64,000 bases of DNA from Romanomermis culicivorax. Its lineage: Eukaryota; Nematoda; Enoplea; Mermithida; Mermithidae. The stretch spans positions 868,001 through 932,000 of the forward strand of contig CAWUHX010000035.1 in NCBI GenBank assembly GCA_963922205.1, read 5' to 3'. Below, piece by piece: positions 1 through 64,000 of this stretch. The position numbers and the translations under genes are program-made. Position 1 is the stretch's first letter; each line of letters opens with the position of its first letter. A model generated the notes under the pieces. The model did not search any database, was not told where the DNA came from, and saw nothing but the letters and a program-made list of their open reading frames with translations.

Positions 1-556
1 TAATTATTTGTTAAACATTTTCGGTTCAACATATAATGTGTGATAAGAAAATGATCACGATGGCACTATTTGACGACTTCCCATCTCTATGCTGGCGTCA
101 GGGACCTGTTCTTAAGTTTTGTGGTTAAGCAAAAACATGGTTAAAACGTACAGCTATGAGATTATATTCAACGCATGTTTCTCAGTTTTGTTGTCAGCAA
201 AAAATCAAACGAAGATCAAGACGTGGCCAAAAAGCATTTCTGAATTTTTGTGATTTAGCTAATCACGTTTTTAATGTTCGTGGCTAGGTTAAAATGTAAT
301 CAAAACGAAAGGGGGGTCGGCATGTTGCCAGTAACCACGGTTAGCGAAATAAAAGGGATCACATTGTATATAGTTTATTTTCGTCGTTGTATTGAAAGAT
401 AAACAGCATTGTTCTTTTTCCACATTTGAAGCCAGATATGCTATGCGGTCAAATTTTCCCAATAATGCTGTTCACTTAATTTTCAAATGCTAACTCGCGT
501 AACAACAGGATGAATGAATTAGGTAACTTTTTGGATCACAAGAAACATCGAAGACG

Positions 557-1762
557 GAATGGGGTTGTTCGTTGCGGTCTATTCCCAAGTGAGCGAATTC
601 CCAATTGAGCGATAGCGATTTTTATGTAAGCGATTCCCATTTGAGCGAATTCTCAAGTGAGCAAATTCCCAATTGGACGATTTCAAACGAACGATCGAGA
701 ACGTAATAACACTTTCTTCATATATTCCTTTTTTACCGTATATTTTCCTTTGTATGTATTTTTTCTTTCGTTTTCTATGTGTGTTGCTCATGTTTCCGTT
801 TATGTTTGTTTTTACTTTTTCATCTTTTGCCTCTGCTATCTTTCATTTTCTTCCTTCTAGTCATCTGATTTTCCTTTTTGTGCTCTTGACACAATACATT
901 ACAAGTTGTCATTTTGAATATCCGTCGTCTCCCGTATAATTTTTTTAAGGTTCGGCATGTTTGAATTTTTCATCGTTAAGTGTGAAAATGTAAATAAATA
1001 AAAAAATAAACAAAAGAGTAATGGAAGAAACAAAACATCAGGAGAAAGGAAACGTCAACAAAGATAGAGACATAAAGAATAAGTGAAAATCGGGGAAAAG
1101 CGTTAGGAAAAGAAAAAAACATGAGAAAAGTGACAAGAAAGAAGATGCAACATAGAGAAAGCAGCAAGAAAGAAAGAAAAAATAATGTGGAAAAAGAACA
1201 AAAGAAGAGAGAATCAGGAGAATGGACAGAGAGAAAGATAAAGAAATGAAAGCAAAAAAACTGAAATGAAAAGTAAGTAAGAATGAAGAGAAAACACAAA
1301 TAATAAAATTAAACAGGAAATAGAGCGTGCCAAATTGTAAAAGAATTATACGAGAGACTATGCTTATTAAAAATTGCAACTTGTAATGTATTGTTTCATG
1401 AGAAAAAAAGAAAAAAGTAGATGACAAGAAAAATGAAAATGAAAAAATGCAGAAACAAAAGATGAAAACGTAAAAACATACATAAACGAAAACATAAACA
1501 ATACACACAGAAAACGAAAGAAAAAAGTAATACATACACATACAAAGAAAAATATAAGGTAAAAAAGGGTAAATGAAATAAGTCTTATTACATTCTCGAT
1601 CACTCGTTTGGAATCGCCTCACTGGAAATTCGCACACTTGGGAATTCGCTCAATGGGGAATTGCTCACATGAGAATCGCTGAATTGGGAGTTCGCTCATT
1701 TGGGAATTCGCTCAATTGGGAATCGCTCACTTGGGAATCGCTCACACGAGAACACCCCATTC
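557..1762. mobile_element. Foldback (long inverted-repeat) element, about 1.2 kb
   Basis: The left end (557 onward, GAATGGGGTTGTTCGTTG) and the reverse complement of the right end (1762 downward, GAATGGGGTGTTCTCGTG) match. Both ends run into short direct repeats of the form GAGCGATTCCCAA. Inverted arms continue to about 955 on the left and from about 1367 on the right: the plus-strand translation from 657 and the minus-strand translation from 1637 give nearly the same peptide (FQTNDRE/FQTSDRE, then Phe/Tyr-rich). The spacer is an A-rich, purine-biased strand. No transposase is seen, so this is a non-autonomous element. It ends 5 bases from the splice donor of the FN3 gene's second exon. Confidence 0.75.
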
Positions 1763-1767
1763 GTTAC

Positions 1768-4700
1768 CCTCTTTGGGTGCATCTGAATAAGTCTTGAATC
1801 TTTTCAACGCCTTTAGTCAGAATAGTATGGTCACCATCAGAAAAATAACCTGTTACTGGTATTTCTTCCTTGGGTCGGTTCCATCGTATGTGCAACGTCG
1901 ATGCCGATGCTTGCAAGGACATTATATCTATCGGAGGTGATGACGGGAAGAGGTTTGGAGTTGCTGAATATGAAACAGTGTTAGGGATTCTCTCAAGGAT
2001 GGAATCTAGGTTACCCTTCTCCGTTTTGAAAAACTGCATCGCCGACCAAGACGATTCTAGGCCAGAGTCCAAAGTCAGTCTTGCTCGATATTCGTAAAGA
2101 ACCTGGGGTAATAAATCCTTGATGATCATCGAAAGGCCCACGTCTTTGTACATGTGAAACGACTCTGTGTCTACTTCTCTGAGTCTAAATTTTTTTAAAA
2201 TTGATAAGAAGATAAGTGACGACAAACTGATAAGAAGATGAGGGACGACCCGAAAGTCCCGTTTCCCCCAAGAATGCTATAAATCAAACATTGATTTTCC
2301 CTTTTCCTCGAAAGTCTCTATTCCCCGAAATTGTCAAATACCGATTCGCCGAATATAGACGAAGGCCATTTTTAGATTGAATTTTGTGAATTGATACTTT
2401 TTCCCTGGAAACATTGTAGATTGTAAGTTCCCAGATTCAAAAAAATTTTTCCCATGAAACACTGCACATAATCCGCGCGGTAATAGAAAGTAGTGTATTG
2501 AAATTTCGTTGAAGTTTGAATTATTGTCAAAAAATAAATTACTAAGATCTTGTCGTTAACTTTATTAATCGTTGGAAGACTATGGTCAAGCATCAGAAGC
2601 CAAGTGTGCCGATCACAAAGCATCAGAAGTCGCAATTACTGGAATTTGGAAGTGTGTCGAATTCAACTAATTTTTACCTTCAAGCCCTATTCAAAAGTAA
2701 AAAATCATAGGAATTAATCGGCGACAGTCGGCGATTCCAATGAATGAATAGGCAATTTGTAGAAAGCCCAATTCAGAAGTAAAAAATTCCCAGGATTTTT
2801 GTCCCTGATTCCTAGGATTCAATCGGGGACAATCGGTGACTGCACTTCTGACTTAGGCTTAAAGGAATTTTCCTACATGCGATAAACATGAAATCATTTC
2901 CTCACACACTCCCGTTACTTATTTAATACAATCATTTTCCAACTGAAAATCCGAACAGAAAATAGCCAGCAAAAAAATTATAGTCTATAGATTTTGAGCT
3001 ATTGCTTCAATTTGCTTCTCCTTTTCATGATTATCATAATAACTCTTGAACTGATAAGAAATGATTTTGAAAAATGAAACATATATACACGATTATTCAT
3101 TCACATATATATATGCGATACACAGGATCCGGATCCGGATCCGTCGATTGCAGTTTTCTAGATCCAAATTCGGATCCGATGAAGTAATTTTTTAAGATCC
3201 GGATCCGATTTAGTCAAACAAGTGGATCCGTCCCATCCCTGGTATTCGGGGAAAAGGGATGCTCGATATATAAGGGCACAGTCCATCACCTGCCTACGGA
3301 TTTCTTCAAACTTTTTTGTGTTTCAAGACTCATTTAAAAATGAACAGAGAATAGCAATGCTTTCAGGTCTGGTAGAGTGATCAAATTTTGCTTTTCATCG
3401 ATCAACTCGTCGCTGAATAAATATTACGTTCAAAACAAACTGCATACGCGGATCACTTTTTTTCTCAAATTGATTTTAGAAGATGCAACCAGGACACCCT
3501 CGTGACAGCAGATTTTTTATTTGTGAAATCATTTGATTACGCTCCGAGTATCATTTAAAATCAACTGTAGAGAAATTGGTTATTGAGCAAGATCAAGTGA
3601 ACCAGTTGTTCAGTAAACTTGCAAGACATCCTAAGAACGTGCGATACATCAAAAATAATAGCGCTATAATTTTCGAACTGAAAATAAAAAGCCGAACTGC
3701 CGCAGTCTAACTAATAAACCATCACCAAAGTAGTGGAAAAATCTAAACCGCTAGAAAGTAATGTTGGACAACTTAGCGGGATCTATTAACGAACTAAGCT
3801 AGTGATCTTTGATGCAAAAAGCAGAGAAATTTAAACAGAAATGTAAAAATGTGTTAGTTTTCAACCAGTCCCAAATAAAAAATTTTCATCTCAAAATGTT
3901 CAGAAACAAATCGTTGTTTTATTATCGTATCCCTACTCCATATATTTTTGTGCAAGATTGGTTTAGCCTTTATCATGGTTTAAATGACTCGAAACATCTC
4001 AATTTTTTCTCCTTTACAAAAACCACACCACAAAGTCATCAGAATTTTGTTAGTTCCGTTTCTTTTTTTCCAACCCAATTTTTATGTCAATCAAATATCA
4101 AATATAGTAAACCAAGTCATGCATTCAAGTAACAGGGAAGTATATTATCTTTCACCCCAAAATTCACACAACGATGCATTTTCTCTTAAATAAACTACTG
4201 TAGTAAAATAAATTGTTGTGCTGCACAGACTTAATCCTAAGTTTTCCGTGAATAATTACAACGTTCTCCTCATTATGATATTCAACGAGTGTTTCGAACA
4301 AATGAATTGCGGAAAAATGTCTTTTCATGACTGCAGTGAATTTTTTTCTTCAGAAACGCCGTCCTTGGGGCTTTATCATGCTGCAATGGTACAGCCTTTG
4401 AAGATGCTGTATTCACATCTCTTTTCTCTTTCTGCTTCTTACTCTACTGTCAAAGTTGGCAGTTGCTGTAACGATTCGTCTTCGATCAAACCTTCTTGAA
4501 CCACTGAGATTCTAATTGCGGTGGGCGATAACTGAACCGTTTTGAGTTTTATTTGCTGATCTATGATAGTCGCGTATCCACTGCCATCTGTTTCAAAATG
4601 ACCTTTATCGAAATTATTATCCTCCATAATATCCACCGGCTCAAAACCATCGTCTTTGTCTAAAAATTTCATAAGTAAACTGTATAAAAAGACAGACGGA

Positions 4701-4777
4701 GAAGATTCCTCATAAATACCTTCCGACATACTGTAACAGTAGAATCCAACGAAAGTGAGCGTCCAGAGTATTCTCAT
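1768..4777 (-). CDS. Fibronectin type III domain secreted or membrane protein, 5' part (exons 1-2)
   Basis: Two exons are visible: 4777-4443 (start codon, phase 2 at a GTAAGA donor) and 2184-1768 (acceptor AATTTAG, phase 2 at a GTAACG donor). The 2258-bp intron joins them in frame. The first residues (MRILWTLTFVGFYCYS) look like a signal peptide. An acidic stretch follows, then a fibronectin type III domain at about residues 78-165, ending in the typical LLPQVLYEYRARL pattern (136-148). A second FN3 domain begins near residue 197 with W213 in the core motif TLHIRWNRP and is cut by the exon end. FN3 repeats are typical of extracellular adhesion and receptor proteins; which family this is cannot be told. 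At least one further exon must lie at lower coordinates or outside the window. A TTTTTAG acceptor-like site lies about 10 nt upstream of the ATG and could be a trans-splice site. Confidence 0.75.
2682..2872. mobile_element. MITE of the AAGCCCTATTCA family, copy 1
   Basis: The ends are imperfect inverted repeats (AAGCCCTATTCAAAAGT at the left; the right end reads CCTAAGTCAGAAGTG on the other strand). The inside carries repeated CGGCGACAGTCGGCGA-type blocks and the phrase CCTAGGATT. A second copy with the same blocks lies at about 41930-42145. It sits in intron 1 of the FN3 gene. Confidence 0.6.
3126..3230. repeat. GGATCC-rich short repeat cluster
   Basis: At least seven GGATCC or GGATCCG hexamers and near copies (AGATCCGGATCCG) lie within about 100 bases, three of them in perfect tandem at 3126-3143. 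It lies within intron 1 of the FN3 gene. It is probably a decayed simple repeat or part of a transposon; no coding meaning. Confidence 0.7.
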
Positions 4778-4967
4778 GATAAAATAGCTAAAAATGCGGA
4801 GTAATTGGTAATGAAATGACTATCCGAATTCCGTATGATTAATCTATACGAATGTTCGATTACTAATGCAATCCATGATCTAAATATTCTCAAAAATTTC
4901 ATTCGTGATGCAAAAATTACGCTGCGGCAACTTTCCAGATGTTCTTCAAAAGCTGATGATTATATAA

Positions 4968-5212
4968 TCTATAATCTGTTTTTCTTGAAATGCTTCTAAA
5001 CAATGAAAGTGGAAAGCAAGTTCTATTTCGTTCTGTACGATGTTCTACTAAACCATATACCACATTGAACTGGAGTTCTGTAGACATAGTCAACTAACAT
5101 ATGACGATTTTTCAAGTAAAAAATCCTACGGTAAAAGTTTTGAGTAAACGATTGTGACCACAGTACTTATTTTCGTGAATGTTGTCATTTACAAGCATTT
5201 TATAAAAACGGA
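4968..5212. mobile_element. MITE, TCTGTTTTTCTTGAAATGCTT family
   Basis: The left end reads TAATCTGTTTTTCTTGAAATG and the right end is its inverted counterpart (ACAAGCATTTTATAAAAACG). Inside are the family phrases GAAAGTGGAAAGCAAGT and CGGTAAAAGTTTTG. Length is about 245 bp with no ORF. Full copies also lie at 5446-5656, 46492-46732 and 46757-46998, and ends are seen at several other places. Confidence 0.7.
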
Positions 5213-5445
5213 ATACGCAATAAAGCGGAATATCTTCATTCCGCTAACGGATCGAAAACAAAACTCCACTGCTATCTTACCAAACACAGCGATTTTCGCA
5301 CGTCGGTATACTCGTAGCTTTATCCACCGTGACTTTCAGTGGATTGAATAGCAAGGTTCAACTTTCGGTATGTCAAAAGATACGACTTGATCACGCTGAG
5401 CGAATAACCTCGTACTTACTTTGACAGTCTTATTCAGATATCAAC

Positions 5446-5656
5446 ATAGTCTGTTTTTCATGAAATGCTAATAGATTTAAGAAAATTTTCCTGCTAAACA
5501 ATAATGTCGCTTAAGACTGGAAATTTGTGACATCCAACCTTTATCATTTTTGGGTAAGAAATCTTGCGGTAAAAGTTTGGTATAAACGATTTTGAGGACG
5601 GTACGTGTTTTTTGTCATTTTTCAATTTACACACATTTTACAAAAAACAGACAGTA
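5446..5656. mobile_element. MITE, TCTGTTTTTCTTGAAATGCTT family (second copy)
   Basis: The left end ATAGTCTGTTTTTCATGAAA pairs with the right end TTTTACAAAAAACAGACAGT. The inner phrase GCGGTAAAAGTTTGGT is shared with the copy 230 bp upstream. The two copies are in the same orientation between the FN3 gene start and the decayed ORF at 5943. Confidence 0.65.
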
Positions 5657-5942
5657 TATCTAAAAAGAAAATTTTCCTGCGACTTGATGTCAGTCGTTTT
5701 GAGGTCGAAGCCAAAGTGGGGATCAGGATCAATCATTTTCCGTCTAAAGTTGCATTTGGAACTGTTGTTTTTAATCCATTAAAATACATGATTTTAAAAT
5801 TGATAGATCGCTCGGCAGTTTGAAGCCAAGTCTGAAACCTCTACCTCGATTTTCATTCATTCATCATTCATTCAGCAGCCATTGTTGACCCCATTCGTTT
5901 TTTTCAAAAACAGTCAATGCTGAAAAAGTGGAGACTTGAAAA

Positions 5943-6499
5943 ATGACGACTTTTGGTGGAAGCTCAAATAATGAAGCACCGACATTCGATGATTCAGATG
6001 TACGGGTTACGATTTGCAAAAGACTACAGGGATTTATGCTCGTTTATTACAAAAATAGAGGCGAAATGATGTAACTTTTTTAGGATGTTTTGCTTTCTCA
6101 TTGAATTTGGAAGTCAGTTTTGGGCAAATTGCCTATTTATACTTTGTGGGGCTGCGACACCGATTTATATACTTAGTGTAGAATCAGTCAATAAACATGA
6201 ACGAAAGTTATATAAAACCTGTACAAAGTATATAGCATCGCGTCATGGTGCGGAAAGTATGAACTAGGCTTACGATATTTTACAGAAGATTCGTGAGAAA
6301 ATCAATAATGAGCTGCCTAAGAGTTCTCGGACACCAACTAGGATCATTGCCTCTCCTGATTTCTTTACAGCTCTTCGGTCAAATTTTCAATCTTTTATGT
6401 TCCTTGTGCTGTCACGTATCAAAAATAGGAGAAATATTTGCAATTCAAATTCTACGTGTTATGTGTCATCAGCACATTACAAGCTCATAGAGTTCTAAG
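5943..6499 (+). pseudogene. Decayed protein-coding ORF, unrecognised (one frameshift, one stop)
   Basis: Reading from the ATG at 5943 gives 43 residues (starting MTTFGGSSNNEAPTFDDS) ending in TAA at 6072-6074. A different frame then runs from 6085 (MFCFLIEFGSQFWANC) through a hydrophobic stretch and a Lys-rich segment to a TAG at 6265-6267. The same frame continues across that stop for about 77 more codons (KIREKINNELPKSSRTPTR and onward) to a TAA at 6497-6499. Composition is protein-like throughout, so a damaged gene or transposon ORF is more likely than chance. No family is recognised. A live multi-exon gene is possible but I found no splice sites that join the pieces with sensible intron lengths. 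Confidence 0.35.
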
Positions 6500-9400
6500 T
6501 ACTCATGTTTCGATTCTGGCTCGGAGTTATTAAATTTTTTTAAAATTTCGTGTTATTTTTAATTCAAATTTTCAAATCGTCGACACTCGATGATTTTTTC
6601 AAGTCTCGGTTTGCATCGTGGTCTAGGCCTCCAAGTTCAGAGTACAAGAAAATCCTCGTTTTTTCCAAGTTTCAGTTCGTATACATGCTCGGAATTTTTC
6701 CAAGTTCCAAGGCTTAACGTTTCCCAGTGACTTCACAGGGCAAAAGCCCATTTTTCCAAATGCCGGATCGTATGTTGCGAAAATTTTCGACTTAGATTCC
6801 AAAACTTGGAGGTTTATTTTTAAAAAATGTACTTCAACTTGGAAAAAGGACTTGCTAGAATAAATAAATAAAATAAAGAGAAATAGTCCTATTTTTCTAA
6901 ATCGGAGAAAAAATGATTTGGAAATTTTTGCTCGGTCGAACTGAACTTGCCTAAATATGCAAAGTCCTTGGAAACTTGGACATTGGGACTGGTATATACA
7001 AACGGGTCCAGCTCGCATTACTCAGCAAGCACTGTTAAAACTCGAATTTGCACAAAAGTGATCTAGGATAACTTCTCCTGTACACGTGATCTGGGGACCT
7101 GTGAGTGATGCAAATATACAAACATATGCATTTGATAGGAATAACGGGAACTATGCTGATCACAAAAGGTCTCATATTGTATTCAAGTGATCATCGTAAC
7201 ATTCTGACGAAGGAGAGTACTGAGGGGAAAATTCTGAAGTCGTGCATGCTACATTTAATAGCCTATGCTACCTGAGCAATGCTATACCAATCAGTCTTCA
7301 CCATGTCCTATTTTTAAACTTACTTAGAAAGTTACATGTACGTAGTAAACAATGAAAATTCGCGTACGCTTGATCTCAGCAACCAGTAAAGTACGAATTA
7401 TAACCAAATATGATCAGTACTGAATACAAAGAGAAATTTCCTGAAATCGGACTCATTTGCTAAAATATGTTATTTAATGTACATGCTTGAAAAAATACAA
7501 CCACTTACATGAAAAATTGAAAAAATACAACACTCCCATGCACAGCTGAAATTGTCAATATGAAGAAGCTCAACTCATAAAATTAACCACAATTTTCTAC
7601 GATTAAAGCTACGTAAAATTCAGCATTTATCTTGCAAATATTGTTACATAAAGAAAAGTTAAGCTACCAAGATAAAGATCTCTAGAAAAATATTCGTGAT
7701 TCAATGGCAAGTTACCCACGTTCCATACAACATAAAAGCTTATTGAGTTGATATATCAAACTTTCCGCCATATGTGAAAAATTCCATGAAGTAAGCTTTC
7801 TCATACTTACATTATTTTATAGGCGACATTCAAGACAATATTCAACAAACAAACTTTTTGGCGTCCAGTTTGGATATTGGCACACAATACACAAAAATGT
7901 GATATATCATCGAATAATCTAATCTATAATTTTTGGATTTTTGGATAATGAATGATTTAAAGCTTTTCGGAGACACCTATCCCAGTAGAATAACAAAAAT
8001 AGGTACCGAGGATATATACAGTTTCTGCAGTGGTCAATGCCCACTGATGGAAAATGGACTTCCGCATATAAAAACGCTTCGACAAAATGAAACAAGATAC
8101 CGTACATAATATGAATCGCGTTTCGTAGAAAAACGTAAAAAATACGAGCATTTATCCCGGATGAATCGAATTAATGTGTATATAAATATAGCATTTATAC
8201 AAATTATGCTAATGAGATTTGAATGGAAAGCGAATCCAAATTCGCCACTGTGCATGAGAATTTACGGAACCAGGGATTTTACTTGAAACGGAAGTGAGAA
8301 AATGTTGAAAAAGTAAGCTTGTTATGTCAAGGAATTGATATAGTGATGTTTGAAATTAAAACGTTGATCCAATTCTGTTTATGACATATCTTGTCGGAGG
8401 TTACCAATTTTATGCTAGCAAGTACATCTTCATATGGACATATGGACAGGAGAGTACGAGAGACAGCGATGAAAATATTTTCTGTAACAGTCATGGTTCA
8501 TAGAGCCGTGAACGGGTCGTTCAAATGCAAAAAAATAAAGTACTGCTTCAGAATTGTCTGCAAAATTCTTACTCAAAAAGTTGGTTGAGTAAGTTCACAT
8601 ATTTTCAGTCCAATTAAAAATTTAGTTTAGCAGGAAACAACCACAATATTAAATATTGCTTTACTACCAGTTTCGTCGTTTACAAGTTTTTCAGGAAAAA
8701 CAGACAATAGAACTTCACTCAGACGTCATAATGCGAGGCTTTGGGCAAAAATCTTGACAATAAAATTCGATGGAATCTTCTCAGTTGATACGAATCCGGG
8801 ACAATACCAACATGTGTGTGTGTAGAAAAACCACAACTTTTTTTTACTTCTAGACTATTTACAAAAAATTATCGAAGACAAAATAAGTCCAAGTCCAAAG
8901 TTGCTCGTGTGCTTATAGATTTCAGGAATACGGAATCTGGTTTTAAGATTTTTATTGTTGAACGTACGATATACTAAAGTTCAAATTCAAGACATACTTA
9001 CCAAACGATTTTGATACTTAATTTGTTTTTCATTCATATAATCGATTTTTTGCATTCCTCTTTGCGAGACACAGTTCAAGATTTTAAGGAAAACATTGCA
9101 TCAGAATTATGGAGTTCGGCAACAAATTCAGTATCTTTTGAGTGAGTATTTGCGCATTGTGTATTTTTCACGACTACAATATCCAAGTGAAAAGACCATA
9201 GCAATAGGAAACAAAATTTCTTACATCATCGTAAAAGCCAAGATATAGAAAACTGATGTTTCAAACCTACATATTTTTCAAATCATATTCAGCGATGAAT
9301 TAGGGTGTAAAAAGCTTCGCAAATGAATTTTCTCACTTTCGGAAATTCGATGAGTCTCTAAGCAGTCCTAGTTTCTGTAAATAAATGGATGATCAAATCA

Positions 9401-11788
9401 AACAATATCCACCATAGCAGCTTTGGGCACAAAGTTCCTCAGGAAGACTTTTCCTTGCTCAAAATATAACTTTTAGTGTGATCCTCGACCTCAGCAGATC
9501 AGTTTCTACAGCTTGATTATCAATGTCATCAGAAGTTTTGAGTTTCAATAGAAATTCTTCTCGGTACCCTAAGACAGACGATACTACGTAATAGAAGGAA
9601 AGATGATGCACTCACGATATGTCTGAAAATGAAGCTAAAGTATCAACAAGTTGGTTTTACATAATAAAATTTCGACAGAATGTGCCATGCTGAAAAAGTT
9701 GACACGAAAAGTGAAGGATATGTGCCGCTAAATTATATATTACTTCAAAAATTGAAAAACATTTCTCTGGAGTCTCCAGAGTTTTAACTCCGGGGAAAAA
9801 ATCTAATTCAGACGTACAACTTCATCATTAAAGTCGTTCAAATAGGAGAGAAAATTTTACGAATATCCATCAAAATTTGATTAGTATAATAAATATGTTT
9901 AGCCGTACACAAAAAAGCTAGGTTTGAAAAGCCCTCTAAAATATTCCATTTATTCGATGCTTGTGAGGTATACAATAGAAAAAGCGAGCAAAAAACTTGC
10001 CTACCCGGCTTTTGTTAGCCTTTTTAGCTAAAAATAGATTAATCCGCTTGAAGAAAGTGTCTAAACACTTTCCCTTTGTACTATGGATACGCTTGTCAAG
10101 GCATAACATGACCAGAAAGTACATGTATAAATTAGCTAAAAATGTCAAAAATTTGTTTCTCCCCGTCAGCGTATTCTGAGAAAACAAACAACAACAATGA
10201 CAACTGGGTTCCACGTCTGACTCAGCCAGAAAAGCATCATGAGCTTTATTCTATTAAAAAAGAGACCAAAAACCATGCCAATGATTAGAAATTTTAACGA
10301 ATTCGAAAAAACGCGTATAAAATAGGAAATCAAAAATGAAACTGGACGAAATATTTACAACATAATTAACCATTTTTGAGTTATAAAATATGTCTCACGG
10401 TGAATAATTCTTTTTCTGGTGAAAAAACACCCATTTCATACAAAGAAAATTAACCCCATCATTACAGGATTCGAGTTTCGTGGATAAATCTTCATAGTTA
10501 GTATATAATGATCATTGGGTTATTTTCACATTATAAAAAATCCATCCAAAAAATTGGACCACGAAGAACTGAATGGCTCCGAAAAACCTTTTTCAAAAAA
10601 AACGGATACGATTAATTTATTGTTCATTTTCAACAACTTAACTATTGACTGAGTTGTACGTAGTTTTTCACAATGAACCATTATCGCTCCTTCCAATTTT
10701 TACATCGCAGTAAAACAAAAGGCAAACTCTGAAGCAAGTCGTGTTGCCAACAAAGAATAATTTCGTTTCCAATTATTCGCGTGTGAGAATGCATATCTAT
10801 AATACGTTTTTAATAAAATACTTCCAAATTAATGATTGTGGTCAAAATCGTACGAACAAAGATTTTGCCATGCAATTTTTTGCTCAAAACTGTGACACGT
10901 GCTTTAGCAGACTTTACTCAAAACTTTTCTTATTTTTGAAGCTTTTCAAGAAAAACAGACTATAATTAACCTAAACAATTGCAATTGGAAAGAAACTTTT
11001 GATCTAAATGCTGCAACACGTCAGCCATTCTAACTCCTAATTCTGTTTTCTGTTGGATTTTCCCAAGTTTTGTGAAACGTCTCCGAGGGTAAAAGTGAGA
11101 ACTCGAAAAAATTGATTATTTGATTCCGAGATTTTTTAGAAAAGTAAAAACATAAAAAAATAAAAATCGAGTTCATAAAACAGAACAGATTTTGAGATTC
11201 ATGCGAAAAATACAGTTTTTCTGTTCATTCCAGTTCTGCATACCATAAAAAGACCTTTCGAAAAGTCTGATGCATCTCAATTTTAGACATTCCATAATAG
11301 TTCGAATGACATGATTATGGAATGCCTCTGTAACTTGTTTGACATTCTGTTGCAAAATTTTCCGAATCAAGATTTGTCCTGCTGAAGAAAGTGGTTCAAA
11401 AAATTCAAGTCTTCGGTCACAAATTTCATTGTCTTTTCTATCTTCTCCAAACATTTGGGTCAAAAGTTCCGTTGTGTCACCAAATTTTTTAGAATTGTTA
11501 TAGTTTTTTACTTTCATATGCATTGTGCAATCGAAATTTTATTTATTACAAACATGTGAAAAATTGCGACTACTATAGTCATACCAGACGGGAAATTGTC
11601 GTGACAGGATAATAAATAAATAAACTAATAGTAAAAATAATTTTTACAATTTCCGCATGTGAATTTTCTGCGACGCTAAAAACAACGAAAACACCTCCGA
11701 TTGATGAAAAAAAAAGAAAGTGGTATACAAAAAATATGTAGAGAAAAAAATTTTTTGGTCATTGCGGTCAAATTCGACGACCACCAAT
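6500..11788. other. Intergenic region, no gene recognised
   Basis: No exon with convincing splice sites or protein-like composition was found here on either strand. Right-hand ends of the TCTGTTTTTCTTGAAATG MITE family occur at about 8672-8708 (GTTTTTCAGGAAAAACAGAC) and 10925-10963 (TTTTCAAGAAAAACAGACTA). A minus-strand TTTATT at 11538-11543 could serve as a distant poly(A) signal (AATAAA) for the collagen gene, 245 bp past its stop codon. Confidence 0.4.
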
Positions 11789-13673
11789 TTATCTCCTCGT
11801 TCCGTCTTCGAAGAAGATGCCGCCGTCGATGGCGCAATATTTGGGGCAGACACCCTTTTCGCCCTGTCGGCCAGGCGGGCCAGAGGGGCCTTGAGGTCCG
11901 GGGGGTCCGTCGGCGCCGGCCGGACCAGGCGGTCCTTTCGGTCCTTTGGGTCCTGCGGGGCCAGCTTCGCCATCCTGGATAGAATTTATACATGACTGAT
12001 TGCAGGAGTCGACTCATTGAATCAGCCGGAATAGGAAAATATGTTTGATACTTATAACATGCAACTCAAGACTCAAAAAAACATCAAACTGAATCATACA
12101 AAAAAGCTTAAAAAATTTCGTTTCGGGGGTTCACTTGAGAATAAAAAAAACCGTTTCTTACCTTTCCATTGTCCCCAGGAGGTCCTTGAGGTCCGGGAGC
12201 ACCGGCGTCGCCAGCATCACCCGCTTCGCCGGGTACGGGAGCGGCAGGTTGAGCGGGTACACCCGGGTCGCCGGCAGGTCCGTCGGGCCCTGGAGGTCCG
12301 GCTGGTCCGGGAGGTCCTTGCGGGCCGGGAGGTCCGGGAGGAGCGTCGGTGCCTGGTTTGCCTGGCGTGCCAGCTTCGCCTGGGTCGCCTGGGGAGCCGG
12401 GTGGTCCAGCAGGGCCGGGCGGTCCACTGGGGCATGGTTTGCAAGGTGGCGCAGACGGAGCTTCGCAAGGTCCGTTGGGCGGGGCACCAGGAGCGCCTGG
12501 AGTACCGGGGGCGCCGGGTTTACCGTTTTTGCCGGGTTTTCCTTGTGGTCCAGGTGGGCCTTAATATAAGAAGGATATAACGTGATGAACATATTCAAAA
12601 CTTTTTGTCATGTTACAACATTTGTATAGATTTTATACCGACAATAGTAACTCCATTTCGAGGAACTAAAACTTTTCTACAACAATACCTGGCAATCCGG
12701 GCAAGCAGCATCCATCACAAGGTCCCGATGGGGCCGAGGCAGTTTGAGCAACGTTGGAAACGGCACCAGATCCACTGCCACCGCCGCCGCCGCCGCCGCT
12801 GCCTCCGTAAGCTTGACGACCCGTCCTGTTCTGATGGGCCAAAGATTCGTCGACCGGGGTCGACTTCAAATTATTGACTTCAGACCATATGTCTTTGGCT
12901 GATCCCTAAAAAATGTGTTCTTTGTGAGACATGTGTCTTTAAAAACGAGGTCTTAACCAGATCGATTTAAATTGCTAATGTTCAATTTACGATACAATCG
13001 ATGGGTTGCAATATAACTACACTCCACGGTATGAAAACTATAGAGTTTTTGGTGAACATTGGAAGAGACAAAATGTTACTGTTCCATATAAGATTATATA
13101 TTTCGGTTGGATGCGAGATGGAACATTTTCATTTTTTAGAAACAAAAAATTTGTCTTACAAACTTGATTATCGGACGAAACAAAGTTTTGTGTAAATTGA
13201 TTTCTGTTTTATCGTCGATAATTGAAATTAAGAGAGATATCATTTGTAGATTTTTTCTCAAGATTTTCTCAAAATCCATTTCTGATTTTGTATGGTGTGG
13301 AAAGCAAATGATTCTCAGGAACGGTTTCTTGGATTCGCTAATACAAGAAGTTCTAGCTTGTACTGATAACTTGAAAAATCGTATCCGGAAGCACCGGGAC
13401 CCCAGCCTAGGCCGAATACCTTGGAAGTTCCAAAAAGTAAAGCGAACTGTTAATTATCAGAATACCATGCTTACAGGATGCTCCTGAATTCCAACTAACT
13501 TTGCAAAACTTCAGCTCGTGTTGCATTTGGTTCCTGACGTGTTGCACGTAATTGTACACCATAGGCAACGTAATGCAAACGGACAAAACGGCCACGACGC
13601 TGAATGTGACCGCCGAATAGGCCACGAATCTGTAGGCCTTTATCCTCGAATCGGCTTCTCCTTTATTGGTCAT
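11789..13673 (-). CDS. Nematode cuticle collagen (324 aa, 4 exons)
   Basis: Exons: 13673-13500, 12905-12689, 12559-12162 and 11974-11789; phases 0, 1 and 0 all match. Residues about 10-68 are the Col_cuticle_N domain: a hydrophobic anchor ([20 protein letters not shown]), then [10 protein letters not shown] joined across intron 1 to [14 protein letters not shown] at 85-88 fits the subtilisin/furin-type processing site of cuticle collagens. A Gly/Ser-rich linker and the Cys cluster [13 protein letters not shown] follow. The Gly-X-Y region is split by a Cys-bearing break ([18 protein letters not shown]) and by a second break ([10 protein letters not shown]). The C-terminus is [19 protein letters not shown] with two paired cysteines. 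Length and layout are normal for the family. The product is a secreted structural protein of the cuticle; the subfamily cannot be named from sequence alone. Confidence 0.97.
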
Positions 13674-14476
13674 GTTCGATCTTCGAACAAAAGGAAAGAA
13701 AATATGTACATTTAATTTAATTAGGCAAATTAACAGTTTCGAAAAAAGAAGAAAGAAAATTTCGCACAAAAGGCAAAAATAAAACTTACACGAAAATCTA
13801 CCAAATTGCGATAATCTTTGGCAAGAGTAACCTTTTATATATTTTTTTTTGGCGAGAAAAAAATAGTTCAGTGTGTTTCTATGAGAAAAATTTGTCTTCG
13901 CCGTTTCTCAGTGTGCCAAAAATTACGTTGGCCCAATTACTGTATTAGAGATACTGTATTCTCAGGTTACAGGAAAAATTTTGTAGGTCGTTTTTAAATA
14001 GTAACTTTTTTGGTTACTGAGCGAAGAATCTCTAGGAAATACAGAGTTCTGCGAAAAAAAACTTTTTCGCGTGTTTACCGACAGTTCTAGATTTTTTATT
14101 CGAACACGCAGTCCCAACTCATGCATAACTGAACCTGCCGCATCTTTCTAAAATTATGCGGTGATAAAAGGTTAATGAGAGCAATTATATTTAGTTTTCG
14201 GTGTATTATTCTAATTACAAAGAATGATAAGATCCTGATAACCCCAATAAAAAATTTATTTCCACATGCACCGAATCTGATCACTGATATTACAGGAGCA
14301 AAAACCAGTTGTTTCACTATTTTCTGTTTTGCGACCATTGTGAAGACTAACTTATTTTCAGTCAGTGGCAATGGAATCATTTCAACTTTAGTTTTTTGAG
14401 AAGTTTTAGATTCGAACACCCGAGACGCAAATTTATTTTTGCTAATATAGAAGTGGTGCGATATAAAATTTAATGA

Positions 14477-14558
14477 ATTGAATACCTTGGAGCAACAAGG
14501 TGTTATGTGACATTGCACTTTTTGTTACATAACGCCTTGTTGTCACAAGGTATTCAAT
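14477..14558. repeat. Hairpin with a stem of about 33 bp
   Basis: GAATACCTTGGAGCAACAAG followed by GTGTTATGTGACA pairs, with few mismatches, with GTTACATAACGCCTTGTTG followed by TCACAAGGTATTC. The loop is about 15 bases. It may be a minimal foldback transposon or a small structured RNA; the sequence does not decide. Confidence 0.7.
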
Positions 14559-15902
14559 TGTGCCCCTAGCTGAAAATTGTTTTCGAAGAGATGAAATTGA
14601 CGTGAAAAATTCTCAATTACTCTGACTTTAGTTGACTAGTTTAAATTAATCATGAAATCAGATATGGTGTTTAAAGTGAGCGAGTTAAACTTTTTTGAGT
14701 CCAGGATCGAAAATTTGAGAAGTTTTCTTGCTCACATCCTGCTGTGAAAATGCATCTGCAGTGAAAGAATGTTTGCATCAGTTCATGCACTTTCTCGCTG
14801 TTCTCTTCCGTAAATTTGAGTAATTTTCGTGTAGACTGTTTTTCTATAGCCTGTTTTTTTAATGAAATGTCTGTAAATTGGAAAATGACAAAAATTAGCA
14901 ATATCGTGGACATTGTTCATACAAAGCTTTTAAGACAGAATTTTTTTTCAAAAAATTATTGAAGGTGAACTGTGAAGTGTGCTCACAAACCTTCAGTCCT
15001 ATGTGACTATACTCCATTCGTTTTGAAATGATCGATGCAGCGACCGGAGTTTCGGCAAACGCAGCCTTACTAGAGATCAGGAAATCAATTTCGATAATCT
15101 TTAAATGAGTGAAAATACCGACCATCAAGGACTGTGTATTAAGAAGGAAAAATTAATTGAATGGAATTAATAAGTCTTCTATAATTTTGAATGGAAGTTT
15201 GGCTGCGACCTCGGTGCATCGACCATTTCAAAATGAATGGAGTTCAGCATAAAATCATGAAAATACAAAACAGGACTTGCTTTCCACTGTTCCACTGTAC
15301 ATTTCAAGAAGAAAAGACAATAGAAGTTATTTTAAATAATAAAAGTGGAAAGCAAGTACTATTCTAGCTTTTTACGATTTTCTCCTAAACCACATGTCAC
15401 ATTGAAAACTTATGTAAGCGATTTCGACGATAGTACTGATTTTTCTCATTGTTCAGTTTACAAGCATTTTTTAAAGACAGGCTGTGAATGTGATTGAGGT
15501 CAAAATGCGCATCTGCTTTACATGTTATCCTACCAAGTTATCTGCCTCAGACATTTTAGTGCTTGTCTGTTTGAAGTATTAATTACGATATTTTACTGCG
15601 GCTGGCGAAAGAAATGATTCACAGCATAGATTCATTTCCGCCAAAAGTATTCCGCTCGTTTTTCTTGATCCATGAAAAACGATGCATGGTGTATTTTTCA
15701 CAAAGCAATCCCCTGACCGTACATCGGCGGCAGCAGATGATTGAGCCCCGACTTGGAGACACATCTGCAGAAACAGGGGAGACTGATTGCGGTTTTCACA
15801 AGGGTTTGAAGTTTTACAAGTAAGCATTGAAATACGCGAAAAACTGCCATCTACAGAAGCCTAATGAGTATTTTTTCGCCGTAAAACTTCGACAGAACAA
15901 GC

Positions 15903-16250
15903 ACCTGTCATCCTTTGTCGGCCGGCATCGGCCGACTCCGGCCGACTCCGGCCGACGGTCGGACAGAGCTGCTAGACTTCTGCAATCCGGTGTCGACCGG
16001 CGTCAGCACCGGATTGCAATTTCGATCGAGTTGAAATCTGTTGTCCGATGCTGTCCGATACTCAAGAAAATCCTTCGGTTTTCTGTGTTTAAACTCCGCC
16101 CCGTTAATCAACACATGTCAGATGCCCTGGTATACATCGTCGAACAGCGTCGGCCGGTGTCGGCCGACACTGGATACGGATAGCGTCGGCCGACGCGATC
16201 TGTATCTGGTGTCGGTTGACACTATCCGACGAAGTATGGCAGGACCTTTA
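15903..16250. mobile_element. GC-rich foldback element with GGCCGAC repeats
   Basis: The ends are inverted repeats: CCTGTCATCCTTTGTCGG at the left and, on the other strand at the right, CCTGCCATACTTCGTCGG. The inside holds many CGGCCGACTC, GTCGGCCGAC and GTGTCGG blocks, much richer in GC than the surroundings. The end sequence matches the GCGCGGCGCC foldback at 25589-25934, so the two appear to share a transposase recognition end while differing inside. Confidence 0.7.
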
Positions 16251-17114
16251 GATGGCTGGTAAACATCCGTAATGAAACAAAAAATTCTGCGTCCACCTGT
16301 AAGACTTCCGCTCAATAAATGTGACCTTTCATTGTATTTGATAGCTAAATGGCAAACGAGCATTATTTATTTAATTCCCGACTCTTCATTTAAAGAGAAT
16401 TATCGTGAGAAACTTCTTGACTACAAGAAGATAGTTATGTTGCAGGTGTGTTACTGCAGCAAGTTACCTGTTATCACTGCAGTAAGTTAGCCTGGACAAA
16501 GAAACAAAAACGCTAAAAACTAACGAGAAATCCGAAAATTCAATTGTCGGGTTATTGTAGTGCATTGATCAGCATACTGAAAAACTACATGTTATGTTGC
16601 AGGTGTGATTTTTCAAAATTTAATTTTTGTATTTTCAAAATTGAAATTTCCCATGGTTCAATTTCTCATTTAGCATAGTGTTAAATAATAACCGAATGCA
16701 ATACCTTGGGCAGTTAACTCTCAGTTTCACAGTCATCGATGGAAGACTCATAAGACAAAATCGAAAATCAAACTTATTTATACTGAAAAATTCTTCGTAA
16801 CAGTGAGTTTACTCCAGATAAAGAAGAATTTATTCAAGCTGCACCCCATACCGTATCATGAAATTTTTCGACATGCTTCAGCACAAAAAGATTGTATCAA
16901 TTTACTCATAATAATTTTACTACAACTGTCGTTTGAAGCTTTAGAAAATGCCAATAAAACGTGGAAAATGATCAAAGTAAGCACTGTAACACTTCAGTCT
17001 TTTGTAACACTTCAGTCTATAGTCTTCAGCTCTTTCATGAGTGAGATTTGCTTTTCAAAAACACACCGGAACCTGGAGCTCACAAGCAAACATTTCGATT
17101 TATATTAATTAGTA

Positions 17115-19377
17115 CTAGTTTATTACGAAATGCCCCGATGAGACAGAAAAAAAGAAGAATATACTTGCTTGGATAGTTGCCAAGCTAGAAAAAGGAGTGG
17201 GCTAGATTTTTAAAAATTTGGGTTAAGGTTTAAAAAATCCACTTCTGTAATATTGGATTTTCATTCTTTCTCATTAAAAATTTTTTCATGTCGATGGAAA
17301 AGTATATTCTGCAGCTTCGTGCATTTTGTCCTCCCCGTAGCATTGTATCAACCACGGTAAAATTTTTCTGAATGAAAATTCTATGGAGGCTAATGGTTGA
17401 CTTCACTTGAATGTGGAGAAATTCTAAACCAATAGCAATACAGCATGGTATGTCCTGAGTGATCCAAATCTATGTCTCTAACTAGTTGAAAAATAGTGAG
17501 GGTTGGCATATCACAGTCATTTTGTTTTTTTCAAATTATGTCTGTGATTGAAAGGCCATCATTAGGCGCTATAAAAATAACTGGGGTTAGTTGCACTAAT
17601 CTAATATGAGAATAATCCGAATGTTTGGATTAAATTGCTGAACCTCAGTCGTGCTTCATACTGGGTACCCAAGTAATTTGGGTACCTGGGTATACCTGGG
17701 TTGAGTGCTACCTAGGTATTCAGGTCACATGTTTACCTGAATTTCTAACAAGATATTGTATGGGTAAAACACTTATATAAATACTCCAATGTTCAAGTAC
17801 TTAAATATAGTACTCAGGTTGGGTATGCAAAATATCTGGGTAACATGAGTACTGTGAAGACTAGGTACCCAGGTCATAGGACCTTCAAAGTGTGAAACAC
17901 CAATCCTCAGTTTCAGCTAATCACAATGCCGATGTTATTTTCTTGCAGAACTAACAATCCTCACATCAGGTTTAGGGTTAGCTAATACTAAGGTTTAAGT
18001 CCAGGTTCATAAATTGCAGTTTAGAAATAAAAAAATTTCGAGAAAATAGTGCAACCCAATAGATTGAGATGGAGATAATCCTGATGATATCGAGACTACG
18101 AAACATTTGATATCATCCACATGTTAGTGCGGTTGCTGAAACTGAGGTGGTTGCTTTTTGTTCGAGATTATCTTTGAGCTCGAGGTTAAACTTTTAGTAG
18201 GTATGGGCCTGTTTACAGTCCTTGCGCACTGCCTACAAACATGGATAAAAGCATACAAAAATGATTTTAAAAAGTTTTTGATTCAGCCATGCAGATATAC
18301 AACTTTGACACAATTATCATCGCCAAACTTATGTCTCTAAATCGACGCATGTTTGATTTTACATGAAACAAAATTGTATCAAACACCCACATATGAAACA
18401 CTATTCACTATTTACTCATCTCTGTCTCTGTTAATATGATGGGCAAACTTGCTCTGCTCTGTGTCATGAAATCTTAACGTATTATAGTCCTCTTTGATCA
18501 ACGTCTGCATTGAATTGTATGTCCCATTGAACAAAAAGTATACCTGTAGCGCCTGTTGAATGAAAATGCCATATTTGTAAGGCAATGTTTCACGTCAATT
18601 TCATTTTGGAATTTCAGATTTTTTCCTCATCTGTACTATTCTAACGCTTGGCGCAAAATTTATCTAGTTCTAAGAAGACTTCATGCTATAGCTTTTTCTC
18701 TAAAAAACCTGAGTTGGATATTATGCGCTAACCACAGTTGATTCTGGTTTAATTGAGAGTAAATCAAGTAAAAAAGTTCAGTCCGGGCCTATGTAACCCC
18801 AGAGTTTTGAAAATGAAAGTATTTTCCCGTATGAAAAAAAAAATTTTTGTAAACTTTTGTGATTTTTGTCTCAAAAAATTAAGGTCCAGCCCTTCTGTAA
18901 CCACCCTGCACCAAATTTAAAAGCTGCACATGTATGGTTGGAAGTAGAGATGCACGGTAAGAATTTTCCAGGGACGAGTTGAAGCGTAAAAAATGTCAAT
19001 TTTTACCAACTCTTGTCAAAAAACCAGTTTTTCACATGTTTTTAGACTTTGAAAAAGTCCAAGGTGCGTCAATAGACTTTTTCCAGAGCACGGCCAGGGG
19101 TATCCAGAGTCTCAGTGGAAGGGTTTACTTCCCCACCCTATGTGCATCAATGGTTGGTAGGTGTGCTGATGCACTCAGCTGCAGAATGTACTTTTCCACA
19201 GACTTGAAAAATTTTTTAATGAGAAAAAATGAAAAACCAATATTACAAAAGTGGATTTTTCAAACTTTAACCCAAATTCTTAAAAATTTAGACCACCCCT
19301 TTTTCTGGCTTAGCAACTAACCAAGCAAATATATTCTTCTTTTTTCTGCTCCATCGGAGCATTTTCCAATGAACTAG
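17115..19377. mobile_element. CTAG-bounded inverted-repeat element, 2263 bp
   Basis: It begins CTAGTTTATTACGAAATGCC and ends with the inverted counterpart GGAGCATTTTCCAATGAACT followed by AG. After a small GCCCC/GGGGC-type hairpin, both ends run into AGAAGAATATACTTGCTTGG and about 200 bp more of inverted repeat. No transposase ORF is visible. A block of GGGTACC/TACCTGGGTA repeats at about 17660-17885 looks like a separate insertion. Other copies are at 28833-30459 and 40034-41002, and a right half ends at about 59753. Confidence 0.75.
17660..17885. repeat. TACCTGGGTACC-type palindromic repeat block
   Basis: Multiple variants of GGGTACCCAAG, GGGTACCTGGGTATACC, CTACCTAGGTATTCAGG and GTACCCAGGTC occur over about 225 bp, bounded by GGGTACCCA at the left and TAGGTACCCAGGTC at the right. 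It is probably a small foldback element nested in the larger CTAG element. No ORF. Confidence 0.6.
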
Positions 19378-19389
19378 TTTTCTAATTTT

Positions 19390-19710
19390 CTAATCAACGA
19401 AACCCCTTTTACCAAAAAATTACAAAAATATGCTTGTTTACATTCGGAACAATTTTTTGCGTGAAGTGACTGAGTCCGTTGAATTCCCCGCGATCGAAAA
19501 CCTCCCCCCCCCCCCCACAAAAATTTGCGAAAATACGTTTGTTTACATTCAGGATAATTTTTTTGTGTAAAGTGATCGCATCCGTTGAATTACCCGCAGT
19601 TGAAAACCCCCTCCTCCAAAAAGTCGCAGAAATGGATTTTTTACACTTAATATAGTTTTGTGCGTAAAGTGATCGCGTACATTCAATTCTCTGAAGTCGA
19701 AAGCCCCTAC
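19390..19710. repeat. Three copies of the ~98-bp TGTAAAGTGATCGC tandem repeat
   Basis: Units carry GTGTAAAGTGATCGCATCC, GTTGAATTCCCCGC, TCGAAAACCCC and AAAATACGTTTGTTTACA. They lie directly beside the right end of the CTAG element at 19377, the same arrangement as at 30.5 kb and 40.0 kb. One unit holds a run of 14 C at 19504-19517, a likely slippage site. Confidence 0.75.
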
Positions 19711-19803
19711 CATCAAAACGTGGACATCAAAACGCCCGACACCGAGCGACGCTATCCGTATCCGGTTTTTTTGAAGTATGGCAGGTATGGCAGGGCCTTT
19801 ACA
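19700..19803. mobile_element. Fragment of the AAAGGCCCTGCCATAC-ended foldback family
   Basis: The right end at 19803 reads AAAGGCCCTGCCATACCTGC on the minus strand. The inside carries CGCCCGACACCGAGCGACG and GCTATCCGTATCCGG, as in the 15903-16250 element. The matching left end is not evident, so this is a truncated copy. Confidence 0.5.
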
Positions 19804-19938
19804 ACATCGGAACCCGACTTCAAAAAGATTAGATATTTTATCGCGGTATTTTTCAAACGGCCGAAATTCTGGCTTCGAATATAAACCTTCTTTTAGCATT
19901 CTGCAGGAAATGAGAAAAAATAAACAGTCACCAACGCA

Positions 19939-20448
19939 GTGCCAACTTCAGTAAGCTGTATCAAATCTCAATTGGATAAAAAGAGTGGAGCAGTTTTGAG
20001 AGTAAGAAATCGCATTTCGAAAAATTTTATTTGCAAAAAACAATATGATAACCATATAACAATTCTGTACTTCCATATTGATGATCAAGTTAATCAGGCT
20101 ATTCTCGTTCATCGTGTTGCATGTAAGCGCTCATTCATTGCTCCGCCGAGAGAAAATGAAATTTTTGTACGTAGACGATTGAAAGCGAAAAGCCCATATC
20201 ATTTCAAAAAGTCTCGAAATTTACCAAAAAACTTGGTCATCGACGCTAATAACGGCTGCCCAGATACATTAATCTTCGGGCCAAATGAGGTTCGCGGAAG
20301 ATTCTATGCATCACTTTTTTTGGAGATCCCGACCGTCAAATTAAACTATTATTCTTTCGGGGATTCCTTTTATTGCAAATCTCAAACGATCTCTTGGATG
20401 TGTATTAAACATAACATACACATGCAAATTTTTTCTCGTCCAAGTTGA
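19939..20448 (+). CDS. Unassigned 169-residue ORF
   Basis: An uninterrupted frame runs from ATG at 19939 to a TGA at 20446-20448. The protein is basic, with motifs such as RSFIAPPRENEIFVRRRLK, CPDTLIFGPNEVRGRF and no obvious membrane segment or signal peptide. A frame this long with balanced composition is unusual in such AT-rich DNA, so it may be a real exon or a remnant transposon ORF. I do not recognise the family and see no clear flanking splice sites. It ends about 230 bp before the TMEM26 start on the same strand; I see no frame or splice link to that gene. Confidence 0.35.
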   Translation: MPTSVSCIKSQLDKKSGAVLRVRNRISKNFICKKQYDNHITILYFHIDDQVNQAILVHRVACKRSFIAPPRENEIFVRRRLKAKSPYHFKKSRNLPKNLVIDANNGCPDTLIFGPNEVRGRFYASLFLEIPTVKLNYYSFGDSFYCKSQTISWMCIKHNIHMQIFSRPS

Positions 20449-20676
20449 GAGAATGAGAATGACTTGATCTCTTTTGATTAGATCTATTGTTATTATTCCA
20501 AAATGGCAGTAAAAAAAGTTCTCCAAACCTCCTCATTTAAAAAACGGCCTACCAGGCCCGAAAAATTCCCAGAGCGTCGGTTTTAGAGTTGCACATCGGT
20601 TGGACGGTGTTTTAATAAATAAAATGTCCCTGACCGTCTCGTTTCATCACCCAACGTTGTTAACTTTCCAAAGACA

Positions 20677-23600
20677 ATGAAACAACATAAACGTCTAAAT
20701 TTAAGGGTCATCACTAGGGCCCTATTAGCTCGGTTTTTTTTCGTCGGTCACAGCGTCTTGGCCATTTGGCAATTGGTTGATGTTTCGGGCAAATCTTCGT
20801 TTTGGGCTCTAACGGCCATTTCGTGCAGTATTTTGGCCGAAGGTATGCTCATTATTTTGAGCAGGCAGGGCCAAGAAGCGAAATGGTGAGTGAACTAAAC
20901 ATGTCGTGGTTGGTTTATAGTTTTTTGGATTGAAAACGTTACCTTGTTGGAGTTTTTTGGATTTAAAACATTGAATTCGGTTGTAATTGCCCAGCAGTGA
21001 TGTTTTTTCTCTCACGCCCACCAGTAACCTATTATTGCAACCAAATTTATGTAAAATAGTCTTTGAAAGGACGCGTCTATGGCTTTTCGCATTGTAGGGC
21101 ATTATACTGACCACTATATACCCGCTACCTTTTTACGGAATACGAGAAGGGCCACTCGATTTTTTTGTCGTAACTTGAAAAAAATTTACGTTGAAATTGG
21201 AAAATGTGCACAACGCTTTTAATGGAGCATAAAAAGCACATTCTGGATCAAATTCTGCATCGCAATATTCAAGATGATTAAGATTAGCATGCATAAAAAA
21301 TGAAGATGAACTTGATTAAAAAAAGAAGTAACTTGATCTAAAAAAGAAATTAAAAATAAACTTGATTTCGAAAAAAGAAAATTTCTGATGTCAAATATTT
21401 TTGAGATAAAAAATTTATTCCGGCAAAATCAACGACGAAATCAAGACTCTATGCACGCCAAAGCAGAATTTTTTACATATTTAAAAATAATATTTTAAGG
21501 TATCCAAAATCAAGATTTTTGACATACTCGAAATCAATATTTTAATTTATCCAAATCATGATTCCACAACACGCGCTAAATAAAAATTTCACATACGCAA
21601 ATTCGAGATTGTGTACACGCAAAATTATTTCGATTTCTGCCGTCAAGAACCTGATCAAAAATTTTGGAATTGCCAATGATGTCGAAATTTCGGAACCGCT
21701 CAGAAGGCTTTCTCCTCCCATATGAGGATCTACCATGTAATACACAATATGGCAAAGTCCTGGACCCGATTTCATCAAAAAGACTTAAGCTAAAGTTGAG
21801 TTGCAGCTTCGTAGCCTAACCCTATGTATATGAGTTAATTTGTAGCTGAGCTGCATTTTAATAGCAACGGTATAATACAGAGTTAAGCTACGGTCAAAGC
21901 TGCAGCCCTGCTAGTTACGTTTTTATGTCTCATTGATGAAACCATCAAATCGGAAAATCCGCGGATTCGGTATGCAGGTGCCTTCAGTCATGACAACAGC
22001 GCTCTGCGTTGTCAGCTTTCATTCTTGCGATGTCAGTTGACTTTTCACAAGAATTTAATTTAATTTGTTGCTTTTCAGGTTCTGCACAAGTGTTTTCCTT
22101 TACTTGTGCAGCATTGTGCCCGCTGTTTGGTATCTGCAGCTCAATTTGACTGTCTGGCCTCACGGAGATCCGAAAAAAACTTATGTAAGTATGAGTAGTA
22201 AAATCAACCTCATACTCAACACCGTACCTTGGTCTTGGTCTTGTCTTACCTTGGCGCCCGTCTTACTTGGCGCCTCTCTCAACTTGGCTGTTATACATCA
22301 TTATGGACGCCAAAGTAAGACTCACTTCTTGATGTAGTGCCTGCGTAACCTTAGCGCCCGTCTTACGTCGGTGTTCATTGTTTGGTGAGACACTTCTCTG
22401 ATGTCTCACTTTGGTGTCCCTTTTAGCTAGACGCCCGTCTTAACTCGGCACCCTTATGGCAACCTAAATGTGTAGAAATTAATAATTAATTAAATCAGAT
22501 GAATAATAATTCAAGTGAATGGTAAATATTATGCAGAAAAAATTATCAGATTAAACTAAATTGAGCAAATGCATGAAAATCTCCGAAAATAAACGTCCGT
22601 TAAAAAATGAAGGTCTATCCAACAAAAAGAACAATTCATTGAATAGGTGGTAAATGGAATCAAAATAAAAAATTCAAAAAAGACAGAAACGAAGAGAATC
22701 ACTCGAAAAAGTTGATAGCTAGAATATTCAGTCTTTTTCTTTCATCATTTCTCAGCTTATCTTCTATTATAAATTTTTTCATTGTTTTTTTGTCTCTTTT
22801 TTATTCTGATTTTTTTTGCCTCGCTACATAAGAGTTTCGGTGCAAAAAGTTACCTTTGCATTTTGGTTTAACGTTTCTGATCAGACTCAGCGAAACCTGG
22901 TTTACTCAAGACGCAAATACTTAGTCTTTCAAAGCAATGTGAAATAGCGAAGAAGTTACTTTAGCAAGATTTGTCGTTTTTCAAATTTACGTCTTTATAG
23001 GATAGAAGAAAGAAGCTCATGTTAATTTGGTTCTCCTGTACTTTTACTGTAAAAGTTGTGTGTTCAGAGGAAATGCAGCACTTTTTGTATATTTTTGCAT
23101 AGCTACGAGTATTATAGGAATCTTGATAATTCTTGAATTAAAAAGTATACCGTCAAATTCCAAATACTGTTTTTTATAGCTGGAATCGGCTCTGCAAGTA
23201 AGCCGCGAATTATGGGTCCAAATAATATCGCAAACCATTCTGGTCACTTTGATCATCGGTCGTTGGATGTTGCCCAAAGGCGATATAACTCGCGAGCAAC
23301 TGTCTCAAATTCTACTGGCTTATTTAGCTATCTGTAAGGCACTTTTCGAAGTCCCAAAATATAATTTTTTAAATTCTACAACAGCCTTTAGCTTCGGATA
23401 TAGTGGAAATGTTTGACACCTTTAAAGAACCGATCATCCGACAGGCGCCCAAATTACCGTACGCCGTTCTAACCGTTTGGACGCTGAGTTTGGCTCAATT
23501 TCCTTTCGTTATGACTACCAGCCGGGCCAGAAAGATGCGAGTAGCCATCACTCAGAGCAATAGTGATGAAGAAGTAAGATCATTGTAGAAAATTCTTGCT

Positions 23601-26600
23601 GTCAGTAAGATTATTTATAAAAATGTTTTTACAGCAGAAAGTTAGTTTAAATAATTTCACAGGGTTTATCGAGTGGGCTCAGTTTCATGTCAGAAAATTA
23701 GAATGATAAAACCGTAACACTGCAGGTCTCTTTTCTTAAAAGCTATTTTGATTAGTGCCAAATTTTTAACTTCATGAATTTAAATTACTAAATGTGCAGA
23801 AGGATCTATGGGTAAAGTGCAGCTAAAACATCAGAACGAAGTTTACGAATAAATTTAAGAAAGGATTACTGCTTAAAAGATTCATTTATTTCAAACGAAG
23901 TTTCACTATCAAGTTCAAGTCATTGGGTTGCCAAGGAGGTAATTGTAGATTTTCCCGGTACCTTTTCATAGAAGTTCATCTGAAAATGAAGACGCAAAGG
24001 AATTCCAAAATCATCGAAAAAAAGAACTGCGTCGATACCCTTGGTCAGACCCGCCAAAGAAAATTTTTTGCTGTTATGTTTGGCGCCCATTGAGGGAAAA
24101 ATTTCTTCATTTATTATGATAATAAGCTTTCTAATTTTTTCCCTTTTGAACTTAGCTTCATGTGATCACAATTATTTCAAAATAAATAGAGTATATTTTC
24201 TACATTAATGTTTTAACTTCTTTTGCTTTGCGTAAAGCATCTGATTAAACGCTTGTACGGATTACTGGCCACCCTGATTTTTATGATTACAATCCTTGCA
24301 ATAGCAAAAAGTGGATTACCTTGTGTAATAAGATTGGTTCCGTCATTTCAAAATGGATGGAGTATAGAGCAAACATTGTTGTTCTTCATGATGAAATCGG
24401 TTTATTATTATCATTTGCTTTTGTTGTGCGCTTTTTTACAATTAGATCTGTATGCTACATTTCCAAACACAGAAACTTGACGTTGTATTAATCCGGGTCG
24501 AAATGCAGCAAACATGTGAACAGCCTGCTGCAGCTGAGTGTACTGTGCGATCTCAGATGACCAGATGAAGCATATCAAGATATTCGACAACAACTAAATC
24601 TGATCCAAAAGCTGTTATCTGTAAAATAGGTGACAACCATGACATCCATATGACAACCTGGAAACGCGGAAAATGCATGAGGAGATTCTCCAAGCTTGGT
24701 AAATGGGTGCCTCACAGGTTGAGTGAACAATCAAAGCAGCAATGTGTTATGGTCAGCATAGCAGTAGTTTCGAGATTCAAAGTTGAGCCTTTCATTGATC
24801 GCATTGTTACAGAGGATTAACAGCTGGTTCTATTCACAAATATCTTTTGATAGACAATGATTCAGAGGGAGCTGACAACCAGCCTCAGTGCCGAAGCCAT
24901 AAAGAAATTCACATCTAGTCAGTTGTTTATACAATGCTTGAAAATTGAAAAATGACGAAAAATGAGTAACACCTCGAAATCGTTTACAAAAAGCTTTTAC
25001 TGTTGTGTATTTTGCTCAGGAATAGATAAGGGGTGTTAGTTGAGTAGCCTTACATTTTTCCAGTCCTATGCAGCATATGCTCTCGTTACCCTATTCTAAT
25101 TTACAAGCTTTTAAAAAGAGATTACACGGTAATGTGTGGGATGATTAACTCAAAAAATCATGTAATTTGAGCTGCTTGCGCCAGGTATTTGTATCACAGT
25201 CAAAATCTGTGCAGAGCTTCTTGAACACCTTGGCTCAGATCTACCCATGATCTACAATCTAAACAAGCACTGTTGCTTCATAAAAATGCACGACCTTCAA
25301 TCAATGCCGAGTGCCTTTTACCATACGAGCTCTGCCATGTTAAGTAGCAGATGGCAGAATATACCTGATAGCAATGGTGCCAAGTTTGACGATTGAAATT
25401 GCTATATGTCGATTGTTAAACTTGAAGAAAGCTCGGCAAACTTTCGGTGGCTACTTTCTTTTCAAGAGTATAAAATCATGAGTAGAATGAAAATCGATAC
25501 TGATAAAATGAATGACAATTTTAGACTTAGTTTAATATGATATATCGGTTAGTGTCCATGTGCGTGTACAACCGTGAAAGATAGAGTTAAGGCCCTGTCA
25601 TACTTCACCGCGCGGCGCCGCGCGGTGCCAGTTGTCCTATTCATACTAACAGGCGGCGCCGCGCGGCGCCGGGCGGTACTGCGCGGTGGCTCGTCATACT
25701 TCGCCGCGCGGTACCGTGCGGCGCCGTACGGCGCCGCTTTTTTACTTTTGGATTTTGCTCTTCTCAAAAAATGTGTATTGGTTTAGTTGAAACCTGATGG
25801 GGCGCCGCGCGGCGCCGCAAAAATTACAAAAACCTATTCATACTTCAAAGGCGGAGCCGCGCGGCGCCGGCCGGCTCCGCTTTTTAGTATGAATAGAACA
25901 ACCGGCGCCGCGCGGTGAAGTATGACAGGGCCTTTATTCACATATTGTTTCTATATAGACAGGATTGTTCGGATCCACACGTGTTTCACCACTAAGTTTA
26001 TTTGGCTTGAAGAAAAGTTCTACGAGTTGTGGGAATCCCCTTATTTTTGTTGCGTTTATTAGAGATTTGGCTGAAGAAATCAAGCTTGTTGTGTGTGTTA
26101 TGAGAATTGTTAGATGTCACCATGATATGCAAGCTTTTTCTTGGCTCAATCATACTCCGAAAACGGGCAGAACCTATACGATGGCGTTCAGTTCGCTATA
26201 TAACAAAAACTGAAGTTGATTGTTATCTCACCTATATGAGAACAATATATGAGAACAATAGAAACTTATAATCTGAAATTCGTGAAAATTTTGTGAAGAT
26301 GGACTGCTTATTACGGACGCGACTTCACCATTTTGCTAATGATGACTTTGCATTTACAGAGCTGCACTTTTTGCAGTAATGTTTGTATTTACTGGATTCT
26401 TGCACAAAAAGAAAAATCAGGCTTGTAACAGCACCAACAGCAATTTCAGCGACAGTCAAAAACATCGGACCAAAGCAGGAATATCGGTCTATGTTTCAAC
26501 TAGGATCAAACTCTTGACCTCAGTCAACTTTGAAAGTCATCTTTCAGATCAAACGCTTGCAGTATATGGCCAGCTGCGAAGCGAGGGATCAACCGAAATG

Positions 26601-29600
26601 GGTTCAAATTTTGGGCGACACGGACGTTTGGGCCATCGTATTAGCATTGTCGTTCCAGGACATACCATTCGTGGTTGTTCGTCTGTATTTGATGATAGAA
26701 TACCGCTTGATGTCTTACACGATGATATTTTTCACGTGCAAAAACGCATTGGTTTTCACCTTGCAATTGTACCGATTCATCGTCATTCTGCAAGAACGCT
26801 ACAGTCGCACGAAGGTTGAACAGGTGAGTTAAGGCGGTAGACAAAAATTGATCAAATATAGGGCGAAGGAGAAGCGAAGAGTAGTCCAAAAGTGACCATG
26901 AGATGAGAAAATTAAAGTGTGGTTGGGTTAGTTAGTCGTTTTTGTATCAAAGCAGCTCCGAAAGCGATTTTAAATTTTAAAAAATTTGATGAACTGACAG
27001 AGTTGTGTATAGAACTATAACCGTATTAGTTTTCAATTTTCATGAGCGTGAAAATACGTTGGAGGTATGGGGTGAACCCTACCATACTTTCAATACCTTC
27101 AGGCAATTTCAAATCTGAATAACTCCTGAACTGAGAGCCGGAAATTAGTTTTTTTATCCATTGTTGGAAAAGTTCATGTAGCTAATGTGGTCGAAGTGGA
27201 ATCCCATCTCGAAGGAAATGTTTGTGCAACCGGGCTCTGGAACTGCATCTTGAAAAACGTCAATTCCAACATCATTTCAATGGTTTTTGTGTGGTACGAC
27301 CAACTTCTAACTTTGGCTGAAAAGTGAAATAATTAGGACGAAAAATGATTTATACCGAGTATATTAGTACGAAATTATCTTTACGTTTCATCCATAGAAA
27401 CGAACGACTGATACGAGTATATGGTTTTTATCATTTTATTCACGGTAGAAGATCGGCAGATGTACAGTCCTGAAGTCATTCGTGTTAATTAGGTTCGATA
27501 GCCTATTTCTTCTCGGGTAATGTCGCCCTGCATATTTAATCCGTGGGCCTTCTTCGCCGTGAAATTTGTAAAAGTGTGCTAAACAATTGAAAGTTCAACT
27601 GTATTTCATCTCAGGAACTATAATAGGTGCAGATGTAAAGAGTCGCACTCAAAAAGGCCGAGGAAAGGTTTCCATAATGATGAGAATTTAGACTCAGTTG
27701 CGAAATCCTCTTTTTGGCCAATTTAATATCAATTTCATATCACTTACACCGTTGGATAGATACTTGGAAAGCTGAAAATCTCGGAATTGGAATCAAAAAA
27801 CTCGTCCGCTGCTACGAAGTCCTAATCTTGAGCCATTTTCATGTCATGGGCTCACTATAGTTTGTTTATCGTAATATCCTTGTAAATTAAAGAATAGCAA
27901 GAATCTGCTCTGACTTGTGGTAGTCGGCTTTTAGCTTTCATGGAAATTTGCAGAATTTTTATTTGAGCACCTGCGCAATTCCTGCCAGTGACGTAACCTG
28001 GTTTTTGCGAAACAATCACACAAACTCAGTGGAACAGAGACAAATCGTTGTTATACCCTGATTAGTTACGAGTTATCTAATCGATTGGATATAACTGGAA
28101 CTGTATGTAAGGATAACGTAGGTAGGAATAAGCTTAAACACAAGCTTGAAGAATACAATTTTAATACCAAAAACTTCACTCGGGAAACGACTTTCCAACT
28201 GAATTGAAAACACGAAAAGTGACAAAAACTAACTCATGCACCAGTATTTAGCCTCTGTACCTAAACCGTGAGTCTAGGGGTCAATGACGATAGCTTATCC
28301 ATCAAGTTTAGTGTATGTATTTCCTTATGCCTTTTATTGGAGGAAAACACACTTGTTCATGATGCCATGTTTCAGCATCATGCTTTCATGCTCCAGAAAT
28401 GAGTGAAAATAACTTTTGCGGAAGGTTAATTTTGACTGAGAAGAGTCGAAAGCAATAAATCAAAACAAAATTAAGGAACAATAAGACGTTACAGTAAACT
28501 TAAGTTTTTCACAGTCTTCATGGTATTCCTGACTTTATTTTAAATTATTTCAGTCGTTTGATGCCCAATTTGTTCCGTTCTGGCACAGAACAATTTCTGC
28601 CTATAGTCTGTTCATTTTCAAATGAGCCTCGGTAATCAAAATAACTGGTAAAAATCAGTGAGCAATCAATAAATCTGTGTCGTAGACCGAAATCTTTTTT
28701 TCTCGGTTTGATCGCCTACCCACTACAGTCAACTCGAAAAAAAGGTGTCCGTATACGCAGGTTGTTTATTAGTGCATAAACATCTTTCTGCGCTCCGAGG
28801 CTCATTTGGAAAATACAGCATACATATATACACTAGTTTATTAGAAAATGCCCCTATGGGGCAGAAAAAAGGAGAATATACTTGCTTCGACAGTTGCCAT
28901 GGTAGAAAAAGAAGTGGACCAGATTTTTGAGAACTTGGGTCAAAGTTGGAAAAAATTCACTTCCTTTATATTGGATTTTCATTCTTTCTCAAAAAAATTG
29001 TCTATGTCTGTGGAAAAGTATATTCTGCAGCATCGTGCATTTTGTCCTTCAACTGGCATCAACTACAGTAAAATTTTTCTATATGAAAATTATATGCACC
29101 TGACTTCAAGTGTAAAGAAATGGTAGACCGATAGGATTCTAACTCCCGACCAATTCAAAACTCCTGCCTTTCACACTAGCTGAAAAATAGTGAGGGGGCA
29201 TATTATAGTCATTTTCAGAACTATAAAGGAACCTGAGGTTCGTTGCACTAAACCAACATGAGGACAATCTCAACATCGGGATTAAATTGATGATCCTGAG
29301 TTTAAGCTATTCAAAATGTCCAAATTATTTTCTTCCAATGCACAAATCATACTCACTTCAGGATTAACTAAAACTGAGGTTTAAGTTCGGGTTTGGGAAT
29401 TGTAGAAATTTTTATATTTATTTGCTTTAGAGATAAGAAAATTATGCGAAAATTTTAGTGCAACCCGACAGCTCGAGCTGGGGATAATCTCGACATTGAG
29501 CTTGTTATGATCCGGATGACATTCAAATTATACGGAACTTGAAATCAAACCGAGTGGCCTTTTTGTTCGAGATTACCTAGAGCTTGAGCTCAGACCCCTT

Positions 29601-32600
29601 TAGTGCAACTGGGATTTGGTTACAGTGATTGGGCACCGATCTGTAAATGGGATTCAGCCATGCATATATTAGGGGTCTGCGCCAAATCCCGTATCCAGTG
29701 CGACTAAGATGGGTGAAATTGCTTCCCGTTTGCAATCCGGCAAAAAGCGCTCTTTCTGCAAATTTCCGTTTAAATCCAAAAACTGTGAATGGTGCTATTT
29801 TGTTCAATAGTTAAATAGAAGAGAATAAATTTGTTTGTAGCTTGTAATCAGTAGAACATACGGAGTGAATTCTATATGATATGTTGTATAAAATGAGTGA
29901 ATGAAACGTATCTTGCACAATCGATTTAGTTCCTAGAAGACTTTGTGCTGTATCTCTATTTTCTAAAAAAGCTGAATGGGATTTTATGTGCCACTTTCCC
30001 TCAGTTGATTCCTTTTGTTGACATCAAATTCAGTAAAAATGTTTAACACAGTTGGAAGCAAACATGTGTGAGAGGGGACATGGGGGTATAAACTTCCACA
30101 AGGGTTTTGAAACTAGAAAATTTGTTATGCAAAAAATTTTTTGGTCATTTTTTTGGATTTTTTGTCTCTCAAAATGCTAAAACACCAAGGTCCACGCCTG
30201 TACCTTCCTAAAAATTTCAGAAATGCACATGTTTGGTTGGAAAGTGTGTTGATGCACTCAGCTGCAGAATATACTTTTCCACAGACATAGACAATTTTTT
30301 TGAGAAAGAATGAAAATCCAATATAAAGGAAGTGAATTTTTTCCAACTTTTACCCAAGTTCTCAAAAATCTGGTCCACTTCTTTTTCTACCATGGCAACT
30401 GTCGAAGCAAGTATATTCTCCTTTTTTCTGCCCCATAGGGGCATTTTCTAATAAACTAGTTCACCTCTTTTTAGTGGGCCTCAACCATGCACGAAAACTT
30501 TCATAGAAGCACATTGAAGTCTTAAATTTGGTCATCTGCACTTCAAAAAAACAATAAAAGAACTTCAAGCAACGAATTCTCACCTTCAGCAAAAGTAAAG
30601 GATGTGTAAACCGCATAGTACTTAAAAAAACGTTGTAAAAATACTGAAAGGTGACCATATCTATTGAATTCCTCATGGTTTAGAATCCTTCAACCCAAAA
30701 AATCGCAGAAATACCTTTTTTTACACAAATGACTTTTTTCATGTAAACTGACTCCGTTCATTGAATTTCCCATGGTCAGAAACATCTTCCCTCAAAAATC
30801 GCAGAAATACATTTGTTTACACTCAATATGAATTAGTGTGTAAAGTGATCACTTTCATTAAATTCCCAGTGGTCGAAAACCCCTCCCACAAAAAACTCAC
30901 GAAAACAGGCTTGGTTAAATCCGGAATAATTTTTTTGTGTAAAGTGACACATCCACTGAATTCCCCGCAGTCAAAACCCCTTTCATAAATATCACGAAAA
31001 TACGATTGTTTACACCCGCGATAGTTTTTTTTTTGTAAGATGATCGCATTCATCAAATTCTCCGTGATCGAAAACCCCGCCCACCGGGAAATCACGAAAA
31101 TACGTTTATTTACAACCGGAATAAGTTTTTGTGTAAAGTGATCGCATTCATCAAAGTCCCCGTGGTCGAAAACCCTTTCCAGCAAAAAATCACGAAAATA
31201 CGTTTGTTTACAAACGGGATAATTTTTGGTGTAAAGTGATCACATTCATTGAATTCCTCGTGGTCGAAAATCCCCTCCACTGAAAAATCACGGAAGTACG
31301 CTTGTTTACACCGGGATAATTTTTCGTGTAAAGTAACCGTGTCCATCAAATTCCCAATGGTCGAAAACCCCTTCCAGCAAAAAATCACGAAAATACGTTT
31401 GTTTACACACTAGATAATTTTTGGTGTAAAGTGATCACATTCATTGAATTCCTCGTGGTCGAAAATCCCCTCCACAAGAAAATTACGGCAGTAAGCTGTT
31501 TTACACCGTGGATAATTTATTTGTGTAAAGTGAGGACGTCTATTGAATTCCCCGCGGTCGAAAACTCCCTCCACTGAAAAATCACGGAAATACGCTTGTT
31601 TACACCCGGGATAATTTTTCGTGTAAAGTGACCATGTCCACAAATTCCCAATAGTCGAAAACCCTTGCAGCCCAAAAATCCCAATAAGGCTACAGGTATA
31701 TTTGAAACTGCAAAAAAATTGGTAGTGCATTACGCTGCAAAAAAAATTTTTTTTGAACCCATAAGTAGTATATAACAAAATTGGGGAATTTGGCGTTTTC
31801 CGGGACTTTGGACAACCATATAATTGAATTGAGGCCATATTTCAAACAAAAAAAAATTCGCATTTTAGATTACACCCCCAAGATGCTTAGGCCGAAGTAT
31901 GGAGGTTGGATATGGCACACCAATTGCTGGGCATGGTGGAACTGGGGGGCCTTAAAAAGTGCGTTTTTTACCTGTTTTTGAGGCCCCACCGAGCACCACT
32001 TGCAGATAGAGGCGAAATGACAAAAAGCACCCCATAGTTTGCCCCTATGCCCGATATTATGCAAAAAACCCGAAGGTTCTAGCTCTTACCGTTTTGGCTC
32101 TAGAGGGGGGGGGACATGAAATTTGGGGGCCAAGTATATTATAGGTTGACGCTGTCGCGCCACCTATGATAGTTTGAAAATAATAAATGCATAATACAAA
32201 AATACAACATAGTTTGAAAAAGTCAATTCTGTATGAGGTCAACATCTCGCCAGATGAGTTAAACGCCCAACTCAAACCAGTTCCGCATGCCGTGCCGTTG
32301 CGCGCTTTAGACTACCGTTTTTTTAATTTGTCCATCTGGCCAAATAACTTCCCTTGGCGCCCGTTTCATTTTGGCGTCCCTCTCATTTTGGCGCCGGTCT
32401 TGACTTTTCGCCCATTGTGCTATCCAAATAATTAGAAAGAAACTATTAACAAAATTAAAAAAATAATGAAAAAATGAAAGAACAAATTAAAATAAATAGT
32501 AGAAATTAGTAAAAATTTCGAGTAACGAAAGAACAAAAAATAATAATTATCAAAATGAGCCAAATTTAGACGGTGAACAAAACGCATTGTACGAAAAGAT

Positions 32601-35600
32601 TAATATACAAAATTTTTTTCTTTTTTATTCTTATTCCCCCTTCTCACTCACACTCAGTAAAGACTATATAACGATATCTTTGATCTTTGCAATTGGGTTT
32701 CACTTTCTCTGCCATCAGATCGCTAACTCGACCAGTTTCAGACGCATTTATGTAATTCACGTTAATGTGAAACAAGGCGGATAAAAACTTGTCCTTTTTT
32801 TAGCTGAAAAGAATTGTGTAATTCTTGACACGTCAGTATTTGAATTGAATTCCACTAGATCATCAGCATGCCGCAAATTGGAGCTTTTCAGCATCTTCAG
32901 TTCGAAATACAATTTTCCTCCTATGCTCTTTTGTACATATTGCTAAATTTTAACTACAGAATTATCAATAACAAAGTCACACTAATCAAAGAATCATTGA
33001 TTCGATGTCAGAGTTTGTTTGTCCATCACAGAAAACGAGTTTCGTCTATAAAACTGTTCTTTTACTGTCATATTCAACTTCTCAACAGCTCTTTTTTCAG
33101 GAAACATTGAGTACTATTTTTCTACTATCGCATGGGTTTTTTTATGTCGTTTTTTCATTTCTAATTCTAATTTTCATTTTTTCATTTCTAACTACAAATT
33201 TCATCTCTTAATTTCTTAATTAATCTTAATTTTTACTTCTTATGAAACCCAGACCGCGATCAGCTAATGCTCAGCATAAACGGAGCTCGCAATAATCCTC
33301 AGCATTAGTTACTGCAACCGACGCCAATTTCACAACTAGTATTCTTCTTATTTAACGTTCAGACTGTACTCTGGTGTAAACTTTTCTATCAAATGTTTGT
33401 AAATTGAAAAATGACAAAATATAAGTGCCGCCCTCAAAGTCGCTTTCATAAAATTTTTACTGAGGGATTTTTTACTTAAAAATAGTAAAAATTAATTAGT
33501 AGGCTAATAAACCTACAGTCCTATGCAACATATGGTTCATGAAGAAATGGTTAGTATATGAAATACTTTCCACTCTTAAGATTTCCAAGCATTTCAAGAA
33601 AAACAGACTGAATACCAAACTTGTGGAACACATATTATTCAATGCATAGACACGTTCAAAAGCGTCAACATTTGATCAAATTCCCGAAAGTTTTGTAACA
33701 TTTTTTAGGACGCTCATCGCTTGTTTCAACATTATCGAACCATGTTGGATGCCTGCAAAGACGTGTTGTATAGATTTCGCGACGAAGGCATAGAAAATTT
33801 CCGTGGAAAGGGGCGCAAGAAACGAACGCCCAAATCCGGCACTCATGATCATTCGTCGCCTAACGCCGTGGCTTCTTCGTCCAACATTGGGAAAAGGTGA
33901 TAATTTAACAACCCTGGCAAACTTGTCCCCGTACATGTGACGGAGCTACGAGGTCTATGATGCGCGGAAATCTTCAGGATTTTCTAAGGACGGGATAGAG
34001 AGTTAGTACAAAATTTTTGCTTCCAGAGACAGAAAAACTAAAAAATCAGCTAGTGATGTCAAAAATCCGTTTCATGTTTATGGCGCGGAGCATCAAAAAA
34101 ATTAAAATTTCTAACCATTTTCTTATTCGAAAATGACAAAAAAATAGACTTTTCGTCCCTGTGTTGCCCATTGCTCACGCCCTATAGTCTTCGAGATATG
34201 ATCGACGATATTATGGAGATTCCCATGAAAATTCACCTAATTACGTGTTTACCTGATTTACTGTAGGAGGCGAATAATCAGGTTTTATTTACGTCCACTT
34301 TTGTTTCATCAGATCCAAGTTGACCAATAGGTACACGTGATACCGAGACATTAGAGCGCGGCACAATAGGGCGCGGACATTAGAGCGCGGAAATTAGAGC
34401 GCAGGGACATTAGAGCGCGGACATTAGAGCGCAGAGACATTAGAGCGCAGGACAATAGATCGCAGGGACATTGGAGCGCAGGACAGTAGAGCGCAGGGAC
34501 ATTAGAGCGCAGGACAATAGAGCCCAGGGACATTAGAGCGTAGGACAATAGAGTGCAGGGACACTAGAGCGCAGGGACATTAAAGTGCAGGACAATAGAA
34601 CGCAGGGACATTAGTGCGCACGACAATAGAGCGCAGGACAATAGAGCGCAGGGACAATAGAGCGCAGGACAATAGAGCCCAGGGACATTAGAGCTTAGGA
34701 CAATAGAGTGCAGGGACACTAGAGCGCAGGGACATTAAAGTGCAGGACAATAGAACGCAGGGACATTAGTGCGCACGACAATAGAGCGCAGGGACATTAG
34801 AGCGCGAACATTAGAGCGCAGATACATTAGAGCGCAGGACAATAGAGCGCAGGACAATAGAGCACAGGGACATTAGAGCGCACGACAATAGAGCGCAGGG
34901 ACATTAGAGCGCAGGACAATAGAGCGCATGGAGACTAGAGCGCAGGGACATTAGAGCGCAGGACAATAGAGCGCAGGGACATTAAAGCGAGGACATTAGA
35001 GCGCAGTACAATAGAGCGCAGGGACAATAGAACGCGGACGTTAGAGCGCGGACATTAAAGCGCAGGACAATAGAGCGCAGGGACAATAGAGCGGATGCAT
35101 GGGGCAGGGCGGCCGCGCCTCCTTAACTCATGGTCTAAAAATAAAAAAAAGATAATGGTTAAACGCAAATTATCAGAAATCTACAAAACTTAATTAAACA
35201 CTGTAGCCAAAATTAAGTTTTTTCGAATTTTTTCTTCGTTCATCTATCCTCTATTTTCTTGCCGGTTGCTCCATTGTTTCGTCCTTTTTTCGGTTTTTTA
35301 GAAAAAAATTTTAAGAAAAAAAGAAAAATAAAAAAAAAATAAAAGATCGTTTGCGTGTCGAAGCAAAAAATAACAATATAAAAATTGTAAATTAAAAATT
35401 TTCGCCCCTCTCCCGAAAAAATTTCTGCGTCGGCCACTGAGACAATAGAGCGCAGGACAATAAGGGATAAGCGCAATAGAGCGCAAGGACATTAGAACTC
35501 AGGACGATAGAGCATGGACAGTAGACCACAGAGACATTAAAGCGCAGGACAATAGAGGACAGGAAAGTTAGATCAGAGCAAAATAAAAAAACGAAAATAA

Positions 35601-38600
35601 AATAATGTGAAAAATAACTACATTTCAGCCCAAAAATGCTTTCTTTTTAAAATTTTTCGTGTCTCTGAAGAAGTTCAGGTCAAAGGCGAAGCATTTTTCC
35701 ACCATGGAGCATTTGTCAAAAGTTGCGAAAGACACAAAAAATCGCAGATATTTGACCTTTGAACTTTCGAATAAAATTGATTCATTTTGTTATTTTCTAA
35801 TTGACCTTGAATTTCTAAAATTCGCGTTCATTGCAGATTACGGAAAGTTGATTAAATTTTTTTCGAACCAATAGATGTGCCCTAATGTCCCTGCGCTCTA
35901 TTGTCCTGGGTTCTAATGTGCCTGTGCTCTAATGTCCGCGCTCTATTGTCCCTGCGCTCTATTGTCCTGCGCCCTAATGTTCACGCTCTAATGTCCCCGG
36001 GCTCTAATGTCCTCACTATAGTGTCCCTGCGCTCTAATGCCTCTGCGCTCTAATGTCCCTGAGCTCTAGTGTCCCTGCGCTCTATTGTCCTGCGCTCCAA
36101 TATCCGCGCTCTAATGGCCGGTCACGGGTACAGGGTTGTCAAAAAAAACGACTTGCCTGAAACACTTCCTTCATCTCGGCCAGCAACGTTGGTGTTCGAG
36201 TCTTGTGTAGTATTATGAGTTTCTTGCTTTACAGTCCATGTTTTTAGCTGAGTACTATTGATGATCGGCGCTCACGTACATTACAATCCCTATTTGTTGT
36301 CAATTTTTAGATTACTCGAAGGGATTAGCAATATTTGATCAGGGTTATAATATGGTCCTTACTGTAGGAATACTAATAAAAATTTTGAAAGACAGTGTAA
36401 TAAATGTTTGGTTTCTGAGCTGTAGTCGTTCTTTTTTCAAATTAGAATCAGACATTACGATTTTTAAAACAACAGTTTGCCGAAATTTTCAGTATTGCCT
36501 TCATGGAAAATTCTCAAGATTAGAACATCTCCAAAACTTGGCTTTCAATTTCTTAAAATGAGAAATAATATTGTTATTGAACTTTTTTATTCAATTCAGA
36601 GTTTTTGACCAATATTCTCCATCAAGCTTTTCGATTCTTCTAGAATCTGTCGGAAATGCGGATGAAAAAATAACTAAATTTAGTGATCGCCAATCAGTGA
36701 CCGTGGATACATCAGATTTTTCAATTCAGTATCAAAATACTTCAACTGTATGTTCTAAGGTCATACATAGACCGTGCTAAGTAATGTCACATAAAAACTT
36801 CGATTTCTCGAATTTCTTGCGGATGTCGAAAAGAAGTATATGTTATAAGAAATTGAATGTTATGTAATATAATTTTCTAATTGATTTCAAAGAGAATTTC
36901 AGGCGGGATAAAAACATCGACGAACGATGTTTAGTAGATTTTAACATTTGCAAATTCTGCTGCCCTCAGATTTTGTGAAGAATTCAGGAATGAGTGATTT
37001 TAGCTGAGAAACGCTTTGGGCTAAATGTGCACTATTCGGTAACTATTCAAAAATCATAGGTGGCGCGACAGCGTCAACCTATAATATACTTGACCCCCCA
37101 AATTTCATGTCCCCCCCTAGAGCCAGAACAGTAAGAGCTAGAACCTTCGGGTTTTTTGCATAATTTCAGGCATAGGTGCAAACTACGGGGTGCCTTTTGT
37201 CATTTCGCCTTTATCTGCAAGTCGTGCTCGGTGGGGCCCCAAAAACATGAAAAAACGCACTTTTTAAGGGCTCCCAGTTCCACCACACCCCACAATGGGT
37301 GTACCATATCCAACCTCCATACTTCGGCTTAAGCATCTTGGAAGAGCAATATCAAATGCGAATTTTTATTTTTTTTTAATATGGCTTCCATTCAATTATA
37401 TGGTTGTCCAAAGTCCCGGAAACCGCAAAATTATGCAATTTTGTTATATAAACTCACGGGTTCAAAAAAATAATTTTTTTGCAGTATAATGCGCTACGGT
37501 GCCTGAATTTTTTACCGTTTCAATTGAACCGGTAGCCTTATTTAGATTTTTGGGGTGTTAAGGCCGATGTATAGTCGTCCTGATCCTTAAAAAAATGGCC
37601 TTTCCTGAGTCAGGAAAGCTCGTTCCCTAAATTTTCGATCCTGACGCAATCCGTAATCCTGAAATCAGGATCGGGATAGCGTTCCCGACCTGATAAGGAA
37701 AGGTGTTCCCGATGTCTTCCTGATCGGGAAAGGATCGGCTTTCCTGACGTCGGAAACAAAGTACAAGCCTTCCGTACTTTTTAAGGATCGGGAAAGCTAC
37801 ACGCTACAGTAAATACTCATCAAATGCGAAACGGCTTTAGCCTGCGCATAATTCTAGTTACATTTTCCGGTAATTGGAATGTAAAATGAAGTGAAATTAG
37901 CAAAAACTAAGAATTCGCTACCAGATAAGATAGAGTAGTCAGTTAAGAAATAGATTTTTCAAGTTTTTCGGTGAAATATGCGCACTTTACGCAAGTGCAA
38001 TACTTTGCAACTACAGCGCGTTGTAATACTGTAGTCATGTTCGTTTACAACAAAACGGCAGATTTGCGGCTTTTGTTGATTGATTCCAGCGTTTTATTTA
38101 TTGAAAAATTAACTTTCTAAAAAATTAATTAATTTCAATGTCAACCTTTATTAATTTAAAAAAATTTAAAATTAAAATATTTAAAATTAAAATATTTAAA
38201 ATTAAAATATTTAAAATTAAAATATTTAAAATTAAAATATTTAAAATTAAAATATTTAAAATTAAAATATTTAAAATTAAAATATTTAAAATTAAAATAT
38301 TTAAAATTAAAATATTTAAAATTAAAGTATTTAAAATTTAAAATTTGAAAAAATTAAAGTTTAAAATTAGAAAATTTTAACATTTTAAATTAAAAACTTT
38401 TTAAATTAGAAAATTGAAAATTGAAAAAATAAAAATTTTAAATTTTAAATTAAAAAATAAAAAATTTAAATTTAAAAAATTTTAAATTAAAAAATTTAAA
38501 ATTAAAAAATTTAAGGTTGAAAAATTTAGAATTGAAAATTTTAAAATTTAAAAATTTTGAATTTAAAAATTTTGAATTTAAAATTCAAAATTTAAAAATT

Positions 38601-41600
38601 CAGTTTAAAAATTTAAAACCAAAAAATTTTTCAATTTCAAATAAATAAATTTTAAAAAAATATAAAATTTAAAACCAAAAAATTTTAAAATTTCAAATTA
38701 AGAAATTTTTTAAAAATATGAAATTCAAAACTTAAAATTTTAAATTAAAAAATTAAAAAATTGAAAAATTAAAAAATTGAAAAATTTAAAATTAAAAAAA
38801 TTAATTAAGGGGGGATTGAAATATGACAAATAAACAAAAAAACACCATAAAAACAATGTATGTAAACATGTGCAACACAAAAAAAATATCAGAATAATGT
38901 ACAAGATCAATAAAATGTATAAAATCTACTGTCTGGTCGTCTTCATTTATACAACTTACGCATCTCAATATCTAATCTTACTGTAAAATATTTGTCATGT
39001 AGTCGTCCTGATCCTTAAATTTAGGGACGTTAAGGACGACTTTACCTGGTCCTATCCTTTCCTGATCCTTATCGGGTCAGGAACTCAGGATTAAGGATCA
39101 GGATTACGGATTACTATACATCGGCCTTTAGGGTTTTCGATCATAGGGAATTCAATGGACGCGGTCACTTTACACAAAAACATCATTAATGCAAATAAAG
39201 GTACTCCCTGGCTTTTTGGAGGAAGGGGTTTTCGACCATTCGGGAGTCGACGGACGCGGTCACTTTACAATGAAAATTTTGTTGGGTGTAAACAAGCTTA
39301 TTTTCGTGATCATTCGGGGCGAGGGGTTTTCGACCACGGGGAATTCAATGAATGCGATCACTTTACACAAAAAATTATTCCCGCGCCTAAACAAGTGTAT
39401 TTTCGTGATTTTTTGGTGGAAGGAATTTTCGACCACGGGGAATTTAATGAATGCGAGCACTTTGCACACAACATTAGATTGAGTGTAAACAAACGTATTT
39501 CTGCGATTTTGGGGGTAAGCGGTTTCTGATCATGGGGAATTCAATGGATGCGTCACTTTACACGAAAAATTATCTTGAGTGTAAACACGCGTATTTTTTG
39601 GGGAAGAAGTTTCTGACCACGGGGAATTCAATGAATACGATCACTTTACGCATATAATTATATTGAATGTAAACAAATGTATTTCTGCGATTTTTGGAGG
39701 AAAAGGTTTCTGACCATGGGGAATTCAATGGACACAGTCACTTCACACAAAAAATTGTTCTGTGTGTAAACAAAGGTTTTTCTGCGGTTTTTTTGTGTTG
39801 AGCGGTTCTTGATCATGGGGAATTCAATGGGAATGATCACTTTACACTCTGTTTACAACGTGTTTCCCATTTTATGCGGTTTACGCATCTTTTACTATTA
39901 CGGAAAGTGAGAATTCGTAGCTTTAAGATTGTTTTTTATTATTTCTTTGATGTGAAGATGACCAAATTTAAAACTTCAATGTGCTTCTACAAAGGTTTTT
40001 ATGCATGTCTGGGGCCCACTAAAAAGAGGTGATCTAGTTTATTAGAAAATGCCCCAATGGGGCAGAAAAAAAGAAGAATATACTTGCTTGGATAGCTGCC
40101 AGTCTAGAAAAAGAAGTGGACTAGATTTTTGAGGACTTGGGTTAAAGTTGGAAAATATTCCCTTTCGTTATATTGGATTTTCACTCTTTCTCAAAAAAAA
40201 TTTTCCATGTGTCTGTGAAAAAGTATATTCTGTAGGTGAGTGCACCAACACACTTTCCAACCAAGGCCCTGTTGCACTAAAGGGGTCTACGGCCGAGCTC
40301 AAGATAAACTCGAACAAAAAGGCGACTTGGTTTGATCTCAAGTTCGGTATAAATTGAATGTCATCAGGATTATAACGAGCTCAATGTCGAAATTATCCCC
40401 AGCTCGAGCTGTCGGGTTGCACTCATTTTCGCATAATTTTCTTATCTCTAAAGCAAATAAATATGAAAATGTCTGCAATTCCCAAACTCAAAGTTAAACC
40501 CCAGTAATCCTGAAGTGAGTATTGTTTGAGCACTGGAAGAAAACAAATTGAAAATTGCAATTAGATCAAACTCAGGATCATCAATTTAATCCCGATGTTG
40601 ACATTATCCTCCTGTTGGGTTAGTGCAACCAATCTCAGGTTTCTTTATAGTTCTGAAAATGACTATAATATGCCTCCCCCACTATTTTTCAGCTAGTGTG
40701 ACAGGCAGGAGTTTTGAGTTGGTCGGGAGTTAGAATCCTATATAATTTTCATATAAAGAAATTTTACTGTAGCTGATGCCAGGAGAAGGACAAAATGCAC
40801 GATGCTGCAGAATATACTTTTTCACTGACATTAAAAACTTTTTTGAGAAAAAAATGAGAATCCAACATGACGAAAGTGGTTTTTTCCAACTTTAACCCAA
40901 GTTCTCGAAAATCTAGTCCACTTCTTTTTCTAGCTTGGCAGCTATCCAAGCAAGTATATTCTTCTTTTTTCTGCCCCATCGGGGCATTTTCTAATAAACT
41001 AGTTAAGATATACTCAAAATCTTCGCATACTACGAAAACATGCGGAGTATGATACAATTAACTGTGATTTGCTGGGAGGGGAACAAATTTGCTATTACTA
41101 TAGTTATTAAAATAAATTTTTAGTATATGTTGCGGAAAATAGTTTACAGTTATATTATGGGCAGACTTCTCCCTACAGACGCCACAGAAACGAGCGCGGT
41201 AAACGCAGCAGCGCCGTATCTAAAATGTTAGTCGACGAGACAGAGGACTCCATGATATCTTCAGAAATGAACACCGCTGCTCAGCTACAACATCGACATC
41301 ATCATCGCCAACGCCGGGACGAGACTGTCGCCAAACCGTCGATCGTGACGCCTGTGAACGTAAAAAAAGCGGCCAAAAGTACGAGCTTCCAAGAAGCCGA
41401 CGAAATAATAAGGATAGATTTCTTTCGGGAAGGCGAGACGGAAGAAGACGATGATTCGAATGAGGTTAGAGTTATAAAAATCCTAAATAATTCAGCAATA
41501 CATATTTCTATAGTGAACTACTGATTTTCCTTAGGATTGTTTGCATTTTTACCTACATAAAGAATAGAGGACTATTCAAAAACGTGTCACTCTACTAACG

Positions 41601-44600
41601 TATTGTGTGTGCCGACGTATATAAGTCTTTCTGTCTTCTGGTTACTAGCAAAACCTTGATTTCCACCGGTTTCACATTTTCTTGCAATTTTTGAGGGACT
41701 CCATATTCTTCGTAACCCTAATAAAGGCCACCTATTTATTCATTTTTGTATTTTCCGAATACTATTGATATTATTGAGCAAATGTATGGATATATGAACT
41801 CCAGAAACTATGCTGACTCTGCTCACCCTAACAAAACTGACGAGGAAACATATTCTGCAGTGGAAATTCTAAAATGTGGTAAGTTATACCGTGGTGAGTA
41901 ATGTTACATAAGCCGTTCTTCCCAGTGAAGCCCTATTCAGACGTGGAAAATCCTAGGATTTTTGTTGCCGATTCATAGGATTTAATCGGCGACAGTCGGC
42001 GCTCCTAAGGAATGAATAGGCAATTTACAAAAAGCCCGGTTCAGGATTGAAAAAATCCTAGGATCTTTCTCACCGACAATCGGCGACGGTTGGCGACAGT
42101 CGGCAACAATCGGTGGCAAAAATGCAGAATGTGGTCTTCGAACTAAGATGGAAGTAGTGTTGAGTATTATACCTACATTAATCTTGACTTGAAAAACAAA
42201 ATTAAATTGTGGGGCGCCAGTACGAGAATCCTAGAAAAAAATTTTGAGCGGAAATGAAGAAATGACTAGAAATTCGACTTTGGATGATCATTCTCCTCTG
42301 TGATATTTACAGTAGTTACACATCACTAGTGACCTAAAGCCGATACTTGCAAAATACTCCGTCAGGCATATACTTATATATTCCTTAGGCATAGGCTTAG
42401 GGGCGAAGCGAAGCACCCGAAGGGCGCGAGCGAAGCCGCTTGGGTGTGTGCGAGACGCCCGTCCTGCTAATTCAATCATAAATCGTTCCTAACGCTGGTT
42501 TCGAATACGTCTGCCGTGCTAGACTATGTACTGCAATTATTCCACAGACTATAAGTAAATAAACAAGAAGCTACATAGCAATTTGATATGATAAAGTGAG
42601 CCGGGTAGACAGCGATAGAGGAACTGTACAAAACTGAATAACGTAACTCATCACAATAGAGAACACCAAGATATCATAAGTGGCGCGAGAGCGTCAACCT
42701 ATAAATACTTTGACGCCTAGAATTGGGGATATCCCTCCTAGAGCAACGGATATTATATTAAAAAACATGGGTTTTTTCTGCATAATATCCGGCATAGCTG
42801 CAAATATGGGAACACATGATGTCAGGGAGGCTCGTTATGTGGAAAAATCTAGTGTCAAATGTTGCATCATGTGCCATTTTACAACTTGCTTTTGGATCAC
42901 TATTTCTAAACTTTCAGTTTATCTTTGTCGTACATGCGGGTCAAAAAGATGAATTTTCTCAGAATATCTCTCAGAGAATCTCATGATTTTTTTTATTTTT
43001 AATAAAAAAGTCCAATAAAAAGAAATTTGACACATTAATTATTGTCTGCTCTGAGAAAATGCTTTTTAAACTTCACACTTTTTGAACAAATGGCACATTA
43101 GATACAATATTGGAGACAAGTTCAATGACAATTCTTCGACATGTAATCATATGTAAAAAATGTCATCCAATCGCAGGACGGCTCAACATAAACTCCGCCT
43201 ATCTGAAATAGCCACTTCACTGCAACCAAATTACGAATATATTCGAGATTACTTTTTTTAATTCGTTTCAAAATGACTGTAGTACATAATGAAAAATTTG
43301 TATTAGAAATTTAAAAATTGTTCGAGGAAATGACTAAAGTGAAACTGCTGACTTTGGTGACTTTGTTCACTGGGTTTTTGACAGATTCTCATAGAATAAT
43401 GAATTGGATGGGAAATAGTTTCAGTTTTAAAAAATCCCTCAATAATTAAAAATAATTTCAGTCAGTTTTAGACTGATCCATCTGCATCTCTCAAATGAAC
43501 AAAGTCTTGAAAGTTTGGATGAACCAATTTTACTCCAAACAGTGTATTCGCTCCTGATGGTTATAGTAAACGACTGCAGCTCAAATACAGACGTTTACTG
43601 TTCATTCCACTCAATTTGCATCGAAGCTAGGATGTTTTGTTCGGCAATACGATTTAGAGGCTTTATTCGCACTGTACCTAGCGTTTTCACATAACTACAG
43701 TAAGATGAAGGAAATTAGGGCTTGGACTGTTTTATACCGTAGTCTAATTACTTTATATACAACAGTGAATTTCCTCATATTTGTGAAGACTGACGCTGGA
43801 AACCTCATATGTGAAATGGACAACTGAGAGGATGCACTTGGAAGTACCGCAATCTTTCGGCCATTTAAAGTCCCTGCTATACTTCGTCCTGCGCACGCGG
43901 GTCGGAACTACACAGTTCCTGATAACAAAATATATATCGAAGGACACAACGTTGACAGGAAAGTAATCCAAAACCTGACTGAAATGCTCCGGATATGTAT
44001 CTTAACAGTATGTGAATGGTAATGTATCTTTTCAGTTTAAAATTAGAAAATGAAATAACGAACGGAGCGAACATCTTTTCGTTCTGTTGTACAGTAGAAT
44101 AATAAAATGCAAAAGCCGAAAATTTAGTTGTTCGAAAATAACGCGAGAATTTTCATTTCGTCTCATTATTTTTTACAAAAATAGGAAGTGAGACCAGGGA
44201 AAACAGACAAGGTAGTCCTTTTTCGATGCCTGATCACTGTTGCCACAAATTAACAGCAGGTTTAATTCCTCTCACTGAAGGGTGCACATATAGGTTTGGG
44301 AGTAAACACTTTCTGTACCGAACTAAGATTTAACGACCTTTTAATGACGCGTTTGGCCCAAAGTCTTTTTTTTTCAGATTTCTTACGCCTCTAAACATTC
44401 CGCCAAACGTTCAGACGACTTTCCAAAATTGGAATATCATTCGGACGACGATCGTCGGTCACTGGGGGCTGAACGTCGTAATCATCGTCGAACAAATCGC
44501 CAAAAATCCGAAGATCTTTGCATCAACGACGAACGTCGAGCTGACGATGGTCGACGTCAAAGTAAGCGTCCGTCGCACAGTAAGAAGCAGTCGTTGCTGC

Positions 44601-44716
44601 TCGACGATCAGGTCTCCGATGAGGACCGTTTTTCGAGAATCGGCGGCGACGGCGCCAGAAGTAAAGCTCGGTTGGCCGATGCTGAGAATTCGCAAATCGA
44701 AATCAATTTGGTTTGA
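20677..44716 (+). CDS. TMEM26-family multi-pass membrane protein (579 aa, 8 exons)
   Basis: Exons: 20677-20885, 22079-22184, 23180-23333, 23392-23573, 26548-26823, 33709-33896, 41179-41464 and 44378-44716; every phase agrees and the sum is 580 codons including stop. Residues 15-34, 42-61, 71-91, 117-137 and 181-198 are hydrophobic, with further segments at 244-266 and 278-298. Family-typical blocks seen are [69 protein letters not shown] and [13 protein letters not shown]. These match vertebrate TMEM26 in order; its molecular function is poorly known. Exons 6-8 add a hydrophilic tail of about 270 residues ([15 protein letters not shown], many acidic/basic runs), longer than in vertebrate TMEM26. 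Exon 5 could instead begin at 26563, a second in-phase AG. The intron after exon 3 is only 58 bp, while introns 5 and 6 are 6.9 and 7.3 kb and full of repeats. Confidence 0.93.
21135..21700. mobile_element. ACGAGAAGGGCCACT inverted-repeat element, partial copy
   Basis: The left end reads ATACGAGAAGGGCCACTCGA, then TTTTTTTGTCGTAACTTG. The same sequence, inverted, forms the right end of an element near 62050. The inside shares CGCAATATTCAAGATGATT, AACTTGAT..AAAAAAAG and TTTCTGATGTCAAAT with that copy. The right end here is not clear. It lies in TMEM26 intron 1. Confidence 0.55.
22235..22450. repeat. TTGGCGCCCGTCTTAC repeat block
   Basis: Successive phrases CTTGGCGCCCGTCTTACTTG, GGCGCCTCTCTCAACTTGGC, TTAGCGCCCGTCTTACGTCG and TAGACGCCCGTCTTAACTCG form short degenerate tandem repeats within TMEM26 intron 2. 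The same motif recurs at 32335-32415. Probably a piece of a transposon; no coding potential. Confidence 0.55.
25589..25934. mobile_element. GCGCGGCGCC foldback element (MITE), 346 bp
   Basis: Near-perfect inverted ends: AAGGCCCTGTCATACTTCAC at the left and, on the other strand, AAGGCCCTGTCATACTTCAC at the right. The interior is almost wholly GGCGCCGCGCGG-type palindromic blocks around a short AT-rich centre, an extreme GC island in this AT-rich DNA. It lies in TMEM26 intron 4. A CpG-depleted partial copy is at 54480-54588. Confidence 0.85.
28833..30459. mobile_element. CTAG-bounded inverted-repeat element, left palindrome arm, 1627 bp
   Basis: Ends are CTAGTTTATTAGAAAATGCC and its exact inverse. 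The terminal inverted repeats are over 200 bp and nearly identical: their two 60-residue conceptual translations starting [14 protein letters not shown] differ at about one position. Such similarity suggests recent insertion or ongoing gene conversion. The inside contains GGATTAAATTGATGATCCTG and CGACAGCTCGAGCTGGGGAT blocks that recur, inverted, at 40260-40640. No transposase ORF. Confidence 0.8.
30660..31678. repeat. Tandem array, ~98-bp unit, about 10 copies
   Basis: Spacing between successive GTGTAAAGTG motifs (ends at 31140, 31238, 31335, 31433) is 97-98 bp. Each unit has ATCGCATTCATCAAATTCCC, GTGGTCGAAAACCCC, AAAAAATCACGAAAATACG and TTTGTTTACACCCGGGATAA. The minus-strand frame is often open because the unit is stop-poor, giving false ORFs with repeated [10 protein letters not shown] peptides. 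The inverted counterpart is at 39129-39860. Confidence 0.9.
31674..32172. repeat. Long inverted repeat, left copy (~495 bp)
   Basis: This segment runs from AAATCCCAATAAGGCTACAG to GTTGACGCTGTCGCGCCACC and is repeated in reverse orientation at 37055-37550. Shared landmarks are GAAGGTTCTAGCTCTTACCG, GACATGAAATTTGGGGG, CATATAATTGAATTGA and CCGAAGTATGGAGGTTGGAT. A diverged partial copy starting GGCGCGAGAGCGTCAACC is at 42680-42830, which shows the sequence is a dispersed element and not only part of this palindrome. Confidence 0.85.
34328..36132. mobile_element. Foldback element made of ACATTAGAGCGCAGG satellite
   Basis: From about 34350 to 35095 the sequence is a tandem array of two alternating short units, GACATTAGAGCGCAG and GACAATAGAGCGCAG. 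It is interrupted at 35096-35435 by unrelated AT-rich sequence, resumes at 35437-35580, and appears in reverse orientation at 35877-36118. Ends are also inverted: GTACACGTGATACCGAGACA at the left against, on the other strand, GTACCCGTGACCGGCCATTA at the right. The array mutates strongly at its central base while keeping GAGCGCAG. It lies wholly in TMEM26 intron 6. Confidence 0.8.
37055..37550. repeat. Long inverted repeat, right copy (~495 bp)
   Basis: Reverse complement of 31674-32172 with scattered substitutions and small indels. It begins GGTGGCGCGACAGCGTCAAC and ends at GGTAGCCTTATTTAGATTTT. It is the inner module of the right arm of the large palindrome, and is separated from the next module by the insertion at 37558-39130. 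Confidence 0.85.
37558..39130. mobile_element. Inverted-repeat element inserted in the right palindrome arm, ~1.57 kb
   Basis: The left end AAGGCCGATGTATAGTCGTC matches the inverse of the right end (ACTATACATCGGCCTTT). Next to both ends lie CCTGATCCTTAA and TCAGGAAAG..GATCGGGAAAG palindromic blocks. The centre is an AT-only low-complexity tract with a 15-bp tandem array. It interrupts a match between the two arms that is continuous on the left side at about 31670, so it inserted after the palindrome formed. Confidence 0.75.
38157..38340. repeat. 15-bp tandem repeat, ATTTAAAATTAAAAT, about 12 copies
   Basis: Twelve almost perfect 15-base units follow each other. Because 15 is a multiple of 3, one frame stays open and reads as repeated KIFKI; this is not a gene. 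A degenerate AT-only tail continues to about 38810. Confidence 0.95.
39129..39860. repeat. Tandem array, ~98-bp unit, inverted relative to 30660-31678
   Basis: About seven units with TTTTCGACCACGGGGAATTC, AATGAATGCGATCACTTTAC and GTAAACAAGCGTATTTTCG. It is the mirror of the left-arm array. The next 160 bp (39875-40033) mirror 30460-30620, including ATGTGCTTCTACAAAGGTTT against AACTTTCATAGAAGCACAT. Confidence 0.9.
40034..41002. mobile_element. CTAG-bounded inverted-repeat element, right palindrome arm, 969 bp
   Basis: Ends CTAGTTTATTAGAAAATGCC and inverse, with long terminal inverted repeats running into AGAAGAATATACTTGCTTGG. Its centre (40260-40640) holds, in reverse order, the AGCTCGAGCTGTCGGGTTGC and ATCATCAATTTAATCCCGAT blocks of 28833-30459. 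It is shorter than the left-arm copy through deletions. Confidence 0.8.
41930..42145. mobile_element. MITE of the AAGCCCTATTCA family, copy 2
   Basis: It starts GAAGCCCTATTCAGACGTGG and contains ATCGGCGACAGTCGGCGCTC, GAATGAATAGGCAATTTAC and AATCCTAGGATCTTTC, as in the copy at 2682-2872. The right boundary is uncertain. It lies in TMEM26 intron 7. Confidence 0.6.
42395..42480. repeat. GC-rich GGCGAAGCGAAGCACCC fragment
   Basis: The run GGGGCGAAGCGAAGCACCCG, GAAGGGCGCGAGCGAAGCCG stands out sharply from the AT-rich intron around it. It could be a fragment of a transposon or SINE; I cannot assign it. Confidence 0.4.
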
Positions 44717-44793
44717 ACTGCATAACGAATCCCAATATTTTTAATTTATGAATTTTGTGACGATAAATCTTATTTCAAATTCGATTTTAAATC

Positions 44794-44799
44794 AATAAA
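44794..44799 (+). other. Poly(A) signal AATAAA of the TMEM26 gene
   Basis: AATAAA lies 78 bp past the TMEM26 stop codon, at a normal distance for a nematode 3' end. Confidence 0.6.
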
Positions 44800-46038
44800 A
44801 TTTGATAAATTCTTAATTAGGTCTCTTCAGATTTTATCTTTGGTAGTGTCAGTTCAGCAGTCGAATTAATGGTCAGTTCATATTTTTCAAAAGACGTATT
44901 TTTCAGACGAATGTTCCAGCCAAGTATCTGAATCATATTGATTATCCTATTACTCTCTTTGGACAAATGTATTTTCAGTAGAACCACTCATATCCCCCAA
45001 CATATAGTCTTTTTATGTAAAATACTTGTAAATTGAAAAAAGAGATACAAAAGCAAGTACTGTCCTCAGAGCCATACAAAGCTTCTGCTACAAAAGAGTA
45101 TACTCGTTCTATCTTCAATTTGCACTAAATCAGTACAAAATTCATTACTGTTTTCATCGACTTCATCCTTTTAGCCGAAGTTACCAGTGCAACTGCAGAT
45201 TTCTGTTGTGAACACTGATGGAGAGCACTGTTTTTTCACAGTAAACCATTGATTCGTTAGATTCCTACAGGACCCGCAGATTCTATTAAAAGGCGCACTC
45301 TTTCCAGCCATCTGGAAGTCTTTTAAGATTTTTGCTAAATCGTATGAGACACAGCACTGGAAATTTTGTATGCGTAGTCAACCGTTATGAACGAAAAACT
45401 CTGTCGTATATGGTTCGGGTAAACGATGTCCACCACAATACGCTTTTTTCATTATTCAACTTATAAGTTTTTCATAAAAACACCATTGTAGAAAACATAT
45501 TTTAAAAATCAAATTATTTTTTCATCAAAAGAAACTGATCAGGTATCGAGAGAAAGCATCTGGTACGATTAAGAAGTTCATCGACAATTTTTATCGTGAA
45601 AACTATTAGTAAAAAGCACATAATCAATATAATGTCATAAAGAAAAAAACAAAAATTGAGGAAATTTAGCTACCAGATTGGCATGTTTGTCGAACTCTGG
45701 TGACGTATCTTCTGCTTTCGACACTCCCCGTTCTGAAAATTTTTCTCCAAATATTAATTTTTTCGATAAAAAATGCTGAACTGCACTCAGGAGTGGTATT
45801 TTTCCCTCCATATTTTTTTAAACATTAACCAGTTAGTTTCAGAAAGCGCAACGAAAAAGAAAGCCAGAAGCTTCTTTCAACTCTTTCTCTCAGTTGCAGA
45901 ATGCTTGAATGTAGAATTAATATACAATTCTAGAAGAGGAAATAAATTTTAACGACTTCTTACACCTAAACATAGATTCGTTTCCTATTCTTATTTTCGT
46001 CCGATTTATTTTCTTTATTCCTTTACTCTAAAAACATT

Positions 46039-49000
46039 ATGCGAACAAAATTGCTATTCGTCAATTTGCATATCTTATTTTTCGTCTCTTTGTTGATTTT
46101 TATCATTTTCACTCAAAATTTGAACGGTAAAGGTCATTACCGTAGGGGCGAAGAGAGCACTGGCACCAAAAAGTCCTCAACGACGACAAAGCTCCTCGGA
46201 AAATCTGGGTCTCACGAAACGGAACTTTTCGTCGATCAGGATGCAGACGACACAGATGATTACGGTAGCGACGAATTTTCGCCGTCGAAAAATTTCCGGT
46301 TCGGAAAAAGGGATTTTGGTGGCGGTCGCGGTTACGTCTCCGGGAGCCGGGAAAAAGTTGACCAGGATGATTTTGATAGTATAGAAGAAGCGAACGAGGA
46401 AAGGATCGAAGAAATTGTAGGCGAAAACGATAAAAACTTGATGATTTTATTTTGTAAGTAAAAAAGATGAGTAAGTATAAAGCTTGGCAACATGCCTGTT
46501 TTCCTTGAAATGCTTGTGAATAAAAGGAGTGCAAAGCAAGTATTATTACCTATTTTTAAGATTTTTTGCAAACAGAATGTAACTAAGGACTATAAAATTG
46601 TGAACCCACTAAACTAATCATTACAATTTTCGGGAAAAAATCTTACAGTAAAAGTTTTGTGTAAAAGACTTTTCTAGCGGTACTTTCTATTGTCATTTTG
46701 CAATTTACAACCATTTTGAAAAAACACACTGCACAATTGTCTATAATAATAGACACTGTAGCTTGTTTTTCTTTGAATGCTTGTGAATAATAACAGTGGA
46801 AAGCATGTACAATTTTATTTTTACAATTTTCTGCTAAACTACATGATATATAGGACTAAAAATTTCTGGGCTCACTGGAGTAGTCTTCAATTTTTTTGAG
46901 TAAAAGTCTACCATAGAAGCTTTGTGTGAATGATTTTGAAAACAGTGCAAATTTTTGTTTGTTCCAATTTACAGACATTTCAAAAGAAATAGACTATACA
47001 ATATTCTATACTTCGAAAAAAGGATCGAAAAATTGTCTGATCGTAATGACGCTTTTTCACACATTGGCAGATGTTCGGCAAAAAATTGCAGAAAATAAAA
47101 GGGATACGTCTGACACCATTTTCAGTCGAGTTTTTTCGACGGCATATTGAACAACGTCTTTGAGATTGCATTTCACAGATTGAGTATCAACTTCACTTCT
47201 TTGCTTCAAAATTTTGCACATACAGTTACAGTTCATATTGAGAATTCCCAGTAAACCATCTTAAACACGCAATAAACAACATGTTTTTTATTTCACATGC
47301 ATTTGAAAGTGAACAATAGACTAAACTTGTAGCAGAATGGAAAAAAATCGGAGTCAAAGATCTGCTTATACATAACAATTTTGAACAGACGTACTATTTT
47401 ATGGACAATAGTTTCAATCTAAAATACGAAATTCAATTATCTTTGACCAAAGTTTCTGTAAATTCAGTTTTTAGACGACAAAGACGTCAAATGTGGTGAT
47501 TGTCGGTCGGCCTTAGAGAAATTGGAGGAGATAGACGACGATCTAGAAGCAACGGGCTACATCGAAGTGGTAAAAAGTCGCAATCGTCGACTAGCCCGAG
47601 AATATGGTGTCGTTTCTCTCCCATCAGTAGTCTATTTTCGACGAAAGCACCCAATCGTATACGATGGTAAAGTGACCTTTACTGTAATTTAATAAATCCG
47701 AAGTCAGTTGGATATTATTTTATGTATGCGGAAAGCTGAGCACTGCAATCTTTCTTGGAAGTGCTCGCTTGTAAATTTCACGTTTTCTTATGGAATATTA
47801 TACTGAGTGGGATTGCCTACAAAAGTTGTTGAGGATTACCCGAGATATCCATATCCAAATTCAACGGTTAAAATTCATCAGTTATTCAGCAGACATTTTC
47901 TAAGGCATTTCATTTTTTTGTATTCTTGCACATGACAAACATGTTCCTTCCTTGGCTGAGCTTTCAATTTTTACAGTAAAACAAGCCTGTTCCACATCAT
48001 TGTTATATAATTTTTTAAAAAGAAAATATTATCTCAGAAATCATGTCCGAATTTTTGACTTTACTAGGACATTTCGAAACGTCTGACGAAATATACCGTT
48101 GGATACGGTCTCACGAACAAGTAATTACTGAAGATCTGGATGATAGCAATTTCGAAGACAAGACCGACAGTTACTCGCCGGAACCCAACGCAATGGATTG
48201 GTTCGTGTTATTGTGAGTTTTGAAAAAATTGGATGATACAGTTAATCGGCCAGCAATTTTATCTCTACCGTAGTTACGACTCGCACAAGATCGACTGTAA
48301 TTCGTTCTTACCACCGTGGGAAACGGCAGCTCATCAGTAAGACGGTATATTTTTCTTATGGAAAACACGTGCAGAGTTTTCCAGAGTAATGAAACTGAAT
48401 TTTTCAACCACGCGTTTACTTGATTAATTTAATAAAAATAACATGTACGATATAAATTGGAATTTTTCCGAAACTGCATTTCGATTCTTGCAGAATAACG
48501 TCAATTCAAGAGAATAGAATCATCCAGTTTTCGAAAATCGTTCGCATTTCTTGATCACTTATATTTTCTATCATTCACAAAAAATGTTACAGCTTTTTGG
48601 TGAACTTATGACTTATATCTAATACGGGATGAAATTTTTTTGAATATCAGCATGTGACAATGAAATACCAGAACATCGTCGAAGGAAGTCGTCAAGTGTG
48701 TGAAGTTTTTGAAGATTTCCCTGTTTTTTCCTATTTTCGGATTCATTCAAAATCCATCTGACTTTTTGACAATCATAAATTCCAATCTTTTACAACTTCA
48801 GGAGAGTACGATGAACTTTTAAAACAATCTTTTACTTTTGTTCGGTCTTTCAAGGTATTTTCATAAGGATTCGTCGAGCTGAAAAAATTTTATTGCAACT
48901 TTCAAGAAAAGGGGACTATGCAGGCGAGTCATTAAAAGTTAGGGTTACATTAGTTCTATAAGTTTGTAGTGTTTCTACTAGGTTACTGTAATATAACAAT

Positions 49001-51556
49001 GAGAGTATAGTGAATTTCTGAAAAATATTTTTAAATAAAAAAGCTGGAAATCTACCTGGGAGAAATCTTCTAGGAGACAGTAGTTCTACCGTGGTCAGTA
49101 ACCCTCAATGGCAAAAAAAATTTTTCGTCGTAGCTCGTCAATTCTTTACAAAATTAATACAGAAAATGTTAGATATGTTGAATATGATAGACAATTATAG
49201 AAAAAATTCTAGCTTCAACATGGTTCTTTATCGTTCGATAAATTATGTTCCAGTCTCAAAGGCCTGGTAAACATTGGTAAAGTGGACATGCACGAAAGCG
49301 ACGACGTGGCTCAACGCTTCAAAGTCGACGACGACGAGGAATGTCCAACTTTGATATTGTTCGATTTTTCATTTTTTGATTTTTTTGCATCTCTTCGGTT
49401 TTTTTATTTGTCTAGATTTCGAAAAGGAAAAATGTACAAATGTAAAGACGCTACGCGCGATTCAAAAATGTTCGTCAATTTCGCCTTGTATAAGTATAAA
49501 GAGAGCCGCGGCCGACGGGTACCTGAGCCTCCGACGCTCATGTGAGTGTATTTTTTCATTCAGCATATTAATTTGCAATGGGCCTGCTCAAAATCGGCTA
49601 TTTTCTGTACATCCTTAGGGGTCAAAATCTGGAGAACATATGCATCTGAAAATCTTACTCGCAACATCTTCCTGTCTTTTCCAGGAAAACCGCTGATTTA
49701 TTAGAAGGCATAACTTCAATCATTCAAAAATTTTGCGATGTACTGTAGATTGAAGCTAATTTGACCGAAAACAAGATAACTGTCTGATTTTGAGATTGGT
49801 ATTTATACATTGTAATCTAATTTTTTAAATTCAATTAATTGATTCTGCTGAAAGTTTTGTATACAGTAGGATGATCGATGGAATCGCTGGTTTTTTGTAT
49901 TTAATGAGAAATTTCAAGAAACTGATGCGAAATTCTAAAAGAGTGTGTTAGAAAGCCCTATCAATAATATTATATACTAATCTTCAATGACTTGGATTGT
50001 TTTGATTATGATCAAAACATTAGTAACCCATCTATTTTCTAAAATTGGGAAATTTGAAATAACATGCTAAAATACGAAATGTATTTGAAACAATGCTTTT
50101 AACGAGTTTTTCATGTCTACTATTTTTCTCCGAAAATAATCCAAATATAAAATTTGTGTATTGTTAAGTCCATCTTGATCCCCCAAGAAAAATATATTCG
50201 ATCTTCTTCCCTTTCACACCACCTTATTTGATGGTAGTAAGAATATCGACCGTTGTGTCTATTTTCCATGCAAATCTTTCAATACTGAAAACTGAGTCGG
50301 TGTAACGTCGACAATTAGTTGTATGTAATGTCTGGCTGTGACTAATTAATTTAGATTTTTCATTCTTTTTTTTCAATCCAGTCTTGAACAGCAATGTGCA
50401 AATTTCGAAAATAATTGACGTGATCGAAATGAAATGCGTCAAAGAAGAAAATGATACTATATCCCTTGGAATGATAGACGCAGAGACAACCAAAACAGAT
50501 GATTCTATTTGACACGAAATTTTTGCGTAGTTCAAAATCTTTATACTGTAGAAAAAACCGCTGAATTTCTTAATGATATCGGGTAGGTAAAAATCATAGA
50601 AATAACATGATGTTTAAACACTTTTGATTTGGATAGAAATTTTTCAAGCTTTTACCTTCACGTTTCCTAGGTGGTTCAATAGATGGAAAGTTAGATAAGA
50701 ATTGCTCATAGGTTATCGGCTGCTATAGTGCATTTACTTTCAAACGGCAGAAGCTGCCGTATGTGAAAGTCGGGTAAATTTGACAAAGAACTTTAACGAA
50801 GCGAACTACTTTGTACAGCACAAAAAATATGAATTTCTTCATTACAAAAGGAAGGTCCAAAGCAAAGAACAAGCACCTTTCTTATCCATTTTGGATTTAG
50901 ATAGAACTGTTCCGTCACCTAAATTCATTTGACTAGGTTATTGGAGAAAATTATCAGTCGGTCTGTACGTCGCTGCTGATTCACGAGGAAGTTTTTTCTC
51001 AATGATTACAGTAATAAGCGTACTATTTTTCGAATTGATCTTAGTTTGAATGCCTTGCTACGTTTGCCATTCCAAAAAACAGACGATATTGATAGTCAGT
51101 ACAAAGTATCGCTTGAAAAGCTTGCTGTTATCAAAGTCATCAAATTTTTTAGTCATTATTATTAATGTTAACTAATTCCTGATTATTCTACAATATTTAA
51201 AGTTTGTGAGGAATTCATCTAACAGTTTGGCGGGTTTTTCTTGAAAATTTTATAGTAGAAGCATTGTATAAACCTCCAGATAGTAATTGTTGCCAATATC
51301 AAATTTACAAGCATCTTTATATCGAACAAACTATAATTCAGTTCATGCTTTCAGACAAGAACTGTATGAACAATTTAAAGAATATTTAGCCGGAAAATTG
51401 AGCGAACATTTATCATCGATTGTCAAATTTTCGCTTTTATCGCTCATCATTTGTTCCATCGCTGCGGCGATATATTATTTCAAATTTTATAAAAAACGAC
51501 AACCTTCTGATCAAAGTAGCGATTTAGGAATCGGTGACAAGCACAAAGATTTATGA
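46039..51556 (+). CDS. Two-domain thioredoxin-fold ER transmembrane protein (445 aa, 8 exons)
   Basis: Exons: 46039-46453, 47475-47666, 48038-48212, 48274-48336, 49254-49358, 49416-49541, 49685-49744 and 51355-51556; all seven phases agree. The N-terminus has a hydrophobic signal segment (LLFVNLHILFFVSLLIFIIF), then an acidic/Gly linker. Domain 1 (about 131-235) has ILFYDKDVKCGDC with CxxC at 145-148 and the cis-Pro motif SLPSVVYF (P188). Domain 2 (about 254-345) has VLFYDSHKIDCNSFLPPWE, where the second Cys is Phe, and ECPTLILFRKGKMYKC. Residues 402-424 form a membrane segment, followed by a short basic tail ending KHKDL, a KxKxx-type ER retrieval signal. This fits a PDI/calsequestrin-like single-pass protein with the thioredoxin domains in the ER lumen. 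Domain 1 could be redox-active; domain 2 lacks CxxC. I do not recognise an exact named orthologue. Confidence 0.85.
46492..46732. mobile_element. MITE, TCTGTTTTTCTTGAAATGCTT family, in thioredoxin gene intron 1
   Basis: Left CCTGTTTTCCTTGAAATGCT and right AACCATTTTGAAAAAACACA are inverted repeats; the inside has GTGCAAAGCAAGTATTATT and ACAGTAAAAGTTTTGTGT. A second copy in the same orientation follows at once (46757-46998). Confidence 0.65.
46757..46998. mobile_element. MITE, TCTGTTTTTCTTGAAATGCTT family, tandem neighbour copy
   Basis: Left TAGCTTGTTTTTCTTTGAAT pairs with right TTTCAAAAGAAATAGACTAT. The inner phrase CAGTGGAAAGCATGTAC is shared with other copies. Both lie within intron 1 of the thioredoxin-fold gene. 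Confidence 0.65.
49359..49415 (+). other. 57-bp in-frame intron inside the thioredoxin domain
   Basis: GTTCGATTTTTC to TTTGTCTAG interrupts the family motif LILFRKGKM. Its length is a multiple of 3 and it has no stop codon in frame, so simple ORF reading runs straight through it and adds a false Phe-rich stretch. Removal restores the normal strand-turn of the thioredoxin fold. Confidence 0.85.
50392..50512 (+). CDS. Possible alternative last exon of the thioredoxin-fold gene
   Basis: Between exons 7 and 8 a 40-codon frame (NVQISKIIDVIEMKCVK onward) ends at TGA 50510-50512. A polypyrimidine tract with CAG at 50379-50381 and a second AG ten bases later (50390-50391) precede it. Joining exon 7 (phase 2 at 49744) to 50392 keeps this frame open and would give a protein without the membrane segment and KxKxx tail. 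The weaker second AG and the absence of expression data make this tentative. Confidence 0.3.
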
Positions 51557-54479
51557 GTTCCATCCTTCTTGTGTACACGATTTTTCTTGTATATTTTGTG
51601 GCTTTTTTTATTTATTTCGTATGCTTTTAATGCGATCGTTTTTGAGCCTGTGTCGCTGAACAGAAATTTTATTTTTAAAAACCGCTGCAGGTTGTCTCCG
51701 TCCTGAGCAACAGATTATCTGCATACAAGTTTGAACATATTGTTTTTTAGTTGATAAATAACTCATTTTTGTCGTATTAATACACTAGAATTTAAAAAGG
51801 CTTTGCAGAATTCACGTCAAGAAGCCCTGAAAATGATTAATTTGCGCGAGAAAAATTGTGGTTCATTCACTATATGCCATTCATTTTGAAATGACCGATG
51901 CAGCAAGGTCGCACATAAACCTTTATTCAAAATTATGGAAGACTCGTTGACCCTAATCAATAAATTTTTCGTTGGTGATACAGGGTCCTTGACGATCACT
52001 CTTTTCAATCATTTCAAGTTTATGAAATTGATTCCGTGCTCTATAGTAATGCTGCGTTTGCCGAAACTCCGTCCCCTGCATCGATCATTCCAAAATGAAT
52101 GAGCATAATCCTAGTTTTTACTGTACTTCGCCATAAATGGTGTCAACTAAAATTTACTATAACATATCGACTTTGAAATAGCAGATATAGCGAGCCGATG
52201 AAAGTAAGTTCAATGTGAATAATTAATGGACTTGGAACAGGCTGAATTTTCTTCAATAACCTGATAAAATTGTCAAAATTTGTCGTGATACAATTCTATC
52301 CAAATCGAAGGAAAATATACGTAATGTTATTCTTATAGATTTAGCTTTCCAATTATTCTTACGAATTTACACTTTTTTGCTTCGGTATAGAGTTTCATTT
52401 GATGGAAACTGCATGCAAATAAATGGAACCTACTTCTTCGGTTACTAATGCCACTATTACAAAGTGTAGCGACATTTACAAAAGTTTAATTATCAAGATT
52501 ACATCAGTGCCCTTTCCATAGTTTAAAATAAATCATATCCTAAAGTGGTATATTTTGGGTAGTTTCCTGTACTAAGTTTCATGGTATCATTGGTTTTGCT
52601 TAAAAAATAAAATTGATGTCGCTAAAGTACGCCAAATTTTGAAAATTGATTTTTCGGCATTTTTTACTGGTCTTGCTAGCCAATATTTCAGTGTGGTCTT
52701 TTTCGATGAATGAATATTCATTTTACATAGGGAAGAATGGGCTATCTTTTGATGTAATAATAACAATAAATTTCTGTGTTTTATACTTTTTAAAAAAGTT
52801 TAAAATATCAAAAATGAGACATCGAAATTGGAAAAAACTTTGTTTATGAGATTCCACCTTCCCATCGGACGCCGCAGAATTTTATTTTCTAATTTTATAG
52901 CTATGCATTGTTACTGTATTGGTAAAATTTTCATCAAAATTTTTGTACCGTTTGGGGTGCTGCACAGGTATGAAAAAGACATACTCATTAAAATCACCCA
53001 GGAAGTCACTGAATTTTCCAGGTGGTCTTTGTCTATCCCTGGTGATGCATTTATTTTCCATACTTTAGAATTATCAAATAACCAACATACTATAGTTTGA
53101 TGTACTAATTGTTTCACAAACAACAATTTTAGACTCTGCAAAAAAGTTTGAACTGTTGAAAATGAGAAGCAAAAAAAAATCCTGTCTATGGGCACTCCCG
53201 CGCACCTTCACCCATGATTTCATCTTTTTATTCCTTTGTTCATTCATTACTACATTAGCTGTGAAAGTAACACCGTCGTTATTGCGTACCATTTAGGATA
53301 AGCCCACCCGATAAAGTTCTGGGAATACAGGATGCTTCTTTAAATAATACATAAGAAAAAATGCAATACATAAGAAAAAATGCTTCTCAAAGTCCTGACA
53401 AATTTTCATTGATCTATAGTCTGTTTTTTTCAAATGCTTGTAACACAAAAATGCAGAAAGTAAGTACGCATGCATAATTTCGTGTCGAGATAATATCGTT
53501 GTTGACTGTATGTTGGTAATGGATTAACCAGCCGCGGTAAACTGTGACTAAACTCTAGACTAAACTCGCTAACTCTTTTGAAAATAATTTCCGTTCGGCG
53601 CGAGCAATGTCCAAAAAAATTCGCACGGTTAAAAAAATATTCGCTCTGCGCAGAAAAGCTAAGCAAATGACCAGCGCTGTGGCACGATGTGCCGGATTTT
53701 GAGATTTCAACTTTCCAAAATACAACATTTGTATCACGATCTTGATTCCCGAATATTTTTACTTAAATGAGAACCATGTGCAAACATTTTCTTCTGATTT
53801 CCAACGTTTTTTTCCTAACAAATAGCCTTCAATCCCGAAAAATTTCAATTGCAGCGTTTTTCCCGTAATACAGTATAGTGTGCGCAAGCGCGGTAACTAA
53901 ACAAGCAATGTGTACTTTATTTCATCTTTTCCCGGTTACAAGCATTTGAAAAAAACAGACTATAGGTTTGATGGTTGCTATACGAAAAATCATGTATGAA
54001 AACTTAATGAAGTAGTCTTGGAAAACAATTACTTAAGATCTATGGTCACCTACAGAAGAGATATTGACAATTTCAGTTGTGACAATCTCAAATGGGTATG
54101 TCAGTTTGATAGGTATCAGAGGTCCAGGGGTGGGTAGTTTAGCTGTGGTTAGCTACAGATTTTACAAGTTTTGATCCAAGTTCTCATGGCGTTTTCCAAT
54201 CTGGGCCACCAAAAATGAAGTTTTGTGGCATCAAGATTATGGTTATGCTCTTTATGGTTCATAATTTTAGCACTATGGAATTGATGAAGAACAGTATGGA
54301 CAAGTTTGGCAGGGTACTACGAGCTGTCTCAGTTCCTTAGACTTCCAGTAGAGTATACCATCTTCAATGAAATAGCAAGTGGGGGACCTAAGGGAATTAT
54401 CCCTGGTGAGAGCACTAATAATTTTAAATAATACAGGATCCTTATTTTGAAGTTGACTGATTTCAGCTCGTAAAGCAAT
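51557..54479. other. Intergenic region, no gene recognised
   Basis: Contains pieces of the CATTTTGAAATGACCGATGC repeat (51870-51920, inverted at 52025-52105). MITE ends lie at 53412 (AGTCTGTTTTTTTCAAATGC) and 53964 (ATTTGAAAAAAACAGACTAT) and may bound one element with an insertion. Several short frames here are AT-rich and have no splice or protein signature. Confidence 0.4.
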
Positions 54480-54588
54480 AAGGCCTTGTCATACTTCACT
54501 GTGCGGTACTGCGTGGTGCCGCATCGAGCCAGTTGTTCTATCCATACTAAGAAGCAGCGCCGGCTGGCACCATGTGGCTGTTAGTAGT
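54480..54588. mobile_element. Decayed partial copy of the GCGCGGCGCC foldback element
   Basis: AAGGCCTTGTCATACTTCAC, then GTGCGGTACTGCGTGGTGCC, matches the left half of 25589-25934 with most CpG sites changed to TG or CA. It stops at the point where the retrotransposon sequence starts, so it marks the truncated 3' side of that element. Confidence 0.65.
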
Positions 54589-55090
54589 GTCTAGCAATGG
54601 GTTGAGCATCACCAGTATTGATGTTCACAATGAGTTCCTGCATGAAAGTAGGAGAGTCACCAAGTAAGCTGAGGACATCCTAATACCTTTTGAGTATCTT
54701 AATAGCGTCTTCCTTCTGAGTGGGAGATACGAAGATATTTTGAGTCATTTTTTGAAGAGCTATATGAAGTTTTTGAGAATCAGAAGTATTATGTAAAGAA
54801 TGATCTAATGCAACGGGTTGGTGGTCAGCCAAATCATGTTCTAATGCACCTACAGCAACATGAGTGAGAGGACTCCCTGGCGAGCTGGTGGGGAACTTTT
54901 CCAAAGAGCACTTTACAATAGCAAAAACTTGGTTAGTGTGAAGTTTAATTCAGTTTCTAGAATTATTGACAAACAGAAGAGGACAGGTTCCATTACAAAT
55001 ATCTATAACCAAAGTCTCTACAGGATATTCTTCTCTGTTAGAGATGTCAGGTACAGGGTTAACTATAACATCAGGTATAGATGCATCAGT

Positions 55091-55744
55091 TTACGGAAAA
55101 ACATGACCACAAATCCATTGCTGAGAATAAGGTTTAATTTTTACAGTAGGAGAGTGGACAATCAAAATAGGTTCAGCAAGTTCAGTGACTACTAAGTTGT
55201 TGGAATCAACAACTGTGGAAGTGTTAGTTTGAACATGTTGATCAGATAATTCAGCTTCAATCGCTTTGATTTGCTCATCACTTTCAGATGATTGATATTC
55301 TCGAGATTGGTCCTGAATTGGAATTTCTTCCATGTTAGGTCCTTCTAAACTGGTGAGAGTAGAGATGATTTCAGGTGAGTTAGAGAGATTTCTAGGAATT
55401 ACAGTAAGAGGTTGCCATTTAGTAACTATCTCAATGTATCCTTGCTTAAAGTTCAGAATAGCTTGAACATCGGGGTGAGCGAGAAAATCTGTTACAATGA
55501 TGCACTGTTCTCCAGTTTCATCATCCAGAATGACACATTTGAGAGGATATTGACCAAAGTCTGATTCCATCGTAAATAGAACCGGTCCATGGGTTTTGAC
55601 CACTGCTCCATTTGTGGCACATATATGTTCACAGACAGGTAGAGGGGTATCTATCTTCTCGAAAGCTCTTTTGACTAAACAAGATGATAATACAGAACAC
55701 TGTGCACTGGTATCGATGATATGCAGTGGGAATGAGAAAGGCAT
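55091..55744 (-). pseudogene. Retrotransposon aspartic protease (retropepsin-like) domain
   Basis: The frame starts close to the active-site motif IIDTSAQCSVLS (DTSA in place of the usual DTGA), with the expected downstream strands (CVILDDETGEQCIIVTDFL; the second hydrophobic-Gly motif has Val for the usual Gly). An acidic linker follows to the stop at 55091. The same frame continues past the stop with VNNS and TGDAQPIAR-like blocks that precede reverse transcriptase in Ty3/Gypsy elements (54590-55090). The domain is remnant and truncated. Confidence 0.75.
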
Positions 55745-55838
55745 TAGTAGGTAGATAATATTTTACATATTCATCAGAAATAGGAGTACATTTTCCAATC
55801 TGGCATATTGCTGGATATGTGATCCAGGAGTCTTGCCC

Positions 55839-58521
55839 TCAAATGTCTTCCACATCCCAACAAATAATACCAGGAGAAAAGAGAGTAGAATTATCAGAAT
55901 TATCAGATTTAGGATTAGTGTGTACCATATTAGCAGAATGTGGATGAGAAACAGAGTCAGACTGTGAAGTAGATTCAGAAGTAATAGAAGTAAGAGCTGG
56001 AGATTGAGGAGTAGGTAAAGCAAGAGGAACGGAGGAATTTTCAGTTAGACATTTACTATTAGCAGGAAATGCAGACCAAGGATTTGCAGGAGCAGTACCA
56101 TTAGGACAAGTGTGATACTCGATAGGGAAGTTAGCAGAATCACACTGAGGAGCAGAAGTGACAATGTTACAAACATCAGCCTTGCAATTAGCATATGTGT
56201 TATAATATGAAGCATGACTGCCATGGTAATAAGAGTTTCCTCCATTACTATAGCTGCCTCTATTGTTTCTCCAATTTTGTTTGATGCGAACATCATTTCC
56301 AAAGTTTTGATTGTAATGATTTTCATATCCATTACCAGTCATCATTACTAGATAAAGGTCTGTTATGAACATCATTACTAGATAAAGGTCTGTTATGATC
56401 TCAACTTTGAGATCAATCATTGCAAGAGTGGAAATCAGAGCAGTTATCAGATTGTGAATGATCAGGGCTATGTGAAGCCGAAAAATCATGGTGGGCAGAG
56501 TTATCTGGGCATCCATTAGTCTGAATTTGAGAGCGAGAAGGGTGAGGATCAGAAGTGAAAGGAGGTGGCCTATTGTTATGAACTCCATCAGAAATTTGCT
56601 GAAAAAGATCAGTGATCTTACCTAGAGGGAGATTAGCTTCACTAAAAGAGACACAAGGTGTATCAGAATTAGAATTATCAGAGTTACGATTAGGAGAATG
56701 TGACTGAGGAAGAGGTTTTCTATCTAATGTCTTTGACAAGGAGGAGTACAAGGTTGTTGTTCAGAAGGAGCATTTGCTTGATTGACTACAATAGGTAACT
56801 CAGTGGTACTGATCTCGGCTTTAGTTTGCATCAAGCATTTTGCGAGCTTTAGAAACAGCGGTGGCAAGCTGCTGAGCAGTAGATAATTCCTGTGCATCAC
56901 CACCAATAGACATTTGGTAGAAAATAGAAATTTTCATCGAAAAGGTCTTGATAACTTTCTGATGGCAGAATTTTTGATCTTGATTTTGGAAAAGAAGTTG
57001 AACATAGGTCATAACCCAACTGAGGAAGGCAGCAGTGTCTTCACCTGTACTCAGAGTCATGGAATCTAACTCATATTTGACAGTCATTTTATCACAGTTA
57101 GGGCCAAGAGAGAACATTAGCATATATGTTGTTGTTGATATCCTGAAGTTGTTGGTATCCTGAATGGTATCACTAGGAGCATCATTAGTAAGTCTACGAA
57201 GTGCGCTGATCTTGACATAATTAATTAGATCAAAACCAAACTCGCTTTCGAGACGAATGAAGCACTTTAATAATTTCTTATAATGGGTGGACTCATTAAT
57301 GCAGGGAGTTTTTATATTTTTAACAATCACCTCTATTCAGTTTTCCTCAGCATGATGTGATAGGTAACAAATATCAGCAGTGGGATAACCAAAATTATTA
57401 AGAAAATTTACTGGAGGATAATCAGAAAAACGAGGAGGAGGAGCAGTATGAGAAGAGTTATGAGGTATTTTTGGGTGAGGGATATACTTTCCTTTGATTA
57501 CTGAAAAATCGTGTTACTTGGGGGAGACCGGTCAGAATTATGAGTTTTAACTAAATTACAGGAGGTACAGGCAGGTATATTATGAGGGGTGAGATAGTCA
57601 GGTTGAGGAACAGAAAGAGCAGGAGTACTTGAAGTAACTAAGTGATTTACAGTGGAAGGATTAGAAGGATTAAAAGAATTAGCAGAAATGAGAAGTTTTA
57701 CTTGTTTCATCACACTACTCAAAGTCGCAGATATAGTAGCAGTTTGATGTTTTTGAGCTTCAAAAAGTTTCACTTACTCCTCTTAAAGTTCCTTCAGGAG
57801 TCACAAATTTCGTTCCTCACTTCCTCGGGGTTAGTCTTAATGAAACCAAGAATTTGAGTAATGGTAGCAGTAGTACGAATATTTTGTTGAACTAACCTAG
57901 CAGTCTTAGCCAGAGCAGTTAGCTGCATCGATGCTTCCAGTCCGAAATTCCCAATCTCAGCCATACAAACATCACTGATGCTATTCGACTGAGGTATTTT
58001 ACTTTTATGAGGGTGAGTTGAGGGGATAAAGGAATGATCACAAGTTGAGGAAACAGAATCAGGAGAGGCAGGTTGATACCAGGTTTGTTGTGAACTAGAA
58101 ACTGCAAGTGCAATCACGATGGCTGATTTCGAGAAGTATTATTTATCTGGGAACCAGTAGCCGCAATAGGAGCAAGTGCAAGACCAAGGCTGCAACTGAC
58201 TGAGGCGGCAATGCCAAGAAAACATTATTAGTGGGAGTATTTTGAGCAGAATTCAGAAGGTTAAATACATAAGGAGATTGTGAAGTTGAATCTTGAGTGG
58301 CTTGAGTGTGATTATGGTGCCTGATTCACTGATAGTTGCGTCTGATCCACAGTATTCTGTAAACCTAATCTCACTGGTGGTAAAGTGAAGACTGACAGTG
58401 CTTCTATCTGCAAATCTTGTGGCAGTTGCGCAGAAGTGAAGTTATTAGCAGACCCAGGCAGGACTAGTGAAGCGCTATTGGGGGGTGGGGTATGAGGGAT
58501 TTTTTGAGAGTTCGTTAGCAT
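55839..58521 (-). pseudogene. Gag-like region, broken into several frames
   Basis: Open segments at 58521-58312, 58117-57794, 57773-57498, 57330-56821, 56751-56413 and 56588-55839 follow one another in different frames. The first parts are Pro/Ser/Gln-rich. 57330-56821 is helix-rich and capsid-like (YKKLLKCFIRLESEFGFDL). The last part is Asn/Ser-rich with a Cys/His cluster (CKADVCNIV, EYHTCPNG) that may be a degenerate nucleic-acid-binding region. Frameshifts separate the pieces. Confidence 0.65.
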
Positions 58522-58654
58522 TTTGTAAAAACCTGGAAAATAACCTAAGGCAGAAGTTCTACGATGTCTAACCTTCAGAATTCACTAAAATTAGCAAACT
58601 AGGCCTCAACATAGAATGAAGATGAGTACTTAACAAACCTAAATGGATCACCAA

Positions 58655-59041
58655 TGTTATATTTATAAATATTTTCTTATTTTATTTTGTGACTCTTGCT
58701 TGGTGATCCACCAAGAACAAAATTGACTTGGAGTCAAAAATGATTTTGGCAGGAGTTCCAAGAAGTTCAAGCTTTAATGAAAAATACTTACTTTGTGTTG
58801 GGCTGGGGCACATAGGCCTTCTCAAAACAACGACGGTGGCAAAAACCACTTTCAAATAAACAAAATTCGAAATTATTCTAAATCGTGAAATCTGTGATTT
58901 CACAATTTAAAATAATTAAGGGCGGTGATGGCGAAATATGTGGAGGTTTTATTCGGGTGAGAAAGCGACTAGATGGCAAGTGTACAAAATGCAGGAGTGA
59001 ATCCCTGACTAATTTGTGAGCACCCGACACAATTACTACAG
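58655..59041 (-). repeat. Putative 5' LTR of the retrotransposon
   Basis: On the minus strand the segment starts TGTAGTAATTGTGTCGGGTG and ends ATAACA, followed after one base by TGGTGATCCA, which looks like a tRNA primer-binding site (TGG start). AATAAAACCTCC inside could be the poly(A) signal. No second LTR exists in the window for comparison, so the borders are inferred. Confidence 0.5.
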
Positions 59042-59149
59042 TAATTGCCTCACCCGGTTTGAAATATGATAGCAAATTGGAAACATGCTTATCAGTGGTT
59101 GTAAAAGTTGCAGAAATGTAATGTGAACATTAAAACAGTGTTGGTGTCA

Positions 59150-59753
59150 AAAATTACACTGCAGCAGGTTGAAGCTATATTGATTCCTGATCGGATGGAT
59201 GAAGCATGACTGAGGATCAGCAATTTAATCCAGGCAGATTAAATTACTGATCCTTAGTCATGCTTATTCGCAGGTTGGGTAAGTGCGATTGATCCCAGGT
59301 CTTTTATAGTGTTTAATGACGCCTTTTCAATCACAGGTATGAGTTGAGAAAAAACAAAATGACTGTAATATGGCAATCTCAGTATTTTTCAGCTAGAGTT
59401 AGATGCATATATTTGGATTAGTCCGGACCTACAATGCTGTCTTGCTATTGGTTTAGCATTTCTCAACATTTGAGTGAAGTCAACCATTAGCTTGCATATA
59501 ATTTTGATACATGAAAATTTTACTGCGGTTGATACAATGGCATGGGAGGACAAAATGCACGAAGCTACAGAATATACTTTTCCACAGACATGAAAAACTT
59601 TTTGATGAGAAAGAATAAAAATTCAATATTACAAATGTAGATTTTTCAAAGTATAACTCAAGTTCTCGAACAGTCACCCCTTTTTCTTGCTAGGCAACTA
59701 TCCAAGCAAGTATATTCTTCTTTTTATGCCCCATTGGGGCATTTTCTAATAAA
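59150..59753. mobile_element. Right half of a CTAG-family inverted-repeat element
   Basis: The segment ends GGGGCATTTTCTAATAAA at about 59753, preceded inward by CCAAGCAAGTATATTCTTCT and TTTTCCACAGACATG, as in the other copies. At 59208-59277 GAAGCATGACTGAGGATCAG pairs with an inverted copy, CTGATCCTTAGTCATGCTT. The left half is absent, and the final CTAG has been replaced where the adjoining element starts. Confidence 0.7.
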
Positions 59754-59760
59754 TTATATA

Positions 59761-60530
59761 CGCAGGCTGAGCCAAACAAAAGGTGACCGGTACTGACTTC
59801 TATAGCTTTTAAACGGGTGAAGCTTTTTCAATGTGGTTTCCTGTCGTCAATAGAAAGAACGTCTGGCATAAAAACTGCAAAGTTTCAGCTATATGGCTTC
59901 ATTATTGACTGACTAGAATCAAAAATACTAAACATCGGTTTTTTGCAAATAAATTTTGAAAAATTGACAAAAATTGACCAAATCAACATGTTGTACAACA
60001 GAAAAGTAGAATAGATCCAATCACGAGAACCATACAACAGCTGGAAACTACAAGAGAGCCGTTTTAGTGTGTCCTACTGTCTGTTTCTCCAATAATTTTA
60101 ATCGTTTTTCGATCTGGTCAATGACAGAATTGATTTTGTTTTGATTTCGGTTTTTTTCCAATTTCAAGACAAAAGCCTTTGATTTTGGCATAATTTTGCC
60201 CCATATCAAAACGATAAGTTAATGACTTCAAATTACGTGTAACTTATAAATCTGGGTGACTTTTAAACTATTATTGTGTGTAAAAACCTTCACAAAACTT
60301 TTCTCACAACGAACGAGACAACTTTTACTTTGATTTCACAATTTGTACTTTTTGAAAAATGACCACTTTTACTAAATTTATGTTTGTACAGTAACCATAA
60401 ATGCTAGGAGCATTAGCCTTTACAGTAAAGATAAACAGGGCATTCTAATGCAGCAATCCGCATTAAAAAAGCTTTATCTGTTCAAAAGTTATATAAGTGA
60501 GCACCGGTCGCCTTTTTTTGTCCCATCCTG
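59761..60530. mobile_element. Tc1/mariner-like MITE with TA flanks, ~770 bp
   Basis: The left end CAGGCTGAGCCAAACAAAAG continues GTGACCGG. The right end, read on the other strand, is CAGGATGGGACAAAAAAAGG then CGACCGG. Both ends are followed inward by an AAGCTTTTT block and flanked by TATA. The end pattern and TA target are typical of Tc1/mariner elements. No transposase ORF remains. Confidence 0.7.
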
Positions 60531-60799
60531 TATATTATAGTTTTTATTGGGAGATATAGAGATATATGTCGAGAGATATAAGTTTTTGATAGTTTCAGAT
60601 CTACAATCAGTAAATCGAAAGTATATTGTAAAATGCCTTAGGATAGAACAACTGTGAATGTTGGGTGCGGATATTTTTTACGATATCGTTTTGCAATGGA
60701 TTGAACATTTGTTTACACTAAATCTTGTTACTTCATAGTTTGTCTAATCCAATTTTCACTTTTGGTTCAAATTCGTGTTTACTGCTGCGACTTTTACCG

Positions 60800-63700
60800 A
60801 TGGAAATCACTCAAGGGAATGAACCACTCAGTAACTACCCTTTGACCCTTTACGACAGTGCATTGAAGAAAAAAATTATCGAGTAAGCATTGTTGTTCCT
60901 TACCCGTGTCCTCAATACGATTAGGGTAAGAAACAATAGTACGAATGATTTTTTAATCGTAACTTAAAAGTTCAACTTGAAAAATTAAAACAACACTTTC
61001 GATAAAGCATCAAAAAACAGGTATCATTAATCAATCGCAGTATTCAAGATATCGACGAAAACCCCAACTAAAAATTTCAAGATTGGCTCAATTTAAAAAT
61101 CAACATGAACTTGATTTATTAAAAAAAAAATAAAATCAAATTTGATTTCAAAAAATAAAAGAAATTCTATAAATTTCTGATGTAAAATTTTATTGCGAAA
61201 CCAAAATTTTATGCAGGCGAAATCTTTGACGATGACAATATCAAAATTTTTGACACGCGAAAACAAAAATTTTCTGAAAACAACATTTCACACGGGCATT
61301 CAAAATCATATTAATTTCGAAAAAAAAGAATCCAGATCGCCGACCGGAACGACCGATCATATTGATTAAGAAATTTTGGAACATTATTGCTGGAAATGAA
61401 CGACAGTATTCTGTATTCTGAAACAGCTTTCCAATATTTTATAAATCTTTTGTATCGCACGATTCCCCACGTGTTAACTCATGGGTTTCTGATCTACAGT
61501 AATGTCACTGAGCAGAATATTCGACCTGTGGATGCATGCTCAATGTGGTGAATGAATATGCATGGATGGAAGTGTAATTGTACAGTCACACATCACACCT
61601 AGCGTTCATCTGCACGTTACATGATTTACAGAACCTTACAGTACAGCAAATCATCGCGGTTAATTTCGCACTGTGAAATCGTGCGACTTTTATATTAAAA
61701 GTATGAAATGTTAGAAGCTGATCAAGATATTTGCGTCTCTTTACACTTCTGGTCTGAAATACGAAGAAATAAAAATGATTTCTACTTTGTCTCTTTTTTC
61801 GAAATCAGCTCCATTTTGATAACTTTTTTCGAATCAAATTGCATATTGATTTCTCCTTTTGAAACTGACTTCATTTTATTAATTTTTGGTTTGCGGCAGC
61901 CTTGAGATTTTCGTCAATGTCTTGAATATTGCAATGCAAAACTTGAGTTGATGTGCGTCTTTTGGTGTTTCATCAAAAATGTTATGCACATTTTTCAATT
62001 TCGGGCATTTGTCAAGTTATGTCGAAAAAATCAAGTGGCCCTTCTCGTATGCACTGCGTTATACTCTAGTTCTGTAAAGCAAAACAAGTTGCTAACTCCG
62101 TGTCCGAAAGTGTGAATTCTTCATGGAATCCATCATGAAAATTTTATGTAACCTGAAAAAAATATGTTGAACTATGTGATAAAACGAACAGCTTTCTCAT
62201 TTTATGAAGGATAAGAATTGCTCCCGATGAAGATGATCCTTCAAACTGCCCAGTTAGTATATTCATGGCCTATGATGCTATTGATTACGAAATTTTCATC
62301 GAAGATTTATCGGCTGCAATAAGATTGTTGTCTTTCAAAATTGGTGCAACAAAACGGAGTGGTAAGTTTCAAATCTCTTACTGTAAATTATGTCGTTTTC
62401 ACGAAATGTCTGAAAGAGTTTGGTACTATAATCTATTCACTTTGAAATGAAAACGCAGTGACAGTCAAAAAAGTAGGTTCAATTTGATGCAATTTTCACG
62501 GAGTGGGAGACCTTATATTGAAGAAAAACGCTTCATTTTTCCATGACAGCGGGTAACTCCACAAACATTGGAAGAGTGTGATGCTCATTCTTTTCTGACA
62601 TGGATACAACAGTATTTGACACCTAAGTGTCGCCTGACAAAGTTTGACCATTGGACGAAGTTATGAATAAAAATTTTTCTCCATTCATTACAGTAATAAG
62701 CTTTATTATTTTTTTTGTGTTGAACTTATTTTCATGGAATCACTGAATCGATCATTTTTTTAATGAATGAACTATAGTTCAATGAATTGCTAGGCAATGG
62801 CAGAAGTTCCAGCTGTATGAAAGTTCCGATTTTTGGTTGGTTCCCTGATTTCTAATTGCCAGTTTTCAGGTCAAAGTTATCAAATTTTTGCTGTTTCGCT
62901 TTCTGTCTGGTTGGCGACACTAGATGATTGAAAACGAACACACGATCTGATCATGATAGCTAGACAAACTGCATTTGTTATTCTGATGCCAGACAGTCAA
63001 GAAATTCGGTTGGCTGGTACATTGCTTCTATGGTTGGTTCTTTGAAGTTCCTTGGTTAGTCAGTTGTTTTCCTTCATTTTTGTATGCCATAATTAGTTCC
63101 GTGGCCCTTTTTCTATTAATTTTTTCTGGTTGATGGTTTTTTTCAGTGGGCTGCTTTTGGTTTAATTGATTATTTGACACTTGGTCTATTTAGCCGCCTA
63201 ATTCGTTTTCTTTATTCATCGACTCAATGTGTGATTGGCTGCTTTACTCTCCAAATAATTTGTATGATCCAATTCTGAACATCAGTCTATTTTTTACCGA
63301 AGTTAGGCCTTCCTTTATCGAGTTTCACCCATTGCCAAGCGTTGGATGATACTTCAATTCGAGTTTCTCGTAACTTGCAGCCCTGCAATTTTCGGTTGGA
63401 ATTGGAATCAGATATTCGAATCCAATTTGGATCATGTTATCACCGACACCACCAGAATTCGGCTACGAAAAATTTGTAGAATAGTCGAAAGGGTTCATGG
63501 GGCACATTTTGTTTCCCATGTTACCAAAAGTATCAGATTTCAAATTTTAATCTTAAGGTAGCTGCATGGAAGATATAAAGCAGACACAATGATTGCCTTG
63601 ACTTCACAATGTACCATGTACCATCATACTGTATGACAGCGAAGGAATTCCATAGAGACTTTAATGCTCATGAAAGGTAGTGAACTGCACTGTGAAACGT

Positions 63701-64000
63701 GCTTCTGTGCTAAAATTTTTATTTGACAGAACAAAAACCAAAAACGCACACTTTTGTTTGGGAGATTACTGCAAACTGAAAAACGTTGATATCGCCAAGA
63801 TTTTTTTTGAAAGTTCACGAAGTCAAGAGATTTTTAATTACCACACCCGAAGTTACTTAATATTTTACTTTGAAAATTACTTGTATGAAACTTGAACTTC
63901 ATCCAGGAAACAAAATGAAACAGCTTAAAAGAAAAGTACTACGCGAATTAGCCCGAAATCACGTGATCCTCGGATCGGGAAAGCCACTTCAGAAAAATAA
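60800..64000 (+). CDS. Unrecognised protein gene, 5' exons (runs off the window)
   Basis: Three exons fit together. 60800-60882 starts MEITQGNEPLSNYPLTLYDS and ends in phase 2 at a GTAAGC donor. About 62210-62361 reads IRIAPDEDDPSNCPVSIFMA and on to GATKRSG, phase 1 at a GTAAGT donor; its acceptor could be 62210 or 62216. 63908-64000 has acceptor CATCCAG and reads NKMKQLKRKVLRELARNHVI and on. Joining them keeps one frame open to the window edge (109 residues or more). There is no signal peptide or membrane segment. The second exon is acidic then amphipathic; the third is basic. I do not recognise the family and assign no function. Matching phases and good donors support the model, but a missed exon between the first two is possible. 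Confidence 0.55.
60940..62056. mobile_element. ACGAGAAGGGCCACT inverted-repeat element in intron 1 of the 60.8-kb gene
   Basis: The right end on the minus strand reads ATACGAGAAGGGCCACTTGA, then TTTTTTCGACATAACTTG. The left side has the related TTTTTTAATCGTAACTTAAA. The arms share GCAATATTCAAGA(T/C)AT(C/T)GACGA in opposite orientation. The outer left border is unclear. The partial relative is at 21135-21700. Confidence 0.55.

Follow-up and report, generated by a model that had tools for sequence, protein, structure and literature searches.

The 64,000-nucleotide stretch of Romanomermis culicivorax DNA analysed here (the window) carries a gene in which two exons match Pfam Tmem26. An eight-exon model of this gene is open in three variants of the exon 3–4 junction, which predict proteins of 579, 575 or 587 residues; the junction was shifted, and these three variants were picked because the frame stays open. 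A nematode cuticle collagen domain lies near the gene. Exon 6 is a single-copy sequence, its sole match in a genome search being itself. It had been predicted that skipping of this exon would shift the frame, and the splice model without exon 6 does predict that the protein gains seven new residues and ends at a stop that follows residue 316, 312 or 324 in the three variants.

Each of the introns on either side of exon 6 contains one copy of a repeat family, designated copy A (intron 5) and copy B (intron 6). Features of the region are listed below in coordinates of the window.

26824–33708, + strand: Tmem26 intron 5, from the splice model.
28833–32169, − strand: copy A of the putative Helitron family, 3337 bp, in intron 5, with its 5′ end at 32169 (host ...aaacta, then TC) and its 3′ end at 28833 (...CTAG, then host tgta); module order as in the fetched genome copies.
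28833–30459, − strand: palindromic 3′ region of copy A, with 209-bp arms that are 98% complementary and an outward-facing 3′-end motif at both ends.
30461–30640, − strand: 'spacer' of copy A, a repeated internal part that matches 40 places including itself at 96–100% (40 scored of 1850 first-look candidates).
30660–31665, − strand: 98-bp tandem array inside copy A, from repeats in the window and the fetched loci.
31668–32169, − strand: 5′ block of copy A, about 500 bp, 94.8–98.6% identical to the 18 focal copies, of 20 loci, that have an unbroken full-length block.
33709–33896, + strand: TMEM26 exon 6, 188 bp, from splice sites and frame.
33897–41178, + strand: Tmem26 intron 6, from the splice model.
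34345–36119, unstranded: a separate 'loop' repeat in intron 6, with two facing 15–16-bp arrays at 34347–35093 and 35882–36116.
37054–41002, + strand: copy B of the putative Helitron family, 3949 bp including an insert, in intron 6; 5′ end host ...caaaaa, then TC, and 3′ end ...CTAG, then host ttaa.
37054–37557, + strand: 5′ block of copy B, matched by 39 unlinked places at 87–88% (40 scored of 2621 candidates).
37558–39130, unstranded: TIR DNA transposon inside copy B, with ends AGGCCGATGTATAGT and a probable TTA target duplication.
39131–39850, + strand: 98-bp array of copy B, from repeats in the window and self-comparison.
39875–40033, + strand: spacer of copy B, 83.1% identical to that of copy A.
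40034–41002, + strand: palindromic 3′ region of copy B, a shorter form, from self-comparison and end motifs.

Self-comparison of the window pairs 28824–32178 with 37046–41011 in three inverted blocks of 519–1152 columns and 78–86% identity (28824–29621 with 40259–41011, 83.5% over 800 columns, E-value 0.0; 30233–31370 with 39131–40264, 78.5% over 1152 columns, E-value 0.0; 31668–32178 with 37046–37557, 85.9% over 519 columns, E-value 3.9e-169). The original prediction had placed inverted arms at 28833–41002, and its coordinates are nearly exact, the inner arm ends being corrected here to 32169 in copy A and 37054 in copy B. Two details have to be revised. The interval 30460–30620, taken for a unique spacer, is repeated, with the counts given above, and the symmetry, thought to be interrupted only by an insertion at 37558–39130, is also broken at 29622–30232, where about 0.6 kb is without a counterpart in copy B. 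The insertion itself is 1.57 kb with 15-bp inverted ends, which were read directly, and is a TIR transposon that we take to be PIF/Harbinger-like; the 273 bases at its left end recur in 39 other places with 97–100% identity (40 scored of 269 candidates). The 'loop' arrays at 34345–36119 form a second, separate inverted pair in the self-comparison, and the middle of this repeat (35600–35870) matches 39 other places at 86–91% (40 scored of 689 candidates). The longest open frames inside copies A and B, counted from stop to stop, are 143 and 144 residues, respectively. Parts of three more family copies are carried in the window at about 17115–19700, 42674–42804 and 59356–59757.

Twenty places matching the spacer, about 9.9 kb each, were fetched from the genome; they were picked by likeness to the copy A spacer and therefore lean towards the subfamily of copy A. 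The spacer and the 98-bp array have the order and orientation seen in copy A in all 20, with the CTAG region beyond the spacer, in a shorter or rearranged form in some of these loci. The 495-bp block is present in 19 of the 20, being broken in two in L026 and absent from L027. The order in the family is 5′ TC, 495-bp block, 98-bp array, 'spacer', palindromic region and CTAG 3′. Read in this direction, copies start TCATAGGTGGCGCGACAGCGTCAACC; at the other end comes a hairpin, which is GCCCCATCGGGGC in most, and then ATTTTCTAATAAACTAG. Exact 5′-end and 3′-end motifs occur 485 and 2017 times, respectively, in 359 Mb, compared with 0 for the reversed control of each. Similarity to the window ends at 32170–32177, the 5′ end of the element, in 7 other short spacer-match loci, and in L008 a second unit adjoins directly at the 5′ end point. 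Because the genome copies keep the module order and similarity stops at 32170–32177, the composite is regarded as one repeat family ending there. The four modules that had been described as separate features in mirror order are successive parts of a single high-copy family whose internal order is fixed, and the mirroring arises because two of its copies face apart. Neighbouring copies that face opposite ways are nothing out of the ordinary. The first 100 exact 5′ ends listed include 4 same-facing and 3 opposite neighbours at distances of up to 20 kb, and on contig C134 two 5′ blocks, among the matches listed for the 5′ block of copy B, face apart with 113 bases between them.

Canonical Helitrons are described as having 5′ TC and 3′ CTRR termini, a 16–20-nt palindrome about 11 bp from the 3′ end and insertion between A and T with no consistent target duplication (PMC4067079). 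The ends of the family were analysed in 18 copies, namely A, B and 16 of the 20 loci; L015, L019, L025 and L027, in which one outer end was not found, were dropped. A host A precedes the 5′ TC in 18 of 18 copies, the TC itself being built into the search motif. The 3′ end is CTRR in all 18 (17 CTAG, 1 CTAA), the next host base is T in 17, and a hairpin, TGCCCCATCGGGGCA, lies 16 nt from the 3′ end in most copies. A consistent target duplication is absent, identical flanks being 2 bp in 4 copies, 4 bp in 2, 6 bp in 1, and 3 bp or 5 bp in 0 (n = 18). When the joined flanks were searched against the window and loci L009–L061, another place matched across the junction for 4 of the 18 copies. The match is gap-free for L020/L014, has one gap beside the junction for L018/L015, is contiguous but diverged at the junction for L012, and is gapped at the junction for L023/L009; no empty site for copy A or B was found in this search. 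By its anatomy the family is a high-copy, non-autonomous Helitron, and the same anatomy suggests its mechanism of transposition.

The Helitron-like domain PF14214 has 44 genome matches, 43 of them over the cut-off, compared with 0 in 14 control genomes, and four of the matches are in open frames of about 1960–2020 residues. Thirteen RepHel loci (12 that are short and L041, which begins inside its gene) were checked for the two end motifs and for likeness to copies A and B, and no termini in common with the family were found in them. The only match among them, a 3′ motif with 6 mismatches in L040, was taken as chance.

A more unusual feature than the mirror layout is the palindromic 3′ terminus of the family. 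The terminus is present twice, in inverted copies that face outward and measure about 200 bp; the inner 3′ end is kept in 19 of the 20 fetched loci. Facing-apart pairs of 3′ ends number 27 among the first 100 listed of the 2017 exact 3′ ends. Ten of these 27 pairs were used to examine the CTAG module as an independent TIR element, with likeness to the spacer judged by eye; all 10 have spacer-like sequence on one side and other sequence opposite, no solo CTAG element was seen among them, and this candidate was rejected. On average, an arm resembles its partner in the same copy more than it resembles arms from other copies (95.5% mean identity, compared with 92.7% for shuffled pairs, with 0 of 20000 shuffles as high), and this holds for the 17 young copies alone (97.0 against 95.1, again 0 of 20000), so the palindrome may be renewed. 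The excess could also come from shared subfamily ancestry; the own arm is the best or tied match in just 6 of 19 copies. Such a palindromic region is not typical of canonical Helitrons and counts against the class assignment. A literature search, assessed by title, found no Helitrons with tail-to-tail or inverted ends, and we do not claim the palindromic 3′ end to be unpublished.

The arrangement around exon 6 is almost certainly the product of two independent insertions, in opposite orientation and of different times or subfamilies, of non-autonomous, high-copy Helitron copies into a nematode Tmem26 gene, one in intron 5 and the other in intron 6. Each copy would have entered an A-T dinucleotide by rolling-circle transposition without target duplication, and the TIR transposon would later have landed in copy B. 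Comparison with copies elsewhere in the genome carries this reading. For the 5′ block, the identity of copy A to 18 unlinked copies is 94.8–98.6%, whereas that to copy B is 88.1%, and 20 of the 21 unlinked blocks compared are nearer to copy A than copy B is, the exception being a second copy in L021 (83.9%). The spacer of copy A is 95.5–97.8% identical to those of the 20 focal copies and the L015 tandem repeat, compared with 83.1% to copy B; here 21 of 23 unlinked spacers are closer, the more distant two being second copies in L021 (82.8%) and L011 (73.7%). Seen from copy B, 13 of the 21 unlinked copies of the 5′ block are nearer to it than copy A is, by at most 0.8 points (best 88.9% against 88.1%), and a genome search with its 5′ block gave 39 unlinked places at 87–88% with copy A not among the matches listed (40 scored of 2621 candidates). 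Independence rests mainly on copy A, because the margin for copy B is small and 40 of 2621 candidates were scored.

A local inverted duplication that put a second arm across exon 6 would also give the same modules in mirror order, and in the 5′ block copy B matches copy A (88.1%) almost as well as it matches the closest of the unlinked copies compared (88.9%). However, such an event predicts that A and B are mutually closest, whereas copy A is far closer to the 18 unlinked copies, and each arm stops at the ends of the element, flanked by an A and a T of its own. The nearest-neighbour identity of copy A leads us to reject a duplication, unless gene conversion from elsewhere rewrote copy A, and we consider it very improbable. 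Even less credit can be given to a single transposon of 12 kb, of the foldback or long-TIR type, with exon 6 inside it. In its favour, the same end motif is found at both outer ends, 28833 and 41002, but the inner ends at 32169 and 37054 are normal 5′ ends flanked by A, the similarity that stops at 32170–32177 in 7 other loci never enters the loop, and exon 6 was found once in the genome search. It was rejected on the single-copy state of exon 6 and on the whole unit with its loop not recurring; the fetched loci of 9.9 kb are too short to reveal a second arm 5 kb away and have no bearing on it. Repeats are a known source of misassembly, yet the arms are 12–22% different, each joins its own flanks and the frame of the gene is open across all eight exons, which leaves an assembly artefact as a very slight prospect. 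Two independent insertions are retained. The original placement of the arms in introns 5 and 6 around the 188-bp exon is upheld by the splice model, but not their description as one nested palindrome.

The layout is therefore ordinary in its cause, being two insertions of an abundant Helitron family, and splicing of the exon between them could still be affected. Any such effect would be a by-product of pairing between the introns and is compatible with two insertions. Back-splicing or skipping of exon 6 is mechanistically plausible by analogy, as reverse complementary matches are described as abundant in C. elegans introns around circRNA exons (PMC8330042), a precedent from a nematode, and mammalian circRNA loci are reported to be tied to young transposons (PMC8516420). 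Introns 5 and 6, which flank the exon, contain complementary matches to each other, the longest perfect run being 40 nt, and the duplex predicted for the 5′ blocks is −707 kcal/mol. On the other side, copy A is strongly self-complementary (a perfect run of 108 nt) and this pairing would compete; the self-pairing predicted for the 3′ arm of copy A is −358 kcal/mol for 208 nt, compared with −355 kcal/mol for 263 nt of its 3′ end paired with that of copy B. The arms also lie at a distance from the exon, starting 1.5 kb upstream and 3.2 kb downstream of it, and skipping would truncate the protein, so selection would probably act against a high level of it. On balance we think it unlikely that the Helitron pair drives circularisation or skipping of exon 6. 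A broader proposal is speculative and similarly doubtful: that the inverted double 3′ terminus is widespread, that the palindrome is renewed in or after rolling-circle copying (e.g. by fold-back synthesis at the 3′ hairpin), and that the pair found here may circularise or skip exon 6 in a small share of TMEM26 transcripts, giving a truncated protein.

A striking nested palindrome can come about by chance, from where copies of an abundant element whose internal order is fixed happen to land, and mirror order alone is no basis for proposing a function. Circles or skipping of exon 6, if true, would make this an example from a nematode of back-splicing driven by Helitrons, and the palindromic 3′ terminus offers a starting point for studying how the ends of Helitrons evolve. 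Among known systems, the family resembles canonical non-autonomous Helitrons in its termini (5′ TC and 3′ CTRR), in a short palindrome close to the 3′ end, and in inserting between A and T with no consistent target duplication, but differs from those described in PMC4067079 in having a 15-nt hairpin located 16 nt from the end and a second, inverted internal copy of the 3′ end. Helentrons, DINE-1 and HINE elements are likewise abundant and non-coding, may carry tandem repeats and have a 3′ stem-loop, but are described in the same source as inserting at TT and having subterminal inverted repeats, whereas the family found here inserts between A and T and ends in CTRR. The satellite-carrying Helitrons of C. 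elegans (PMC4595182) also have tandem arrays within a nematode Helitron, though with units of 11–40 bp, if the last number in their names is the unit length (our own reading), rather than the 98 bp found here.

The Helitron 3′ end is doubled in this family, with two per element, inverted and facing outward, in copy A (28833-30459) and copy B (40034-41002), the opposite Helitrons of Tmem26 introns 5 and 6, and in the 20 genome loci fetched for likeness to the spacer of copy A (L009-L028), the inner 3′ end being present in 19 of the 20. Mean likeness of the 3′ arms, the inverted repeats of the palindromic 3′ region, is higher within the same copy than between different copies, an excess that subfamily history could have caused. 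At one of these loci (L015, positions 4678-8132), a unit of spacer, 98-bp array and 5′ block is repeated in tandem, head-to-tail, and the 5′ block occurs a third time in incomplete form, an arrangement that looks like run-on rolling-circle copying.

Further repeats in the window are:

17115-19700, partial copy of the same Helitron family
42674-42804, partial copy of the same family
59356-59757, partial copy of the same family
34345-36119, repeat family member in Tmem26 intron 6, two facing arrays of 15-16-bp units (GACATTAGAGCGCAG)
37558-39130, TIR transposon inserted in Helitron copy B

Closely related sequences to the TIR transposon occur at other places in the genome, and an AT-rich array (38159-38804) lies in its middle. 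A GC-rich repeat (12270-12341) lies ∼1 kb away from a nematode cuticle collagen N-terminal domain (PF01484; 13410-13907, minus strand, E 2.5e-18).

Elsewhere in the genome, Helitron-like domains (PF14214) are grouped on two contigs, three in ∼34 kb on C52 and three in ∼30 kb on C411, several within long open frames, and these are possibly clustered Helitrons encoding the RepHel enzyme.
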